From Bacteroidales bacterium (lineage in GTDB: Bacteria; Bacteroidota; Bacteroidia; Bacteroidales; JAQUTK01), in NCBI GenBank assembly GCA_028709785.1, contig JAQUTK010000012.1, forward strand, positions 1-64,000: a stretch of DNA of 64,000 nucleotides, given 5' to 3'. The translations under genes and the position numbers were made by a program. The notes beneath the pieces are model-generated. The model saw only the letters and a program-made list of their open reading frames with translations, was not told the origin of the DNA and ran no database searches. Shown here piece by piece: positions 1 to 64,000 of the stretch. Positions within the stretch are counted from its first letter, which is position 1. Every line of letters begins with the position of its first letter.

Positions 1-114
1 CTGCTACAAAGAAATAATATAGCCACCTCTATTTATCATGTGGTGCATTTGTGGTGCTATTTAGAAAATAAGAGCCTGTAAATCTAACATTTACAGGCTC
101 TTATTCAGCTAAAA
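1..114. mobile_element. Probable end of a second integrated element
   Basis: No gene is visible here. Two direct copies of TGTGGTGC lie at 39-46 and 50-57, exactly 11 bp apart, about 57 bp from the att core that follows. The same layout, with a different repeat word (TTTGGCTAC), flanks the att core at the right border of the neighbouring element. This is how integrase arm-binding sites are usually arranged, so I infer that these bases are the border of another element using the same tRNA target with a different integrase. The bulk of that element lies outside the window. Confidence 0.45.
68..104. terminator. Perfect 16-bp hairpin, bidirectional terminator
   Basis: A 16-bp perfect stem (68-83 with 89-104) closes a 5-nt loop, and its A- and T-rich flanks would let it work in both directions. 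It separates the putative second element from the integrase side of this one. Confidence 0.7.
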
Positions 115-127
115 GTACCCAGAGCCG
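115..127. other. Left attachment core
   Basis: The 13-bp sequence GTACCCAGAGCCG repeats the tRNA-Leu 3' end found at 16252-16264 in the same orientation. A shorter copy (GTACCCAGA) follows at 133-141. The sequence diverges right after the core, as expected at an integration junction. Confidence 0.75.
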
Positions 128-184
128 ATACTGTACCCAGAAACTAAGTTGTACCAAAAAGAATCTAAGTGAAAGATAATCAGA

Positions 185-264
185 GGTAGCCAAAGAGGTA
201 TACTAACCCTTCTTTTCATAAAAAAGACTATATTTTACCACATTTGGCTACACTTTGGCTACCC
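185..264. repeat. Integrase arm-type sites at left end
   Basis: TTTGGCTAC occurs at 243-251 and 254-262, 11 bp apart, and an inverted copy (GGTAGCCAAAG) lies at 185-195. The same paired repeat with the same 11-bp step occurs at the right end of the element (16183-16202). One helical turn between sites is typical of recombinase arm-type binding. The second copy overlaps the region where the -33 element of the integrase promoter should be, so integrase could repress its own gene. Confidence 0.6.
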
Positions 265-280
265 AAATAAAATTAAATAC

Positions 281-288
281 TATCTTTG
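281..288 (+). promoter_or_regulatory. Bacteroidetes -7 promoter element for the integrase gene
   Basis: TATCTTTG matches the TAnnTTTG -7 consensus of the primary Bacteroidetes sigma factor and lies 27 bp before the integrase start. A TTTG about 20-25 bp upstream, inside an arm-type repeat, could act as the -33 element. Confidence 0.6.
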
Positions 289-315
289 CAAGCATAGGAA
301 ACAAAGAGTAAAACT

Positions 316-1539
316 ATGGCTGCAAAAAAGGAAGTAAGAAGCGATAATACTTATATTATCAGTCAAGATGCCACCGACAATCCTAAGTTGGGGGCTAAGA
401 TCTTGTCAGATGGTAGGGAGAGCCTATTTCTGGACTACTACTTTGGTTATCAAATGGTGTATAGTGAGAAACTTGGAAAAGAGATAGCGAGGAAAGACCG
501 AAAACGCGAATTTCTTTCCTTGTATCTTTGGCTAGCACCCAGAACACCGATTGAGCGACAACAGAACAAAGAAACATTAGAACTTGCTAAGAAAATCAGA
601 TTTGAGCGTGGGCAGGAACTGTTAGAAAGTGTCGAGGGGTATAGACTCAAAAAGAATCGTGATGTAAATTTTCTGGATTATTTCCAAAGCTACATAGACA
701 ATTATACCAAGAAAGATATTAGAATGATTGAGATAGCTTTAAAACGCTTTAAGAACTTTCTTAATGAGACTCCAGAGTACACAAAGTTTGCAAAAAGAAT
801 TAAGCCCGAGCAAATTAATAAAGATATGGTTGAGGCTTTCACTGAATATTTGCAAAGCAAAAGTATTGGTGAGGGTGCAAAAAGTATTTATGCACGTTTC
901 AAGAAAGTAATTAAGTACGCTATTGAACATGATACAATGTTGAAAAATCCTTGTTCAGGCATTGTTATTAAAGCAGATGAACAGCAGCTTAAGAAAGAAG
1001 TGCTCTCACAGGAAGAAATACAATGCTTGATTCAAACCCACTATGATAATGAAAACCACAATATTAGAAATGCCTTTATCCTTTGCCTCTATTGTGGATT
1101 AAGATTTTGTGATGTGAAAGATCTTACTTTTGCTAACGTGGATTACTCCAATAAGCGATTGAAGTTTGAACAGAATAAAACAAAGGGGCATAGTGCGAGT
1201 AGCGGTGTGATTATACCCCTCAATGATGGCATTTTGTCGCTGATTGGAGAGCCTCAAGACCCAGAAAATAGAAATGAACCTATATTTGCTTTGCCATCAT
1301 ATGAAATGTGCTTAAAAGCTTTGGGGCGATGGGTGAAACGTGCCGGTATAAACAAACATATTTCATGGCATTCCGCCAGGCATTCTTTTGCCGTGAATAT
1401 CCTGAATAATGGAGCTAACATAAAGACAGTTGCAAGTCTTTTGGGGCACTCTGGGTTAAAACATACAGAGAAGTACACCCGGGCGGTAGATAAGCTCAAA
1501 GAAGAGGCAATAAACAGTTTACCAAAACTTAATCTATAA
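316..1539 (+). CDS. int: Tyrosine recombinase / integrase
   Basis: Site-specific recombinase of the phage-integrase family (407 aa), predicted to integrate and excise this element at tRNA-Leu. An N-terminal arm-binding domain (about 1-110) and a SAM-like core-binding domain (about 120-215) precede the catalytic domain (about 230-400). The catalytic set is visible: Arg263 in GLRFCD, Lys in KTKG near 289, His352-x-x-Arg355-His356, His378 in LLGHSG and nucleophile Tyr387. The length fits Bacteroidetes integrases from tRNA-targeting elements. It lies 190 bp inside the left att core and reads inward. The promoter overlaps an arm-type repeat, which suggests autoregulation. Confidence 0.95.
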   Translation: MAAKKEVRSDNTYIISQDATDNPKLGAKILSDGRESLFLDYYFGYQMVYSEKLGKEIARKDRKREFLSLYLWLAPRTPIERQQNKETLELAKKIRFERGQELLESVEGYRLKKNRDVNFLDYFQSYIDNYTKKDIRMIEIALKRFKNFLNETPEYTKFAKRIKPEQINKDMVEAFTEYLQSKSIGEGAKSIYARFKKVIKYAIEHDTMLKNPCSGIVIKADEQQLKKEVLSQEEIQCLIQTHYDNENHNIRNAFILCLYCGLRFCDVKDLTFANVDYSNKRLKFEQNKTKGHSASSGVIIPLNDGILSLIGEPQDPENRNEPIFALPSYEMCLKALGRWVKRAGINKHISWHSARHSFAVNILNNGANIKTVASLLGHSGLKHTEKYTRAVDKLKEEAINSLPKLNL

Positions 1540-1543
1540 TGTT

Positions 1544-1723
1544 ATGAGCAAGAAACTCCAAAACAAAAGCCCTAAAGACCCGATGATCGAATTCATGAAG
1601 AGTATTTTCAGGGATATGAAAGAAGAAACTGAGAGGGTGCAAAAACTTGTAGAGAATGGAGTAATTGAGCCTATGCCAGATAAAGAGGGTATCGTTTATA
1701 ATATTCCAGAGAGCAAAAAATAG
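1544..1723 (+). CDS. Small hypothetical protein (59 aa)
   Basis: Short gene starting 4 bp after the integrase stop and ending 6 bp before the next gene, so it fits between them as part of one transcript. The product is charged and helical (MSKKLQNKSPKDPMIEFMKS at the start) with no signal peptide or membrane segment. I recognise no family. Tight packing between two genes on the same strand is the main evidence that it is real. A recombination directionality factor is possible from size and position, but no HTH is evident. Confidence 0.5.
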   Translation: MSKKLQNKSPKDPMIEFMKSIFRDMKEETERVQKLVENGVIEPMPDKEGIVYNIPESKK

Positions 1724-1729
1724 ATTGTA

Positions 1730-2866
1730 ATGGACAAAACAATAGAAAGGTCTTTTTTCAAAGCATACAGTTTTGGCGGTGTGCTACACATGTGCTTTGA
1801 TTGGATGATGAAAAAATATGATTTGGGGTTTTATTTGAATAGGGAAGATGAAAAGAAAGCACAAAATAAACCTCCTGAAGAGTGGGAAAAGTTCTATGAT
1901 GAGATTTTGCCCCAACGTATCAAAGAAGCAATAGAGGCTTTTGACAGAAGTGTTATAGAGTCTATTGATAGTCCTTTGATGGATGAGATAGCTGGCAATC
2001 TGGATGAATGTCAGAATGATATGCAAAGAGAAAGATATGTATTTTCTTTGCTGAAACCGTTCAAAGAGTATAGCGACAAATTTCACCCAATTTCAGAAAT
2101 TAAAAAGTTGAAAGGTGAAGTAAAGGGGATTGTTGGTATTAAAGATACGGAACAAGATTTAGGGTATTGGAATAGTATCCTACCAAATGAACCGGCGGCA
2201 GCTTGTAAGGAATATATTGAAGAATGCAAATACAGAATAGAGCGAACTAACTTTGTTGCAAACAGATATAGGGAATTATTAGGCAGCAGTAATACAGAAA
2301 GATGGTTACAAGATGGAACAGTGGAAAATTGTATGAGTACATTACGTCATTATCTATTTATGTTTGCTCGTAGGCTAGATGCATTATTACTTGAGCGTGG
2401 AATAAACTTACTCTGGTATCAGAATGAATGTGGAATCTATCTATATGAAGACAGATGTATTTCTCATGTAATGGATTACATAGGGAGCTATGAATTAGCA
2501 AGCAAGTATATTGAAGAGGCTTTGCCAAAATATCCAGAATCTCAATCTGAAAACGATATGATTTTACCAAGTGAATTAGATACAGAGAAAGCCCGGAAAT
2601 ATTTTACCAAAGCCATCGAAGCTGGTTACATAAAAAGGAATAATAGCGGTTACAAATGGGAATATGGCGGTAACAAGGGACAAGTACGGCTTGGCTATTT
2701 CTGTTCTAAAGTATATGACACACAACCAAGACCCATAAATAAATTAGAAACTACATTTGGAGTTAAAAAACTATCTGCATCTATTACTAGCGCTAGTTAT
2801 GATGCAAAAACAGCGAGTGTAAAACAATGGAAAAAAGAAATTAACGATACAATTTTCAATGATTAA
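1730..2866 (+). CDS. Hypothetical protein (378 aa) downstream of integrase
   Basis: Soluble, charged protein with no signal peptide or membrane segment and no family I can name. The N-terminal two thirds look helical. The C-terminal part (about 280-340) contains a block rich in Tyr, Gly and Lys (EAGYIKRNNSGYKWEYGG) that reads like a small winged-helix or DNA-binding module, though this is weak. It is the third gene of an integrase transcript and ends just before a strong terminator shared with the opposing tape measure operon. Its position beside the integrase would fit a cargo, regulatory or recombination-accessory role. Confidence 0.75.
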   Translation: MDKTIERSFFKAYSFGGVLHMCFDWMMKKYDLGFYLNREDEKKAQNKPPEEWEKFYDEILPQRIKEAIEAFDRSVIESIDSPLMDEIAGNLDECQNDMQRERYVFSLLKPFKEYSDKFHPISEIKKLKGEVKGIVGIKDTEQDLGYWNSILPNEPAAACKEYIEECKYRIERTNFVANRYRELLGSSNTERWLQDGTVENCMSTLRHYLFMFARRLDALLLERGINLLWYQNECGIYLYEDRCISHVMDYIGSYELASKYIEEALPKYPESQSENDMILPSELDTEKARKYFTKAIEAGYIKRNNSGYKWEYGGNKGQVRLGYFCSKVYDTQPRPINKLETTFGVKKLSASITSASYDAKTASVKQWKKEINDTIFND

Positions 2867-2891
2867 TGAAGCATTTACCTGGTAAACAAAA

Positions 2892-2924
2892 AGAGGGCGT
2901 GTCTGAATTTCTTACACGCCCTCT
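2892..2924. terminator. Bidirectional terminator between integrase and tape measure operons
   Basis: An 11-bp perfect GC-rich stem (2892-2902 with 2914-2924) with A-rich sequence on its left and T-rich sequence on its right. It lies between two convergent genes and can end both transcripts. Confidence 0.85.
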
Positions 2925-2944
2925 CTGATTTATTGAGAATAATG

Positions 2945-5900
2945 CTATGATATTCCTCGTGATAACAAAGAGCTGCCAGAACTGCCAGAGCCTTCAATAC
3001 GTTTTAGAGTTAAGTCTATAGCTTCCAATTTTCTACAATAAGAGGTATTGTCTGCTATTTGCTGATGTACAATTAATGATTGCCTCAATAACGATAGACC
3101 ATCAGCCTGGTTTATTACCACGGCATTTAATTTGCCCGCTACAATTCCTCCTGTTTCTTCACTGAGGGATTTTACAGCCCCAGTTAAAGGGTCCTTACTT
3201 TTGTCTGAATCAAGAGATATACCTGCTGCCTCTATCATTTTCTTATATTGCTCATTTGCCCCTTCAACAATACCTTTATACTCATCCTGTCTCGCTTTTA
3301 CTTCATCATCTGAAAGTACACCATCTTCCATATTGTTTGAAAAGTTGTCATACCAGCTTTGTAATGAATTATCGACTACTTTGCTTTTCACAAGCCTCAA
3401 TATGGCATCTTGCATTAATTTGCTAAAACTACCAGATATGGATTTGAATGTAAGTTCTGCCTGACTTGCAAGATCCATAATACTATTAGAGGCATCATCT
3501 AATGTGAACCCAGCTAAAGCTTCTTTCATTATTTTTGCCAGATCTTCTGTTTCGAGCCCTGCATCAATAACATTCTGAGCATAGGTTTTCACTTCATCAG
3601 GTAGTTTAGCCCATTGATTCGCATTGTCTTTCATATAAGATGTCCACTCCTTAGCCGACATGGTGAGTAGTTTCTGACGGCTCAATACATCACCCATATC
3701 TTTGTCGTATTTATACCAATTTGAGTGTGAGAACATTCCTGCACCTTTGGCAAACCAACTTTCAAGAGAGCTACGTGCAGCAACAATCTTTGCGTTTATC
3801 ATTCCTATTCCTTCCTGGTAGGCTTGTAAAGCATCTTTCCCTGACAAAGATTCTGTTAATTCTTTTTGTTTGTCAATGAGGGTGTTATAGACTTCTACCA
3901 ATTTGTTGTAATATTCAATTTCTTCCTGCAGTCTTTTATTCCTTCTGTCAGATCCAGAATCAAGCAAACTTAGTCCATGAGAAATTACAGAAATAGATCC
4001 CTGAATTATTGAAATAGGATTTCCAGTAGCAATACCAGTAGCCAGCTGACTTGCACCATCAAGTACTCCATCAATGTCATTGAGCATATTTTCAGTAGTC
4101 TCATCCATCTCAATACCCATTGTTTTGATACCGGATACAACTGAATCAAAAGCCTCTTTTGTTGCTCCCAGTGCTGCCGATGAGGCTTCCATTAATTCTG
4201 AGTAATTAATCTTACTGGACTCTTCTTTATATCTTTTGATTGCATCAATCAATGATAGAAATGGATTCTTTTGCTGAATAGCATCGGTGACCTGATCAAT
4301 CCTGTTTCTCAAATCATTCAAAGCCTCAGGAGATAATTCGATCTGGCTCCAACTTGATTCTATTTTATCCCTCAATTCGATCATCTTTGAAACGGCCAAA
4401 TGATCAAGATTGCCAAACAACTGTTTCCATTCCTCAGAGTCCATCAGATTCTCTGTAAACAAAGCAGATATTCTTTGAGCTTCCCCTTTGTTTATTTCAG
4501 CTATAGCAGACATATTTCCATTCTTAATAGCGTTCTCTCTAAGTAAGGCATACTCTTTCTGAATAGAAAGTCTTTGCTCCTCATAGGTTCGATAATCTTT
4601 GAGGATCCGATCATTCAGTTCTTTTTGTGTTGCCTCATCCTGCTGATTCAGGTAAACAGAGGCCGATGCTTTATCATCATCACCCACCAATCCGGTATTG
4701 CCGGATCTGAGCTTTTCCTTTGCATCAGCAATAGCCTGTATCTTTTCAGCTAGCGTACTCGCTCTGTTGATTGCCTGAGAAACACTTTCCTTGAAAGCAT
4801 CCATAGCTGTTTTAGCTCCAGTGATCTCATCATACTGAATAGTCAGGTTTATCAGATTATTGGCCTCACCCTCGGATAAAGCGCCTGTAGCCTTTTTGTC
4901 ATTTAGCTTCTGGATCTCTTTCTCAACATAATCCTTATAGGAATTACCCCCTTTGAGCAAATTATTGAAATGAGTATTGGCTACATCTTCACCCATATTC
5001 TTCACCCAGCGGAAATAAAGCTCATATTGGCTCTTCTTGTACTCAATTTCACCATCAAAGAGTTTATTCTGAGCTTTGCTATAGCTGGCATCTTCATTCG
5101 CTCTACGGGCTCCAAATTCGCTTTTCTCTTTAGAGGATAATCCACCTTTCCCTGCTTCTTTTCTTGCTTTCTCCAGTTCCTTCTCTTCTTTGTCAATCTG
5201 AATAAGGTTCTGTTTATGCTGGAGATCCAGAAGGGCCTTTCTCTTATCATAGCCGTCCTCCATGATCTCAATCCTGGACTGCTCAGCTTTTAGCTCAGTC
5301 TGGATCTGTTTTTCAGAAAGCTGTTGCGCTTTGTTATCCATCGCGCTGGTTTTCTTGGGGATCTTAGCCTCCAGATTATCAATGGTTCTGGTGAGCTCGT
5401 TGTATTTTTTACTGTTGATCTCGACATTCTCGCGCTCATCTTTCAGCTCTTTTATCCTGGCATTGATTCCAGACTCGGTGTTCAGATCCTTTGTCTTGCT
5501 GCCAATAGCAGAATTAACCTGGTTAAGTAAACCCAGCAGATTGGTAAGCTTGGTATTATCGGCCTCAACCTTGACCTTTTTAGCATTGATCTTATCAATT
5601 TCGCTCTGGGTTTCTTTGGCTTTTTTGTCTAACTCTTCAAAGGTCATTTTGGCATAATCCATGCTGTCTGTCACTGCTGCTTTTGGCTGTGCGTTATACA
5701 TCCTGTTTATTTGGCCCGTGAGATTATCCAGTGCAGCACCTGTTTCTTTGCTTGCTCCAGACATTTTAGACAGATAGGCCGATACTTTAGCACTAAACCC
5801 ATCCATCTCTTTGTCCGTTGCTCCAGTAGCCTGCTGAACCGATTTAAGGATCTGATCTAAGGACTTATTAAAAGCCTCGGTATATGCAGATCCGGTAAGC

Positions 5901-8206
5901 GCCTTTAGCTTATCACCAGCCTCCATACTCATGGATTCTACAGCGTCCCATACAGCTTGTGAAGCTTGACGGATATTAGCAGAATTATCATAAATGGTCC
6001 TTGTTCCATTACCGGATCCATAATCTACAGTTTTGGAAACATATTTAGCCTCCCCGGCATCAGATATAAGGCGATTCTTTAAGTCTGCTTGTTTCTCGGC
6101 CAAAGCTGCCATTTCCTGTTCAACATATTTGGCCTTTATCTTTTCAGCAGTAGCCGCCTGAATGGCTATTGTAAGCTCCTGGTACTTTGCCTGCTGATCG
6201 GCTAATGTTGAATTCTCGGTAAGTAAGGTTTTATTGTACTCTTGGCAAATAGCATTCACTTTCTCCAGAGCTTGTTTATGGGCCGTACTGCTCTTCTCTG
6301 TATTCTGGAGTATAGCCATATAGCTCCTTAGCTCATCACCGGATTTTCTGGTCGCATCCTGAAACTCACCTTGTACAGTCTTAGCCTCATCGCCCTTACT
6401 GGAGAAGATCATGAAGGCGCTTGCTGCTAATCCTATTGCAGTAGTAATCCATCCAATGGGGTTTGTCATCATCGAAGCCCAAAGAGCCTTAAGTCCCAAT
6501 GTGAGCCGTGTGGTAACAGTACTCAGCAGTGATGTTGCAACTGCCTGAGTTCCTTTTGCTGCTGTATCGGCCACGCTGGCAACTGTTGATTGCCTGGTAG
6601 CAGTTGTTTCCAGGAGTTTCTTTTTTGAGTAAAAATCAGAGGATGCTGCTAATGCTGTTTTGCGGGCTATAGCTTGACTTTCAATGGATGCCTCCATCCT
6701 TTTTTCAGCTAGAGCAATCTGAGTTACATTGCCAGACTGTTTAGCCCAATATAATTGGTACCTTGCAGATTCAACAGCTTGCATGGAAGTGATTGCATTT
6801 AATTTTGCTGTCTCCATTTTAACAGCTGCTGCTTTAACATCTTCACGCATCATTGCCATTGTAGCAACAGTTGTCTGATTTTTAGTCAGTACTTCCTTTT
6901 GGAGGGCTGCCTGGTATATGGCACTCTTAGCGGAAAGATCTGTTTTACTTAAAGCTTCTCTCTGTTCAACAGAAAGCACACTCATTGCAACCGTTTCATA
7001 GTTTGCGCTGGAAGCGGTTACATTCAAATTGGAAAGATATTCCTGCTGCTGGGCTGTTAGTAATTGCTCAATGGTGAGTATTCTCAGCTGTTTAGCCAGG
7101 TTAGCCTGTTCCTCAACAGTGAGTTGTTTTTGTAAGGATAACGTATAGGCCTGCTGGGCGGCGGTCATTTTTGCGGTTACAGCAGCTGTTTTTCCGGTAA
7201 GAACCTCATCCGCTTTCATTAAAGCGATCTTTGCCTGTCTGACAGTGTTGTCAATCAGAGCAATGCCAGTATTCCCCTTTGTGGCTAAAGTATTCAGGAC
7301 AATAGCAGCCCTATAGGAGCCGTATGCTGTAGCTATAGCCTTCACAACATTCAGAACTTCATCTAGGTGCTCAACTGCTGTGATAGCCCCGGATATGCCA
7401 GATTCAAGTATTCCCTGGTTATCTTCACCAAGTTTATTTAAGGCCATATCCCAGGAGTCACCCAGGTTAGAGATCATACCAGTGAGCGACTTACTTTGTC
7501 GCTCCATCAGATTGTAGAATTGACCGCCTGAATTAGTCATTTTGTTGATCACTTTCTCAACCTCAGGGAAACCGACCTTTCCCTCTGATACCATATTAGT
7601 GATCTCTTCTGCTGTTTTACCGTACATGGCAGCCAGCTCGCGAACCAAAGGAATACCTCTACCAGTAAACTGCCTTACATCCTGAGCATATAAGCGCCCC
7701 TGAACCATTGTAGTACCATAGAGGTAAACTATATCATTGAGAGGTATGGAAAGCCCTGAGGCGATGTTTCCAAGCCTTACAAGCGTATCATTTACTTTGT
7801 CTGCTGATGCACCATAAGCTAACAGCTGCTTTGCACCTCCGGCAACTCCCATCAGGTCATATGGAGTTTTAGCGGCTGTATTAGTGAGCTGATCCATCAG
7901 GGCCTTTGACTTAACACCAGAGCCCAGCATTGTATCAAATGCTATCTGTAACTGCTGGAATTGCCCGCGCGTTTGAACGATACTGTTTACCAGGCCCATC
8001 ATTCCACCGCCAACCAGAGTACCGATAATATATCTGGCTCCGTTCTGAGCAAAATCAGATATAGCCTTATCCATCCTCTCTGATTCTACAACAGCTGCAT
8101 TTGAAACGTTTCTAATCCTACGTTCCATAGCCTCAGCAGATACATTGAATTTATCTAGATCAAGGCTGGCCTCGAAAGCCAAACCTCCACCAATGTTTTC
8201 ACTCAT
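2945..8206 (-). CDS. Phage tail tape measure protein
   Basis: Very long protein (1753 aa from the chosen start) of the tail tape measure family, which sets tail length in siphoviruses and myoviruses and takes part in DNA ejection. The N-terminal region, roughly residues 60-270, shows the conserved tape measure domain with FQQLQIAFDTMLG, TAAKTPYDL, VYLYGTTMVQGRLYAQDVRQ and RGIPLVREL. A long Ala/Gln-rich helical stretch follows, then a hydrophobic segment containing NPIGWI (about 575-600), then long charged coiled-coil regions and more helical repeats. I prefer the ATG at 8206 (MSENIGG) over the one at 8239, because it overlaps the end of the upstream gene by 8 nt. The gene fills a third of the element. 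No tail tube, baseplate, portal or capsid gene accompanies it, which is unusual. Confidence 0.92.
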   Translation of the reverse strand: MSENIGGGLAFEASLDLDKFNVSAEAMERRIRNVSNAAVVESERMDKAISDFAQNGARYIIGTLVGGGMMGLVNSIVQTRGQFQQLQIAFDTMLGSGVKSKALMDQLTNTAAKTPYDLMGVAGGAKQLLAYGASADKVNDTLVRLGNIASGLSIPLNDIVYLYGTTMVQGRLYAQDVRQFTGRGIPLVRELAAMYGKTAEEITNMVSEGKVGFPEVEKVINKMTNSGGQFYNLMERQSKSLTGMISNLGDSWDMALNKLGEDNQGILESGISGAITAVEHLDEVLNVVKAIATAYGSYRAAIVLNTLATKGNTGIALIDNTVRQAKIALMKADEVLTGKTAAVTAKMTAAQQAYTLSLQKQLTVEEQANLAKQLRILTIEQLLTAQQQEYLSNLNVTASSANYETVAMSVLSVEQREALSKTDLSAKSAIYQAALQKEVLTKNQTTVATMAMMREDVKAAAVKMETAKLNAITSMQAVESARYQLYWAKQSGNVTQIALAEKRMEASIESQAIARKTALAASSDFYSKKKLLETTATRQSTVASVADTAAKGTQAVATSLLSTVTTRLTLGLKALWASMMTNPIGWITTAIGLAASAFMIFSSKGDEAKTVQGEFQDATRKSGDELRSYMAILQNTEKSSTAHKQALEKVNAICQEYNKTLLTENSTLADQQAKYQELTIAIQAATAEKIKAKYVEQEMAALAEKQADLKNRLISDAGEAKYVSKTVDYGSGNGTRTIYDNSANIRQASQAVWDAVESMSMEAGDKLKALTGSAYTEAFNKSLDQILKSVQQATGATDKEMDGFSAKVSAYLSKMSGASKETGAALDNLTGQINRMYNAQPKAAVTDSMDYAKMTFEELDKKAKETQSEIDKINAKKVKVEADNTKLTNLLGLLNQVNSAIGSKTKDLNTESGINARIKELKDERENVEINSKKYNELTRTIDNLEAKIPKKTSAMDNKAQQLSEKQIQTELKAEQSRIEIMEDGYDKRKALLDLQHKQNLIQIDKEEKELEKARKEAGKGGLSSKEKSEFGARRANEDASYSKAQNKLFDGEIEYKKSQYELYFRWVKNMGEDVANTHFNNLLKGGNSYKDYVEKEIQKLNDKKATGALSEGEANNLINLTIQYDEITGAKTAMDAFKESVSQAINRASTLAEKIQAIADAKEKLRSGNTGLVGDDDKASASVYLNQQDEATQKELNDRILKDYRTYEEQRLSIQKEYALLRENAIKNGNMSAIAEINKGEAQRISALFTENLMDSEEWKQLFGNLDHLAVSKMIELRDKIESSWSQIELSPEALNDLRNRIDQVTDAIQQKNPFLSLIDAIKRYKEESSKINYSELMEASSAALGATKEAFDSVVSGIKTMGIEMDETTENMLNDIDGVLDGASQLATGIATGNPISIIQGSISVISHGLSLLDSGSDRRNKRLQEEIEYYNKLVEVYNTLIDKQKELTESLSGKDALQAYQEGIGMINAKIVAARSSLESWFAKGAGMFSHSNWYKYDKDMGDVLSRQKLLTMSAKEWTSYMKDNANQWAKLPDEVKTYAQNVIDAGLETEDLAKIMKEALAGFTLDDASNSIMDLASQAELTFKSISGSFSKLMQDAILRLVKSKVVDNSLQSWYDNFSNNMEDGVLSDDEVKARQDEYKGIVEGANEQYKKMIEAAGISLDSDKSKDPLTGAVKSLSEETGGIVAGKLNAVVINQADGLSLLRQSLIVHQQIADNTSYCRKLEAIDLTLKRIEGSGSSGSSLLSRGIS

Positions 8207-8447
8207 GATCGTTTTCCCTTTGTAGTTTTTGATACTCAATGAGCTGTTTTAAGGACCTGCCAATGTTAGCATAGAATCCTATTAAAGCCTCATTCTTTCC
8301 ATTCTCATTACTCTTAAGTAGTTCATTCACCAATAACCCTAATGTTGATATTTGGTTTTCCGGGTTATTTATGTGAGCAACATCTTTATTCCTAGCATTC
8401 AGGATAACATCTAATAGAGCATCTTGAATTAATTTATCATCTGTCAT
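8199..8447 (-). CDS. Small hypothetical protein upstream of the tape measure gene
   Basis: An 82-aa soluble, helical protein with no recognised family. Its stop overlaps the tape measure start by 8 nt, which points to translational coupling. In many tailed phages the gene just before the tape measure encodes a tail assembly chaperone. That role is possible from position only, and the protein is shorter than most such chaperones. I see no slippery frameshift site. Confidence 0.65.
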   Translation of the reverse strand: MTDDKLIQDALLDVILNARNKDVAHINNPENQISTLGLLVNELLKSNENGKNEALIGFYANIGRSLKQLIEYQKLQRENDHE

Positions 8448-8598
8448 AATTCTTGTTTTTAGCTATTCACTTTCTTTATTAGAATATGAATAATGTACGT
8501 TATTTAATTGATATACAGCGCATAATACGAAACGGTTTTATTACAGGAGACATATCAGTGACAAATCATGTCGTTATCATTCTTTTTCACCGGAATAT
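8448..8598. other. Short gap without a supported gene
   Basis: AT-rich spacer between two leftward genes. The only reading frames are under 20 codons. No convincing promoter or terminator is visible. Confidence 0.4.
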
Positions 8599-9114
8599 CT
8601 AAACCGTTTTGACCGTTTCTTTTGCATTGAATTCGAGTGTTTGGCTTGATTTATTTTTGAGCCTGATTTTCTCCAGGATTTCATTATACTGCAATAGTTC
8701 CTCAGTAGTAAGAATGGATAGATCCACCTCCACATTGTGATTTACTGTACTCTCTATTTCACCCTCAAAAATCTGTGTAGGTTTACCGAACAATCGATCA
8801 AAGACAGTATTGAGTGTGTTGATTCTACCAGATTTCACATCCATAAAGATGGCACTAATGATATTCGATACCCAAACGGGAATATTCTCATCTTTAGCGA
8901 TTCTCTTTAATTCACCTGGTGTACGTTCCATCAGATAACTAATAACATTGTAATAATCCTCTTTGCTCAACTCAACCTCGACACGCTTTAAAGTAGTTTT
9001 AAAAAGCTGCTTATATAGTGTCGGTTTTCTGCCTGTTTTTTTAGGTTGCCTCGTTGCTGAAAAACGCATTCCTAAAGCGTTTCCATGCTGAAATCCTTTT
9101 ACTCCCTTAGCCAT
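8599..9114 (-). CDS. Terminase small-subunit-like / DUF5681-like protein
   Basis: A 171-aa basic protein. The N-terminal GNALGMRF...KKTGRKPTLYKQL stretch resembles the basic tail of DUF5681 and of Bacteroidetes small-terminase-like proteins. The motif FDRLFGKPTQ near residue 115 matches the R(M/L)xGKPxQ motif common in those families. Small terminases recognise viral DNA for packaging. No large terminase is recognisable in the element, so if the assignment is right, this protein could redirect a helper phage's packaging machinery, as small terminases of some phage satellites do. The family assignment is from motif reading only. Confidence 0.55.
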   Translation of the reverse strand: MAKGVKGFQHGNALGMRFSATRQPKKTGRKPTLYKQLFKTTLKRVEVELSKEDYYNVISYLMERTPGELKRIAKDENIPVWVSNIISAIFMDVKSGRINTLNTVFDRLFGKPTQIFEGEIESTVNHNVEVDLSILTTEELLQYNEILEKIRLKNKSSQTLEFNAKETVKTV

Positions 9115-9171
9115 ATTAATGTCGATTTAATGCCGATTTACAAAAAGAGGGAGCCTAAGCCCCCGTCTTTC

Positions 9172-9801
9172 TTAATGAATGTATTTGAGATAATAACCAT
9201 CAAGTTCTACCTCACCATCATAGTTCACACTTAAGATCCTAGCTCCATCACCAGATAAAGGGGCAATACCACGAACCCGATCTATATCATCGTAGACCTC
9301 TTTGATTGTCTGATCCAATTCATCCAGGGCTTTTTTAGCAGCTAAAGCCTTTTCATAAACTTTCTTCCTGTTGTCTGTATCTACATAAATCGATCCAAGA
9401 TCCTCGGCCTCTTTGATAGCCTCATCGGTTATGATAACTTTTCCGTCAATCAGATCCAATTTAAGAAAATCAACATGATGTTGATCGTGTTCTCCCATTG
9501 ATCTTTTGGCCTCCTGAATAAGTGCATTGCATTCCCGGATCAATTTATTGTTATCGGATTCAACTACCCTCTTTAAAGCTTCTGGAAGGTCCTGGAGTTT
9601 CTTGCTATCTCTATTCTGAAATAAAGGAGCAATGGGGAAATTTTCCTTTATTATAGACCGAACAAGATTAAGGCTAACCTCGATATTTTGATTTTTGAGG
9701 AAATCAATGATTTTTTGCGAGTAGATTCTGGCTCTTTCATAGTCGCTTTTATAAGCCTTTACATCTTTCTCATCACGATATACTAAAATTCTTTTTTCCA
9801 T
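9172..9801 (-). CDS. Hypothetical protein (209 aa)
   Basis: Soluble, highly charged, mostly helical protein. A coiled-coil-like segment (about 145-180) rich in Lys, Asp and Glu precedes a short beta-rich tail (ILSVNYDGEVELDGYYLKYIH). There is no signal peptide, membrane segment or recognised motif. It lies in the leftward run between the replication genes and the tape measure gene. A structural or packaging role is possible but not shown. Confidence 0.7.
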   Translation of the reverse strand: MEKRILVYRDEKDVKAYKSDYERARIYSQKIIDFLKNQNIEVSLNLVRSIIKENFPIAPLFQNRDSKKLQDLPEALKRVVESDNNKLIRECNALIQEAKRSMGEHDQHHVDFLKLDLIDGKVIITDEAIKEAEDLGSIYVDTDNRKKVYEKALAAKKALDELDQTIKEVYDDIDRVRGIAPLSGDGARILSVNYDGEVELDGYYLKYIH

Positions 9802-9894
9802 TTCTCTTAATAATTTGCCCTGTGTGGCCTTGAATATATTCTATATGGTATTTATCCAACAAAACAGTTCAAAGCCACATAGGAGTTTATACTA

Positions 9895-10119
9895 TCAAAA
9901 ATCAGCCGTTTTTTGGCCGTTTGATGTTGTGCCTACTTTTGATCCAGCCGGAACTGAGATTTGATTGAGTAATTCATCAGCAGACGAATCCTCTTTCTCT
10001 TTCGACTTATCTTTCAAACCTGATAATTCGGTTTCGAGTGCTTGGATCTTTGCATCCTTTTCTGCAACAACGCCTTGGAACTTTTGCTCTATAGCGTTCA
10101 ATCTTTCTTCTAATTCCAT
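9895..10119 (-). CDS. Small coiled-coil protein (74 aa)
   Basis: Residues 1-45 have the heptad spacing of a coiled coil (MELEERLNAIEQKFQGVVAE at the start, then KDAKIQALETELSGLKDK). A polar tail follows. The gene begins 2 nt after the stop of the small gene upstream, so the two are probably co-translated. No family recognised. Confidence 0.65.
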   Translation of the reverse strand: MELEERLNAIEQKFQGVVAEKDAKIQALETELSGLKDKSKEKEDSSADELLNQISVPAGSKVGTTSNGQKTADF

Positions 10120-10121
10120 GA

Positions 10122-10298
10122 CTATCCTACATTATTAGGTTTTATTCTCTTAATCACTTCTTTAGCAACCTTGACAGCAATCTCAGCATTATCAGAAGGT
10201 TTACCAGATACACCTCTGGAGTATAATCCGGCTATTACAGCTTTTACGACTTCAAATTCTCTTTGCTCCCAGTCGATAGTTTTTACTTGATCTTCCAT
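10122..10298 (-). CDS. Small hypothetical protein (58 aa)
   Basis: Runs from ATG at 10298 to TAG at 10122 and begins MEDQVKTIDWEQREFEVVKA. It is helical, mildly charged and has no membrane segment. It sits between the replication organiser (stop 10319) and the coiled-coil gene (start 10119), separated from the latter by 2 nt. This tight packing supports it as a real gene. Function unknown. Confidence 0.6.
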   Translation of the reverse strand: MEDQVKTIDWEQREFEVVKAVIAGLYSRGVSGKPSDNAEIAVKVAKEVIKRIKPNNVG

Positions 10299-10318
10299 TT
10301 TCTTTGAATTAAATTGTT

Positions 10319-11080
10319 TTACAATGTATCCCTATAGCCATCTGAGTCGTTTGAGAAATTATTTTTTGATGATTCAAAATTATTAGATCTACCTGGTGAA
10401 TCTTTAAGCTCGAATAAACCAGCCCAGTTATTTGCCATTGAGTTCTCAATCATCTTGTGCGCTTTCTCCACGTTTCCTCCAGATAACTTTAGGATCCTCT
10501 TATAGCAGGCTTGCAATGAAGCCTCGGTTTTATAGGATTCTCTTCTTTCTTTTTTATACTCCAGCCAGCATTGAAAGACTTCTAAAAAATCCTCGCTAAC
10601 AAATGATAAATCACAATTTGAATTATTCCTAAAACCAGCCTTTTTAGGTGTATTCTTATCATTATTATCATTCTTGTTATTCTTATCATTCTTGTTTGTG
10701 TGAGTTATCGTTGGGCTATCGTTGTTTGATCGTTGGGCTATCGTTTGGCTATCGTGTAAATCACCTTGGTAACTATCATAATTACAGACCGTTATCCGTG
10801 TGGTTTTTCCAAGCGATTCATGTTCAATCATGCCATCTTTTTCTAATAGTACTAAGAAGTTTCTGGCTTTATCTTTGGATACCTTCCAACGATCAGCCCA
10901 ATTACTCAAACTCATAATAGATTGACCTCTCCCACATTCATATAATTGCATCCCTATATTCACTTTTGCGGGGGTATGATTAACTGTGATAAGTATATCC
11001 AACCACCATTTTAGTTTTAAGGGATCATTCCAGATCCAATGGGATGTTATGCCTCTATGTATTTTTATCCATCCCTCCAT
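10319..11080 (-). CDS. Phage-type replication organiser (DnaD-like)
   Basis: About 253 aa from the ATG at 11080 (MEGWIKIHRGI), which is the usual start of this family and removes overlap with the upstream gene. The N-terminal part (about 1-105) has the pattern of phage replisome organiser winged helices (HWIWNDPLKLKWWLDIL, WADRWKVSKDKARNFL). A low-complexity Asn/Asp/Lys linker (about 125-150) leads to a C-terminal helical domain (about 170-230) with NSMANNWAGLFELK, typical of DnaD-like replication proteins. It probably recognises the element's origin and recruits helicase with the DnaC-like ATPase encoded 7 nt upstream. Confidence 0.8.
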   Translation of the reverse strand: MEGWIKIHRGITSHWIWNDPLKLKWWLDILITVNHTPAKVNIGMQLYECGRGQSIMSLSNWADRWKVSKDKARNFLVLLEKDGMIEHESLGKTTRITVCNYDSYQGDLHDSQTIAQRSNNDSPTITHTNKNDKNNKNDNNDKNTPKKAGFRNNSNCDLSFVSEDFLEVFQCWLEYKKERRESYKTEASLQACYKRILKLSGGNVEKAHKMIENSMANNWAGLFELKDSPGRSNNFESSKNNFSNDSDGYRDTL

Positions 11081-11087
11081 ATCAAAA

Positions 11088-11744
11088 TTATTTTCTGTAG
11101 CTTTTACCAGTGAAATACACTTTGTCAAACATTTCATTGAAACGGTCTGAAATCCTTATTCCATAGCGATCCCTCAGCTCAGTATCATTTAGATTGGAGG
11201 TCGCCAGGGTGAAAAGTTGTTTATCATACCTGGCATAGATGAGTTCTGTAACCGGAGAATATTCATTTCCCCAGCTTTTCACGCTTGCAGGCTCTACACC
11301 AATATCATCAACGAAAAGCATTTGAAGGTCTTTGAGCTTGTTGAAGTAAGCCGGATCATCAGCAACCTTTTTTGCCATATCCAGAGCGGAAATACGAAAG
11401 ATCTCTTTCCTTTCTGAGGCAACAGAACTATTAAACAGGATACTTATAAGGCAGCTTATTGCACGTCCCAAAGTTGTTTTTCCATTGCCAACTCCACCAT
11501 ATAACATAAGGCCCGTTTTGTAATTACCAGTGAGCCATCTTGCAGCTTTAGAAATATTTTCTTTTGTCTTTTCATCGCATATAAGATGGATATTCCTCAT
11601 TTCCACCTCACTTTGATAACAGCGCATTAGCATATTGCATACAGTCTGTTCATCAAAGTGAACAATCCTGAATCGTTCAACAGCGTTACTGCTCATCTTT
11701 TTGTTAAGGGCCTCCTGAAACCTATCTAACAGATCATTATCCAT
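11088..11744 (-). CDS. DnaC-like AAA+ helicase loader ATPase
   Basis: A 218-aa ATPase of the DnaC/IstB type. Walker A GGVGNGKTT is at 83-91 and Walker B LFVDDIG at about 143-149. The sensor-like stretch TLATSNLND and an arginine-rich end (RYGIRISDRFNEMF) follow. DnaC-type proteins load the replicative helicase. Paired with the replication organiser, this indicates that the element directs its own replication using host helicase. An IstB transposition role is unlikely because there is no transposase. Confidence 0.85.
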   Translation of the reverse strand: MDNDLLDRFQEALNKKMSSNAVERFRIVHFDEQTVCNMLMRCYQSEVEMRNIHLICDEKTKENISKAARWLTGNYKTGLMLYGGVGNGKTTLGRAISCLISILFNSSVASERKEIFRISALDMAKKVADDPAYFNKLKDLQMLFVDDIGVEPASVKSWGNEYSPVTELIYARYDKQLFTLATSNLNDTELRDRYGIRISDRFNEMFDKVYFTGKSYRK

Positions 11745-11745
11745 A

Positions 11746-12210
11746 TTACTTAGAATTTACCTGGTTAACAGCTCGGTTTCTTAGTATATGCATTTCCTCC
11801 ACCAACTCATTGTCGTATAGTAGATTAAATAGCCTTTTTTGGTTATTCTTATAACCTCTGGCTACAAATATCTCCATACTAGAGTAATCCGGCGAAAAGA
11901 CAAAGAGTAAAGCATCCTGAGTACCTTTTACATCTCCATAACCCAACTGTTGCTTATCAAGGGATGGAATGAAAACACTGCTTATACTATTAGTATTGGT
12001 GATACATCTTTCTGCCTTATTCTTTGCATTTTCACTGAATGAATTTGGCAAGCCATTGTAGTAACAGAAAAAACGTTTTACCCGGCTTTTGCGTGCAATA
12101 TCTTCAAAAGTAGGATATTCTCCTGTTGAGGCTTTGCAGTCAAAACGTGGAGTTCTATTCATAAGGAACTCCGCTAGACGTTCTAACCGATAGTAGTCTG
12201 TGAGGATCAT
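11746..12210 (-). CDS. Hypothetical protein in the replication module (154 aa)
   Basis: Soluble protein with no clear family. It contains LTDYYRLERLAEFL near the start and the aromatic stretch RVKRFFCYYNGLPNSF near residues 43-58. The start overlaps the stop of the HTH gene (ATGA), and the DnaC-like gene starts 2 nt after its stop, so it belongs to one transcript with the replication genes. Confidence 0.7.
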   Translation of the reverse strand: MILTDYYRLERLAEFLMNRTPRFDCKASTGEYPTFEDIARKSRVKRFFCYYNGLPNSFSENAKNKAERCITNTNSISSVFIPSLDKQQLGYGDVKGTQDALLFVFSPDYSSMEIFVARGYKNNQKRLFNLLYDNELVEEMHILRNRAVNQVNSK

Positions 12211-12548
12211 TTTACACCTCCTTTTCTACAATATGTATTTGCACGATTAGTTATCTCTGCAGAAGTTGCTACTCTGTTGCCTTGTAAGAACTGTTCAAGC
12301 TCGGCACGATTAAAATAACAAACTTTACCCATAGGTTTGTAATGAGGTATTTCTTTTCTCATTGTGAGTTTGTATAGATAACTCTTAGAGATCCCCATGT
12401 ATCTTGCAGTCTCATCGCTTGTTAGCACTTCCTTAGTGCAAAAAATAGTGTTTGCCGTTATAAGGTCGGCTACCTGTTTCCAATCCTCTGACATAATCTT
12501 ATTTTTAGAGGTTCGGGTCATCTGGGTTGAGGTGTAAGACTCACTCAT
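12207..12548 (-). CDS. MerR-like helix-turn-helix (HTH_17 / excisionase family) protein
   Basis: About 113 aa from ATG at 12548; a GTG at 12554 is an alternative start. The central region shows the excisionase-type winged HTH: LTSDETARYMGISKSYLYKL, then IPHYKPMGKVCYFNRAELEQFL. Such proteins act as excisionases or as regulators of mobile element replication. It is first in the leftward operon and lies directly beside two strong inverted repeats that are good operator candidates. Whether it is Xis, a repressor or a replication protein cannot be told from sequence alone. Confidence 0.8.
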   Translation of the reverse strand: MSESYTSTQMTRTSKNKIMSEDWKQVADLITANTIFCTKEVLTSDETARYMGISKSYLYKLTMRKEIPHYKPMGKVCYFNRAELEQFLQGNRVATSAEITNRANTYCRKGGVK

Positions 12549-12555
12549 ATTCACC

Positions 12556-12608
12556 CTGTAATCATATGGAGTAATAGGCTTACACTCACTATATCCATCT
12601 GATTACAG
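12556..12608. promoter_or_regulatory. Inverted repeat over the leader of the HTH gene
   Basis: CTGTAATCATATGGA (12556-12570) pairs with 12594-12608 at 14 of 15 positions across a 23-nt spacer. It ends 7 nt before the preferred ATG of the HTH gene. As DNA it could be an operator. As RNA it would cover the ribosome-binding region of the leftward operon. Confidence 0.5.
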
Positions 12609-12643
12609 TGCAAAGGAACCTACAATGAGAATGCAAGAAAAGG

Positions 12644-12668
12644 AGCTATAAATAGTCTATTTATAGCT
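12644..12668. promoter_or_regulatory. Perfect 11-bp palindrome in the divergent control region
   Basis: AGCTATAAATA (12644-12654) and its exact complement (12658-12668) flank a 3-nt spacer. The site lies between the leftward replication operon and rightward genes. It is AT-rich and lacks a T-run, so an operator or origin element is likelier than a terminator. Confidence 0.45.
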
Positions 12669-12950
12669 ATCATGCAAAAAATGTTAAGGTCGAGCTATTG
12701 AAGAGGAGTATAATATTCATTCTTCAAAGTGTGTTATGGAACACATGGGCGAAAATCAACGAACAATCAACGGATGGCACAATTTGAAAAAGAAAATAGC
12801 TCAGGAAAAGAATATATATTTTCTTCTAACAAACAGCCTCAGAAAAGAGGCATGAAGGCTTCTATATCTAACACATTAAAACATCAACTGGAAGGAAAGA
12901 AGAGAGTGAAATGAGTTAGGACATTATCAAAAAGTATAAACTGTAACCGC
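12669..12950 (+). other. Control region with two possible very small ORFs
   Basis: Two overlapping frames could encode short basic peptides. One runs from 12736 to 12855 (39 aa, starting MEHMGENQRTINGWHNLKKK). The other runs from an internal ATG at 12774 to 12914 (46 aa, ending LEGKKRVK). Neither has a clear ribosome site or recognised family, and I cannot choose between them. The rest is AT-rich intergenic sequence. Confidence 0.3.
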
Positions 12951-12958
12951 TATATTTG
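12951..12958 (+). promoter_or_regulatory. Bacteroidetes -7 promoter element
   Basis: TATATTTG matches TAnnTTTG and lies 17 bp before the following start codon, a normal distance in this phylum. Confidence 0.6.
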
Positions 12959-12975
12959 CAATAAAAGACATTATC

Positions 12976-13197
12976 ATGAGTAAAATCGAACTAAACGCAA
13001 AACAAAAGGCTGTGATCCAGAAATATCTGAATGGAGAATACAGCCCCTTTCTATCGCATGAAGAGGATCAGGAAGCAATAAATCAGGTTCTGGATATGGC
13101 AAATGATCTGGAGGAGGAACTTGATGCGTATGATGAATCCGGCGATGATCTTGTTAAGTGGTTTTGGGAACAATACCAGAAGCAAGAACAGCAGTAA
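12976..13197 (+). CDS. Small acidic hypothetical protein (73 aa)
   Basis: Acidic helical protein starting MSKIELNAKQKAVIQKYLNG, with an Asp/Glu-rich centre (NDLEEELDAYDESGDDL) and an aromatic, Gln-rich end. No membrane segment and no family recognised. It has its own promoter match just upstream and is followed by 345 bp without genes. Its size and strongly negative charge would fit an anti-restriction or DNA-mimic protein, but that is speculation. Confidence 0.65.
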   Translation: MSKIELNAKQKAVIQKYLNGEYSPFLSHEEDQEAINQVLDMANDLEEELDAYDESGDDLVKWFWEQYQKQEQQ

Positions 13198-13542
13198 TCT
13201 GAAAATAAAAGGATCAGGTTGATCAATAATATGATTTTCTCAATCAAAAGTGTGTTTGACAAACACATAATCACCTGATTATCAGCAAATAATATGAAAA
13301 TAATTTGTTTGCTACAAATAAACATTTTATTTTTGTGTCGCTATCATATATTACAAAGGTGAATACATCCACTTCTCAAAAAAGGGTGTATTTATGAATT
13401 CATAGATTAGACATTGTGCTAAGAAATTAGCGGTGTGTACCCCCGTGTGATTGGTTAATGCCATCACAGCCTTTGTAATAGGTGATAGCGAACGGGAAAG
13501 GCGCACCGTCTTTTTGTGCCTATATCTTAAAAAACTAATGTT
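13198..13542. other. 345-bp non-coding region with several inverted repeats
   Basis: No reading frame longer than about 15 codons is convincing on the plus strand. The left half holds small palindromes, such as GTGTTT-GAC-AAACAC near 13251-13265, in AT-rich DNA. The right half holds the long-range paired segment listed separately at 13338-13491. An origin of replication, a structured RNA or a leader for the genes that follow would all fit. Confidence 0.5.
13338..13491 (+). ncRNA. Candidate structured RNA or origin, closed by a 22-nt inverted repeat
   Basis: The 22-nt arms at 13338-13359 and 13470-13491 are complementary at 20 of 22 positions, with only the two positions near the middle unpaired. 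Between them an internal hairpin can form (TGTGAT near 13446 with ATCACA at 13463-13468), and a G/C-rich stretch GGTGTGTACCCCCGTGTG stands out from the AT-rich surroundings. The stem could be RNA or a DNA cruciform. The overall shape, a long closing stem around about 110 nt, recalls retron msr-msd transcripts, but no reverse transcriptase is present. The plus strand is chosen only because the genes that follow are on plus. Confidence 0.45.
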
Positions 13543-13965
13543 ATGAGTACAGTTGTAGTGAATGAAGAAACTTTATTTAAAGATTGGCAAAAGTCACGTT
13601 TTGAGGCCGCTATGTTCAATGTATTACATGAGGTATGTGAATTAGGGGATTTAGGGCAAAATACTGAGGTATGTAACTCTATAATTGAAGGGATGTCTGC
13701 ATATATTGACATAAACGGATGTCAACCGCTTGATCCTAACAATGAAAGTCCCAATAATGTTGTTAGATGGTTGTTTTCAACACACAGATCTCTCAATAGT
13801 ATTTTTTACAATTTAAGCATAATGAATACTTTGATTAAATACGTTGATGAAAATAAGGGCCTGCAATCTTATATCGAAGGATGTAAGAACTCAAAAGAGA
13901 ATGAAGTTATGCTATTGTCAAGAAAGATGGAAGAGTGCACAAACAAAAACAAGCAAATATTATGA
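13543..13965 (+). CDS. Hypothetical protein (140 aa)
   Basis: Soluble helical protein starting MSTVVVNEETLFKDWQKSRF. No family, signal peptide or membrane segment recognised. It is first of a rightward run of small genes that begins 51 bp after the structured segment. Its last codons overlap the next start (ATGA), indicating translational coupling. The run lies in the accessory part of the element, where defence, anti-defence or lysogeny functions are common. Confidence 0.7.
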   Translation: MSTVVVNEETLFKDWQKSRFEAAMFNVLHEVCELGDLGQNTEVCNSIIEGMSAYIDINGCQPLDPNNESPNNVVRWLFSTHRSLNSIFYNLSIMNTLIKYVDENKGLQSYIEGCKNSKENEVMLLSRKMEECTNKNKQIL

Positions 13966-14210
13966 TTTTCGAATATGAAGGACAGATTTGCTGTGTAATA
14001 GCACAAGATCTGGAGGAACTAAGTATGATAAAGAATAATTTACTGCAATCCGCATCACTTATTTCTGGAATTACAGAAGATGTATCGCGGGAAATGTCTG
14101 GTGTTGTTGATATACTAAAAGCACTTGAATTTTCAGATGATCAATATGCTGACATTCAACGCGCTTTGAAAGAATCAAATTGTAAACTCGTATACGAACG
14201 TTTTATATAA
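13962..14210 (+). CDS. Small hypothetical protein (82 aa)
   Basis: I start this at 13962 (MIFEYEGQICCVIAQ) rather than at 13935, because the ATG then overlaps the upstream stop as ATGA. The N-terminus looks like short beta strands; the rest is helical and acidic. Function unknown. It is the second gene of a coupled pair. Confidence 0.65.
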   Translation: MIFEYEGQICCVIAQDLEELSMIKNNLLQSASLISGITEDVSREMSGVVDILKALEFSDDQYADIQRALKESNCKLVYERFI

Positions 14211-14215
14211 ATGCT

Positions 14216-14488
14216 ATGGAAACATTTGAAATAAAAAACATGATCATGCAGATGTCTGAGTTAGGAGCTGCTAACTATGCAAAAAGAATTGCTCCGGCAA
14301 AAGATGCAATCTCTCAAAGAGAAGCATATAGATCATTCGGTGAGGCTCGTGTAAAAAGATGGATATCTCAAGATTTAATCAGTTCGGTAAGAAGTGGAGA
14401 TACCATAAGATCAAAGGTACTCTACTCATTAGCTGAACTGATATCAGTTGAGACTTCTGAAAAAATAGCACATATCGTAAACAGATAA
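14216..14488 (+). CDS. Small hypothetical protein (90 aa), possibly DNA-binding
   Basis: Starts METFEIKNMIMQMSELGAAN, 5 bp after the previous stop. A mid-region stretch (EAYRSFGEARVKRWISQDLI) reads like a helix-turn-helix recognition helix of the kind used to select a site or partner. The evidence is weak and no family is assigned. Confidence 0.65.
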   Translation: METFEIKNMIMQMSELGAANYAKRIAPAKDAISQREAYRSFGEARVKRWISQDLISSVRSGDTIRSKVLYSLAELISVETSEKIAHIVNR

Positions 14489-14499
14489 AACATCAAATT

Positions 14500-14772
14500 A
14501 TGAACAATAACACAAACACAAATAGCATTTCAAATAAAGCGACAGGAGATGATATCAGATTGTTAACCCTAAATATCATGCACTCAATTCAGAGTGTTAG
14601 AGATGACATAGAAAATTTAAAAAAGAGTGAGACTATTCAGGAAAGTTATAATAGTCAATTGAGTGAAGCAAATGCCTCGCTATGTGGATTAAATAGTTTA
14701 ATGGGTGATATTATTGGATACACTGTAGCTGATGATATTTGGGAAAGACAGCCAGTAAGCCTGAAAGGATAA
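14500..14772 (+). CDS. Small hypothetical protein (90 aa)
   Basis: Polar, Asn/Ser-rich start followed by a helical segment with heptad-like spacing (LLTLNIMHSIQSVRDDIENL). No family recognised. It is last of four closely spaced small genes before the promoter of the ADP-ribosyltransferase-like gene. Confidence 0.6.
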   Translation: MNNNTNTNSISNKATGDDIRLLTLNIMHSIQSVRDDIENLKKSETIQESYNSQLSEANASLCGLNSLMGDIIGYTVADDIWERQPVSLKG

Positions 14773-14805
14773 TTCTCACACAAAAAACTATATCAATTAA
14801 TTTTG

Positions 14806-14813
14806 TATATTTG
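14806..14813 (+). promoter_or_regulatory. Bacteroidetes -7 promoter element for the ART-like gene
   Basis: TATATTTG matches TAnnTTTG and lies 14 bp before the following start, giving the ART-like gene and its partner their own transcription unit. Confidence 0.55.
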
Positions 14814-14827
14814 TATTTTTAAAACCT

Positions 14828-15832
14828 ATGATTATGATCGAAGAAAAAGAAATAAAGAATTGCATCCGCGGGATTAATAAACGTCTGGAAGATAAGCGGA
14901 TTAACCGCTTCTGCAACGCTGCTGTTAAGGCAGGATATATAAAGTCCTTAGAGATCCTAAAAAAAAGGACTTGCAACTATGAAGATGCAAATATTAAGGA
15001 GCTACCATCTACACAAAGCCGCGCTATTGCCGTGCTGGCTGTTGACTTCCTGAACGGAGAATGTACTGAGAGTGTTTTACTCGGTGTACCAATTAGTATG
15101 AAAGATACACCAATAAATGTAAATGCTTTAATAGAGTACGGACAACAAAGCACGGGTTTGAAAGTTGCTTATTACTCCAATCAGATGACAATAGAGAGTT
15201 ATATAGAACGATTAACTCAACTATCCATAGAATCAGCCATTAAAGCTCTTGAACCTATAAAAAGAGAAGAAATTTCTGATAGTATAATCACTACTATATT
15301 ATTCAATATTGATAATAAAACCTGCTGGGATGTATTCTGCTATATTAATGATCACTATAAATTAACGAAACAAGCACAGGCAGAAGGGTTAAAATATTCA
15401 TGGGTTAATGGACGCGCGGACGTTAGGGCACTTTCTTTATTCTCTAAAGTACCTCCCAAGTTGATTATGGATGAAGAGGAAAATAAGAAATATATGGAGA
15501 TGCCTGATATAATAAGAATATACAGAGGATGCCATAAAGATGAGGCTGATTTTGAAAATGGTAATTTCTTTGGATTTAGTTGGACTTATAACAGGGAGAT
15601 AGCTGAGTTTTTTGCTTTTAGAGATTGCACACATACAAAAGAGGATGGAAGAGTTTTCTCTGTTACAATACCCAAAGACTATATATATGCCATAATCTTG
15701 GATAGAGATGAGGATGAGGTAATATTTGATTTCCAAACTCATTTTGAAGATCCCAATAAAGCAGAAATAATAACTGAGGTTCCTACATCATATTATGACA
15801 ATTTTTTGATAAGAAAAAATGGGAATAAATAA
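14828..15832 (+). CDS. Putative ADP-ribosyltransferase-fold protein
   Basis: 334-aa soluble protein; a second ATG at 14834 is an equally good start. The C-terminal third carries the spaced signature of arginine-type mono-ADP-ribosyltransferases: Arg233 in IYRG, Ser251-Trp-Thr253 followed by the NAD-site-like NREIAEFFA, then an acidic E-x-E at Glu295-Asp-Glu297 followed by VIFDF. The order R, S-x-T, E-x-E fits that class. The N-terminal 200 residues are helical and unrecognised. Phage enzymes of this class modify host proteins, while bacterial ones include toxins and anti-phage effectors. The gene overlaps a small downstream gene by 14 nt. The assignment rests on motif spacing alone. Confidence 0.55.
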   Translation: MIMIEEKEIKNCIRGINKRLEDKRINRFCNAAVKAGYIKSLEILKKRTCNYEDANIKELPSTQSRAIAVLAVDFLNGECTESVLLGVPISMKDTPINVNALIEYGQQSTGLKVAYYSNQMTIESYIERLTQLSIESAIKALEPIKREEISDSIITTILFNIDNKTCWDVFCYINDHYKLTKQAQAEGLKYSWVNGRADVRALSLFSKVPPKLIMDEEENKKYMEMPDIIRIYRGCHKDEADFENGNFFGFSWTYNREIAEFFAFRDCTHTKEDGRVFSVTIPKDYIYAIILDRDEDEVIFDFQTHFEDPNKAEIITEVPTSYYDNFLIRKNGNK

Positions 15833-16130
15833 TGAGGTTTATTTCTCCGGGGTAACAGAGGACTACTCTAACTACAGATGGTATAAAGGCGAGACTGAGA
15901 ATCCCTATACAGGGGACAAAGAAAAGCCCTTTGCTGCCAGGCTGTGGGAATATGAAAGAGACTTTCATTTTAGCTATCTGGACTCTCCAGGGAATAAGAC
16001 ACTGAAAGAGGCTTATCAGGAATGGAAAAAGAGCTTTGTTGAGGACTATTTACCTGGTAAATCACCAAATCCATACGGCGACTCCACGAATTGGGGTAAT
16101 GTCTTTGAAACAGGAAAGAGAGAATTGTAA
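15819..16130 (+). CDS. Hypothetical protein (103 aa) overlapping the ART-like gene
   Basis: Aromatic- and charge-rich small protein starting MGINNEVYFSGVTEDYSNYR, with PYTGDKEKPFAARLWEYERD in the middle. No membrane segment or family recognised. The 14-nt overlap with the upstream gene means the two are probably made together. Small proteins encoded this way beside ADP-ribosyltransferases are sometimes immunity factors or hydrolases, but no hydrolase motif is visible. It is the last gene before the terminator and right att site. Confidence 0.65.
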   Translation: MGINNEVYFSGVTEDYSNYRWYKGETENPYTGDKEKPFAARLWEYERDFHFSYLDSPGNKTLKEAYQEWKKSFVEDYLPGKSPNPYGDSTNWGNVFETGKREL

Positions 16131-16146
16131 AGGCTCTCTTTTTTTA
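16115..16146 (+). terminator. Terminator of the rightward accessory operon
   Basis: An 8-bp perfect stem (16115-16122 with 16134-16141) followed by a T-run. The upstream gene's stop codon lies in the loop. Confidence 0.7.
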
Positions 16147-16182
16147 TGCGTGATATAGGGGAAAAGTAGGGGTGTTGTTGTT

Positions 16183-16202
16183 TTTGGCTACCCTTTGGCT
16201 AC
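16183..16202. repeat. Integrase arm-type sites at right end
   Basis: TTTGGCTAC occurs at 16183-16191 and 16194-16202, 11 bp apart. Word and spacing match the left end of the element (243-262). The right att core follows 50 bp later. Confidence 0.65.
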
Positions 16203-16211
16203 CTAAAGAAT

Positions 16212-16246
16212 AAAAAAAGCCTCAAAATCAAATGATTAAGAGGCTT
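16212..16246 (-). terminator. Terminator behind tRNA-Leu, supplied by the element
   Basis: On the minus strand a 7-bp stem (16240-16246 with 16217-16223) is followed by a run of T. It stops transcription coming out of tRNA-Leu before it enters the element. Because it lies inside the att core, the element itself brings it. Confidence 0.6.
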
Positions 16247-16251
16247 AATTT

Positions 16252-16264
16252 GTACCCAGAGCCG
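16252..16264. other. Right attachment core, overlapping the tRNA 3' end
   Basis: GTACCCAGAGCCG is identical to 115-127. It covers the last 12 bases of tRNA-Leu (acceptor strand and start of the T arm) plus one flanking base, so integration leaves the tRNA gene intact. Confidence 0.75.
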
Positions 16265-16336
16265 GGATCGAACCGGCATGGAAGTGAATCCACTGGTGTT
16301 TGAGACCAGCGCGTCTACCGATTCCGCCATCTGGGC
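16253..16336 (-). tRNA. tRNA-Leu (CAA)
   Basis: An 84-nt class II tRNA. The acceptor stem is GCCCAGA with TCTGGGT and the discriminator is A. The anticodon loop CTCAAAC gives anticodon CAA (16300-16302 on this strand), reading UUG. A long variable arm (GGATTCACTTCC), a T stem GCCGG/CCGGC and a TTCGATC loop are present. CCA is not encoded. It is the integration target of the element to its left. Confidence 0.97.
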
Positions 16337-16408
16337 TTTTGCGGTGGCAAAGGTACTACAATTTTCTATTCTGCAAAAAGAATAGGACTCTTTTTTACTT
16401 GTTGAACA

Positions 16409-17227
16409 TTATTTGCGGACAATCCGGCATTCGATACCGCTTATCTCTGCGGCTGTTTCGGAAAATGAGCTTTGTGCCGAACCGATAATTCTCTTTGTTT
16501 TCGAGAGAAGCCACAGTTCGACCAAGGCGTTTTGCATTCCTTCAAGACTGTTTCTATCTGCTGCCTTATCGGATGTGATGATCCGTTGTCCAAATAATTC
16601 TTTCAGGCGTTCCTTGTCGGCAACCGAGTCGGATGCAAGGTAAAAGTTGGCGCGAACATTGGTTGTTATCGCAACTCTCATTTCCGCAATAAAGAGTTCG
16701 ATGGGACTTTGCTGTATCGAGGCTATATTATCCGTACGACGGATATGTATGCCAATGGTATCAGTACCAAATTTCTGACTCCCCTCTTCTATCTGAAGGG
16801 CTAACGGCTTTATCGGGCGAAATGGTTGAAACCTTTTTCCTTCATCGGGATAGAAGTAGATACAACTGGCCAGATATACATTCTTATTGGCAGCCCACTG
16901 CTTGAAGTCAAAGTTTTCCCGGTACAAGCGCGTGGCTTCTTCCACATAGATGCAGGCATCAAAAGCAAATTTCTGAAAGAGACGGGGGGCCCACAGATTC
17001 TTTTTCCGCGGACGGTCATACAACAGCAAATCAGAAGTCGCGGCTTCAATAAGTTCGACTCCGGGTATTTCCAGTGGTTCAAATAATTGATCAAAACGGC
17101 AATTCAAACCGTTATCACGAAACCAGAAGATTCGGAGCTTTACCGATAGATGACGCGCCAACAGGATAGCGGAGTCAATGGCTTTCATCCGGTTAGCTAA
17201 CCCACCGGCGGGAATCAGCGTAATCAT
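16409..17227 (-). CDS. Putative glycosyltransferase (fucosyltransferase-like)
   Basis: A 272-aa protein that starts with a nucleotide-sugar-type strand, MITLIPAGGLANRMKAIDSA. It carries IGIHIRRTD at about 175-183, the HxRR(T/G)D motif of GT11/GT23/GT65-type fucosyltransferases, and ends with SAQSSFSETAAEISG, also typical of that fold. It likely adds a deoxysugar to a surface glycan in the cytoplasm. It is last in a three-gene unit, its start overlapping the methyltransferase stop by 4 nt. The exact sugar is not determinable. Confidence 0.7.
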   Translation of the reverse strand: MITLIPAGGLANRMKAIDSAILLARHLSVKLRIFWFRDNGLNCRFDQLFEPLEIPGVELIEAATSDLLLYDRPRKKNLWAPRLFQKFAFDACIYVEEATRLYRENFDFKQWAANKNVYLASCIYFYPDEGKRFQPFRPIKPLALQIEEGSQKFGTDTIGIHIRRTDNIASIQQSPIELFIAEMRVAITTNVRANFYLASDSVADKERLKELFGQRIITSDKAADRNSLEGMQNALVELWLLSKTKRIIGSAQSSFSETAAEISGIECRIVRK

Positions 17228-18129
17228 GTATTGGAAGTATTGGGAGAATTTGTCGCCCGAAGCACTCCTTTCCGAAAATAAGGCGGAGCAATATGGGCAA
17301 GATCATTGACAAAAATCATCACTCCTTCCGAAGAGCCTGTGGAAAAGCCTTTTTCTTGCAGTACATGGGTAAACCGCGTATGATCATCCGCACGGTGATA
17401 GGTGCAAAGAGCAATCTTTAATGGCTTCTTCTGGATAGACTTCTTCAGACCATCCAAAACACGTTGCTCTGCACCTTCCACATCAATCTTGACAAAGTCC
17501 GGAGAGAGATTGTTTGATTCAAGAAAATGATCCAGCGTAATGTTCAGCTCATCATTTGTATCAGATACATACTTTTGAACAATAATCACTTTCTCTTTCC
17601 ATGGGGCAAATGTAGCTTCCAATGCCTCAATCCATTCCTTGTCGATCTCAAACAGGCAGACTTTCTTTGCTTTTTCAATGTTTGACAGCGACAAGATGCC
17701 TTCCGCACATCCGACATCCAGCAGCACATCGCCATCGGCAACTGTAAAGTCTTTACTTAAATAGCAATGAGGCGAGTGCTTATCCTGTTCGGCGAGCAGT
17801 CCGTTGTAACAAAGACGTATATGTTCAACGGTAGAGGATCGTCTGAAGTAAAGTCTTTTGCCTTCATGCATGACATAATGGAGCCCGTTGACAACATTGT
17901 AGTTTATGCGTATCTCTTCCGGGATATAGTTTTGAGTAAAGCTGCCGGGCAATACTGTCAGCGTATGCGTCTTGAGATAGTTCACTGCTTCAACGATATC
18001 CGGATCTGAAGAGTGGTTTTCCGCATAATAACGCAAAATTTCCTTACGTGTCTTTTCCTGTAATCTTCTTGCATGGAACATCGAGATGGTACAGTTGACT
18101 TTATATTTTAGAGTATCGAGTATGTACAT
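17224..18129 (-). CDS. FkbM family methyltransferase
   Basis: A 301-aa SAM-dependent methyltransferase. The SAM-binding strand LLDVGCAEGILSL lies at about 138-150 and the FkbM-type core DFVKIDVEGAEQRVLDGL at about 214-231. Such enzymes O-methylate sugars of lipopolysaccharides and exported glycans. The gene overlaps its neighbours on both sides (TAATG upstream, ATGA downstream), so the three genes form one unit. Confidence 0.85.
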   Translation of the reverse strand: MYILDTLKYKVNCTISMFHARRLQEKTRKEILRYYAENHSSDPDIVEAVNYLKTHTLTVLPGSFTQNYIPEEIRINYNVVNGLHYVMHEGKRLYFRRSSTVEHIRLCYNGLLAEQDKHSPHCYLSKDFTVADGDVLLDVGCAEGILSLSNIEKAKKVCLFEIDKEWIEALEATFAPWKEKVIIVQKYVSDTNDELNITLDHFLESNNLSPDFVKIDVEGAEQRVLDGLKKSIQKKPLKIALCTYHRADDHTRFTHVLQEKGFSTGSSEGVMIFVNDLAHIAPPYFRKGVLRATNSPNTSNT

Positions 18130-19577
18130 TATTTATTACGGTGTTTGAATTTTTGCATCCACTCTTGAATCTCATTCAACACATCGAGTCTGAATAAATG
18201 GCATGAGCCAAGATATAGCAGTGCAGTGATGCTTCCGTTGACGAGAACGATCAGGAAATAGTTGCTGATATAAGTGCAAATATAATAAGCAACCGAGGAA
18301 ATAACAAGAGAAAGGAGGAGATAAGGTATGATGTCTTTGATAAAGTACCAGGCTGTATATCCCATGAGCCGATCGGAAATGATGATGGATATAATCAGAT
18401 TGATGAAGGAATAGATCAGCCAGCTATAGGCAAGACCATCGACACCATATCCAACCATCAGATAAATCAAAAGAAGGAGAATTATTTTTTTGGCTATTTC
18501 TAGCCCCATAAAGATGTCCGAACGTCCCTTGGCAACAACGGCTTCGTTGAAAATGAAATTGAAAGAAGAGAGGAGTCCGGCACCACAAAGAATCTGAAAC
18601 AATGGAACAGAGGGCAACCAAATATCTGAGATGAGAATCACCAACAAGGGCTTGGCAACCGTGATCAAGAATCCGACCAAAGGAAAGATCAGGAAAGCCA
18701 TCGTCTTGACAATCTTGCTTATCACCCGATGGAGTCTTTCGGGATCATCTTTCACTTCGGAAAAGAGCGGAATGGAGACGGATCGGAAGGTATTGCTGAC
18801 TGTGCTGATACACATATCCTGATAACGGTTGGCCCGATCATAAAAACCGACCATCTTCATGGGGAACAGACGGCCGATGACTATTGAATAGATATTATTG
18901 AATATACCATTAAGTATTCCGGTAAAGAGTAATTTGCTGCCAAAGGGAAAGAGCTCAACCAGAATATCTGTATGAAAAGTCAGTGTTGGTCTCCATCGGC
19001 TAAGATACCAGAGCACGATGCTTTTACCGAAAGCAAGCAGGACGCTTTGTGCGACCAATGCCCACACTCCAAAGCCCATCAGTGCCAAAACGACGGCCAC
19101 GACGGATGAGAGAATGAGCGCAATCAGTGACGAGGTGGCCTGTATTTTTAGGTTAAGTGCTTTCCACTGTATGACATTCTGGATGGAAGAAATTGCATTA
19201 AAGGGGATGGCAAGGAAGACGACTCTGGATAAAGTAATCAGTTGGGGTGCATGGAAATAAGCTGCGATCCAGGGAGCGCAGAAGAAAAACAGCACATACA
19301 ACACAATACTTATAATCAGATTAAAGTAGAAGACGCTGTTGTAATCATCTTGAGAAACACTCTTTTTATTGAGTAAGCCCCGGTTGAAACCGCTGTCGAT
19401 TAACGTATTCGAGATGGCTATAAACACAGATAGCACCCCGATGAGACCGTAGTCTGACGGTGACACAATCCGCGCCAGCACAACACCAAAGAGGAGATAA
19501 AGTATCTGCTGTCCGAATTTGTCAATAAAACTCCAGATAACTCCTTTTGTAGTCTTCTCTTTGAGGGTCTCAGCCAT
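18129..19577 (-). CDS. Polysaccharide flippase (Wzx-like, MOP superfamily)
   Basis: A 482-aa integral membrane protein with 12 to 14 hydrophobic helices. The start KEKTTKGVIWSFIDKFGQQI and the following GVVLARIVSPSDYGLIGV are typical of Wzx/MviN-type lipopolysaccharide biosynthesis flippases. It would flip a lipid-linked glycan across the inner membrane. It is first of a unit with a methyltransferase and a glycosyltransferase. No polymerase is present nearby, so the cassette probably depends on glycan genes elsewhere. Confidence 0.9.
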   Translation of the reverse strand: MAETLKEKTTKGVIWSFIDKFGQQILYLLFGVVLARIVSPSDYGLIGVLSVFIAISNTLIDSGFNRGLLNKKSVSQDDYNSVFYFNLIISIVLYVLFFFCAPWIAAYFHAPQLITLSRVVFLAIPFNAISSIQNVIQWKALNLKIQATSSLIALILSSVVAVVLALMGFGVWALVAQSVLLAFGKSIVLWYLSRWRPTLTFHTDILVELFPFGSKLLFTGILNGIFNNIYSIVIGRLFPMKMVGFYDRANRYQDMCISTVSNTFRSVSIPLFSEVKDDPERLHRVISKIVKTMAFLIFPLVGFLITVAKPLLVILISDIWLPSVPLFQILCGAGLLSSFNFIFNEAVVAKGRSDIFMGLEIAKKIILLLLIYLMVGYGVDGLAYSWLIYSFINLIISIIISDRLMGYTAWYFIKDIIPYLLLSLVISSVAYYICTYISNYFLIVLVNGSITALLYLGSCHLFRLDVLNEIQEWMQKFKHRNK

Positions 19578-19598
19578 TAATAATCTCCGTTCTTTCGG

Positions 19599-20438
19599 TT
19601 AATAAACAAGCTTGAATCCTTTACCGGTGGCAGGGGTTGTCGTAGATTTTGTTCCTGTATAATACTTCAGGGCTTCAGGCATTCTCTCTTTCAGTTGCTT
19701 GATTCTTTTCGCATCTGACGGGTGAGTGCTCAGCATGTCTGAGCCACTCGAGGTACCGGAGGACATTCTTTCCCAAAACGTAATAGACTCTTCCGGATTA
19801 TAACCTGCCATTGCCATAAAGATCAGCCCCAGATGATCGGCTTCGTATTCCATCTTGCGTGAATAAGGTAAAAGAAGTAAGCCCTGGGAGGTAAGTCCAT
19901 ACATACTCTGAATAACCGCCTGAGCCAATTCTGTCTGTCCGGAAGCGGCAATTCCCACTACCTGACTCCCGGCGCTTATTCCCATTTGCTGCGAAACCTG
20001 TTCACTGCTGTGTTTTGCAACTGCATGAGCTACTTCGTGAGCTACCACTGTGGCTAATCCTGCTTCTGTTTTTGTAAATGGCAAGATGCCTTCATAGACA
20101 ACAATCTTTCCTCCGGGCATGCAGAAGGCATTGGCTGTATTGTCTTTTACCAAATTAAATTCCCAGGCAAAATTCGCAATCTCACTTTCATAACCATTTT
20201 CCTTCAGGTATTTCTCGACCGCATTGGCGATGTTCTGTCCGACACGGGTCACCATTGCAGCACTCGTCTTGTCAGTCGAAGGTTTTGCTGATTTCATATA
20301 TGTTTGATACTGAGTCAGACTAAGCGATAACATCTCGGAGTCTGAAACTAATAAGAGCTGCTTACGACCGGTAAGCGGAACACTGCCGCAAGAAGATAAG
20401 ATTACGGCGATCAGCAGACAAATGAAGATCTGTTTCAT
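19599..20438 (-). CDS. M48 family metallopeptidase, lipoprotein
   Basis: I start at 20438 (MKQIFICLLIAVILSSCG), which gives a clean lipoprotein signal with the lipobox Cys at 17. An upstream ATG at 20480 would add 14 residues and spoil the signal. The zinc motif HEVAH is at 134-138 and the third ligand is probably Glu in YEADHLGL. PGGKIVVYEG and STHPSDAKRIKQL are further family marks. It is related to BepA/YfgC and to Oma1 periplasmic proteases that act in outer membrane protein quality control. Confidence 0.92.
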   Translation of the reverse strand: MKQIFICLLIAVILSSCGSVPLTGRKQLLLVSDSEMLSLSLTQYQTYMKSAKPSTDKTSAAMVTRVGQNIANAVEKYLKENGYESEIANFAWEFNLVKDNTANAFCMPGGKIVVYEGILPFTKTEAGLATVVAHEVAHAVAKHSSEQVSQQMGISAGSQVVGIAASGQTELAQAVIQSMYGLTSQGLLLLPYSRKMEYEADHLGLIFMAMAGYNPEESITFWERMSSGTSSGSDMLSTHPSDAKRIKQLKERMPEALKYYTGTKSTTTPATGKGFKLVY

Positions 20439-20577
20439 ACAAAGCAATTTTTTTGAATGAACGTATGTGTGAATTGACATTACAAAGGAAAGAAAAAAAA
20501 CGTTAGATTGATGCTGTTTGACCTTAATTTAAGAAAGTGAAGAGATAGATTGCCCTGCAGATGAACTGTAAATCTAT

Positions 20578-21234
20578 TCAAATGTAATATTCCATCATAT
20601 CAACAATGCCTGCACGTACAGCATATTTCGTTGCTTCATGAACATTATTGACATCCAGTTTGCGAAAGATATTTTTGCGATGAGAGGTGACCGTATGAAA
20701 GCTCAGGTTACGTTCAACAGCTATTTCTTTGGTTGTTTTACCTTTGGCAATCTCTTTCAATATTTCTGTTTCTGTATTTGTCAAGATGTTTTCCTGTTTC
20801 TTGACCGGTTCATTGCGGGCATTCAATAATTGATTGCTTACCCGATTGCAAATATAGCGTTCGTTACGGGAAGCTGTTCGTAGCGCGGAAAGAATCTCAT
20901 CCTGTCCGCAATCTTTTTGAACAATTCCGAAGGCACTGCTATTGAACACAATCCGTCGTAGAAACTCATTACTCAAAGACTCCGAAAAAAGAATCCATCT
21001 CGTTTGAGGATAGCGCTCTTCGAGGATCAGCAATTCATCTGCACTCGAAAAATCACTCAGCGTATAATCCAGAACAACAACAGAGGGTTCACCTCTACCC
21101 AGTAGATGAATCAACTCTTTTTTATCAGAAGCTTCCATAATTGTCTCGTACAGTTTATACTTTTCTGCAAAGAAAAAAAGTCCGGCCTTAGAAATATCCT
21201 GGTTGTCTGCTATGATCAATTGTCGTATTGTCAT
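20578..21234 (-). CDS. LuxR/NarL family response regulator, orphan
   Basis: A 218-aa two-domain regulator. In the N-terminal receiver domain the phosphoacceptor is probably Asp56 in VVVLDYTLS. The C-terminal LuxR helix-turn-helix contains LTNTETEILKEIAKGKTTKEIAVERNLSFHTVTSHRKNI (about 148-186). No histidine kinase is adjacent, so the partner is unknown. The promoter match is about 20 bp upstream. Confidence 0.9.
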   Translation of the reverse strand: MTIRQLIIADNQDISKAGLFFFAEKYKLYETIMEASDKKELIHLLGRGEPSVVVLDYTLSDFSSADELLILEERYPQTRWILFSESLSNEFLRRIVFNSSAFGIVQKDCGQDEILSALRTASRNERYICNRVSNQLLNARNEPVKKQENILTNTETEILKEIAKGKTTKEIAVERNLSFHTVTSHRKNIFRKLDVNNVHEATKYAVRAGIVDMMEYYI

Positions 21235-21254
21235 GAATGAACTGTTTGTTTCTG

Positions 21255-21262
21255 CAAATATA
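21255..21262 (-). promoter_or_regulatory. Bacteroidetes -7 promoter element for the response regulator
   Basis: On the minus strand TATATTTG matches TAnnTTTG, 20 bp before the start codon. Confidence 0.55.
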
Positions 21263-21335
21263 CATTAAATCAATCTCCGCTTATGAGAAATGAGTATAAA
21301 TTATAGCATAATTCATACAAACATTCATCCAATAA

Positions 21336-21349
21336 TGCATGTATATGCA
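21336..21349. promoter_or_regulatory. Candidate ArgR operator
   Basis: TGCATGTATATGCA is a palindrome (TGCAT arms) overlapping where the upstream part of the arg promoter should lie. ARG-box-like half sites (ATTCATA, ATTCATC) lie just to the left. The following operon begins with argR, so autorepression by arginine is likely. The site itself is inferred. Confidence 0.35.
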
Positions 21350-21359
21350 ATAATATTCG

Positions 21360-21367
21360 TATTTTTG
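21360..21367 (+). promoter_or_regulatory. Bacteroidetes -7 promoter element of the arg operon
   Basis: TATTTTTG matches TAnnTTTG, about 20 bp upstream of argR. No other promoter match is evident before proC, so this probably drives all six genes. Confidence 0.6.
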
Positions 21368-21385
21368 CAGCCTGTTTGAATATTT

Positions 21386-21898
21386 ATGCAAGATATGAAA
21401 GGTAAAGTAAACAGATTAGAGGCTATTAAAGAACTGATAGAATCCCATGTAATTGGGAATCAGGAAGAACTGTTGCATCACCTGAGCAACGATGGCTTTA
21501 TACTTACACAAGCCACGTTATCCCGTGACCTGAAGAAACTGAAAGTTTCCAAAGCTCCCGGCTTGAATGGGAATTATCATTATGTACTTCCCATTGAAGA
21601 ATCCGAGCGCCTCCGTTCCTTGTCTACGATGAAAGAGACCATACAAAAAGGAGGTATATCTATTGAGTTCTCAGGTCAATTGGCCGTGATGAAGACACGT
21701 CCGGGCTATGCCAGTGCCATTGCATGGGATATAGACACAAATGCCCCGGATGAGATATTGGGTACTATTGCCGGCGATGACACGGTGCTTCTTATTTTGC
21801 GCGAACGGGTAACCCGTAATCAGGTCATCAAAGTGCTGTCCGCTTTTATACCTTCTTTAATCAAACAGGAAACAGATACTGAAAATAATAAAAAGTAG
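21386..21898 (+). CDS. argR: Arginine repressor ArgR
   Basis: About 170 aa; an ATG three codons later (MKGKVNRLEAIKEL) is an alternative start. The N-terminal winged helix (about 10-75) includes ATLSRDLKKLKVSKAP, the ArgR recognition region. The C-terminal oligomerisation and arginine-binding domain (about 95-165) ends with IAGDDTVLLILRE, close to the GDDT motif of ArgR proteins. It is first in the operon it likely represses. Confidence 0.95.
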   Translation: MQDMKGKVNRLEAIKELIESHVIGNQEELLHHLSNDGFILTQATLSRDLKKLKVSKAPGLNGNYHYVLPIEESERLRSLSTMKETIQKGGISIEFSGQLAVMKTRPGYASAIAWDIDTNAPDEILGTIAGDDTVLLILRERVTRNQVIKVLSAFIPSLIKQETDTENNKK

Positions 21899-21914
21899 AA
21901 TCTTAATAAGTAAT

Positions 21915-22547
21915 ATGGAAAAGGAATTGGATATCGATGTTATGGTCGCTGATATTTCGCATGAGAAATATGTGGACATTATACTGGAAACCATTGAGGC
22001 TGCTGCCAAGGTACGCGGTACCGGCATCGCCAAACGTACACATGAGTATGTTGCTCAGAAAATAAAGGAAGGCAAAGCAATCATTGCTTTGTGTGGAGAT
22101 GAGTTTGTGGGATTCCAGTATATTGAATCCTGGGGAAACAAACAGTATGTGGCTACATCCGGTTTGATTGTTGATGACAAATACCGTCACCGCGGCATTG
22201 CCAAACGGATTAAACATGCTGCTTTCCAGCTGGCACGTTTACGATGGCCAAATGCTAAGTTATTCAGTCTGACATCGGGTAGCGCGGTTATGAAGTTAAA
22301 CACCGAACTGGGATACATACCGGTTACGTTTGCTGACCTGACAGATGACGAAGCTTTCTGGAAAGGGTGCGAAGGATGTGTCAATCATGATGTACTGAGA
22401 CGTACGGATCGAAAGTATTGCATCTGTACCGCAATGTTATATGACCCCAAAGATCCTCGCTCGCAGATTTATGAGGAAATGCAACCTCGAATCCAGCAAC
22501 TGATCAAAGAGGAGAAAGAGAAAAAAGAAAAACAAGGAATAAAATAA
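21915..22547 (+). CDS. GNAT acyltransferase of the arginine pathway
   Basis: A 210-aa GNAT acyltransferase. The acetyl-CoA-binding stretch VDDKYRHRGIAKRIKHAAF matches the R/Q-x-x-G-x-A motif at about 92-110. The gene sits between argR and argG, where a glutamate N-acyltransferase (first step of arginine synthesis) is expected. Bacteroides use an N-succinylornithine route, so the acyl donor may be succinyl-CoA rather than acetyl-CoA. This inference comes from context. A charged tail (KEEKEKKEKQ) ends the protein. Confidence 0.75.
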   Translation: MEKELDIDVMVADISHEKYVDIILETIEAAAKVRGTGIAKRTHEYVAQKIKEGKAIIALCGDEFVGFQYIESWGNKQYVATSGLIVDDKYRHRGIAKRIKHAAFQLARLRWPNAKLFSLTSGSAVMKLNTELGYIPVTFADLTDDEAFWKGCEGCVNHDVLRRTDRKYCICTAMLYDPKDPRSQIYEEMQPRIQQLIKEEKEKKEKQGIK

Positions 22548-22566
22548 TATAGAAAAATAGGAAATC

Positions 22567-23769
22567 ATGAAGGAAAAAGTAGTTTTAGCATTCAGTGGGG
22601 GTTTGGATACCTCTTTTTGTGCAAAGTATCTCTCGGAAGAGAAAGGATATGAGATATATACCGCTGTCGCTAACACGGGTGGATTTGATGAGGAAGAATT
22701 AAGAATCATTGAAGAGAAGGCTTACAAACTTGGCGCAGTCAAACATGTAGCATTGAATGTCGAGCAGGAATACTATGAGAAAAGCATTAAATATATGGTG
22801 TATGGAAATGTGCTCCGTAATGGAACATACCCCATATCCGTCAGCTCGGAACGTATCTTTCAGGCTATCGCGATTATTGAATATGCAAAAGAAATTGGTG
22901 CGGACTATGTAGCACATGGAAGCACCGGAGCCGGAAATGACCAGGTTCGCTTTGACCTTACGTTTGATGTGCTCGCTCCGAATATTAAGATTCTGACACC
23001 TACCCGCGACATGAATTTAAGCCGTGAGTACGAGATCAACTATCTGAAGAGCCATGGTTATGAAGCTGACTTCGTAAAGATGGAATATTCAATCAATAAA
23101 GGTCTTTGGGGAACAAGCGTAGGTGGCAAAGAGACTCTGCATAGTAACCAGACATTGCCGGACACTGCTTATCCTTCACAGATGGAAGCAGAAGAACAAG
23201 AAGAGGATATCACGATTGACTTCGTTGAAGGAGAAATATCTGCGGTAAACGGTGAGGTTTATGCTAACAAGGTAGATGCTATCCGCGCTGTTGAGGAACT
23301 GGGCTCCCGATGGGCAATCGGTCGTGACATGCATATCGGTGACACCATTATCGGTATCAAAGGACGTGTTGGCTTCGAGGCTGCCGGTCCGCTGTTGATT
23401 ATCAACGCGCATAAGATGCTTGAGAAACACACCTTGACCAAATGGCAACAATACTGGAAAGAACAATTGGCTACCTGGTATGGCATGTTCTTGCATGAGG
23501 CACAGTATCTCGAACCTGTTATGCGCGACATGGAGGTCTTCTTGCAAAGTACACAAAAGAATGTAACCGGACGTGTGATCCTTACGCTACGTCCCTACTG
23601 CTATACATTGGTGGGAGTTGAAAGTGACTTCGACTTGATGAAAAGCGATTTTGGCGTGTATGGCGAGGAACAAAAAGCCTGGTCGGCTGACGATGTGAAA
23701 GGATTTACAAAGATCCTGGGTAATCAGATGAAATTATACTATTCCGTTCAAAAGAAGAATAATAAATGA
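22567..23769 (+). CDS. argG: Argininosuccinate synthase
   Basis: A 400-aa ligase joining citrulline and aspartate using ATP, the penultimate step of arginine synthesis. The P-loop-type motif AFSGGLDTSF is at 8-17. Substrate-site stretches (SVSSERIFQAIAI, HGSTGAGNDQVRF) are intact. Its stop overlaps the argC start as ATGA. Confidence 0.96.
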   Translation: MKEKVVLAFSGGLDTSFCAKYLSEEKGYEIYTAVANTGGFDEEELRIIEEKAYKLGAVKHVALNVEQEYYEKSIKYMVYGNVLRNGTYPISVSSERIFQAIAIIEYAKEIGADYVAHGSTGAGNDQVRFDLTFDVLAPNIKILTPTRDMNLSREYEINYLKSHGYEADFVKMEYSINKGLWGTSVGGKETLHSNQTLPDTAYPSQMEAEEQEEDITIDFVEGEISAVNGEVYANKVDAIRAVEELGSRWAIGRDMHIGDTIIGIKGRVGFEAAGPLLIINAHKMLEKHTLTKWQQYWKEQLATWYGMFLHEAQYLEPVMRDMEVFLQSTQKNVTGRVILTLRPYCYTLVGVESDFDLMKSDFGVYGEEQKAWSADDVKGFTKILGNQMKLYYSVQKKNNK

Positions 23770-24734
23770 TCAAAGTAGGTATTATAGGGGGTGCGGGATA
23801 TACAGCAGGCGAATTACTTCGTCTGCTGATCAATCACCCGGAGGTAGAGGTGACTTTTGTCAACAGCAACAGCAATGCAGGCAAAGCGATAACCGAGGTA
23901 CATGAAGGCCTTTACGGAGAGACAGACCTGAAATTCACGGATCAGTTGCCGGTGGATACCATTGATGTGCTCTTTTTCTGTACAGCGCATGGAGATACGA
24001 AGAAGTTTATGGATGCCAACAAACTGCCTGCTTCCTTGAAGATCGTGGATCTTTCAACAGATTACCGGGCAGCAAGTACGGATCATGATTTCGTGTATGG
24101 TCTGCCTGAATTGAACAAGGAAGCAATCAAAAACGCCACTCATATTGCAAACCCCGGTTGCTTTGCTACCTGTATTCAGTTGGCTTTGCTTCCTCTGGCA
24201 AAAAATAATCTGTTGCATTCAGAAGTACACGTTCAGGGTATTACCGGAAGTACCGGTGCCGGACAGAAACCGCAGGAAACTTCTCACTTTAGCTGGAGAG
24301 ATAATAACATCTCCGCATACAAAGCTTTTGACCATCAGCATCTGGCAGAGATCAATCAGTCAGTCAAACAGCTGCAAAAGTCTTTTGACAAAGCGATAAA
24401 CTTTATTCCGCTGCGGGGTAATTTTCCAAGAGGCATCTTTGTGACTGCCTACACGGATTGTGACCTTCCACTGGAAGAAGTGACTAAACTATATGAAGAG
24501 TTTTACGCTGATGCTTCTTTTACACATATTGTCGCAAAGAACATTGACTTAAAACAGGTAGTGAATACGAATAAATGCTTACTCCATCTGGAAAAGCACG
24601 GCAGTAAGTTATTGGTGATTTCTTGTATTGACAACTTACTGAAGGGTGCTTCAGGACAGGCTGTTCAAAATATGAACCTGCTTTTCGGATTGGACGAAAC
24701 GACCGGGTTGAAGCTAAAACCTTCCGCCTTTTAA
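23766..24734 (+). CDS. argC: N-acyl-gamma-glutamyl-phosphate reductase
   Basis: A 322-aa NADP-dependent reductase making N-acyl-glutamate semialdehyde. The Rossmann start IIGGAGYTAGELLRLL is at 6-21 and the catalytic Cys lies in IANPGCFATC near 132. HxxD-type and substrate stretches (GITGSTGAGQ) are present. In this lineage the acyl group may be succinyl. The start overlaps the argG stop. Confidence 0.95.
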   Translation: MIKVGIIGGAGYTAGELLRLLINHPEVEVTFVNSNSNAGKAITEVHEGLYGETDLKFTDQLPVDTIDVLFFCTAHGDTKKFMDANKLPASLKIVDLSTDYRAASTDHDFVYGLPELNKEAIKNATHIANPGCFATCIQLALLPLAKNNLLHSEVHVQGITGSTGAGQKPQETSHFSWRDNNISAYKAFDHQHLAEINQSVKQLQKSFDKAINFIPLRGNFPRGIFVTAYTDCDLPLEEVTKLYEEFYADASFTHIVAKNIDLKQVVNTNKCLLHLEKHGSKLLVISCIDNLLKGASGQAVQNMNLLFGLDETTGLKLKPSAF

Positions 24735-24745
24735 ATGTAAAAACA

Positions 24746-25876
24746 ATGAAACTTTTTGATGTATATCCTTTGTTTGATATCAATATCGTCAAAGGTAAAG
24801 GATGCAAGGTGTGGGATGATAAAGGGAATGAATATCAGGATCTTTACGGAGGCCATGCTGTCATCTCAATAGGTCATTCTCATCCGCATTATGTGGAGAT
24901 GATTACCAAACAGGTTGGTGAACTTGGTTTCTATTCCAACTCAGTGATTAATAACCTGCAACAGATCGTTGCGGACAAACTGGGATCTCAGTCCGGTTAT
25001 GATGATTATGCTTTATTCCTGATCAATTCGGGAGCAGAAGCAAATGAGAATGCCTTGAAACTGGCCTCTTTTCAGAATGGCCGCAAACGGGTTGTCGCTT
25101 TCTCTAAAGCTTTTCACGGACGTACGTCGGCGGCAGTTCGCGTAACGGACAATATGAAAATAGTAGCTCCTATCAATGAAGGAATAGATGTGACTTTCCT
25201 TCCATTGAATGAAGAGGAGGCTGTTCGCAATGAATTGGCCAAAGGGGATGTTTGCGCTGTTATCATTGAAGGTATTCAGGGAGTGGGTGGTATAAAACTT
25301 CCGACACCCGCCTTCTTACAGTTCTTACGTAAGGAGTGTACGGAAACCGGAACCATTCTTATTCTCGATGAGATCCAGTCGGGTTACGGTCGGAGTGGAA
25401 AATTTTTTGCTCACCAATATGCAGGAATCCGTCCCGATATTATTACTGTAGCCAAAGGGATCGCAAATGGATTTCCGGCTGGAGGCATGTTGATTAGTCC
25501 ACTCTTTGCACCCGTCTATGGACAACTGGGCACCACCTTTGGTGGCAACCACCTGGCTTGTGCGGCAGCAATTGCAGTGTTGGATGTCATGAAAGAAGAG
25601 AATCTGGTGCAAAATGCGGCGACTGTGGGTGCGTATCTGAAACAAGAGTTGGAGAAGATCCCTCAGATAAAAGAAGTTCGTGGTCAGGGTCTGATGATCG
25701 GTATGGAATTTGAAGAACCGGTTAAAGATATCCGTAGAAAGCTTTTGTTTGAGGAAAAGGTATTTACGGGGGTCAGTGGAACGAATGTAATCCGTTTACT
25801 TCCTCCACTTTGTCTGACCCTTGCAGAAGCTGATCTTTTCCTTACACGTTTCAAGAAAGTATTGAATAATAACTAA
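24746..25876 (+). CDS. argD: N-acylornithine aminotransferase
   Basis: A 376-aa class III PLP aminotransferase that makes N-acylornithine. INSGAEANENALKLA and FHGRT bind the cofactor phosphate and ring, LDEIQSGYGRSGKFF precedes the catalytic site, and the PLP-binding Lys is in TVAKGIANGFPAGG (about 236). It follows argC by 11 bp. Confidence 0.95.
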   Translation: MKLFDVYPLFDINIVKGKGCKVWDDKGNEYQDLYGGHAVISIGHSHPHYVEMITKQVGELGFYSNSVINNLQQIVADKLGSQSGYDDYALFLINSGAEANENALKLASFQNGRKRVVAFSKAFHGRTSAAVRVTDNMKIVAPINEGIDVTFLPLNEEEAVRNELAKGDVCAVIIEGIQGVGGIKLPTPAFLQFLRKECTETGTILILDEIQSGYGRSGKFFAHQYAGIRPDIITVAKGIANGFPAGGMLISPLFAPVYGQLGTTFGGNHLACAAAIAVLDVMKEENLVQNAATVGAYLKQELEKIPQIKEVRGQGLMIGMEFEEPVKDIRRKLLFEEKVFTGVSGTNVIRLLPPLCLTLAEADLFLTRFKKVLNNN

Positions 25877-25889
25877 ACAGAAGAATACG

Positions 25890-26687
25890 ATGAAAGTTAC
25901 AATTATTGGAGTCGGAAATATTGGTGGAGCCATTGCCCGCGGACTCGTCAAAGGGGAGGCCTACAATGCTTCGGATATTACAATCTCAGATCTTATGCAA
26001 AAGAATCTGGATAAGATGAAGGAATTTGATCCCGGTTTTTGCATTTGCACAGACAATACGTTGGCTATTAAAGAGGCAGATGTTGTTATTGTTGCTGTTA
26101 AACCCTGGGTGGTGGAGAGTGTGTTGAGTGAAATTAAAAACAGTTTCAACTATGAGAAACAGATTTTAGTTTCCATCGCTGCCGGTGTATCCTTTGATAT
26201 GCTGAACGGGTATATGAAGAGCAAACAAAACACAACTGCTCCGACGATCTTCCGCGTGATTCCAAATACAGCTATTGAAGTGTTAAGCAGTATGACTTTC
26301 GTTTCTTCCTGTAATGCGACTGCCGATGAAGAAGCTCTGATCGTAAAGATGTTTAACGAACTGGGTACTGCTTTGCTTATCAAAGAGGAGCTGATGGCTG
26401 CGGGAACTGCTTTAGCATCGAGTGGTATTGCTTATGCATTACGTTATATCCGCGCATCATCCGAGGGTGGAGTGCAGATGGGTTTCTATCCGGATCAGGC
26501 AAAGGAAATTGTACTGAAGACAGTGAAAGGTGCTGTGGATTTATTACTCGCCAATCAAACCAATCCGGAACAGGAAATTGATAAGGTTACTACTCCCGGC
26601 GGTATCACCATCCGCGGACTCAATGAGATGGAACTTGCCGGATTTTCCTCTTCGGTTATCCGTGGCTTGCTGAAGTCAAGCAAGTAA
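25890..26687 (+). CDS. proC: Pyrroline-5-carboxylate reductase
   Basis: A 265-aa NAD(P)H-dependent reductase, the last step of proline synthesis. The N-terminal Rossmann motif is IIGVGNIGGAIARGL. The family signature near the C-terminus (VTTPGGITIRGLNEMELAGF) is clear. It is last of the arginine operon, 13 bp after argD, and is followed by a strong terminator. Co-location with argD suggests shared handling of ornithine and glutamate semialdehyde. Confidence 0.95.
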   Translation: MKVTIIGVGNIGGAIARGLVKGEAYNASDITISDLMQKNLDKMKEFDPGFCICTDNTLAIKEADVVIVAVKPWVVESVLSEIKNSFNYEKQILVSIAAGVSFDMLNGYMKSKQNTTAPTIFRVIPNTAIEVLSSMTFVSSCNATADEEALIVKMFNELGTALLIKEELMAAGTALASSGIAYALRYIRASSEGGVQMGFYPDQAKEIVLKTVKGAVDLLLANQTNPEQEIDKVTTPGGITIRGLNEMELAGFSSSVIRGLLKSSK

Positions 26688-26700
26688 TCTTACCTGTAGC

Positions 26701-26744
26701 AACAGAAAAGAGGATGGCTGTTATCAGTCGTCCTCTTTTCTGTT
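26701..26744. terminator. Terminator after proC
   Basis: A 14-bp perfect stem (26701-26714 with 26731-26744) flanked by A-rich and T-rich sequence, 13 bp after the proC stop. The rest of the gap up to 26964 shows nothing else I can name. Confidence 0.85.
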
Positions 26745-26964
26745 ATCAGGATACTGCATCTTACTGTTTTACTGTCGAGCAACAGCCGTACAGGCATCTG
26801 TAGGGAGCTTTTATGGGAGCTAAAAAACATCCAATAGTTTTTGCAATTTCATTTAATAGTTTTGCTCCTGACAATTAAATGTTTTTCCCGAAACATACGG
26901 TTCCTTTTTGAAGCTTTTCAGGTTGACAATTTATCGGCATAAGGAAGCCGTTATTTGTCCCTTA

Positions 26965-27432
26965 TTACATCTCTTGAAGTTTGAATCGAAGACGTAAAAT
27001 TCCTTCGTTATAGTCGTAGCTGAGAATCTTGAATTGTCCTATTTCAGAGGTATTCTCTACATGCAGACCGATGCACGGACAAGCATCATAATCTCCAACC
27101 TTTACAATCCGGAGCGTTTCACTGGCATCATCGGGAAGTTTTTCAAGATTGAATCTGCCCTTGGCTTCTTCCTGAGAGAGGAATTCTGTTGTCACCGGCA
27201 ATTGCATGCGTATGATCTCATTTACCCTTTGTTCTATTTCAGCGATCTGAACATCAGTAGGAGAATCAGACAGTGCATAATCACACTTGCTCTTCTTTTT
27301 TTCTATATGAGCATTTTTTGCGCGACCGCAGCCAAACATGCGTATCATGGTTTGATTTAATATATGTTCGCAGGTATGCATCGGCGTGCAATAATCTTTC
27401 TTCGGGGCATTTAATTCCGGACTGGTTTCCAT
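26965..27432 (-). CDS. AlaX-like tRNA-editing domain protein
   Basis: A 155-aa stand-alone second additional domain (SAD) of the threonyl/alanyl-tRNA synthetase type. The zinc ligands are HxxxH in MHTCEHIL (His19, His23) and CxxxH in CPCIGLHVE near residue 120. Such proteins hydrolyse mischarged tRNA-Ala. It is shorter than many AlaX proteins because it lacks the extra N-terminal beta domain. Monocistronic with its own promoter match. Confidence 0.85.
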   Translation of the reverse strand: METSPELNAPKKDYCTPMHTCEHILNQTMIRMFGCGRAKNAHIEKKKSKCDYALSDSPTDVQIAEIEQRVNEIIRMQLPVTTEFLSQEEAKGRFNLEKLPDDASETLRIVKVGDYDACPCIGLHVENTSEIGQFKILSYDYNEGILRLRFKLQEM

Positions 27433-27461
27433 TTGTTGTAGTATTTATTCATAATAGCTGT

Positions 27462-27469
27462 CAAAGATA
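27462..27469 (-). promoter_or_regulatory. Bacteroidetes -7 promoter element for the AlaX-like gene
   Basis: On the minus strand TATCTTTG matches TAnnTTTG, 29 bp before the start codon. Confidence 0.55.
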
Positions 27470-27552
27470 ACAATTTTATCCCTTTTACAGTCGCCCAATC
27501 AATCTGTGAAATACTTTTCTTGAAGAATGAATTATAATCCGTAAATAATTAA

Positions 27553-27560
27553 TAGATTTG
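27553..27560 (+). promoter_or_regulatory. Bacteroidetes -7 promoter element for the DHODH-like gene
   Basis: TAGATTTG matches TAnnTTTG, 33 bp before the start codon. Confidence 0.55.
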
Positions 27561-27593
27561 TACAACAAATTGCAAACTTAAAATAATACTGAT

Positions 27594-28583
27594 ATGAACG
27601 CCAATATTTCACTGACAACGGACTATGCCGGACTTCGGTTGCACAATCCTTTCATTGTTTCCAGCTCCGGTTTAACCGATTCTGCAGACAAGGTGCGTGT
27701 CCTTGAACAGGAAGGTGCGGCTGCCGTGGTACTCAAATCGTTGTTTGAAGAACAGATTGAACTCTCTGTTGAGAAAGAATTAAAGTCCGGGCAGGAATAT
27801 CCGGAGGCATATGATTACATTCGGACATATGTCCGTGAGAACCAGGTTGATCAATACCTGAAACTTATTCGCGCATGTAAGATGTCAGTCTCCATTCCTA
27901 TTATCGCAAGTATCAATTGTTATACGAAGAGTTCATGGATCTCTTTTGCCAAAGAGATTGAGAATGCGGGTGCAGATGCCATCGAAGTGAATATCATGAT
28001 AGTCAACACCTCAAAAGAGTATAAATACGGTGAGACAGAAAGACTGTATGTGGAGGTTCTTTCTGAATTGAAGAAGATTGTCAAAATCCCTGTTATCATA
28101 AAACTATCGCATCAACTGACAAGTCCGGTTGCTCTTTTGTCGCAACTAAGCCTCAACGGTGCCGACGCGGTTGTCTTATTCAATCGTTCGTATACTCCGG
28201 ACGTGGACATAAAAGCTTTGAAGCTAACACATAATGCCGGATTGAGTGCTCAGACAAACTTCTATGAATCATTGCGATGGATTGGTATCGGTTCAGGGAG
28301 AGTTCCTCAATTAAATCTGTCGATTTCGGGAGGTGTTTTCAAACCGGAAGATGCAATAAAAGCACTGTTAGTTGGAGCCAATACCGTATCTCTTTGCTCC
28401 GTTCTTTATAAAGAAGGAACCGAGACCATCGGAAAGATGATCGAGAGACTCACAGAATGGATGGATGCTCATGGTTTTGATTCGATTGAATCATTCAGGG
28501 GAATACTTAATTCCAGCCATATCCCGGATGAGAGCATCTACGAAAGGACACAATTTATGCGTTACTATTCAAATAGAAAATAA
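27594..28583 (+). CDS. Dihydroorotate dehydrogenase-like protein
   Basis: A 329-aa TIM-barrel flavoprotein of the dihydroorotate dehydrogenase superfamily. FMN-site-like stretches are visible: HNPFIVSSSGLTDSADKV near the start, PVIIKLSHQLTSP in the middle, and SISGGVFKPEDAIKALLVGANTV near 245-265. The catalytic region, normally N-x-S-C-P-N in class 1 enzymes, reads VNIMIVNTSKEY here and lacks the cysteine. The true substrate may therefore differ from dihydroorotate. It probably shares a transcript with the M16 peptidase 21 bp downstream. Confidence 0.8.
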   Translation: MNANISLTTDYAGLRLHNPFIVSSSGLTDSADKVRVLEQEGAAAVVLKSLFEEQIELSVEKELKSGQEYPEAYDYIRTYVRENQVDQYLKLIRACKMSVSIPIIASINCYTKSSWISFAKEIENAGADAIEVNIMIVNTSKEYKYGETERLYVEVLSELKKIVKIPVIIKLSHQLTSPVALLSQLSLNGADAVVLFNRSYTPDVDIKALKLTHNAGLSAQTNFYESLRWIGIGSGRVPQLNLSISGGVFKPEDAIKALLVGANTVSLCSVLYKEGTETIGKMIERLTEWMDAHGFDSIESFRGILNSSHIPDESIYERTQFMRYYSNRK

Positions 28584-28604
28584 ACCCTTATTATTAAACA
28601 ATCA

Positions 28605-31421
28605 ATGAAGTACTTCTCGTTGACGAAATGGTCTGTACTAGTGTGCACACTGTTTTCTGCTTTTGCTCTGACGGCGAAAGAGGATCTTTCTTTACCCCTG
28701 GATACAAATGTTCGTGTGGGTCGGTTAGATAATGGTCTCACTTATTATATCCGTTGTAATAAGTTTCAGACAAATCGTGCAGATTTTCATATTGCTCAAA
28801 AAGTCGGATCGATGCAGGAAGAGGAGGCGCAGCGTGGACTGGCGCACTTTCTGGAACACATGGCTTTTAATGGAACCAAAAACTTCCCAGGCAATCAGAT
28901 GAAAGACTATCTGGAGAAGATCGGCGTTAAATTCGGAACGGATCTGAATGCCTATACTTCTCTGGACCAGACGGTGTACAGGGTTTCAAACGTACCATTG
29001 ATTCGTGAAGGTATTATTGACTCTGCCTTGCTAATCCTTCATGACTGGTCGGGATTTATTTCTTTGGAAGATAAGGAGATAGATAAAGAACGTGGAGTAA
29101 TCAGGGAAGAGTGGAGGACACGCAGTGATGCGCAGGGACGAATACTGGATAAAGCACTGCCTTTATTATACCCCGATTGCAAGTATGGACAACGCTTCCC
29201 GATCGGTTTGATTGATGTCATCAATAATTTTAAGTACGATGAACTTCGTTCGTATTACAACAAATGGTACTTTCCCGATAATCAGGGAATCATCGTGGTT
29301 GGAGATGTGAATGTGGATCAGATTGAGAACAAGATAAAAAAACTATTTTCGGACATTCCGAAAAGAGAAAATGCCGCTGAAAGAGTATCCGTGCCGGTTC
29401 CGGATAATAAAACTCCCATTGTCGCATACACCATCGACAAGGAAGCAACTGATGTATCTATCACGCTGTTTCAGAAGACAGAGCCTTTTCCTGAGAAAGA
29501 GAAGAATTCATCGCGCTATTATCTTCTCAGCTATGTAAATAATATGATTCAAATTATGCTGAACGAACGGTTCACCGAGTTGCTTCAGAAGTCGAATCCT
29601 CCATTTATTAATGCCGGATTTTATCATTCAAGTTACTTCATTTCCAAGACAAAAGATGCATGGACGCTGTCAGTTTCTTGCAAAGAGAATGGAATTGGAA
29701 CAGCTGTGAAGGTTGCTGTAGAAGAAACAGAAAGGGCACGTCAGTTTGGATTTACTTCTTCTGAGTACAATCGTGCCACTGCAAACTTTCTTCGCGGCCT
29801 GGAGACTCAATATAAAGAACGGGGAAGCCGGATGAATGATTCGTATGTCGGCGAACTTATAAACCTGTTTTTGGACAATGAGCCGGCTCCGGGCATCGAG
29901 TTTGAATATGGATTCTGGAAAGAGGTCAGCAAACAGATTTCGATGAAAGATATAAATGATTACTTCAAAAGCCAGTTCATGGGTGACAGTAATATGGTCG
30001 TTTGGTTGACGGGGCCCGAAAAAGAAGGATTGGTTTATCCCTCTCAGCAAGAGTTGCTCTCTACCATTCATGATGCCCGAAACGGACAACTGACCCCCTA
30101 TTCGGATAATGTGAAAAACGAGCCTCTCATTCCCAACCTGCCAAAGAAAGGGAGTGTCGTAAAGAAAAAGGTGAATAAAGCCTATAACACGACAGAGTGG
30201 AAGCTTTCAAATGGAATCAAAGTTGTATTTTATCCGACTAAACTGAAAGAAGACCAGATTCTAATGTCTGCATTCAGTCCCGGTGGCAGTTCTCTTCTTC
30301 CGAATGGTGAAGAATCAAATATCAGAGTGATGGGAAACGTAGCTATGATGGGAGGTTATGGCAACTTTAGTATTGTTGAGCTAAACAAACTTCTTGCCGG
30401 TAAAAATGTAGGTTTAAACACATCTGTAAGTAGCTACAACGAGTGGATATCAGGAAGCTGCTCTCCTCAGGATTTTGAGTCAATGGTACAGCTTTCTTAT
30501 TTGGGTGTTACCGCTCCCCGAAAAGACATGGAGGTTTATGATTCTTTTATCTCCCGAACAAGAGATGCATTGAAAAATCAGGATGCGGATCCCCAAGCAG
30601 CACTTTCAGATACATTGATTAAGGTGATGTACAACAATCATCCGCGTTCCATGAGGTTCAAAGCAGAGATGCTTGATCAGGTGAACTATGACCGCATCTT
30701 GCAGATGTATAAGGAACGTTTTGCTAATTGCTCAGATTTCACTTTCGTGTTTGTGGGCAATATTCAACCGGATAGTGTCCAGGGGTTGATTGAACAATAT
30801 ATAGCGACATTACCCGGAACAGGTAAAACTGAAAAGCCGAAGGATCTCAAGATGAAGCCTTTCAAAGGGGAGATAACAAATCACTTCAAGAAGAAACTGG
30901 AGACTTCGAAGAGCAGTGTTAATATTGCAATGAATGGGAAATGTCCGTATTCACTTGAAAGCAAGCTACAGTTAAGTGTACTAACTCAGATTTTACGCAT
31001 ACTTTTCACCGAAAAGATTCGTGAAAAAGAAGGAGGCACGTATGGCGTTAGTGTAGGAAGCTCTATTTCTAATTATCCGCGTAAAGAGTTCTCAATGATG
31101 ATTCAATTTGACACTGATCCGGCTTTGCAGGAGAAGTTGGTTGGAATCATTTATAATGAATTGGATAGCATCTGCCTGGCAGGTCCGCGAGAAGAGGACT
31201 TGCAAAAAGTCAAGGAATACATGATCAAGCAGTATGATGAGAGCTGCCGTCAAAACAGCTATTGGAAAGATTGTATCGTAGCACTTTATCAAGACAATAT
31301 TGATCTGAATAAAGGATATAGGGATATTGTTTCCAAAATGACTGTCTCCTCTATCCGTAAGTTTGCAGCCTCACTCTTTAAACAAGGCAATCGCGCCGAA
31401 GTGGTGATGGGACCGCAATAA
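28605..31421 (+). CDS. Secreted M16 family zinc peptidase
   Basis: A 938-aa insulinase-family peptidase with a Sec signal (about 1-24: KWSVLVCTLFSAFALTA). The inverted zinc motif HFLEH is at 81-85, with a downstream Glu in EIDKERGVIREEW (about 155-167). A second, catalytically inactive M16 repeat follows (about 500-930), including REKEGGTYGVSVGSS. Two-domain M16 proteins of this size are common in the Bacteroidetes periplasm and probably degrade peptides. Confidence 0.93.
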   Translation: MKYFSLTKWSVLVCTLFSAFALTAKEDLSLPLDTNVRVGRLDNGLTYYIRCNKFQTNRADFHIAQKVGSMQEEEAQRGLAHFLEHMAFNGTKNFPGNQMKDYLEKIGVKFGTDLNAYTSLDQTVYRVSNVPLIREGIIDSALLILHDWSGFISLEDKEIDKERGVIREEWRTRSDAQGRILDKALPLLYPDCKYGQRFPIGLIDVINNFKYDELRSYYNKWYFPDNQGIIVVGDVNVDQIENKIKKLFSDIPKRENAAERVSVPVPDNKTPIVAYTIDKEATDVSITLFQKTEPFPEKEKNSSRYYLLSYVNNMIQIMLNERFTELLQKSNPPFINAGFYHSSYFISKTKDAWTLSVSCKENGIGTAVKVAVEETERARQFGFTSSEYNRATANFLRGLETQYKERGSRMNDSYVGELINLFLDNEPAPGIEFEYGFWKEVSKQISMKDINDYFKSQFMGDSNMVVWLTGPEKEGLVYPSQQELLSTIHDARNGQLTPYSDNVKNEPLIPNLPKKGSVVKKKVNKAYNTTEWKLSNGIKVVFYPTKLKEDQILMSAFSPGGSSLLPNGEESNIRVMGNVAMMGGYGNFSIVELNKLLAGKNVGLNTSVSSYNEWISGSCSPQDFESMVQLSYLGVTAPRKDMEVYDSFISRTRDALKNQDADPQAALSDTLIKVMYNNHPRSMRFKAEMLDQVNYDRILQMYKERFANCSDFTFVFVGNIQPDSVQGLIEQYIATLPGTGKTEKPKDLKMKPFKGEITNHFKKKLETSKSSVNIAMNGKCPYSLESKLQLSVLTQILRILFTEKIREKEGGTYGVSVGSSISNYPRKEFSMMIQFDTDPALQEKLVGIIYNELDSICLAGPREEDLQKVKEYMIKQYDESCRQNSYWKDCIVALYQDNIDLNKGYRDIVSKMTVSSIRKFAASLFKQGNRAEVVMGPQ

Positions 31422-31429
31422 ATTAAAAA

Positions 31430-31464
31430 CAATCAGGGCTGTCAGAATCTGACAGCCCTGATTG
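31430..31464. terminator. Bidirectional terminator
   Basis: A near-continuous stem of up to 17 bp (31430-31446 with 31448-31464); in practice about 15 bp with a small loop. T-rich sequence follows on the right and A-rich sequence precedes on the left. It serves the M16 gene and the opposing yqeY gene. Confidence 0.9.
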
Positions 31465-31480
31465 CTTTTAATTTATTGAG

Positions 31481-31930
31481 TTAAGCCAAAAGCCTCTTTA
31501 CAATCTCTGAGATCATTTTTCCATCTGCCTTTCCATTCAGTCTTTTGGATGCAACACCCATGACTTTACCCATCTCCTTGGCAGAGGATGCTCCGGTCTC
31601 GGCAATTATAGCCTTGAGTTCAACTTCCACTTCTGCTTCTGATAGTTGTTTAGGCAAATACAATTCAACGACAGCTAGCTGAGCGAGCTCCTCATCGGCA
31701 AGATCCTTACGATTTTGCTGAATAAAAATTTCAGCACTTTCTTTGCGCTGTTTTGCCATCTTATTCAGTATCTTAATAGCTACCTCATCGCTTAACTCTC
31801 CGTCACCGCCTTTAGCTGTTTTTGCTTCCAGAAACTCTTTCTTAATTCCTCTGACAGTATCCAGCTTCACTTTGTCACGTGCAAGCATTGCTTTCTTAAT
31901 GTCTTCACTTATTATGTCGTACAAACTCAT
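31481..31930 (-). CDS. yqeY: GatB/YqeY domain protein
   Basis: A 149-aa protein of the YqeY family, related to the tail domain of the GatB amidotransferase subunit. The start MSLYDIISEDIKKAMLARDK and end GKMISEIVKRLLA are typical. The domain may bind tRNA; its cellular role is not settled. It is last of the ftsQ-ftsA-ftsZ unit, 19 bp after ftsZ, a common place for it in Bacteroidales. Confidence 0.92.
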   Translation of the reverse strand: MSLYDIISEDIKKAMLARDKVKLDTVRGIKKEFLEAKTAKGGDGELSDEVAIKILNKMAKQRKESAEIFIQQNRKDLADEELAQLAVVELYLPKQLSEAEVEVELKAIIAETGASSAKEMGKVMGVASKRLNGKADGKMISEIVKRLLA

Positions 31931-31949
31931 ATAGATAGATAATTTAATG

Positions 31950-33218
31950 TTATAAAATAATTTTCAATTGTGCCTTGATCTTACTTTTAACGGCAGAATC
32001 ACGGTTGTAGGGTGCATAGGTATCCAGAATATCCAACAGATTGTTATTCTCCATCTGATCCTGATCCAAGGTGATTATTTCCGCTTTTTTTCCATGTCGG
32101 AGAATCGCTTTTGTCTTGTCTCTTCCGTATGCCTTTTCTATTCTTTCATTATCTTTTTCCTCTATTCTGGCATTTTCCTCCTCTTTCTCTTTCGCAGCTT
32201 CCTGCTCTTTGATTTTAATGTCCGGAATGGCAGAGATATCAAATCCGGTTGCCAATATCGTAACCTTAACCTCTTTCTGAAGTTTGCTGTCAAAAGCGGC
32301 ACCCCATATTACTTCCACATCTTTACCGAATTTATACATAAACTCATGTATCTCGGTCATTTCTTCCATCCGCACCATGTATTCCTCATTATCACTACTG
32401 GACAGATAGAGCAATACTTTCTTCGCATCAAATACATTGTTGTTATTAAGCAGAGGAGACTGCAACGCATCTTCCAGAGCTTTGGTAATACGATGTTCGC
32501 CTTCTCCGAATCCGGCACTCATAATTGCAACGCCACCATCTTTCATGATCGTGCTTACATCAGCAAAGTCGCAATTAACATATCCTTCCAACGTAATTAT
32601 TTCAGCAATACTTTTTGCTGCAATAGTCAACGTATCATCCGCCTTCTTGAATGCATTCTTAAGAGTAAGATCAGGATAGATGTCTTTCAAACGTTCGTTG
32701 TTAACGACCAGCAGAGCATCTACATGTTTGCTTATCTCTTCAACACCATCCAGCGCTTGCAAGATTTTTCTCTTTCCTTCAAAAGCGAAAGGTATTGTGA
32801 CAATACCCACCGTAAGAATTCCCATCTCTTTGGCTATTTGAGCAACTACCGGTGCAGCACCGGTACCGGTTCCACCTCCCATTCCGGCCGTAACAAAAGC
32901 CATTTTTGTATTATCATTCAACAGATTCTCTATCTCCTGAAAACTCTCTCTTGCTGCCTCCTGGGCTCTTTCCGGACGAGCTCCAGCTCCAAGACCTTCA
33001 GTCGTTTTTCTGCCAAGCTGCAATTTGACTGAAACGGGTGAATTGGCAAGGGCCTGATTGTCTGTATTACATACAACAAAGGTAACATCATGAATCCCTT
33101 CCTCGTACATATGATTCACGGCATTGCTACCTCCTCCACCTACACCAATCACTTTAATTATTGATGATGCTGCCGGAGCTAATCCGATAAAATTAAGAGG
33201 CTCTTCTATGAATTCCAT
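31950..33218 (-). CDS. ftsZ: Cell division GTPase FtsZ
   Basis: A 422-aa tubulin homologue that forms the cytokinetic ring. The GTP-binding signature GGGTGTG is at 114-120, and VGGGGSNAVNHM and NTDNQAL are intact. The T7 loop NCDFADVSTIM is present. After the GTPase core a charged linker (KEKEEENARIEEKDNERIEK) leads to a Bacteroidetes-type tail rather than the proteobacterial DIPAFLRKQ-like peptide. It follows ftsA by 21 bp. Confidence 0.97.
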   Translation of the reverse strand: MEFIEEPLNFIGLAPAASSIIKVIGVGGGGSNAVNHMYEEGIHDVTFVVCNTDNQALANSPVSVKLQLGRKTTEGLGAGARPERAQEAARESFQEIENLLNDNTKMAFVTAGMGGGTGTGAAPVVAQIAKEMGILTVGIVTIPFAFEGKRKILQALDGVEEISKHVDALLVVNNERLKDIYPDLTLKNAFKKADDTLTIAAKSIAEIITLEGYVNCDFADVSTIMKDGGVAIMSAGFGEGEHRITKALEDALQSPLLNNNNVFDAKKVLLYLSSSDNEEYMVRMEEMTEIHEFMYKFGKDVEVIWGAAFDSKLQKEVKVTILATGFDISAIPDIKIKEQEAAKEKEEENARIEEKDNERIEKAYGRDKTKAILRHGKKAEIITLDQDQMENNNLLDILDTYAPYNRDSAVKSKIKAQLKIIL

Positions 33219-33239
33219 ATCCTGATTATTATTTATTTC

Positions 33240-34619
33240 TTACTTAAAATCATCTTCTTCCGGTTCATTGGGGAATAACCCCTGAATACCTTTTTTTAAA
33301 GAAGAACCAAAAAAACTACCTCTTGCAATCTTGGGTTTTCTTTCTTCTTTTTTCTCTTCTCTCTTTTCCTTCTTCTCTTCCACATGCTCTTTTTCCTCTT
33401 GTTTCCAAGTTTCATGCTCAGAGATTGGCTCCGATACGTGATGTTGTATTTCTTTCTCAGGTTTATTATCTTCTTTCACAAAAGAAAAATCACCTCCGGT
33501 AATCAGTCCAACAACCTCAGAATAAGAAGGAGGAAGATTATCTTCTTTCTGACTTTTTGAATTGTAACAAACAGGAAATGCCTGACGTACATTGATTGAG
33601 GTCTTTTTTATGATTAACTCGCTCAGCCCTTTCATGGAAGATGCTCCTCCGGTAATAACGATACCGGCGGCCAATTCTTTATCCATCCCCAAATCCTGTA
33701 TTTGCCTCCACACATTTGCCCAAATTTCTGTTTGGCGGGCTTCAATAATCAAACTGATTTCTGCTTCAGAGATCTCAGATCCATTGTATGATTTTATTGT
33801 ATTGTTATTTTTCTCACTGTTGACAGCAATACACCCAAGTCTTTTCTTGAGATTCTCTGCTTCCTCATCCCTGATATTGAGTGCACAAAGATCATTTGTT
33901 ATATTGTTGCCTCCGAAAGGAATGACAGCCAGATGAATCAATTCCCCATTCTTATAAATGCACAAAGAAGTGGTTCCGGCACCAAAGTCAACAACAGCTA
34001 CACCAATTTTCTTCTCGTTTTCAGTGATAAGCGATTCTGCTGAAGCCATTGGTCCTATCAGATAATTGACTACTATTTCTTCTTCTGCAAAACACTTGGA
34101 AATATTTTTTTTCAATGTCGGACGGGCAATAATCTGCTGATATTCTGCCTGAAGAAGAAGGCCAACTACGCCAACCGGATTGGCCACCGGATTACCATCA
34201 ACAAAAAAGGAAGGCTTTGTATTACAGATAATCTCATAATCAGCAACGACCTGCTCATGAATTTCTTCTTCTATTGACTTTACGTCTTCCTCTGAAACAG
34301 ACTCATTATTTTCAAGATGAATTTCAATTTCATCGTTGAATCTTGACCGTAGCGACTGACCACTGATATTCACATTGATCTTTTTCAGATTCTCACCGGA
34401 TTTTAGTTCCAGGGAAGCAACCACTTGTTTGATTAAAGCGGTTGCTTCTGTGAAGTTGTAAATGGTTCCCCTTTTAATACAATTCCCTGAATTCACGATG
34501 TGTTCAGCCACGATCTCAATACCTTTTCCAGGAGTACGTTTAGCAAGTAAACCAACTATTTTTGAGCTCCCGAGATCGATAGCGGTTACATATTCCTCTG
34601 CAATGTTTTTGACTGTCAT
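33240..34619 (-). CDS. ftsA: Cell division protein FtsA
   Basis: A 459-aa actin-fold ATPase that ties FtsZ to the membrane. The phosphate-binding motif AIDLGSSKIVGLLAK is near the start, VAVVDFGAGTTSLCIY is the second phosphate motif and GIVITGGASSMKGL is the adenosine motif. A long charged linker (about 385-435) separates the core from the C-terminal amphipathic region SSLKKGIQGLF. The linker is rich in Lys and Glu and longer than in E. coli FtsA. Confidence 0.95.
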   Translation of the reverse strand: MTVKNIAEEYVTAIDLGSSKIVGLLAKRTPGKGIEIVAEHIVNSGNCIKRGTIYNFTEATALIKQVVASLELKSGENLKKINVNISGQSLRSRFNDEIEIHLENNESVSEEDVKSIEEEIHEQVVADYEIICNTKPSFFVDGNPVANPVGVVGLLLQAEYQQIIARPTLKKNISKCFAEEEIVVNYLIGPMASAESLITENEKKIGVAVVDFGAGTTSLCIYKNGELIHLAVIPFGGNNITNDLCALNIRDEEAENLKKRLGCIAVNSEKNNNTIKSYNGSEISEAEISLIIEARQTEIWANVWRQIQDLGMDKELAAGIVITGGASSMKGLSELIIKKTSINVRQAFPVCYNSKSQKEDNLPPSYSEVVGLITGGDFSFVKEDNKPEKEIQHHVSEPISEHETWKQEEKEHVEEKKEKREEKKEERKPKIARGSFFGSSLKKGIQGLFPNEPEEDDFK

Positions 34620-34623
34620 ATTA

Positions 34624-35370
34624 TTATCCTTTCTTGGTGCATATCACCTGATGTTCATATTTAAGATTAATCTTTTTATACCTGTTCCATCCCAATTCAC
34701 TAAAGCCGTTTCTGTATAAGCTCATCAGGGAAGAAAGTTTCTCTTCAAGGTTGTCTAAACTTCCAATAAGAATTTCCTGATCTCCAACGCGTGGGATGAA
34801 GCTGATATCGTTGTTTGGGTGAACATATATCTGAGATATTTGAGCATTCCAGAACTCATTCTCCTGAAGATACAGAGCGAGTTTAAATAGTTCGTTCTTT
34901 GCAAATTCTTCAGAGATAAAGCCGCTTGCAAGAGGAACAAACACGCTGTAATGGATTGATACGGGCATAATCTCCGCTTCACTATCTATATAATAATTTC
35001 CACTCATTGACATGACACGCATAACAGGAACTCTTTGATAGATCTCAACTTTGATATTTCCATCGGTAGTCTTAAAGCATTCCGCACGTTTGATCCTGGG
35101 ATTTCTCCTGAGTGATTTTTCAAGTGCCTCTGTATTGATTGTACAAACCTGCTTGCCTATAGGATTGAACCCGCTTTCTCTGACCAGCGAAAGAACCTCT
35201 CTACGGTTGATGAAAGTAACGTCTAAGCTGTCGTGAATATAAACATCCACCTTCTGACATTTGCCTTTTTCCACATTGCCTCTCGTGTAAAACGTGGCAG
35301 ATGCGAAAAAGATCAATATCAGTGTTGTTATCAGTACTTTTAAGAAAGAAAGCAGACGACGTTTTATCAT
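34624..35370 (-). CDS. ftsQ: Cell division protein FtsQ
   Basis: A 248-aa single-pass membrane protein: a short cytoplasmic N-terminus, one transmembrane helix (about 10-27, VLITTLILIFFASATFY), then a POTRA-like domain (VYIHDSLDVTFINRREVLSLV) and a beta-rich domain. It links the cytoplasmic ring with the periplasmic septal synthases. It begins a unit with ftsA, ftsZ and yqeY and has its own promoter match, because an inserted gene cuts it off from murC. Confidence 0.88.
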   Translation of the reverse strand: MIKRRLLSFLKVLITTLILIFFASATFYTRGNVEKGKCQKVDVYIHDSLDVTFINRREVLSLVRESGFNPIGKQVCTINTEALEKSLRRNPRIKRAECFKTTDGNIKVEIYQRVPVMRVMSMSGNYYIDSEAEIMPVSIHYSVFVPLASGFISEEFAKNELFKLALYLQENEFWNAQISQIYVHPNNDISFIPRVGDQEILIGSLDNLEEKLSSLMSLYRNGFSELGWNRYKKINLKYEHQVICTKKG

Positions 35371-35395
35371 TTTTATTGTTCAGTTCTTTGAATTG

Positions 35396-35403
35396 CAAAG
35401 TTA
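35396..35403 (-). promoter_or_regulatory. Bacteroidetes -7 promoter element for ftsQAZ-yqeY
   Basis: On the minus strand TAACTTTG matches TAnnTTTG, 26 bp before ftsQ. It would give the division genes a promoter independent of the mur genes. Confidence 0.5.
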
Positions 35404-35602
35404 ATCAAATTTCTAAACAACACTTTCCGAAGAGATATTATTCTGATTTATACCTCTTTTTTTTTGCATTGTAATCAGAGTTGGTAAGATATAGACTTCT
35501 GTAAATCTTAATCAATATCAAATAATGGCTTATCAGAAACAAAATAAATCACGTTCTTGCTCTTTTTAACGCTATGATAGTAGGGAATTGATAGAATATC
35601 AG

Positions 35603-35610
35603 TAAGTTTG
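35603..35610 (+). promoter_or_regulatory. Bacteroidetes -7 promoter element for the lamin-tail gene
   Basis: TAAGTTTG matches TAnnTTTG, about 52 bp before the first ATG. The remaining bases from 35411 to 35602 are AT-rich with no gene visible. Confidence 0.5.
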
Positions 35611-35661
35611 CATCGACTACAGTGAATTGTAGTGATTATTGAATACTGAATAATATCACGA

Positions 35662-37392
35662 ATGAACTATATGAAAAAACAAATTACTCTAAACGTATTT
35701 ATAAACCTTTGGCAGAAAGCAGAAGGATTGGCTTTCTGCATGATTTTGTTCTCCTTTATAGCCGGATCAACGGGGGTTTATGGAAAAACGGTTGTTATTA
35801 ATGAGATAGCGCCGTCCAATTCAACGCTCCCTAACTTGGACAACAATGGTAAATCAGATGACTGGATTGAGCTTTACAATACGACTTCGTCAGCTATCAA
35901 CCTATCCGGATATTTCCTGAGTGATAATGCTACTGATCTCAAAAAGTTTAAGTTTCCTAATGTCTCCATACCTGCAAATGGGTATCTGATTGTTTGGGCA
36001 GTTGGAGAAACTCTTCAAGGTGGTATTCAGGCTCCCTTTAAACTCTCATCTGAAGGAGAAACAGTCTATCTCTCCAACTCTGCTTCACAAATTATTGACA
36101 AAGTCACTTTCGGATTTGGAACTGGTGATATGTCATATTCCAGACTACCGGATGGTGCAGATACATTCGTTTGGCAATCATTCACCCAGAAGGCTACAAA
36201 CAGCAATGGAACCGTAGATGATTATAAATATAACTTAAATACTAACGGAATTGTTATAAATGAGTACTCACCTCTGAATACTTCCATTGCTGATCAAGAT
36301 GGAGAATTTGATGACTGGATTGAGCTTTACAACAATTCTTCTTCTTCCGTTAGTCTGTTGGGATATTATTTGAGTGACAATACATCAAATCCCAGACTAT
36401 GGGCTTTTCCTGACACATCAATTGCCCCCGGTGGATATATTATTGTGTGGGCTGATAACGATGATGACATTGGTCAGGCTGGTCTTCACGCTCATTTTCA
36501 GCTTTCTTCAAAAGGAGAATCACTTCTTCTTACAAACCAAACAACTGTCATTGGTAGAACAAGTTATGATAGTGCTTTTTCGAACAAGTCATACGCTAGA
36601 TTACCAAATGGAAAGGGCGAGTATGCTTTACAAGCTCCATCTTTTAATGTTTCAAATGGGAACAGTAGTTTTACTGAAAACCTAACAACCGCAGGTTTGG
36701 TCATCAATGAAATAGTTGCTGATAATCAAACTGTGAAAACGGAACAATCTTCTGGCACGTATGAAGACTACATAGAGCTTTTTAATAATTCTGCATCACA
36801 AATAAATCTCTCAAATTATTATGTTAGTGACGATCCTTCAAATCCTTCAAAATGGCCCATACCAGATGGAACTATAATACCAGCAGGTGGATATTTGATT
36901 GTTTGGGCTGATGAAAATGTAGACGCTTACACGGACAATAAATATACCCATGCTTCTTTTAGATTAGATGCTAATGGAGAAACTGTTTTACTAACAAATG
37001 GAACTAAGATTATTGATAAAGTGACTTATGGTCATGCTAATGCCGATTTAGGGTATTCACGAGTTCCAAATGGTGTTGGCAATTTTTATTGGCAAGCTGC
37101 TACATTTAGATCTACAAACGGTACTACGATTCCTGTAAGTGAAGAAATAATTACAGATACACCTGAACAAGAGTTTGTAGTCTCTCACAACCGCAACAAT
37201 CAACTATTGACTGTTTCATTGGGTAATGATGAAACAAAGAAGATTACTGTTTACTCGATTACTGCTGCCGTACAGTACTCCGGAGTAATAAACGGATCGA
37301 TATCAATACCAACCTCAGACTGGAAGAACGGAGTATATCTGATATCCATCGGTAATAAAGAGAAGGTAAAGAAGGTGGTTATTTTAAAATAA
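35662..37392 (+). CDS. Secreted protein with three lamin-tail domains
   Basis: A 576-aa exported protein; the start may also be the ATG at 35671 (MKKQITL). A signal segment (about 22-41) precedes three lamin-tail (LTD) repeats beginning near residues 44 (VVINEIAPSN), 197 (IVINEYSPLN) and 347 (LVINEIVADN). Each has DDWIELYN-like, GYYLSDN-like and GGYLIVWAD-like strands. The C-terminal 75 residues (KKITVYSITAAVQYSGVING onwards) resemble a type IX secretion sorting domain, which is inferred from pattern only. LTD modules in bacteria accompany surface and nuclease proteins; no nuclease is fused here. The gene lies opposite to, and inside, the dcw cluster. Confidence 0.85.
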   Translation: MNYMKKQITLNVFINLWQKAEGLAFCMILFSFIAGSTGVYGKTVVINEIAPSNSTLPNLDNNGKSDDWIELYNTTSSAINLSGYFLSDNATDLKKFKFPNVSIPANGYLIVWAVGETLQGGIQAPFKLSSEGETVYLSNSASQIIDKVTFGFGTGDMSYSRLPDGADTFVWQSFTQKATNSNGTVDDYKYNLNTNGIVINEYSPLNTSIADQDGEFDDWIELYNNSSSSVSLLGYYLSDNTSNPRLWAFPDTSIAPGGYIIVWADNDDDIGQAGLHAHFQLSSKGESLLLTNQTTVIGRTSYDSAFSNKSYARLPNGKGEYALQAPSFNVSNGNSSFTENLTTAGLVINEIVADNQTVKTEQSSGTYEDYIELFNNSASQINLSNYYVSDDPSNPSKWPIPDGTIIPAGGYLIVWADENVDAYTDNKYTHASFRLDANGETVLLTNGTKIIDKVTYGHANADLGYSRVPNGVGNFYWQAATFRSTNGTTIPVSEEIITDTPEQEFVVSHNRNNQLLTVSLGNDETKKITVYSITAAVQYSGVINGSISIPTSDWKNGVYLISIGNKEKVKKVVILK

Positions 37393-37414
37393 TAGTATTA
37401 AGCAACTTGTTCAT

Positions 37415-37453
37415 AAAAGAAGAGGCTGTCCTTTCCGGACAGCCTCTTCTTTT
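37415..37453. terminator. Bidirectional terminator between the lamin-tail gene and murC
   Basis: A 17-bp perfect stem (37415-37431 with 37437-37453) with A-rich and T-rich flanks. It ends the lamin-tail transcript and, from the other side, the mur operon, so mur transcripts should not run on into ftsQ. Confidence 0.9.
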
Positions 37454-37471
37454 TCTAGTAGAAAGAACTTC

Positions 37472-38848
37472 TTATCGCTTCTCAAGAATTGAGCGGATTG
37501 GTGCAATAAATTTGTCAATATTTCCGGCTCCTATTGTAATCAAAACATCAAGCTCTCTGTTTTGTATTAGTCCCAATAACTCGTCTTCCTGACAAAGGAT
37601 TTTTTCGGGAGATTCTATTTTATCCAATATAATCTTTGAGGTAACTCCGGGAATAGGTTCTTCTCGTGCCGGATAAATTTCTAATAAGATAACTTCATCA
37701 AGTAAAGAAAGACTATGGGCAAATTCCTCGGCAAAATCACGGGTACGGGAGAAGAGATGAGGTTGAAATACTCCCGTTATTTTCTTTGTCGGATAAAGAG
37801 CTCTGACCGATTCTATACAGGCTTTAAGTTCGGCAGGATGGTGAGCATAATCATCTATATAGACCACATTATCATTTTTTATCTGTAAATCAAAGCGTCT
37901 TTTAGCTCCTTTGAACGAAGCCATAGCTTTTCGGATCTCGTCATCACTGGCTCCGCAAAGATATGCCAGAGCCATTGCTGCAACCCCGTTCTCAATATTG
38001 ATTTTAACAGGAACTCCCAATTGAATATCTTTTATTGTCTTCTCAGGAGTTACAAAGTCAAAGAAAATTTCTCCTCCTCCGATACGAATATTTTCAGCAT
38101 GAAAATCGCCTTCTTTCTCCATTGAATAATGATAAACTTTTACACTCTTTTCGGCTTGAATATTTAACTCAAGTCCAGATTTCACCATCAGTACTCCATT
38201 CGGCTGTATCAAAGATGTAAAATGTTCAAAGCTTTTTACGACTTCCTCTTTGGTACCGTAAATATCAAGATGATCTGCATCAATGGCTGTAATCACAGCC
38301 ATGTACGGATGCAACCAATGAAAAGAGCGATCGTATTCATCTGCTTCAATAACAGTGTACGGACTACTTTCTGATAAGATCAAATTACTGTTGTAGTTTT
38401 TCAGTATTCCACCTAGAAAGGCATTACATTCAATAGATGATTGCTTGAGGATATGGGCCAACATACTTGAAGTTGTTGTTTTACCATGGGTACCTGAGAT
38501 ACATAACCCTTTGCTGGCAAGAGTAATTTGTCCCAGTACCTGAGCCCTTTTCATAACGGAAAAACCATGCTCACGAAAATAAGTTAATTCGCTGTGAGAG
38601 TCCGGTATTGCAGGTGTATAGACTACAAGCGTCTCCTTCGTATTTTGACAATATTCAGGAATAAGAGAAACATCATCTTTGAAATGTAACTCAGCACCTT
38701 CTTTAGACAATTGATTGGTTAGCTCACTCTTTGTACGATCATAACCGGCTACTCTCATCTTTTTTGTAAGGAAGTATCGTTCCAGATTACTCATTCCAAT
38801 ACCACCTGCTCCGACAAAGTAAACAGATTTTACTTGTTCAATATTCAT
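37472..38848 (-). CDS. murC: UDP-N-acetylmuramate--L-alanine ligase
   Basis: A 458-aa Mur ligase adding L-Ala to UDP-MurNAc. The N-terminal nucleotide motif VYFVGAGGIGMSNLERYF, ATP-binding GTHGKTTTSSML (about 119-130), EADEYDRSF and the C-terminal DDYAHHPAE motif are intact. It is the last gene of the mur transcript here and starts 3 bp after the murG stop. Confidence 0.97.
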   Translation of the reverse strand: MNIEQVKSVYFVGAGGIGMSNLERYFLTKKMRVAGYDRTKSELTNQLSKEGAELHFKDDVSLIPEYCQNTKETLVVYTPAIPDSHSELTYFREHGFSVMKRAQVLGQITLASKGLCISGTHGKTTTSSMLAHILKQSSIECNAFLGGILKNYNSNLILSESSPYTVIEADEYDRSFHWLHPYMAVITAIDADHLDIYGTKEEVVKSFEHFTSLIQPNGVLMVKSGLELNIQAEKSVKVYHYSMEKEGDFHAENIRIGGGEIFFDFVTPEKTIKDIQLGVPVKINIENGVAAMALAYLCGASDDEIRKAMASFKGAKRRFDLQIKNDNVVYIDDYAHHPAELKACIESVRALYPTKKITGVFQPHLFSRTRDFAEEFAHSLSLLDEVILLEIYPAREEPIPGVTSKIILDKIESPEKILCQEDELLGLIQNRELDVLITIGAGNIDKFIAPIRSILEKR

Positions 38849-38851
38849 AAT

Positions 38852-39967
38852 TTAGTTCTTATTTTTTGGAAAAAGCTTCACAATTTCGTCTACGATACGT
38901 TCAGCCGAGTCTTTCTCTGCCAATCGGATTATATTTGAATGTAATTTGTTTAATTGTTTATCATCATTTATTATTTGATAAGCAAGATCTATCAATGTCT
39001 CTTCTGCCTCAGCATCTTTAACCAGCAAAGCCGCATCATTGTTGACCAAAGCCATGGCATTCTTCGTCTGATGATCTTCTGCCACATTTGGAGAAGGAAC
39101 AAGAATAGTAGGCTTGCCTAACAGGCACAATTCAGAAATAGAGCTGGCACCTGCCCGTGATATTACGAGATCTGCAACCAGATAGGCAAGATCCATCCGG
39201 GCTATGAATGACATGACCTTCAGATTCTGACTTTTACAAAAGAGTGACTTTTGCTGTGCTTTTTCAAAATAATACTTTCCGGTCTGCCACAATATCTGGA
39301 CCTCTTCTGAGTCTATTTGTTTAAGTCTGGCCAGTACTGATTTGTTAATTGTGCGCGCTCCAAGACTTCCTCCCATAATTAGAATCGTCTTCTTGCTTGG
39401 GTTCAATCCAAATGTCTCATACGCAAGCATCTTGTTCTGTTCGGAAGCAAGAAGTTCTTTTCTGACAGGATTACCGGTCAGTACAATCCGGTTGGCCGGA
39501 AAGTATTTTTCCATGCCCGGATAGGCAACACATATAGTAGAGGCTTTGGATGCAAGAATCTTATTTGTGATACCGGGAAATGAGTTTTGTTCCTGAATAA
39601 GAATGGGCACTTTATGTGAAGAAGCTGCTTTCATCAGGGGGCCGCTTGCGTATCCACCAACACCGACTGCTACATCCGGATGAAAAGAACGGACAATCCT
39701 TCTTGCCTTAAACAAACTGATCATCAGATTGAATAAAACAGGAACATTCTTAAGTAAGTTGCTTCTGTCAAATCCTTGAACCGGAAGACCTATTATCTCA
39801 TAACCGGCAGCCGGGACTTTTTCCATTTCCATACGTCCGAGGGCACCAACGAACCTGATCTCACTATCAGGATACCTGGCTTTAAATGCATTGGCTATTG
39901 CAATGGCCGGGAAGATATGCCCCCCTGTGCCTCCTCCGCTTACAATAATACGAATTCCTTTTTTCAT
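38852..39967 (-). CDS. murG: UDP-GlcNAc:lipid I transferase MurG
   Basis: About 371 aa from ATG at 39967 (MKKGIRIIVSGGGTGGHIFP). An upstream ATG at 40000 would overlap ftsW and add 11 residues not seen in the family. It makes lipid II at the inner face of the membrane. The G loops GGGTGGH and GVGGYASGP and the UDP-GlcNAc site SRAGASSISELCLLGKPTILVP are clear. Confidence 0.96.
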   Translation of the reverse strand: MKKGIRIIVSGGGTGGHIFPAIAIANAFKARYPDSEIRFVGALGRMEMEKVPAAGYEIIGLPVQGFDRSNLLKNVPVLFNLMISLFKARRIVRSFHPDVAVGVGGYASGPLMKAASSHKVPILIQEQNSFPGITNKILASKASTICVAYPGMEKYFPANRIVLTGNPVRKELLASEQNKMLAYETFGLNPSKKTILIMGGSLGARTINKSVLARLKQIDSEEVQILWQTGKYYFEKAQQKSLFCKSQNLKVMSFIARMDLAYLVADLVISRAGASSISELCLLGKPTILVPSPNVAEDHQTKNAMALVNNDAALLVKDAEAEETLIDLAYQIINDDKQLNKLHSNIIRLAEKDSAERIVDEIVKLFPKNKN

Positions 39968-39980
39968 ACTATATTGACAT

Positions 39981-41201
39981 TTATATTTTCTCATTGACAA
40001 GTTTCACACCCGGAGGAGCTACTTCTTTGTCTTCTCCACTGATCTCGTCACTAGAGGTTGTACGACTTATACTCAGGATAATACCAAAATAGACACAAGT
40101 CATAATTGTTGAAGTTCCACCCCGGCTTATCAAAGGCAAAGGCTGACCGGTAACCGGAAGCATGCTTACGGCTACACCCATATTTATTAATGCCTGCAGG
40201 ACAATAACAAGCGTTGAACCCATTAGTAAAAAAGCGTAGAAGGAGCGACTGCAACGCCTTGCTAAAATACCGGCTCGAAACATCAAAATTAAATAAAGAG
40301 CCAATACAAAAGTACCTCCTATCAGTCCTGTTTCCTCAATTATGATCGCATAGATAAAATCAGAATAGGCCTGAGGCAAGAAATCTCTTTCCTGACTATT
40401 GCCAAGAAATTTTCCAAAGACCCCTCCTGTAGCTATCGCTATCTTAGAATGAGAGACCTGATAGTTGTCATCATTAAAAACAATCTTGGGATCAGTCTCG
40501 GGAGTGATTCCTTCAGAGTGGTTTGAAAGACGTTCAGTCCATGTCGGAAGCCGTCCAAGTAAAGGAGTATCTCTGGGTATTACCGGTGCCAATACAAACA
40601 GCAAAATCGCAAGAACAGCTCCAATAATTGAGGTCGTTATCGCCAGTTTGATTATCGGTATCCGCCCGATGAACATCATAATAAAGCTAATCATCCCCAA
40701 CATACCTGCAGTAGAGAAATTTTCAGGAACAATCAGACCACAGAAAAGAAATGTAATGATCAGAATAACCTTAAAGGTCAGGTTTATTGATTCTTTATCA
40801 TCTTTCATGCGACTCAGCAAAAGTGCTATTGTTGTGATTACAGCAAGTTTAGCAAGTTCAGATGGCTGAAACTGGATGCCACCTATACTCAACCAACGCG
40901 TTGCTTCATTCGCTTTCACTCCCAAAAAGGGTGTTACTATCAGAAGGATAGCTGCAATAGGTATAAATAGCACGGGGATCATCCTGAAAAACTTAGGAGG
41001 AATAAAATGAATAGCGATAACAACTGCTGTTCCTATCATCAGAAACATGAAATGACGTACAAAAGGACGCCAATATTCATGCAAGGAATTAGTCAATGTA
41101 CTGGAAGCACTGAAGACTTCCAACATGGAGATCGTCAGAATAATAAGGTATATTGTCCAAATAACTCTGTCTCCTTTAATGATAGTTTTAAATATCCCCA
41201 T
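39981..41201 (-). CDS. ftsW: Septal peptidoglycan glycosyltransferase FtsW (SEDS)
   Basis: A 406-aa polytopic membrane protein of the SEDS family with about 10 helices. WLSIGGIQFQPSELAKLA is the SEDS motif near the catalytic loop, and the C-terminal LPLISRGGTSTIMTCVYFGI is typical. It polymerises lipid II at the septum with the FtsI-type transpeptidase encoded further upstream. Confidence 0.95.
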   Translation of the reverse strand: MGIFKTIIKGDRVIWTIYLIILTISMLEVFSASSTLTNSLHEYWRPFVRHFMFLMIGTAVVIAIHFIPPKFFRMIPVLFIPIAAILLIVTPFLGVKANEATRWLSIGGIQFQPSELAKLAVITTIALLLSRMKDDKESINLTFKVILIITFLFCGLIVPENFSTAGMLGMISFIMMFIGRIPIIKLAITTSIIGAVLAILLFVLAPVIPRDTPLLGRLPTWTERLSNHSEGITPETDPKIVFNDDNYQVSHSKIAIATGGVFGKFLGNSQERDFLPQAYSDFIYAIIIEETGLIGGTFVLALYLILMFRAGILARRCSRSFYAFLLMGSTLVIVLQALINMGVAVSMLPVTGQPLPLISRGGTSTIMTCVYFGIILSISRTTSSDEISGEDKEVAPPGVKLVNEKI

Positions 41202-41208
41202 CTGTCAT

Positions 41209-42543
41209 TTATAGTTTTAAAACGCATTCTTTAAATTGTTCGCCGCGATCTTCGTAGTTTTTAAACAAGTCAAAGCTTGCGCAACAAGGTGAAAGAAGCA
41301 CGGTATCTCCCTTGTGAGCGACTAAGTATGCTTTGTCTACGGCATCGTTCATCGAGTTTGCATCTAAAATCGCAGGAACTTTTCCGTCAAAGAACGAATG
41401 AAGCTTACTATTGTCAACACCTAAACATATAATTGTGTGGACTTTTTGTTTCACGAGATTCTCTATTTCAGTATAATCATTGCCCTTGTCTTTTCCTCCA
41501 AGAATAAGGACTACAGGAGTCTGCATACTTTCAAGAGCGTACCAGCAAGAATTCACGTTCGTTGCTTTAGAATCATTGACGTAGCGGACACCCCTCACAG
41601 TTGCGACATACTTTAATCGATGCTCTACCCCCTGAAAGGTTTTCAGCGCTTTCCGAATATCATTCTTTCTTATATTCACCAAATTAGCAGAGATTCCTGC
41701 TGCCAAGGAATTGTAAAGATTATGCGTACCGGTAAGAGCCAATTCTTCCCTTGCCATTACAAGGGCCTCATCTGACAGATCGATAATAAAATTATCATCG
41801 TCTGTATAGGCAATCACATCCTTTGCTTTATTTTCGGCAAACGGGTATAATTTTGCGTGAAGTTTATGTTTTTGTAACTCTTTGGTTATAATTGGGTCAT
41901 CATTCCAGAAAATAAATGCATCATCATGCGTTTGATTTTGAGTAATTCTAAATTTGGCATCGATATAATTTTGCATCTCATATCCGTATCTATCCAGGTG
42001 GTCAGGAGTTATATTGAGAAGAATTGCGATATCTGCTTTAAAATTATACATATTATCCAATTGAAAGCTACTTAACTCTATGACATAACAGTCAAAGTTC
42101 TCCGTCGCTACCTGAAAAGCAAGACTCTTTCCAACATTACCTGCCAAACCAACATTTAATCCGGCATCCTTTAAAATATGATAGGTAAGAAGCGTTGTCG
42201 TTGTTTTACCGTTACTTCCTGTGATGCAGATCATTTTTGCTTTCGTATATCTTCCTGCAAATTCAATTTCTGAAATGATTGGTATATGCTTTTCTGTGAT
42301 CTTCTGAACAATCGGAGCTTTGTCAGGAATACCCGGACTTTTGATTACCTCACTCGCATTCAGGATCATAGCTTCAGTATGTTGTTTTTCTTCCCAAGCA
42401 ATTGAATATGAGTCAAGGATATCTTTCTGGGACTGCTGAATGGCTGAGAAGTCTGAAACAAAGACATCAAAGCCTTTTACTTTTGCCAAGACAGCAGCTC
42501 CGGTTCCACTTTCACCCGCACCTAATACAACAATTCTTTCCAT
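41209..42543 (-). CDS. murD: UDP-MurNAc-L-alanine--D-glutamate ligase
   Basis: A 444-aa Mur ligase adding D-Glu. The ATP motif ITGSNGKTTTTLL (about 108-120), ELSSFQLD, the NITPDHLDRYG motif and the C-terminal SPCCASFDLFKNYEDRGEQF are intact. It is separated from mraY by 1 nt. Confidence 0.97.
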   Translation of the reverse strand: MERIVVLGAGESGTGAAVLAKVKGFDVFVSDFSAIQQSQKDILDSYSIAWEEKQHTEAMILNASEVIKSPGIPDKAPIVQKITEKHIPIISEIEFAGRYTKAKMICITGSNGKTTTTLLTYHILKDAGLNVGLAGNVGKSLAFQVATENFDCYVIELSSFQLDNMYNFKADIAILLNITPDHLDRYGYEMQNYIDAKFRITQNQTHDDAFIFWNDDPIITKELQKHKLHAKLYPFAENKAKDVIAYTDDDNFIIDLSDEALVMAREELALTGTHNLYNSLAAGISANLVNIRKNDIRKALKTFQGVEHRLKYVATVRGVRYVNDSKATNVNSCWYALESMQTPVVLILGGKDKGNDYTEIENLVKQKVHTIICLGVDNSKLHSFFDGKVPAILDANSMNDAVDKAYLVAHKGDTVLLSPCCASFDLFKNYEDRGEQFKECVLKL

Positions 42544-42544
42544 T

Positions 42545-43801
42545 TTATCTGACTTTTAGAGTAATAATAGTAATAGCAGCCAAAATAATTGACACGATCC
42601 AAAAACGAACAACAATCTTTGATTCTGGAATGGGGCGGATCGGGAACTGAAGTAGCGCATCAATCCCGGCATTGCCTGCTTTCTGAAAATGATGGTGAAT
42701 AGGGCTCATTTTAAAGATACGTTTCCCAACACCCAATCTTTTCTTTGTAAATTTGAAATATGAGACCTGGATTAAAACGGATAGACTCTCGACAAAGAAC
42801 ATACCGCATAAAATTGGTACCAGTAATTCTTTGTGAATAATCATAGCAAAAACGCCAATAATTCCCCCTAAGGTCAAGCTTCCGGTATCACCCATAAACA
42901 CTTGAGCCGGAAAAGAGTTGAACCAGAGGAATCCAATGGTCGCTCCTGTAAAGGCACTAATGAAAACTACCAGCTCTTCAGTCCCCGGAATAAACATGAT
43001 ATTCAGATAGGAGGCATACGTAACGTGACTTGACACATAAGCCAAAATACCCAATGCAATACCTATTATTGCTGAAATACCAGTAGCCAGTCCGTCTAAT
43101 CCGTCTGTAAGATTCGCGCCATTTGACACAGCTGTCACAACAATAATTGTCACTAATACAAATAGTATCCAGCCACCTATTTCCGCATAATCACCCAGCC
43201 ATTTGGTGAAGTCAGCATAATCCAGATTGTTATTTTTAAAGAAAGGAATTGTCGTTTTGGTTGATTTGACATGTTCAGGACTATGCACTGTTTCAATGTT
43301 ATCTCCTTTTTTTATTTGAGTATTTTCTCTGATAACAGCACTTGGGCTCAAATACAGAATCATTCCTATGATCAAACCAAGACCGACCTGTCCGACTATT
43401 TTAGTCCTTGCTTTCATACCCTCTTTATGCTTTTTGAAGACTTTTATGTAATCATCCATAAAACCGATACCCCCCATCCAAAGAGTTGTAATAATCATTA
43501 GAGCCATATAGATATTATCCAGTCGGCCGAAGAGTAATACAGGAACAAGTATTGATATAATAATAATCACTCCACCCATTGTCGGAGTTCCTTTTTTGCT
43601 AAGCTGCCCTTCAAGACCCAAATCCCGGATTACTTCGCCGACCTGTTTCAGCTGCAATCGGTCAATGATTCTTTTACCGATCACTGTTGCCATAAACATG
43701 GCGATAATAAAAGATAATATGGACCGAAAAGAGATATATTTGAACATACCACTTCCCGGGATGTCATATTGATCCAAAAAGCTAAACAAATAATATAGCA
43801 T
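42545..43801 (-). CDS. mraY: Phospho-MurNAc-pentapeptide translocase
   Basis: A 418-aa polytopic membrane enzyme that makes lipid I. The catalytic Asp pair is in GFMDDYIKVFKKHKEG and further motifs are NLTDGLDGLATG and GDTGSLTLGG. It ends with the MSPIHHHFQKAG motif. The extra periplasmic insertion (about 150-210) is usual in Bacteroidetes MraY. Confidence 0.97.
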   Translation of the reverse strand: MLYYLFSFLDQYDIPGSGMFKYISFRSILSFIIAMFMATVIGKRIIDRLQLKQVGEVIRDLGLEGQLSKKGTPTMGGVIIIISILVPVLLFGRLDNIYMALMIITTLWMGGIGFMDDYIKVFKKHKEGMKARTKIVGQVGLGLIIGMILYLSPSAVIRENTQIKKGDNIETVHSPEHVKSTKTTIPFFKNNNLDYADFTKWLGDYAEIGGWILFVLVTIIVVTAVSNGANLTDGLDGLATGISAIIGIALGILAYVSSHVTYASYLNIMFIPGTEELVVFISAFTGATIGFLWFNSFPAQVFMGDTGSLTLGGIIGVFAMIIHKELLVPILCGMFFVESLSVLIQVSYFKFTKKRLGVGKRIFKMSPIHHHFQKAGNAGIDALLQFPIRPIPESKIVVRFWIVSIILAAITIITLKVR

Positions 43802-43808
43802 AGATTAT

Positions 43809-45272
43809 CTACTGAATTTCATTATTAAATAATTTCCCAACAACCTCTTTATCATCAAAATGATGTTTTACGCCCTTGATTTCCTGGTAATTTTCGTGCC
43901 CTTTTCCTGCAATTAATATCACATCACCTTTTTTTGCGAGCATACATGCTGTTTTAATTGCCTGTTCACGGTCTTGTATCACAAGCGTTTTTTTCTTCTG
44001 CTCATCTGAAAGTCCTTCAAGCATATCCTTAAGAATATCTTCAGGTTCTTCGAAACGAGGGTTATCAGAGGTAAGAATTACCTGATCACTTCCTTTTACT
44101 GCTTCTTTAGCCATGATGGGGCGTTTACCTTTATCTCTATTCCCTCCTGCACCAACAACTGTGATAATTTTCCCATTACCTTCAACTACTTCATGAATCG
44201 CCTGCAACACGTTGACCAAAGCGTCAGGGGTATGCGCATAATCAACAATAGCAGTCACACCTTCTTTGGAGTGAATAGTCTCGAATCTGCCTGCTACAGG
44301 ATGAAGATCACTCAAAGCGACCAATACCTCATCAGGCTGTTGTCCCAGCAAAATGGCTGTCCCATATATCGCAAGTAAGTTTGAAGCATTAAATCTCCCG
44401 ATAAATTGCACATGAGCTTCCTTTCCATTAATCTGAAGTGACATCCCATTTAAATACTTCTCGAGAATCTTCCCTTTAAAGTCGGCCAATGTCAATAGTG
44501 AATAGGAATATTTTTTCGCGGAGGTATTTTGGAGCATGACAAGTCCGGTCTTATCATCCAGATTTGTCAAAGCGAAAGCCTGGCCTGGCAACATATCAAA
44601 GAACAACTTTTTTGCTTTTAAGTAAGCATCAACGGTTAAATGATAATCCAAATGATCGCGGGTCAGATTTGTAAAGATGCCTCCGGCAAAGTGCAATCCG
44701 AAAATTCTTTTCTGAACAACCGCATGCGAACTTACCTCCATAAACGCGTATTGACAACCTATTTCAACCATCTTCGCCAAAAGCTCATTGATTGTGATGG
44801 GATCCGGAGTTGTGTTGGCAGTTGGAAACTGCTCTTCTTCCACCATATTACAGACAGTTGAAAGCAATCCGGATTTGTATCCCAGCTTGCGAAAAAGATT
44901 ATATAAGGTCGTTGCGATTGTCGTCTTACCATTTGTACCGGTAACACCAGTCAGGATAATATTGCGCGAAGGATAACCAAACCATGCCGAAGCAATAGCT
45001 CCTAATGATTCAGCACTGTCTTTTACCTGGACATAGGTAATCCCTTCTTTTGCAGATCCCTCAGGAATGTATTCGCAGACAACGGCTTTGCACCCCTTTT
45101 CTATGGCAGAAGCTACGAAATCATGCCCATTAGAAGTTGTTCCGTTAACTGCTATGAACAACGAACCCTGACCCACCTTTCGAGAATCAAATCCAATAGA
45201 AGAAATCTCTGTATCCTGTGGACCTTTTACATCTAAGAAGCTTACTTCTGTCAATAAATCTTTTAGTAGCAT
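43809..45272 (-). CDS. murE: UDP-MurNAc-tripeptide synthetase (meso-DAP type)
   Basis: A 487-aa Mur ligase adding the third amino acid. The ATP motif [15 protein letters not shown] is at about 108-122. DNPR in [13 protein letters not shown] (about 402-412) is the known marker for meso-diaminopimelate specificity, so the wall is predicted to be of the DAP type. It follows the ftsI-like gene by 9 bp. Confidence 0.96.
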
Positions 45273-45281
45273 AAATACGCT

Positions 45282-47405
45282 CTATTTTAGTGATAAACTA
45301 ATTGTTGTACCTTTATTAATAATTGATCCACTTTGAATAGACTGTTTGTACACAGCCCCCATCCCATTAATATTGACGTTCAATCCCGATTTCTCCAGTA
45401 AAAAAACCGCATCCTTCGCACTCATACCAATCACATTTGGGACAAGCCTGTCCACAGTCTTTACATCCGTTAGCTCCGGACCATCTTCTTTGTTAAATTT
45501 GACTTTTGTCCATTCAGAATGGTCACCTTCACTCTCTGCATATCCAATATTCAACTTCTTTAATGCAGATACAACCTCTTTATACAGACCTCCTTTAATT
45601 GATGGAGCATTAACCATATTTGAATCAACTTTTATCTCATCAGGTTTACGGAATAGCGCTCTTGCATACGTCTGTTCGGCTATCTTTTTAACGACAACAC
45701 CAGACATTCCTCCTCCTGACGGATATCCGATACGGGGAGCCCGGATTTGACAAATACAGGTATATGCAGGTTTATCTGAAGGGAAATAACCACAGAAAGT
45801 AACCTGATGACTTTTTCCTCCGGCTGTATAACCAAGAGCTCCTTGAGAAATTTGTGCAGTACCTGTTTTCCCGGCTATCTTGACAAAGTCAGAATGCACC
45901 TCTTTAGCGGTACCACTATCCACAACACATTCCAACATTTTTTGAATCTCTTTCAACACACGATCAGAACAGATGGAGGAGTTTATTGTTTCAGTATCAA
46001 ATTCTGCAATTGTTTCGCCCTCTTTTTTGACACTTTCAAGAAAATAAGGGCGTATCATTTTCCCATCATTAGCGATGGCATTAAAGAAAGCCAAAGTATA
46101 AATCGGCGGAATATTCACTTCATAACCAATAGACATCCAGGGTAAAGCTGTCGCAGACCAGTTTGTTTTATTGGGATAACGTATTTTGGGTTTACCGGCT
46201 CCCGGAATTTCTATATTCATCACCTTATTAAGTCCTATCCTGTATAATCCGTCGACAAATTTACCGGGATTATCATGATAATTCTTGTTTATGATTTTTG
46301 AGACGCCAATGTTGGAAGAAAACCAGATAGCCTTTGCGGCAGTGATCGTTCCATATCCTCCTTTATTGGCATTATGGTCTTTCATGACTGAACCATAGAT
46401 TGGCCAAAGTCCATTACCCGTTTCAACAGAATCCGTCGGCTGTGCAACTCCATCCTCTAAAGCAACCATCATTGATGCAACTTTAAATGTGGATCCAGGT
46501 TCTCCCTCATCCGCTACCGCGCGATTTTTCACTTCTTCATAGATCCCGGTATCTACTCTATCCATATTGACGCAAGCTTTCACTTTTCCTGTTTTTACCT
46601 CCATAAGAACAGCTACGCCTGATTGTGCATCGGTTTGAACAAGCATATCAACCAGAGCTTTTTCGGCAATATCTTGTAAGCCCACGTCTATTGTAGAGAC
46701 AATATCCAATCCGTTTTCCGGTTCGATCACATTCACATTTTCCCATCTTCCCTTTACTCTCATTCGGGTCGACTTCCCCACCTTTCCTATCAGTAAAGAG
46801 TCAAAAGATAGTTCCAATCCATTCTTACCAATTCGATTTCCTTCTCCTCTTTGGTCATCCCCATAAATATCACCTATAGTCCGTGAAGCGAGTGAACCAA
46901 AAGGCTTAACCCGTTGAACCATTCGTTTACAACTTAAATTCCAACCGAATCGTAAATACGGAGCTTTACATACCGCCTTGAATTGAAGGTAGGAGATTTT
47001 CGAGCGGCAAAGAGGAAGCATTGTAGTCTTACCATAATTATTCAGTATATACCGTCTATAATCCGCAGCACTACGTTCTTTCAACACATTTGAGAGTACT
47101 TTCGACAATGAATCAATCTGAGCGCGTAATGTATCCAGCTTCATGCCATTTGCCTTCATGTCCATATACACATAATACAAAGGTACACTACTGGCCATTA
47201 GCTGACCATCACTCGAATAGATATTACCTCGTTCCGGTTTAACGACTATATCTTCCTTTTTTAAAGTTTCCGCATATTTCCTCCACATACTACCTTCAAC
47301 AAAGACTGTCTTGGCTGCAAAAAAAAGAATACAAAAGGCTATGGCAAATACAATACCTACCACCAACATATATTTATTCAATATGGTTTTTTTGTCAATT
47401 GCCAT
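45282..47405 (-). CDS. ftsI: Septal penicillin-binding protein (FtsI-type) with PASTA domain
   Basis: A 707-aa class B transpeptidase. An N-terminal membrane anchor (about 13-32) precedes the dimerisation domain and the penicillin-binding domain, with Ser305-x-x-Lys308 (GSTFKVA), SSN in WFSSNIGVSK and KTG in AGKTGTAQ. The C-terminus carries one clear PASTA repeat (VPNVIGMSAKDAVFLLEKSG) and a weaker one before it. It cross-links septal peptidoglycan together with FtsW. Confidence 0.95.
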   Translation of the reverse strand: MAIDKKTILNKYMLVVGIVFAIAFCILFFAAKTVFVEGSMWRKYAETLKKEDIVVKPERGNIYSSDGQLMASSVPLYYVYMDMKANGMKLDTLRAQIDSLSKVLSNVLKERSAADYRRYILNNYGKTTMLPLCRSKISYLQFKAVCKAPYLRFGWNLSCKRMVQRVKPFGSLASRTIGDIYGDDQRGEGNRIGKNGLELSFDSLLIGKVGKSTRMRVKGRWENVNVIEPENGLDIVSTIDVGLQDIAEKALVDMLVQTDAQSGVAVLMEVKTGKVKACVNMDRVDTGIYEEVKNRAVADEGEPGSTFKVASMMVALEDGVAQPTDSVETGNGLWPIYGSVMKDHNANKGGYGTITAAKAIWFSSNIGVSKIINKNYHDNPGKFVDGLYRIGLNKVMNIEIPGAGKPKIRYPNKTNWSATALPWMSIGYEVNIPPIYTLAFFNAIANDGKMIRPYFLESVKKEGETIAEFDTETINSSICSDRVLKEIQKMLECVVDSGTAKEVHSDFVKIAGKTGTAQISQGALGYTAGGKSHQVTFCGYFPSDKPAYTCICQIRAPRIGYPSGGGMSGVVVKKIAEQTYARALFRKPDEIKVDSNMVNAPSIKGGLYKEVVSALKKLNIGYAESEGDHSEWTKVKFNKEDGPELTDVKTVDRLVPNVIGMSAKDAVFLLEKSGLNVNINGMGAVYKQSIQSGSIINKGTTISLSLK

Positions 47406-47414
47406 TCAGATTCT

Positions 47415-47732
47415 TTATTTTGAGATTACAATCGGGGGAGTTTGTGAGGCCTCCAGTTCAACGCCTCTTTCACTGATTATTTTTTGGATCTTTGACTGCT
47501 TACTTTCGCTCATTAAGTCGCAGGAACGAATCAGAGACTCGAACTTTGCATCAGAGAGCTCTCTTTTCAGCTTGTTGATATCTGAAATTTTCTGTAAGCA
47601 AGAGTAGCGATTGCTTATATAAAAGAATGCCATGATTACAACAAGCAGAATCAGCTTCCATTGCCGTACCAACACTTCACTGGTCAGAAACTCTCCTCCC
47701 AATATCTCGTCTTTGATTACTTTTATTTTCAT
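47415..47732 (-). CDS. FtsL-like division protein
   Basis: A 105-aa bitopic protein: charged N-terminus, one transmembrane helix (about 26-43, LILLVVIMAFFYISNRYS) and a short periplasmic coiled coil (DINKLKRELSDAKFESL). Size, topology and position between rsmH and ftsI are those of FtsL, which is poorly conserved in sequence. Called by position and topology. Confidence 0.8.
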   Translation of the reverse strand: MKIKVIKDEILGGEFLTSEVLVRQWKLILLVVIMAFFYISNRYSCLQKISDINKLKRELSDAKFESLIRSCDLMSESKQSKIQKIISERGVELEASQTPPIVISK

Positions 47733-47738
47733 GGTTGA

Positions 47739-48683
47739 TTATTTTTTTTCCGCAATTCTCAATTTTGCACTTCTCGCTCTTGGATTACGGGCACACTCTT
47801 CGTCATCCGGCACTATCACCTTGTTGTTGATAAGTCGGAACGGCGATTGAATATTTCCAAAAAAGTCCTTTTCAACATCACCTTGCGCATTGCCTGATTT
47901 CAGAAAGTTTTTCACAAGCCGGTCTTCTAATGAATGATAGCTTATAATGACAAGTCTGCCGTTTGGTTTCAAAAGCTGCTCAGCCTGTTTAAGCAATCGG
48001 ATCAAAGCATCCATTTCACCATTTACCTCAATTCGTAAAGCCTGAAATGCTTGAGCAAGATTCTTTTTTTCCTGATCCCGGTTTGTTAAGGGACGAAGAA
48101 TCTCCAAGAAGTCAGCAATTGTTTCAAACTTTTTGTTTCCCCTTCTTCGCACAACTTCCGCGGCAATTTTTCGGGAATTCTTCAATTCTCCATATAAATA
48201 AAACACACTGGCAAGTTCTTCTTCCGGATATTCGTTCAGAACATCAGCAGCAGTCTGACCGGCACGTTTATTCATCCGCATATCCAAAGCTCCTTCAAAG
48301 CGGAAAGAAAAGCCACGGGAAGGATCGTCGAAGTGATGCGAAGAAACACCAAGATCAGCTAACAATCCATCAATAGCCTCCACCTTATGATAATGCATGA
48401 AATTGGACAAATAGCGAAAATTTCCCCGAATAAATGTGAATCGTTTGTCTTTTGGGCAATTCTTCTCGGCATCTTCATCCTGATCAAAGGCATACAAAGA
48501 GCCCCCCTTATCTAATCTGGAAAGTATTTCCCTGGAATGCCCACCACCACCAAATGTAACATCCACATAAGTGCCTTCCTTATGGATATTCAAACCTTCC
48601 ATGCATTGCGGAAGAAGCGCCGGAATATGATATTCTCGCCTGAGTAATGATTCGTTCACAATAGTAGGATATTCAAAATACAC
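47739..48683 (-). CDS. rsmH: 16S rRNA m4C1402 methyltransferase
   Basis: A 314-aa SAM-dependent methyltransferase. VDVTFGGGGHSREILSRL is the SAM motif, and ADLGVSSHHFDDPSRGFSFRFEGALDMRMN and LAQAFQALRIEVNGE are family signatures. It begins the mur transcript here; mraZ, usually just upstream, is missing. A promoter match lies about 30 bp upstream. Confidence 0.96.
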   Translation of the reverse strand: MYFEYPTIVNESLLRREYHIPALLPQCMEGLNIHKEGTYVDVTFGGGGHSREILSRLDKGGSLYAFDQDEDAEKNCPKDKRFTFIRGNFRYLSNFMHYHKVEAIDGLLADLGVSSHHFDDPSRGFSFRFEGALDMRMNKRAGQTAADVLNEYPEEELASVFYLYGELKNSRKIAAEVVRRRGNKKFETIADFLEILRPLTNRDQEKKNLAQAFQALRIEVNGEMDALIRLLKQAEQLLKPNGRLVIISYHSLEDRLVKNFLKSGNAQGDVEKDFFGNIQSPFRLINNKVIVPDDEECARNPRARSAKLRIAEKK

Positions 48684-48712
48684 TCTTTTTTCACCGTGAA
48701 AAAGATATAATG

Positions 48713-48720
48713 CAAAAATA
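48713..48720 (-). promoter_or_regulatory. Bacteroidetes -7 promoter element of the mur operon
   Basis: On the minus strand TATTTTTG matches TAnnTTTG, 30 bp before the rsmH start. Confidence 0.5.
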
Positions 48721-49037
48721 CAATATATTCCATTTTCTCGTATATGTTTGCATTAGTTTTATTTAAAAACTTATCAACAGCTTCTTTCTTTCGAATAACA
48801 TACATCATACTTTCAAAAAACGCACACCAAAACTATTGTTGTAAAAAGGTGATACACCCTTGTTTTAAATGCAATCAGTGTTTTCACAATTTCCACTGCT
48901 TTCTTAATTAATGAAGCGTGACATTATTTTTAGAATCATTTGTCACATATAGAGATAGTCCGGGACTATAATCGGATTAAAGGTAAATTTACCTGTTATT
49001 TATTAGTGAGTTTAAGATGATAAGTCGAATTTTGGTG

Positions 49038-49045
49038 TAAATTTG
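49038..49045 (+). promoter_or_regulatory. Bacteroidetes -7 promoter element of the acyltransferase operon
   Basis: TAAATTTG matches TAnnTTTG, 18 bp before the start. Confidence 0.55.
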
Positions 49046-49062
49046 CAACGGAAAAATAAAAA

Positions 49063-49914
49063 ATGATGGAAGAAGGTTTTTTTGAAGTTGATGTCGAGAA
49101 AGTGTTATTAAGTAAACAAAAGGACAAAACAAAGCGTCCTTCGTTTCTTCTCGTATATCTTTTGAAAAAGTTAGTTCATCAGGATGAAATAAACAGTTTT
49201 CTGCATAAAACAAAGGGTCTTGGTGGTTATATTTTTTTCAAAGAAGCACTCAAATATCTGGATATAAGGCTTCGTGTACACGGTCAGGATAATTATTCGA
49301 TAGACAAAAAATACATATTCGTAAGCAATCATCCCCTCGGAGGAATTGACGGAGTGTCTTTAGGAACAATTATCGGGGATCAGTATGGAGGAAAATTCAG
49401 ATATTTCATGAATGACTTATTGCTTCATCTGCCTAACGTAAGTGATATCGCCGTACCAATAAACAAGTACGGATTATTGGCAAGAGATACCAATGAACGT
49501 ATTGATGAAGCATTGAGTTCGGACAGTCAGTTAATCATGTTTCCTGCCGGATTCTGCTCCCGCCTGGATCATTTTGAGTTGAAAGATATCCAATGGAAAA
49601 AGAATTTTATTTATTCCTCAAAGGAATACAAACGGGATGTAGTTCCAATCTTTTTCAAGGGAAGGAATAGTGTTCTATTTTATGTTCTCGCAAAAATACG
49701 TGAAAAGCTGGGGATCAAAATGAATTACGAAGTCATCCTTTTGCCTCATGAAATGTTTGCGAATAAAGGGAAGAGCTTTGACATCTATTTTGGCAAGCCC
49801 ATCCCTTGGGAAACCTTCCTGGATAATTCAAAAACGCCGCTTCAATGGGCTCAGTATGTAAAAGAAGAAGTGTATAAAATAAGAGATGACAATAAGATAA
49901 AGAAAACCTTATGA
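49063..49914 (+). CDS. Lysophospholipid-type O-acyltransferase (GlsA-like)
   Basis: A 283-aa PlsC-fold acyltransferase. The acceptor motif reads VSNHPLGGIDG, with His90 and Asp96 separated by five residues instead of the common four. A second motif, IMFPAGFCSR, replaces the usual FPEGTRS. It overlaps the next gene by 4 nt (ATGA). In Bacteroides this pair (O-acyltransferase plus GNAT N-acyltransferase) makes glycine lipids, the O-acyltransferase acting on the N-acyl-hydroxy fatty acid. The identification is by gene pair and motif. Confidence 0.75.
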   Translation: MMEEGFFEVDVEKVLLSKQKDKTKRPSFLLVYLLKKLVHQDEINSFLHKTKGLGGYIFFKEALKYLDIRLRVHGQDNYSIDKKYIFVSNHPLGGIDGVSLGTIIGDQYGGKFRYFMNDLLLHLPNVSDIAVPINKYGLLARDTNERIDEALSSDSQLIMFPAGFCSRLDHFELKDIQWKKNFIYSSKEYKRDVVPIFFKGRNSVLFYVLAKIREKLGIKMNYEVILLPHEMFANKGKSFDIYFGKPIPWETFLDNSKTPLQWAQYVKEEVYKIRDDNKIKKTL

Positions 49915-50873
49915 AACAAGTTATACCACCTGTTGACCGTGAACTCATTAAACAGGAACTAACTCAAGATAAATTATTGAGAAAGACTAACAAAGCAAAT
50001 AATGAGATTTATATATTCGATTATCGCTCTGCTCCGAATACAATGCGTGAAGTTGGAAGACTCCGTGAAGAAGCTTTTCGCAAAGCAGGAGGAGGCACAG
50101 GGAAAGAGGTGGATATTGATGAGTTTGATTGCATGGAAACTCCTTACATGCAATTGATTGTATGGAGTCCGGAAGACGAGAAGATTCTTGGTGGATACCG
50201 CTATATTGATGGAACCAATGTTCGCATCGGGGAAAATGGGCAGCCAATCTTAGCCACATCACATTTATTCCATTTTTCAGATCAGTTTCTTACCAATTAT
50301 CTACCCTATACAATTGAACTAGCCCGCTCATTTGTCACTTTGGAATACCAGTTTACGACAGCTGGGACCAAAGGCTTATTTGCATTGGATAACTTGTGGG
50401 ACGGTTTGGGAGCCCTGATCGTGATGAATCCTCATATCAAGTATTTCTTTGGGAAAGTGACTATGTACCCAAGCTATCACACTTTCGGTCGTAACATGAT
50501 TCTTTATTTCATTGACAAATATTTTAAAGACAAGGACAATCTGGTCACTCCGATAAAAGCTTTACAGACAGGGATGGATGAAAAAGCCATGGAATTGCTT
50601 TTTTCCGGCTCTTGTTTCAAGGATGACTACAAGATCCTGAACACAGAAGTACGACGTCTCGGCTTTAATGTTCCTCCATTGGTCAATGCGTATATGGGAC
50701 TTTCTCCTACGATGAAGATGTTTGGCACTGCAATCAACGACGAGTTTGGCGATGTGGAAGAATCAGGAATCCTGATTGCCGTAGACGAGATACTCAAAGA
50801 AAAACGAGAAAGACACATTGAGTCTTACCTGCATGTCATCAGTTCAGAGATAAAAGGAATGACGGGCGAATAA
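49911..50873 (+). CDS. N-acyltransferase (GlsB / OlsB-like)
   Basis: A 320-aa GNAT-fold acyltransferase of the OlsB/hemolysin-like type. MREVGRLREEAFRKAGGGTG and DEFDCMETPYMQLIVWSPED are typical of the N-terminal half, and TIELARSFVTLEYQ of the acyl-carrier interface. In the glycine-lipid pathway the enzyme joins a 3-hydroxy fatty acid to glycine. Its start overlaps the O-acyltransferase stop, so the two are co-translated. A strong terminator follows. Confidence 0.8.
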   Translation: MKQVIPPVDRELIKQELTQDKLLRKTNKANNEIYIFDYRSAPNTMREVGRLREEAFRKAGGGTGKEVDIDEFDCMETPYMQLIVWSPEDEKILGGYRYIDGTNVRIGENGQPILATSHLFHFSDQFLTNYLPYTIELARSFVTLEYQFTTAGTKGLFALDNLWDGLGALIVMNPHIKYFFGKVTMYPSYHTFGRNMILYFIDKYFKDKDNLVTPIKALQTGMDEKAMELLFSGSCFKDDYKILNTEVRRLGFNVPPLVNAYMGLSPTMKMFGTAINDEFGDVEESGILIAVDEILKEKRERHIESYLHVISSEIKGMTGE

Positions 50874-50895
50874 CCCGACCCAATCCTATACAAAA

Positions 50896-50931
50896 GTTTT
50901 CTAATAGTTCTGCTTCTGACTATTAGAAAAC
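50896..50931. terminator. Terminator of the acyltransferase operon
   Basis: A 13-bp perfect stem (50896-50908 with 50919-50931) with a 10-nt loop, followed by a T-containing stretch (CTTTCTTGCTT). Confidence 0.8.
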
Positions 50932-51105
50932 TTTCTTGCTTAAACCATATATCTTTGCGATATTATCCGTATGTTTTTTGAAGAATTCTCGGTAATAGAC
51001 CCTTTTTGCATCAAGTATTGTCTGAAAAGTGCCTTTTGAGCAAACAACAGAGAGGCGGAAAAGATCAAGTTCTAATTGTGTAAGAAAATGCATATCTTTG
51101 CACAT
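50923..51105 (-). CDS. Possible small protein opposite the menA promoter
   Basis: A 60-aa frame starting MCKDMHFLTQLELDLFRLSV, helical and basic at the C-terminus. It ends inside the terminator stem and overlaps the menA promoter match, so it may not be real. No family recognised. Confidence 0.25.
   Translation of the reverse strand: MCKDMHFLTQLELDLFRLSVVCSKGTFQTILDAKRVYYREFFKKHTDNIAKIYGLSKKVF
51093..51100 (+). promoter_or_regulatory. Bacteroidetes -7 promoter element of menA
   Basis: TATCTTTG matches TAnnTTTG; a TTG about 15 bp upstream could be part of the -33 region. The start codon follows 46 bp downstream. Confidence 0.6.
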
Positions 51106-51145
51106 TCATTGACAGAAAACAATAAACTAACTAGAATATATCAAC

Positions 51146-52045
51146 ATGAGTCACTCCGTAAAAAACTGGATCCTATTAACCCGACCATGGTCGTTCCCAG
51201 CCTCGGCTATGCCAGCCATCGTGGCTATTTCGTATCTGTTTTTCAAACAATCTGATTTTGTCAGCATAAACTGGTATTATGGAGTATTAGCGTTGTTTGG
51301 CGCTATTATATTCCAAGCTAGCGGCAATGCGATCAGCGACTATTTCGACTTTACATATCATGTTGATACGAAAGAGTCTTTAGGCACAAACCGTTTGTTG
51401 GTAGATGGAGTATTCCCTCCCAAAGTGGCTTTGCGATTTGGTCTTGTTCTTCTGACGGCAGGTGCACTCCTTGGTCTGTTTCTCATGTTTCACTCAGGGT
51501 GGGACTTACTATGGATTGGATTCATAGGAGTATTAAGTTCTTACTATTACTGCAAAATGAAGTATATTGCCTTGGGTGATGTCTTGATTTTTATCATTTA
51601 TGGTCCGCTTATCGGACTGGGAACGGCCTATGTAATGACCGGAGAACTCATTTGGACAATCCTGCTTATTACGATTCCGGTAGCATTTCTGGTGGTCAAT
51701 ATACTACACGCCAATAACACCCGTGATATTCGCGATGATCGTAAAGCAAATATTAAAACACAAGCTATTCTACTTGGAGAAAAAGGCTCGAAAATTCAAT
51801 ACCTTGTATTGGGATTAGGAGCATATATAGGTATCGCTTTACTGGTTACTTTCGGATTTTACCATCCATTGACCTTGTCCGTTTTTATCACACTGCCTAT
51901 CACGCTGAAAAACATTAAACAGATGCAAACAGCCCAAATAGATAAGCCCGAACTAATAGGCAACCTTGATGAGAATTCCGCAAAGTTGGTAATGGCATTC
52001 GGTATCATCCTTTCATTGTCAAACTTTGCAGCCGGTTGGTTATGA
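51146..52045 (+). CDS. menA: 1,4-dihydroxy-2-naphthoate polyprenyltransferase
   Basis: A 299-aa integral membrane UbiA-family prenyltransferase with about eight helices. The first Asp-rich motif is NAISDYFDFTYHVDT and the second is NNTRDIRDDRKANIKT. It attaches the prenyl tail in menaquinone synthesis, the respiratory quinone of Bacteroidales. Its stop overlaps the start of the CPBP protease gene. Confidence 0.93.
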   Translation: MSHSVKNWILLTRPWSFPASAMPAIVAISYLFFKQSDFVSINWYYGVLALFGAIIFQASGNAISDYFDFTYHVDTKESLGTNRLLVDGVFPPKVALRFGLVLLTAGALLGLFLMFHSGWDLLWIGFIGVLSSYYYCKMKYIALGDVLIFIIYGPLIGLGTAYVMTGELIWTILLITIPVAFLVVNILHANNTRDIRDDRKANIKTQAILLGEKGSKIQYLVLGLGAYIGIALLVTFGFYHPLTLSVFITLPITLKNIKQMQTAQIDKPELIGNLDENSAKLVMAFGIILSLSNFAAGWL

Positions 52046-52656
52046 AAAAGATAATTATTCCTTTCATTGTAGCAGCCATACTTTGGTTTGTCATGTTCTC
52101 GCCATGGACAAAAGAGTATGTAAACTTTTGGATCACCATGGGATTTGCCGCAGCTACACTTACAACGATGAGCCTATTCTTGAGTGATAATTTCAAGCAA
52201 CAATTTTCATTATCGGGAAAAGACATTGTTATCGGAGTTGTTTCGGCTGCCGTTTTATATGTAGTATTCTTCCTGGGTAACTTCTTCTCTACTTTATTGT
52301 TTGACTTCGCCAAAGAGCAGGTAGGAAGTATCTACCAGATGAAAGAAGGTGAAAACCCTATCTTTCTGATTGTATTACTCGCCATACTGATTGGTCCGGC
52401 TGAGGAAATCTTCTGGCGAGGATTTATCCAACGAACTTTAATAGGTAAATATGGTGAATGGACAGCATTGATAGCTACAACACTCATCTATTCATTTGTA
52501 CATCTGTGGTCATTCAACTTTATGCTGATTATGGCTGCCATGGTTTGCGGAGCATTCTGGGGCTTACTTTATAAATACAATAAAAACTTAGTCACAATTA
52601 TTGTGTCTCATGCCGTGTGGGACGTCTGCGTACTGATTTTATTTCCGATCTCATAA
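52042..52656 (+). CDS. CPBP family intramembrane metalloprotease
   Basis: About 204 aa from ATG at 52042 (MKKIIIPFIV), which overlaps the menA stop as ATGA; an ATG two codons earlier is possible. About six hydrophobic helices. Catalytic motifs are Glu121-Glu122-x3-Arg126 in PAEEIFWRG, then His in YSFVHLW and His in VSHAVWD. CPBP proteases are Abi-type proteins related to CAAX prenyl proteases; the substrate is unknown. Confidence 0.9.
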   Translation: MKKIIIPFIVAAILWFVMFSPWTKEYVNFWITMGFAAATLTTMSLFLSDNFKQQFSLSGKDIVIGVVSAAVLYVVFFLGNFFSTLLFDFAKEQVGSIYQMKEGENPIFLIVLLAILIGPAEEIFWRGFIQRTLIGKYGEWTALIATTLIYSFVHLWSFNFMLIMAAMVCGAFWGLLYKYNKNLVTIIVSHAVWDVCVLILFPIS

Positions 52657-52708
52657 GACACAATATTCGGTTCTTACGACAAACGAAAAACGACTTAAAC
52701 GTGAAATA

Positions 52709-52760
52709 CCCCACAAGCTTTTCCGTTGCAACGAATGATTGCAACAGAAGTCCTATGGGG
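52709..52760. terminator. Imperfect hairpin between convergent genes
   Basis: CCCCA near 52709 can pair with TGGGG at 52756-52760, and GTTGCAA (52725-52731) with TTGCAAC (52739-52745), with mismatches between. It lies between the CPBP gene and the opposing hydrolase gene. There is no T-run, so its action as a terminator is uncertain. Confidence 0.45.
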
Positions 52761-52785
52761 TAAACACACTATTTGGCAAAAATAG

Positions 52786-54882
52786 TTACTTTTTCCAGAT
52801 ACATCTGTAGTTAAACCGTCGGTTGGGAGCTGTATCCCCATTGGTACATAAGGAAATCGGATCTTCCAACTCGGACGCATTGTCACTCCACTTAAAATCA
52901 AATGTAAATCGATCTTTTGTCAGACCCAACAGATTACGGGGAACTGCCACTTCTATCTTGTTGCCTGAGCACCGATAGTTTAGAGGAGCTACTTCAACCC
53001 AGGGATTGCCGGCGTTATCTGGATCATAGCGCATCAGTGTTGTGCTTTCTTCATTCTTCACACGTTTATTAATCAGATAATCATACCCATACCATCCGGT
53101 TTGGGGATTATTATCTGCATCAATCAGCAGCAACATCCAGTTGGCATCCGTGTAAGAAGAAATTTTCCCTGTTGTCTCCGCATAAAAATAGAGATTCTTT
53201 TTGTCCACAGCGACTTTAGAGGTCACAAGGTCATTCCTGCCGGAAGTGTTTGTATAATGTAATCCGCCATAGCCATTGTGGTCACGGTGAATGACATCTC
53301 CTCTGGTGTCACGATACTCAGTCTGCACCTTGTCCCACTCAGCAAACGAACTATCGAGATTGATTTTTGTAACTCCCTTTTGCTCAGGAATTGGCTGTAT
53401 ACCTTTGTAACGGCGGATATTTTGTGCCATCTGCATATAATAGTTGTCTGTATAGCCACCCTTCATCGGATGAATACCGCGGTTGAACTCTGAATTATAC
53501 TGATCCACAAAGAAGAATGAATTTTCGCGTCCGAGCCAGGGAGTAGTTTTACCACCATCGGGTTGATATTTACCGGCAGTCCACTCATTCCAGTCGTTGA
53601 TGTATAAAAACTCCGGATTAGCTTCAAGAGCTTCGTTCCACCGTTCCTGAAAATAAATGCCATAGCCTTCAGGATGATCCACGGTCTTACCTAACCAAGG
53701 GACATAGGCTGGTCCCGGTAGATCATATTCATTCAGTTTCGGTTCTCCATCCTTTCGTGACCACGACTTGCCGACTCCCATATTCTCGGAAGTCATGGTA
53801 ACAGGATGTTGCGCTGTCGTAACAGCAGCCTCCTCCCGCTTTCCATCGTGTGTAGAAAGCAGCTCTTCGGGTTTCATCGCTTTTACTTTTGGATCGGCCA
53901 TACTGTAGCCAAAACTCCAGTTGTCTTCTGTGCCTACAAATCTTTCACCTGCCCATTCATAATATCCCCACCACATCGTACGAAGAGTGAAAAAGGATTT
54001 TACCTCCCGGGTATAGTCTTTATAGTTTTCTTCTGCATAATCCGGATTTCCATAATTTGGATGATTTGGATCGGTTTTAGCCAAAGGATCATAATGCGGA
54101 TTAGGATTTTTCACGCCTCCACCATTTGCATCCATAGAAGGATTTCCATTGTACAGTAAAAGAGGCTTTCCATCCCAGTAAAACCATAAATCTTTGTATT
54201 TTTCTTCTTTGAAGATCCGGTCATACAGATCCTGAACAACAGTAATCACCGGTCCGTTGAAAGCCCAGAAACAGAATTGAGGCACCTTGTTACCTTCTGC
54301 TTTCATCTTTTGCATGGTAGTAAAGAGCACTTCCCACTCATCCCAGTACCTGACAGCATTGGTAACATCCATGACCAAGACATCAACACCGGCATCAGCG
54401 AGCATAGACATATCCTTACGGATCACATACTCATCCTGACTGAGAAAATAGCCCATTTCAGGTTCTCCCCAGTGATACGAACTTTCGGTCCAGAGAGGAT
54501 GTTTGGCATCCATTCGAGCTTTGGGATCCTTTTCAAGGACTTTTGTCACATCTGCGGAATACGGAGTCTTGAAATTGGTATAATGGTCTTGCGTATGCCA
54601 GGTAATGTAAAATATACCAACTATACGCCGCTGATCTTTTTTTACTGCTCCCACTTCTGAATAGTCCGGCATAGAACGACCAAGCGCATCATTGGCAACC
54701 CAGGTATCCGGAAAGATATCCCTGTATTCATTAGCCAAAGAAAGAGAGTCTTGTTTTGATTTTTCTGATGCTTTACCAGAAATCATTTGACTTTGACATT
54801 CTTTGGACTGACACGTGGCACTGATTAATCCAAATACTACGGCAATAGCACCTGCTAAACTGACAAAAGAGGCTGTTTTCAT
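52786..54882 (-). CDS. Secreted glycoside hydrolase family 71/99-like protein
   Basis: A 698-aa exported protein with a signal segment and a possible lipobox Cys at about 24 (LISATCQ). The catalytic part (about 85-510) is a TIM-barrel of the GH71/99-like type: RIVGIFYITWHTQDHY, LADAGVDVLVMDVTNA and FLYINDWNEWTAGKY mark strands with acidic residues. The C-terminal 190 residues have the look of a CBM9-type domain (KVAVDKKNLYFYAET, LLLIDADNNPQTGW). GH99 enzymes act on alpha-mannans, but the substrate here is unknown. Transcribed leftward as a neighbour of the hexosaminidase gene, 25 bp away. Confidence 0.75.
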   Translation of the reverse strand: MKTASFVSLAGAIAVVFGLISATCQSKECQSQMISGKASEKSKQDSLSLANEYRDIFPDTWVANDALGRSMPDYSEVGAVKKDQRRIVGIFYITWHTQDHYTNFKTPYSADVTKVLEKDPKARMDAKHPLWTESSYHWGEPEMGYFLSQDEYVIRKDMSMLADAGVDVLVMDVTNAVRYWDEWEVLFTTMQKMKAEGNKVPQFCFWAFNGPVITVVQDLYDRIFKEEKYKDLWFYWDGKPLLLYNGNPSMDANGGGVKNPNPHYDPLAKTDPNHPNYGNPDYAEENYKDYTREVKSFFTLRTMWWGYYEWAGERFVGTEDNWSFGYSMADPKVKAMKPEELLSTHDGKREEAAVTTAQHPVTMTSENMGVGKSWSRKDGEPKLNEYDLPGPAYVPWLGKTVDHPEGYGIYFQERWNEALEANPEFLYINDWNEWTAGKYQPDGGKTTPWLGRENSFFFVDQYNSEFNRGIHPMKGGYTDNYYMQMAQNIRRYKGIQPIPEQKGVTKINLDSSFAEWDKVQTEYRDTRGDVIHRDHNGYGGLHYTNTSGRNDLVTSKVAVDKKNLYFYAETTGKISSYTDANWMLLLIDADNNPQTGWYGYDYLINKRVKNEESTTLMRYDPDNAGNPWVEVAPLNYRCSGNKIEVAVPRNLLGLTKDRFTFDFKWSDNASELEDPISLCTNGDTAPNRRFNYRCIWKK

Positions 54883-54907
54883 TGTTCAGATCTGTCTTAT
54901 TCAATGA

Positions 54908-56527
54908 TTAATACTTATCCAACTGCGTTTTAAGATATCCTTTTTCTTTCCATATCACTTCTATCTTTTTAAATCTTTCTCTGAAATCAGTATAGTTCTT
55001 CGTTTCGTACGGTGTCCATCCACACTCAGCAAGAGCAGCAATACGCGGAAAAGTCTGATAATAGAGTCTGTCTGTGTTAGGCGTAAATTCACCCCACATC
55101 TGACATCCAAAACCATAAATTTTAGTTTGATCCTTTTTAGAAACACCTTCGGGAACAGGATTAAACGAATAGGCTTTCTCGAAAGAGATTCCATCATATG
55201 TATAATCCAGGTATGTAAACATTCGGTTAGAATTGACAACATCATATCCCTTTGCAATGGCTTTATTCACCAGACTAATCTCTCCATCCCAAAACTGAAC
55301 AATAGTGCCCGGCGCCAGCTTTTCAGACTGACTAGCCTGTACATTTGCTTCTCCCCGGATATTATCACCGGTAATCTCATTCCATCCAATCATCCGACAC
55401 CCCTTAGATGCCAGATAGGCAGACAAACGGTTATTGGCATAAAGCTGCAGATCCGAAAAGGTTGGAATATTGTTTTCTTTCATGAAACGGACAACCTCTT
55501 CTGAATTCTGCCAATGTGAGTAGTTAGCCTCATCTCCACCGATATGAACAATCTTTGAAGGAAACAATTTAATAACTTCATCAAGCACATTATGAATGAA
55601 AGCCTCTACTTTTGGATCTGTCACATTGTAAAGATCTCCCCATACGGCCTTATTCTCTTTACGGCTTGAGGAACCTAACCACGGATAAGCTGCAATGGAA
55701 GCAGAAGCATGACCGGGAACTTCTATCTCGGGGATTATTTTTATGCCACGATCGCCGGCATATTTTACGACTTCGCGAATTTCATCCTGCGTATAGTACA
55801 TCTTACGAGTAGCATAGGCACTATCCCATTGTTGTGGAGTGAGGTTTGGTGTTGTATAATCCCGCTTCGACCCTACCGATGTCAGTTCGGGGTATTTTTT
55901 TATCTCGATTCTCCATCCCGGATCATCCACCAAATGCCAGTGGAATGTATTCATCTTCAAACGGGCCATCTCATCCAGCAGTCCTTTCACAACTTCGATT
56001 CCCTGAAAATGGCGGCTTTCATCCAACATAAAAGCACGCCACGGAAATTGAGGAGTATCAGAAATTGTACATCCCGATATAATTATCCGGCCATTATTCT
56101 TCTTCGTCAATTGGCGCAACGTCTGCATACCGTAAAGAAGACCTTCTTTCGAATTGGCCGTGATGGTCACTTTTTCTGGAGCAGCCGATGGGAGGACGGT
56201 TAACTGATAGGCTTCATTGGTTCCGGGAAACTTCTTTTCCTGCTTTACGACAAGTGTAGCCTTCTTTTCATTCTTCACAAACTCCGGATTCAGGCCGGAT
56301 TCCTCCAATATTGAAGTAATATATCCGACGTTTAATGAGGCCTTTTTATCAAGGTAGACCTTCATATTTCCGTCTTTTAATACAAAGTCGGATGGTAGAG
56401 GTTGAATACTTTTGGGCAGAGGAAGAACAGAGATGTCAGTTCTTTGAGCGTGCAAATCGCCTGAAAAAAAGAGTGTTAAACAGATAACTAGCGTAAAGCA
56501 CTTTTTGAAGGATACATTTCTTTTCAT
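54908..56527 (-). CDS. Beta-N-acetylhexosaminidase (GH20)
   Basis: A 539-aa secreted GH20 enzyme with a Sec signal (about 1-27). The N-terminal GH20b domain spans about 30-155. The barrel follows, with the catalytic pair Asp332-Glu333 in HIGGDEANYSHW and upstream HWHLVDDPGWRIEIKKYP. It removes terminal GlcNAc or GalNAc from glycans such as host N-glycans or mucin. It shares a transcript with the GH71/99-like gene. Confidence 0.93.
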   Translation of the reverse strand: MKRNVSFKKCFTLVICLTLFFSGDLHAQRTDISVLPLPKSIQPLPSDFVLKDGNMKVYLDKKASLNVGYITSILEESGLNPEFVKNEKKATLVVKQEKKFPGTNEAYQLTVLPSAAPEKVTITANSKEGLLYGMQTLRQLTKKNNGRIIISGCTISDTPQFPWRAFMLDESRHFQGIEVVKGLLDEMARLKMNTFHWHLVDDPGWRIEIKKYPELTSVGSKRDYTTPNLTPQQWDSAYATRKMYYTQDEIREVVKYAGDRGIKIIPEIEVPGHASASIAAYPWLGSSSRKENKAVWGDLYNVTDPKVEAFIHNVLDEVIKLFPSKIVHIGGDEANYSHWQNSEEVVRFMKENNIPTFSDLQLYANNRLSAYLASKGCRMIGWNEITGDNIRGEANVQASQSEKLAPGTIVQFWDGEISLVNKAIAKGYDVVNSNRMFTYLDYTYDGISFEKAYSFNPVPEGVSKKDQTKIYGFGCQMWGEFTPNTDRLYYQTFPRIAALAECGWTPYETKNYTDFRERFKKIEVIWKEKGYLKTQLDKY

Positions 56528-56561
56528 GTTGAATGAGTATATGATTTTAATGGTAATGGCG

Positions 56562-56569
56562 CAAAGTTA
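56562..56569 (-). promoter_or_regulatory. Bacteroidetes -7 promoter element for the hexosaminidase gene
   Basis: On the minus strand TAACTTTG matches TAnnTTTG, 35 bp before the start. Confidence 0.5.
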
Positions 56570-56697
56570 TGCTTTATGCAATTGGGAGTACTTTAAAATT
56601 TGATCGAATTACTGTCAGATCTGACAATTGAAAGATGAAACATCAAACTTCTCTGCAACTAATCGGTATGAATGCGTTGAGCCTTCTGTATGAATGG

Positions 56698-56765
56698 AAA
56701 AAAACATCAGGTCGTTTGTATCGTTTCACAATTGTGAAACGATACAAACGACCTGATGTTTTTTT
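56698..56765. terminator. Perfect 68-nt palindrome, probable terminator
   Basis: The two 34-nt arms match without a single mismatch and without a spacer, centred between 56731 and 56732. It begins with seven A and ends with seven T, as in a bidirectional rho-independent terminator. It lies about 78 bp after the stop of the propeller hydrolase gene. The stem is much longer than other terminators in this window. The remaining gap (56528-56842) shows no gene. Confidence 0.7.
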
Positions 56766-56842
56766 AAAGAGAACCTATAGTTATCTGACCAATTTCTATT
56801 TATTCAAAAGAGTATATTGCTCCTTCTGCAAATTCGTAAGAA

Positions 56843-58501
56843 TCAAATCTTTACCTTCCCATGCAATAAAGATGGGTCCTTATCATCTGGATTGATGATC
56901 ACAATCATATTATATTCTACTCCTTTTTCAAGGACTTTGCCACAGGTAAGTTCGACATTCGTTTTTTCATAAGGCTTCAGTCCCTTAACCTTCCCTGTTG
57001 CAACTACCACCTCTTTCTTATCCGCGGTAGTATAGACGATCTTCAGTTTGGCACTCTTTGAAGCAACCTGCCCAAAGTTCTGAACTTCAACATTCAAATT
57101 AAAACCATTCTCTGCGGATGTTATCTTGGGCAGACAGGGGGAAAGAATGGGTTCGATGAACTTTACGTACGGCAGACGGGCATATCCAAACAAGAGCTCC
57201 CCTTTGATTGTCTTGCCAAGCATCTTAGCTGCAAATTCATCTTCAGAAATACCATTCCCTTCTCCATGAAAGGTCACGATCAAATCCTTTCCCGAATTCT
57301 CAGTTTTCAGTACCTTGCAACCTTTGCCGTAGTTTACTGTTTCAGCCTCACCGAAGCGCAAAGAGTTTATATCAATGTCGGATTGTGGGTCAAATCCTTC
57401 CTCTGCGGCAATCTTTACACGAATGGTTTTTGTCTTTTGTGTAATTGGGCTCTTGTCAAGTATTGTAAGTAAACGTCCTGTAGTCAAAGGAATACAGATA
57501 TTCTTCGAACTATGATTATCATTGGCCTTGTCCTCGTTTTTCAAAGTATCAATCACCGCAAAATTTGCCTGAATAGCACGGCCATATTGGTCTTGGTATA
57601 TTTTTAGACGTTCATACTTGAACCACTCTTCGACCTTGCCGTCCTCTCGCACAGAAACTCCCGGTAAATAGGCTTCTCCTGATTCCCATTTCCAGTTACG
57701 ACCATCTTTGGATCGAAGATAATAGGCTGCACGTCCAAGCCAATCGTTGACAATCAGATTGTACTGAATGTTATCACGCCAGATCACAGGATCTTCAAAA
57801 CGGCCACGGATATTGGGATAAGCCCTTTTTTCAGATATTTGGTTGTAGGCAGATACACCTGTCTGGCTGAACCATACACCGCCCCCACGACACACCATCA
57901 TATAGGAACCATCTTCACGTTGCGCAAAAGTCAGGTTGGACAAACCTTCTATTATATTCCTGTCACGATTTAAGAACTCAAACTTTTTATACGTCCAAGG
58001 GCCATTACATCCGTCTGCAATGTAATAACCATCGATAACATAGAGAACATATCTCCCATCTTTCAATCTGTAAACTTCAGGATTATGCCCTTTTCCAATC
58101 GTGTCTTTTACCACAAACGGGCCATATTGATTATCTGAAACCGAATTAAATACTGTCGAACCCGGCCAGGTAGCATGTCCCCTCGGCGAACTTTCAAGCC
58201 ATCCACATACAAAAAGATGGTATTTGCCATCCTCGCACTTTTTGATGTTTCCACCCCAGTACGACCATTTCCTATTTTCAATACCATTATCAATGTATCT
58301 GGGAATTACACCTTCTGCACCCCAAGTATCAGAAGTAAGTTTACCGACACTCTTCATCGGTTTGAATAGATCCATAAATCGTCCACCTTGAACGAGATTC
58401 TCCCATCCAGCCGGGCGAATACGCTCTTCAATTTGTGCCATTGCCTCATTGCCTATCACTAAGAAGGTCACCAATACGATAAGAATTTGTTTTGTCTTCA
58501 T
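56843..58501 (-). CDS. Secreted beta-propeller glycoside hydrolase-like protein
   Basis: A 552-aa exported protein with signal peptide (about 1-22, ending EAMAQ). Residues about 45-340 have the repeated blades of five-bladed propeller enzymes (GH43/GH117-like): NPEVYRLKDGRYVLYVIDG, GRFEDPVIWRDNIQYNLIV. The remainder is beta-rich, possibly a carbohydrate-binding and an Ig-like domain (VEVQNFGQVASKSAKLKI). The precise family and substrate are unknown. It is separated from the hexosaminidase gene by a strong palindromic terminator, so it is its own transcription unit. Confidence 0.65.
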   Translation of the reverse strand: MKTKQILIVLVTFLVIGNEAMAQIEERIRPAGWENLVQGGRFMDLFKPMKSVGKLTSDTWGAEGVIPRYIDNGIENRKWSYWGGNIKKCEDGKYHLFVCGWLESSPRGHATWPGSTVFNSVSDNQYGPFVVKDTIGKGHNPEVYRLKDGRYVLYVIDGYYIADGCNGPWTYKKFEFLNRDRNIIEGLSNLTFAQREDGSYMMVCRGGGVWFSQTGVSAYNQISEKRAYPNIRGRFEDPVIWRDNIQYNLIVNDWLGRAAYYLRSKDGRNWKWESGEAYLPGVSVREDGKVEEWFKYERLKIYQDQYGRAIQANFAVIDTLKNEDKANDNHSSKNICIPLTTGRLLTILDKSPITQKTKTIRVKIAAEEGFDPQSDIDINSLRFGEAETVNYGKGCKVLKTENSGKDLIVTFHGEGNGISEDEFAAKMLGKTIKGELLFGYARLPYVKFIEPILSPCLPKITSAENGFNLNVEVQNFGQVASKSAKLKIVYTTADKKEVVVATGKVKGLKPYEKTNVELTCGKVLEKGVEYNMIVIINPDDKDPSLLHGKVKI

Positions 58502-58673
58502 GTTATTTCATTCATTATTATACAGGGCGCAAAGTAAAACAATATTTTCTTTTCTCTGATGCTATTATATTGGATTTATATGATTCAAAGAGACATTAAC
58601 ATCAATCCAAGGCCCATCAATTTGTTTTTTCGGGTAATTAAGGTTTTCTTTCATATTAATGAATAACTTTGTC

Positions 58674-58681
58674 GCTGTTTT
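58674..58681 (+). promoter_or_regulatory. Bacteroidetes -7 promoter element for the class A PBP gene
   Basis: TAACTTTG matches TAnnTTTG, 13 bp before the start, giving a very short leader. Confidence 0.45.
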
Positions 58682-58693
58682 TACGAAGGCAAA

Positions 58694-61177
58694 ATGAAAC
58701 GCATGACATTACAAGGTTTAAAAACACTAGTGAAAGAATCATTGTCTCGCGGAAAGAGATGGCTTTCATCAAAGAATAAAGGATGCTCCCACTTGGAGAG
58801 TGTTTTGGTTTCCTGCTTTCAAACCTGCAGGAGCTACGTGAAAAGATATAAATCTTATTATCGCCAATCTCCATGGCATAAGAAGACAGCCCTTTCTATA
58901 GCAACCTTTATACTCTTTTTTTTGATTTACCTGGTAATGGTGGATATCAACTTCCTTTGGTTGTTTGGTAAATCGCCAAGTATGTCCATGATTAAGAATC
59001 CCCAGCAAAGTGAAGCATCGTTTATTTACACGGCTGATGGAAAGCCGCTCGGCAAGTATTTTCGTGAGAACAGAACTCCGGTAGAATACGAAGAGATTTC
59101 CCCTCTTTTGATCAAGACACTCATTTGTACAGAAGACGAACGTTTTTATGAGCACTTTGGAGTGGATCTGGAAGGCCTTTTTTCAGCTGTAAAGGATATG
59201 ACTCAGGGAAAAGCACGCGGAGCCAGTACAATCACCCAGCAACTGGTAAAAAACATGTTTAAGGTTCGTTCCCAATACTCCAGAGGGCTTTTGGGCTATA
59301 TTCCGGGAGTGAAATTACTGATCATGAAGTCGAAAGAGTGGATTACAGCAGTGAAAATTGAAATGAGGTATTCAAAAAAAGAGATTCTGACCATGTATCT
59401 CAATACCGTTGATTTCGGGAGTAATGCTTATGGAATAAAAACAGCCTGCAAAACTTATTTTAAATCGACGCCAAAGGATATCACCATTGAACAGTCCGCA
59501 ACATTGGTCGGATTATTAAAAGCAACTACTACCTATAATCCACGTGTCAATCCGAAGAACAGCCTAAAACGACGCAATGTAGTATTGGATAATCTGTTTT
59601 CTCATCACCTGATATCTGCCACCGAACTGGATTCTCTGAAAAAAATTCCGATACGCTTAAACTATAGCGTTGAAAGTAATTACGATGGTGAAGCTCTTTA
59701 TTTTAGAGAAGCAGTTGCAGAGTATTTGAAAGAATGGTGCAAGGATAATAATATGGATCTCTATTCCGATGGATTGAGAATATATACAACGCTGGATTCC
59801 CGCATGCAAAAGTATGCAGAGATAGCTGTGGATAAGCAAATGCGCATTGTGCAAAACAACTTCAATAACCATTGGGGGCGCGAGAATCCCTGGCAGGATG
59901 CCAACCACAAAGAGATTGTGAATTTTATCGAAGATATTGCTAAAGGGACCTTAGCCTACAAAGCTTTGCAGTCAAGATATCCGGATCAACCGGACTCAGC
60001 GACATTCTATCTAAATAAGCCTCATCGTCTTAAAGTTTTTGACTACAAAGTTGGCGTCAAAGATACCACGTTCAGCACAATGGACTCCATCCGCTACATG
60101 GAGCGTTTTATGCATACGGGATTTGTCTCAATCGAACCTCAAACAGGATATGTAAAAGCCTGGGTTGGTGATATAAATTTCGATACATGGAAATATGACA
60201 AGGTACTGTCCAAACGCCAACCAGGTTCAACTTTCAAACTCTTTGTTTATGCCACAGCACTTAATAAAGGGTTAGCTCCATGCGACACTCGAGTGGATCA
60301 ATATATTGCTTGGGATGTTATGGATAAAGGTGAAATGAAGAAATGGACTCCCCGTAATGCGAATGGTGTTTATACAGGCGAATCGATGACCCTTAAAGCT
60401 GCTTTCGCCAGATCAATTAACACTATCGCTGTACAGCTTGCTAAAGAGTTTGGCGTTGAAGAGGTTATTAAAACAGCTTATGCAATGGGGATTAAAACGC
60501 AGCTAAATAACATTCCATCCGTTTCACTTGGTTCATCTGACGTCTCACTGCTTGAGCTGGTAAATGCTTATTGCACCGTGATCAATGATGGTATGACCCA
60601 TGATCCGATATTGGTTACCCGTATAGTGGATCATGAGGGAAAAGTGCTATTCGAGCACAAACCTGTGCAAACACAAGCCATTCCATACGAGACAGCCTTT
60701 CTGATGACACAATTGCTTCGTGCCGGACTGACTGAATATAATGCCACTTCACAAAATCTGTGGACCTATGATATTTTTCGTGATGGTACTGAGTTTGGAG
60801 GGAAAACAGGTACTTCATCAAACCATTCGGATGCCTGGTTTGTAGGTGTTTCTCCAAATCTGGTGGGAGGAGCCTGGGTGGGAGGCGAACACAGAAGCGT
60901 TCATTTCAGAACCGGCAAGCTGGGAGAAGGTAGTAAAACCGCATTACCAATCTTTGGTTACTTTATGGAACAGGTGCTTAAAGATGATAACCTGGCTAAA
61001 TACAGAGCCAAATTCCCAAAGCCAAAACAAAAGATAGAGAAATCGTACGACTGCCAGTCACATCGTCCGGCAAATGACTCTATCGACGGATTGGAAGGGG
61101 ATAGTCTGCAATTAGATGTTATTGATAATCTTGATGATGTTGATGCCATGAATGAAAGTGATTCCATCATGCCATGA
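58694..61177 (+). CDS. Class A penicillin-binding protein (PBP1A-type)
   Basis: An 827-aa bifunctional wall synthase. A basic cytoplasmic tail and a transmembrane helix (about 66-84) come first. The glycosyltransferase domain follows, with catalytic Glu in TEDERFYEH (147-155) and RGASTITQQLVKN, then the transpeptidase domain with S-x-x-K in GSTFKLF (about 512-518), SIN in ARSINTIAV and KTG in GGKTGTSS. A long acidic C-terminal tail (about 780-827) is not part of either domain. Confidence 0.95.
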   Translation: MKRMTLQGLKTLVKESLSRGKRWLSSKNKGCSHLESVLVSCFQTCRSYVKRYKSYYRQSPWHKKTALSIATFILFFLIYLVMVDINFLWLFGKSPSMSMIKNPQQSEASFIYTADGKPLGKYFRENRTPVEYEEISPLLIKTLICTEDERFYEHFGVDLEGLFSAVKDMTQGKARGASTITQQLVKNMFKVRSQYSRGLLGYIPGVKLLIMKSKEWITAVKIEMRYSKKEILTMYLNTVDFGSNAYGIKTACKTYFKSTPKDITIEQSATLVGLLKATTTYNPRVNPKNSLKRRNVVLDNLFSHHLISATELDSLKKIPIRLNYSVESNYDGEALYFREAVAEYLKEWCKDNNMDLYSDGLRIYTTLDSRMQKYAEIAVDKQMRIVQNNFNNHWGRENPWQDANHKEIVNFIEDIAKGTLAYKALQSRYPDQPDSATFYLNKPHRLKVFDYKVGVKDTTFSTMDSIRYMERFMHTGFVSIEPQTGYVKAWVGDINFDTWKYDKVLSKRQPGSTFKLFVYATALNKGLAPCDTRVDQYIAWDVMDKGEMKKWTPRNANGVYTGESMTLKAAFARSINTIAVQLAKEFGVEEVIKTAYAMGIKTQLNNIPSVSLGSSDVSLLELVNAYCTVINDGMTHDPILVTRIVDHEGKVLFEHKPVQTQAIPYETAFLMTQLLRAGLTEYNATSQNLWTYDIFRDGTEFGGKTGTSSNHSDAWFVGVSPNLVGGAWVGGEHRSVHFRTGKLGEGSKTALPIFGYFMEQVLKDDNLAKYRAKFPKPKQKIEKSYDCQSHRPANDSIDGLEGDSLQLDVIDNLDDVDAMNESDSIMP

Positions 61178-61267
61178 GATTTATTACAGGCTCACAATAT
61201 CTCATGTAATATTCCAGAACATTATTCGTTTCTATTTAGAATTGGATATTATTCTTTAAAAGTTTTC

Positions 61268-61275
61268 TATCTTTG
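61268..61275 (+). promoter_or_regulatory. Bacteroidetes -7 promoter element for the DUF2723 gene
   Basis: TATCTTTG matches TAnnTTTG; TTGG about 26 bp upstream could be the -33 region. The start codon follows 54 bp downstream. Confidence 0.6.
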
Positions 61276-61328
61276 CCCGTATTTAAGCTGTATACAAAGT
61301 AAGTATAATTTATAACGACTATAATTGA

Positions 61329-64000
61329 ATGAAAAATTACAAGCTACTGAACAATCTTTTCGGATGGATCAGTTTTGTCATTGCTGCCATTGTCTATATC
61401 CTGACCACGGAGTCTTCCGCAAGTTTTTGGGATTGCAGTGAATTTATCTCTTCCGCATTTAAACTTGAAGTAGGACACCCCCCCGGAGCACCATTCTTTA
61501 TGCTTTGTGCCAACCTCTTTACTCACTTTACATCCGATGTGACGATGGTGGGAAAGATGGTCAACATATTCTCGGCATTGTGTAGTGCCGCAACCATTCT
61601 GTTCCTTTTCTGGACCATTACGCATCTGGCAAAAAAGATTGCCTGCAAGGATGGAGAAGTTCCTTCTCTGGCGCAATCTATTGCTATCCTGGGTAGTGGT
61701 ATGGTGGGCGCTTTGGCGTATGCCTTCTCGGATACTTTCTGGTTTTCAGCTGTTGAAGGTGAAGTTTATGCTTTTTCATCACTCTTTACTGCGGTTGTCT
61801 TTTGGGTGATTCTGAAGTGGGAAGAGCATGCAGACGAACCGCATTCGGACCGTTGGATTGTGCTTATTGCTTATCTGATGGGGCTTTCCATAGGTGTTCA
61901 CCTTCTCAACCTTCTGGCTATCCCTGCCATTGCTTTGGTCTTTTATTACAAGAAATTCTCAGATACAAACTGGAAAGGCACATTGATGGCTCTTCTTGTT
62001 TCTTTTGTGATTGTCGGAGTCTTAATGTATGGATTGATTCCCGGTATGGTACATGTGGCAGGATGGTTTGAACTTTTCTTTGTCAATACACTTTCAATGC
62101 CTTTCAATACGGGCGTTCTGGTTTATTGCCTCTTGGTTATCATTGCGGTGATTTGGGGCGTTTATGAGAGTGGACAGGGGAAAAACCGCATTCGTGCAAA
62201 TAGCTCCTTCATCGTTTCTGCAATTCTGATGGGAGCTCCGTTTATCGGATCCAGTCTGATTATAGGTATTCTTTTGAGCGTGGCACTTGGCCTCTTCCTC
62301 TTTATGAAGAAGGAGATCAACTACCGTGTGATGAATACGACTTTGCTCTCCATGATGGTTATGGCAATCGGATATTCTTCATATGCGGTCATTATCATCC
62401 GCGCCTCGGCAAATACGCCGATGAGCCAGAACGCTCCGAAAGATGTGTTCACATTGGAAAGCTACCTGAACCGCGAACAGTATGGAGAACGTCCGTTACT
62501 CTACGGACAGACCTTCGTCGCTGATGTACAGCGTGAAGCGCAAGGAAACGGCTGTGTTCCTGTTTATAAAGAAGGGGCTCCGACATATGCCCGCGATATA
62601 AAGAAAGATCCGAATGAAAAAGACAGATATATCGTTTCCGGACACAAATCCACGCCTGTCTATCAGCCGGAACTCTGTATGCTCTTTCCACGTATGTACA
62701 GTAGCGCCGAAGAGATGGGGCATGTCAGCGAATATAAGCGGTGGTCCAATTTCGAAGGTACTCCGGTAACAGTCAATAACTGCGGAGAGACAAAGACAGT
62801 GATGAAGCCTACGTTTATGGAAAACATGCGTTTCTTCTTCAGCTATCAGCTCGGATACATGTATTTCCGCTATTTCATGTGGAACTACTCCGGTCGTCAG
62901 AACGATATTCAAGGACACGGAGAGATACAAAATGGAAATGTGCTCACCGGGTTCAACTTTATCGACAAACAGTTTGTGGGTGATCAGACCAAACTGCCAC
63001 CGGAGATGGCTAATAACAAGGGACGTAATGTCTATTACATGCTCCCGTTGCTATTGGGTATTCTCGGACTTGCTTTCCAAATCGGACGTGGAAAGAAAGG
63101 TGAACAGACCTTCTTTGTCACTTTCATGCTCTTCTTTATGACGGGTATCGCAATTGTCCTTTACCTGAACCAGTATCCGAACCAGCCGCGTGAACGTGAC
63201 TATGCCTATGCCGGATCGTTTTATGCGTTCGCAATATGGATCGGTCTGGGCACATATGCGCTTTTCAAAGGATTAAGCCGTTATGCACCCAAAACCATCA
63301 GCAGTATCATCGCGGTCGTTCTGACCTTGCTGGTACCGGTTCAGATGATCAGTCAGACGTGGGACGATCACGACCGTTCAGGCCGTACCGTATGCCCCGA
63401 CTTTGGCGCCAATTATCTCAATTCGTGCGAGCCAAATGCGATCATATTCACCAATGGAGACAATGATACATTCCCATTATGGTATCTACAGGAAGTAGAA
63501 GGAGTACGCAGGGATGTTCGGGTTTGTAACCTTAGCTATTTGCAGACAGACTGGTATATTGATCAGATGAAACGAGAGGCATATGAATCACAGCCGCTTC
63601 CTATTACCTGGACACGCGATCAGTATGTGCAGGGAAAACGCGATTACGCTTATGTATTAGACAGGATTAATCAACCTCTTGATCTTAAAACAGCTTTGGA
63701 ATTTGTCAAATCAGACGATCCAAGAATGAAGAAAATCCCTGGCTACTCTGTCGAAGTGGACTATATCCCCTCTAAGCAACTATTCTTACCGGTTGATTCG
63801 ACACAGGTGATACAATCAGGCACATTGAAACCTGAAGCTGCAGGTGCTATCGCTAAACAGATAGATTTCAACTTCAAAAACAAGATGGCATTGGGCAAGC
63901 AAGAACTAATGATTCTGGAAATGTTGGAAAAGAATAACTGGCAGCGTCCAATATATTATGCCGTATCAGTGGGAAGCGACCAATTTTTGGGTATGACCAA
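61329..64000 (+). CDS. DUF2723 membrane protein (glycosyltransferase-like), partial
   Basis: Starts at ATG 61329 (MKNYKLLNNLFGWISFVIAA) and stays open to the window end, so at least 890 aa are present and the C-terminus is missing. The N-terminal half is polytopic, and SSASFWDCSEFISSAFKLEVGHPPGAP is the DUF2723 signature, related to the Asp-containing first loop of GT-C protein mannosyltransferases. Further helices are followed by a soluble part starting near PNAIIFTNGDNDTFPLWYLQ. A role in glycan transfer at the periplasmic face is inferred from fold. Confidence 0.88.
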   Translation, partial: MKNYKLLNNLFGWISFVIAAIVYILTTESSASFWDCSEFISSAFKLEVGHPPGAPFFMLCANLFTHFTSDVTMVGKMVNIFSALCSAATILFLFWTITHLAKKIACKDGEVPSLAQSIAILGSGMVGALAYAFSDTFWFSAVEGEVYAFSSLFTAVVFWVILKWEEHADEPHSDRWIVLIAYLMGLSIGVHLLNLLAIPAIALVFYYKKFSDTNWKGTLMALLVSFVIVGVLMYGLIPGMVHVAGWFELFFVNTLSMPFNTGVLVYCLLVIIAVIWGVYESGQGKNRIRANSSFIVSAILMGAPFIGSSLIIGILLSVALGLFLFMKKEINYRVMNTTLLSMMVMAIGYSSYAVIIIRASANTPMSQNAPKDVFTLESYLNREQYGERPLLYGQTFVADVQREAQGNGCVPVYKEGAPTYARDIKKDPNEKDRYIVSGHKSTPVYQPELCMLFPRMYSSAEEMGHVSEYKRWSNFEGTPVTVNNCGETKTVMKPTFMENMRFFFSYQLGYMYFRYFMWNYSGRQNDIQGHGEIQNGNVLTGFNFIDKQFVGDQTKLPPEMANNKGRNVYYMLPLLLGILGLAFQIGRGKKGEQTFFVTFMLFFMTGIAIVLYLNQYPNQPRERDYAYAGSFYAFAIWIGLGTYALFKGLSRYAPKTISSIIAVVLTLLVPVQMISQTWDDHDRSGRTVCPDFGANYLNSCEPNAIIFTNGDNDTFPLWYLQEVEGVRRDVRVCNLSYLQTDWYIDQMKREAYESQPLPITWTRDQYVQGKRDYAYVLDRINQPLDLKTALEFVKSDDPRMKKIPGYSVEVDYIPSKQLFLPVDSTQVIQSGTLKPEAAGAIAKQIDFNFKNKMALGKQELMILEMLEKNNWQRPIYYAVSVGSDQFLGMT

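Follow-up and report, generated by a model that had tools for sequence, protein, structure and literature searches.

What is the structured segment in the non-coding gap between two open reading frames, one ending at 13197 and the other starting at 13543, of a 64,000-nt stretch of Bacteroidales DNA (the window)? An earlier note had drawn attention to positions 13338-13491 as 154 nt closed by a 22-nt inverted repeat, and had offered an origin of replication, a regulatory leader or a stable non-coding RNA as possible roles. We find that the segment belongs to a real RNA family and is not a chance structure. This family, of small phage-type RNAs in Bacteroidota, is probably new, and its members would act as antisense repressors of the adjoining gene on the same strand.

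The segment has a stable RNA fold

Of the 22 positions in each arm of the inverted repeat (13338-13359 and 13470-13491), 20 are paired, as 9 bp, a TA/GG mismatch and 11 bp. The segment indeed lies between the two reading frames, and the G/C-rich block that the earlier note had described is found at 13439-13454, where it forms the conserved core of the RNA family. When the + strand is folded as RNA, the minimum free energy is -58 kcal/mol, compared to a mean of -30.6 (sd 3.7) for shuffled sequences (z -7.35), and none of 200 shuffles is equally stable; RNA of the - strand gives a z of -5.9. A covariance model of the 3' half of the RNA (R1) matches the window with 79.3 bits (E 5e-22), the window itself being among the seed rows, and finds a single copy of the RNA in the genome.

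The RNA family is spread through Bacteroidota

A direct DNA search with the region finds no homologue in phages or in the bacterial family of the window, and an exact 18-mer from the window is absent from viral contigs. An order-wide DNA search returns three loci (L016, L020 and L033) whose closing stems differ in sequence and still pair; the remaining matches are mostly AT-rich chance. The motif read from these three loci gave the search pattern CCCCGTG-N7-TTAATG ... ACGGGAA, which is present in 55 viral contigs and 70 genome contigs, nearly all from Bacteroidota, including Bacteroides, Parabacteroides, Alistipes, Odoribacter, Tannerella, Flavobacterium and Chitinophagaceae. More than 110 homologues are found in phages, prophages and chromosomes of Bacteroidota, with relatives also in named Porphyromonas phages and in Bacteroides phage BS-TP3. 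Three pattern matches outside Bacteroidota (L103, L149 and L161) lack the closing stem P1 and were dropped as chance. Searches with R1 detect the RNA in 16 of 393 genomes of the order and in 4 of 395 genomes across the phylum (both counts include the genome of the window), often in several copies. Loci that share the neighbour genes of the window copy (homologues of a 73-aa protein and of phrog_17289; L009-L015) have no copy of the RNA within the stretch examined. The contig of one of them (L012) carries a copy elsewhere (L065), which points to mosaic exchange.

The window and the homologue loci scanned match no Rfam 15 family at the gathering threshold, and permissive scans give the same result. 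In the literature on C4, on SymE in Bacteroidetes and on antisense RNA of Bacteroides prophages, we found no description of this RNA.

Conserved anatomy and covariation

The members of the family have a common layout, in which a -7 box is followed by a closing stem in two parts, by a hairpin whose loop is UUAAUG, by a covarying pseudoknot and then by a U-run. A -7 box of the form [TC]AnnTTTG begins exactly 11 nt 5' of the stem in 51 of 76 distinct duplexes, compared to 7 of 576 control windows. In the window, a Bacteroidetes-type promoter is predicted on the + strand at 13304-13335, with TTTG at 13304-13307, a 20-bp spacer and the -7 box TATTTTTG at 13328-13335. The closing stem P1 consists of P1a (9 bp), a bulge and P1b (about 11 bp). 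All further parts of the window copy lie on the + strand. The P1a 5' strand TCGCTATCA (13338-13346) pairs with TGATAGCGA (13483-13491), the position of the antisense guide in the family, and the P1b 5' strand TATTACAAAGG (13349-13359) pairs with CCTTTGTAATA (13470-13480). The variable interior (13360-13430) contains, in most homologues, a P2 hairpin and a P3 hairpin with a U-rich loop, both degenerate in the window copy (alignment A2).

The pseudoknot is formed by two pairings. Strand X (CGGTGTG, 13431-13437) pairs with strand Y (CGCACCG, 13502-13508) just past P1, and the core strand CCCGT (13442-13446) pairs with ACGGG (13492-13496), a helix that is replaced by CCCTC/GAGGG in Porphyromonas phages. 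Between them lies the hairpin (13447-13467), whose stem covaries and whose UUAAUG loop (13455-13460) is invariant, its letters being part of the search pattern. Thus P1, the UUAAUG hairpin, the CCCGT/ACGGG core and the X:Y pseudoknot are all present in the window copy. The U-run at 13511-13515, 3' of X:Y, is a probable terminator; at least four T follow Y in 104 of 123 homologues. Immediately after it, strand Z (GTGCC, 13516-13520) could serve as an alternative partner of Y and would then loop out the U-run. Such a 5-nt complement of Y occurs downstream in 46 of 75 homologues, compared to 8 of 75 after shuffling, and the choice between Y:Z and X:Y looks like that between an antiterminator and a terminator. 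From the promoter, the U-run and the R1 match, we delimit the RNA as about 179 nt (13337-13515). The arms of the segment as first described stand, while its extent was slightly short, as the RNA runs from about 13337 through Y to the U-run; neither its promoter, its pseudoknot and its U-run nor the pairing with a target had been recognised.

Because the search pattern fixes the letters of the core and leaves P1, X:Y, the promoter and the downstream gene free, these features serve as independent tests. The covariation analysis across homologues that the earlier note had proposed reveals strong compensatory change. P1a is strongly variable and compensated, with two-sided changes in eight of its nine pairs. 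P1a, core and hairpin together are 96.7% paired, compared to 76.2% after shuffling, with 233 two-sided changes versus 52; X:Y and the hairpin show 202 versus 43. The row starts of alignment A2 were picked from P1a pairing, which somewhat favours the P1a pairing when taken alone; the fixed distance to the promoter, and the fall of pairing to 34-45% on every slide of the partners by one to three columns, indicate that it is real.

These results bear on two other readings of the inverted repeat. As a DNA element, either a replication origin or a recombination site of the mobile element, it would fit a location beside small genes, with replication-loader-like genes at a distance of 1.5-3 kb in the window, but the covariation is of the RNA type and includes G-U pairs, the promoter lies at a fixed offset, a U-run follows, start codons are paired as targets in relatives (see below) and stand-alone copies occur beside SymE genes among chromosomal housekeeping genes. 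We consider this reading very unlikely, and of the roles first listed only the regulatory leader or stable non-coding RNA is kept, which agrees with the promoter, the U-run, the covarying fold and the start-codon complementarity of most homologues. The shape had also been likened to a retron transcript (msr-msd RNA), since a long closing stem surrounds a structured interior. This likeness is superficial: no reverse transcriptase is found among the ORFs of the element or the inspected downstream genes of homologues, conservation is seen at the 3' end and at the target rather than at the places of the branching G and the msd, and the paired ends serve another purpose, so that a retron is improbable in the extreme. 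Both readings fare worse than the antisense repressor.

The closing stem matches the start of the downstream gene in relatives

The 9-nt 5' strand of P1a recurs at the start of the downstream gene, and the sequences before the two copies are unrelated. A P1a 3' strand could thus have two alternative partners, the 5' strand of its own stem and the start region. For counting, the guide was defined as exactly the 9 nt that precede ACGGG at 114 loci, and guides swapped between loci were used as controls. An exact 9-mer target lies downstream at 39.5% of the loci, compared to 0.09% of the controls, and a target with at most one mismatch at 60.5%, compared to 4.2%. A separate count of matches of at least 8 nt gives 55% versus 2.6%. 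The sites are closely placed, as 33 of 69 lie over the AUG, 35 end 0-5 nt before it and one lies elsewhere. Pairing of the guide with the target often extends one or more bases beyond its pairing within the stem (longer in 22 cases, equal in 17, shorter in 3). Duplex energies separate less well than exact guide matches, with 44% of loci better than all controls. About 40% of loci have no site with at most one mismatch, and in some of them (L053, L065, L099 and L110) the guide could pair in two segments with a loop.

The module is present in nine Porphyromonas phage records. In these closely related phages it comes with four guides (TGTCATACA, TGCATTCCA, TGTCCTACA and TGCCTTACA), and each guide allele is changed jointly in the 5' strand, the 3' strand and the start region, with one mismatch left at two start sites. 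We see no explanation other than base pairing for this joint change in three places. That stem, guide and start codon change together is, for an antisense mechanism, comparative evidence of unusual strength.

A mobile intron was considered as a source of the repeated 9-mer and rejected, as unrelated sequence precedes both copies and the second copy lies over or before the AUG. One Porphyromonas phage has three modules in tandem (phage023a; L209, 2832-4193), which lie inside an annotated 453-aa 'hypothetical protein'; this ORF is probably a false call, given the three RNA modules within it. The genome of a Rikenellaceae MAG (CAMLTW01) holds about eight copies of the RNA, whose guides differ (L100, L105, L140, L143, L146, L151 and L155). 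Those with a called ORF precede a common family of 140-255-aa proteins without a Pfam match, and CCGTTG in several of the start regions could pair with CAACGG beside the guide.

Genes downstream of the RNA

Among the first downstream ORFs of the homologues, two clusters stand out: SymE-like proteins, with a match to PF08845 in 12 of 12 tested, and regulators, with 13 proteins matching pRha, ANT/KilAC, Bro-N or KilA-N. The others are small proteins without a known family, or hydrophobic. Several RNA-gene pairs lie among seemingly ordinary chromosomal genes, such as the RNA-SymE pair of Flavobacterium (L126). A -7 box between the RNA and the gene is seen at 1 of 100 loci, and with no promoter-like box before the start codon the gene is probably transcribed only by reading past the U-run.

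Eight of the downstream proteins that are otherwise unrelated (L093, L094, L120, L121, L124, L148, L166 and L209) have a common N-terminus of the type MxxTEKNxxxxNNSTxxTxxHET, which looks as though the module extended from the RNA over the first 20-30 codons, with exchange of what follows in the gene.

A promoter that RNA and gene seem to share would also suit a leader that acts on its own transcript only, as an attenuator or in the manner of a riboswitch. X:Y with the U-run would stop transcription and Y:Z would let it through, a signal or a protein would set the state, and the guide would open or close the start codon in cis. The frequent U-run and the excess of Y:Z pairing over shuffled sequences are in keeping with such a leader, yet a ligand pocket or protein site leaves the joint allelic diversification of guide and target unexplained, and the downstream genes have no pathway in common. 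We regard a purely cis-acting leader as possible and rather doubtful. The SymE cluster raises a second alternative, in which the RNA is at heart the antitoxin of a type I toxin-antitoxin system, and the SymE-like proteins, small membrane proteins and phage genes are its toxins. The 12 SymE-family genes, several of them chromosomal and away from phage genes as in Flavobacterium, and the small hydrophobic ORFs behind other copies point in this direction. Many downstream genes, however, encode phage regulators (Rha, Bro-N, KilAC and KilA-N) and not toxins, and SymE of E. coli is under an opposite-strand RNA rather than a same-strand leader. On balance we think it unlikely that the family is primarily of this type.

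Comparison with known systems

The closest parallel to a same-strand antisense repressor is the C4 RNA of phages P1 and P7 (RF01695), likewise a phage RNA whose gene precedes its target on the same strand, and in which the antisense strand has a copy of the pairing sequence on either side. Its specificity lies in short complementary segments. C4 RNA controls the expression of a phage antirepressor (PMC8546580, PMC8201110, PMC10695390) and acts in trans (PMC8546580). In the new family, most relatives have complementarity to the start region and 13 have antirepressor-type genes behind them; the window copy has no such complementarity. The RF01695 covariance model finds no match in the window or the homologue loci scanned. 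RF01695 is listed for Proteobacteria and phages (PMC2864571), whereas this family has Bacteroidota hosts. By the title of Citron and Schuster 1992, as cited in PMC8546580, C4 is a processed 77-base RNA, whereas the RNAs described here are about 160-210 nt with a pseudoknot and a U-run, and also precede SymE toxins and small ORFs. The family would work like C4 but is no member of it by Rfam model, host range or architecture.

Other systems share single features. SymR is transcribed from the strand opposite symE. In both cases a SymE-family gene would be under RNA control at its start region, but here RNA and gene are on the same strand, and the RNA is a leader that is complementary through a repeat. 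ToxI of type III toxin-antitoxin systems is a pseudoknotted RNA upstream of the toxin gene, sometimes in tandem copies, that binds the toxin protein. The pseudoknotted RNA 5' of a toxin gene and the tandem copies in places resemble it, but the variable part of the new family corresponds to the start of the mRNA, and its downstream proteins have no relationship to one another. Retron ncRNAs are similar in being structured with a long closing stem, and differ in their other conserved parts and in the reverse transcriptase, which is absent here. Fremin and Bhatt 2021 (PMC8040213) describe, in the parts of the text available to us, unnamed structured RNA candidates of Bacteroidetes, such as HMP_4078, near phage primase or integrase domains; these resemble the present RNAs in host group and phage gene setting, and no antisense mechanism of this kind is found in those parts. 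We judge the RNA family to be new and its antisense mechanism to be known in principle, the candidates of PMC8040213 having been compared by description only.

Proposed mechanism and a possible role in immunity

From these comparisons of sequence, we propose that the promoter directly 5' of the arm would give a pseudoknotted RNA of about 160-210 nt ending at the U-run. Its guide, the 3' strand of P1a, would be held in P1a until a target is met. As P1a and P1b together are longer than the target duplex, release of the guide would need a further step. Pairing with the target, in cis or in trans, would mask the AUG or the nucleotides directly 5' of it and block translation, and the downstream gene would be read only upon transcription past the U-run. 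A constant fold with a changeable 9-nt guide could give different phages or toxin loci specificities of their own.

The diversified guides with their matched targets suggest self-recognition between phages or loci, and hence immunity. In its strongest form, which we put forward tentatively, this would be a programmable immunity RNA with a conserved scaffold and an exchangeable 9-nt guide that silences start codons in trans, the scaffold having been adopted as a SymE antitoxin. If so, phages would be grouped by guide allele, with four groups in Porphyromonas phages and one tandem array of three, and the window copy, on a satellite-like element of 16 kb without a matching gene of its own, would be aimed at other phages. 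Bacteroidota phages are among the commonest in the human gut and their control of lysogeny is poorly understood. An RNA common before antirepressor genes would be a concrete switch, and the 9-nt code could predict immunity groups. Placed before SymE, the scaffold would offer control of type I-like toxins in Bacteroidota, on which we found nothing in the literature. Compensatory mutations make the guide system easy to test.

The window copy, its target and its host element

By its structure, the window copy belongs firmly to the family; its putative antisense function is suggested by the relatives. The ORF in the expected target position (13543-13965, + strand, 140 aa) has no match in Pfam, PHROG or PADLOC, and none to PF08845, and its start region is not complementary to the RNA. 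The best 9-mer there has three mismatches, and shuffles are equal or better in 63-77% of cases, part of this test resting on a per-locus alignment score that has low power even in obvious cases. Nothing convincing is found among all ATG starts in the window or the host genome at up to three mismatches. Of the two sister copies, L061 has no significant match in its downstream start region and L208 has a gapped match (p 0.005).

The window copy may have lost its target, or its target may be a gene located elsewhere, for instance in another phage. That it is a decayed relic without a target would agree with the searches of the next-door start region and host genome and with the degenerate P2 and P3 hairpins, but the promoter, P1, the pseudoknot, the UUAAUG hairpin and the U-run are all intact. 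Moreover, three separate elements, those of the window, L061 and L208, have the same 20 nt in the 3' strand (CCTTTGTAATAGGTGATAGC), which suggests that it is kept for a reason. We therefore hold decay to be an improbable account of this copy.

The host of the window copy is an integrated element of 16.1 kb (115-16264) between 13-bp repeats at 115-127 and 16252-16264, the latter lying at the 3' end of a tRNA-Leu(CAA) gene. Its products include an integrase, DnaC/DnaD-like loaders and a tape-measure-like protein. Inspection by eye revealed no capsid gene, and the element may be a phage satellite or remnant. An ORF at 14828-15832 (334 aa) has R-S-E-like ADP-ribosyltransferase motifs (YRG, FSWT and EVIFD) and matches phrog_4776, to which no function is assigned. 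Two operator-like palindromes are also seen, TGTGTTATGGAACACA at 12730-12745 and the perfect 17-bp TGTGTTTGACAAACACA at 13251-13267, 5' of the promoter. The latter is also found 5' of the RNA in the sister copies L061 and L208, and sequences similar to the palindromes precede the RNA in L061, L208, L099 and L080 and occur in L014.
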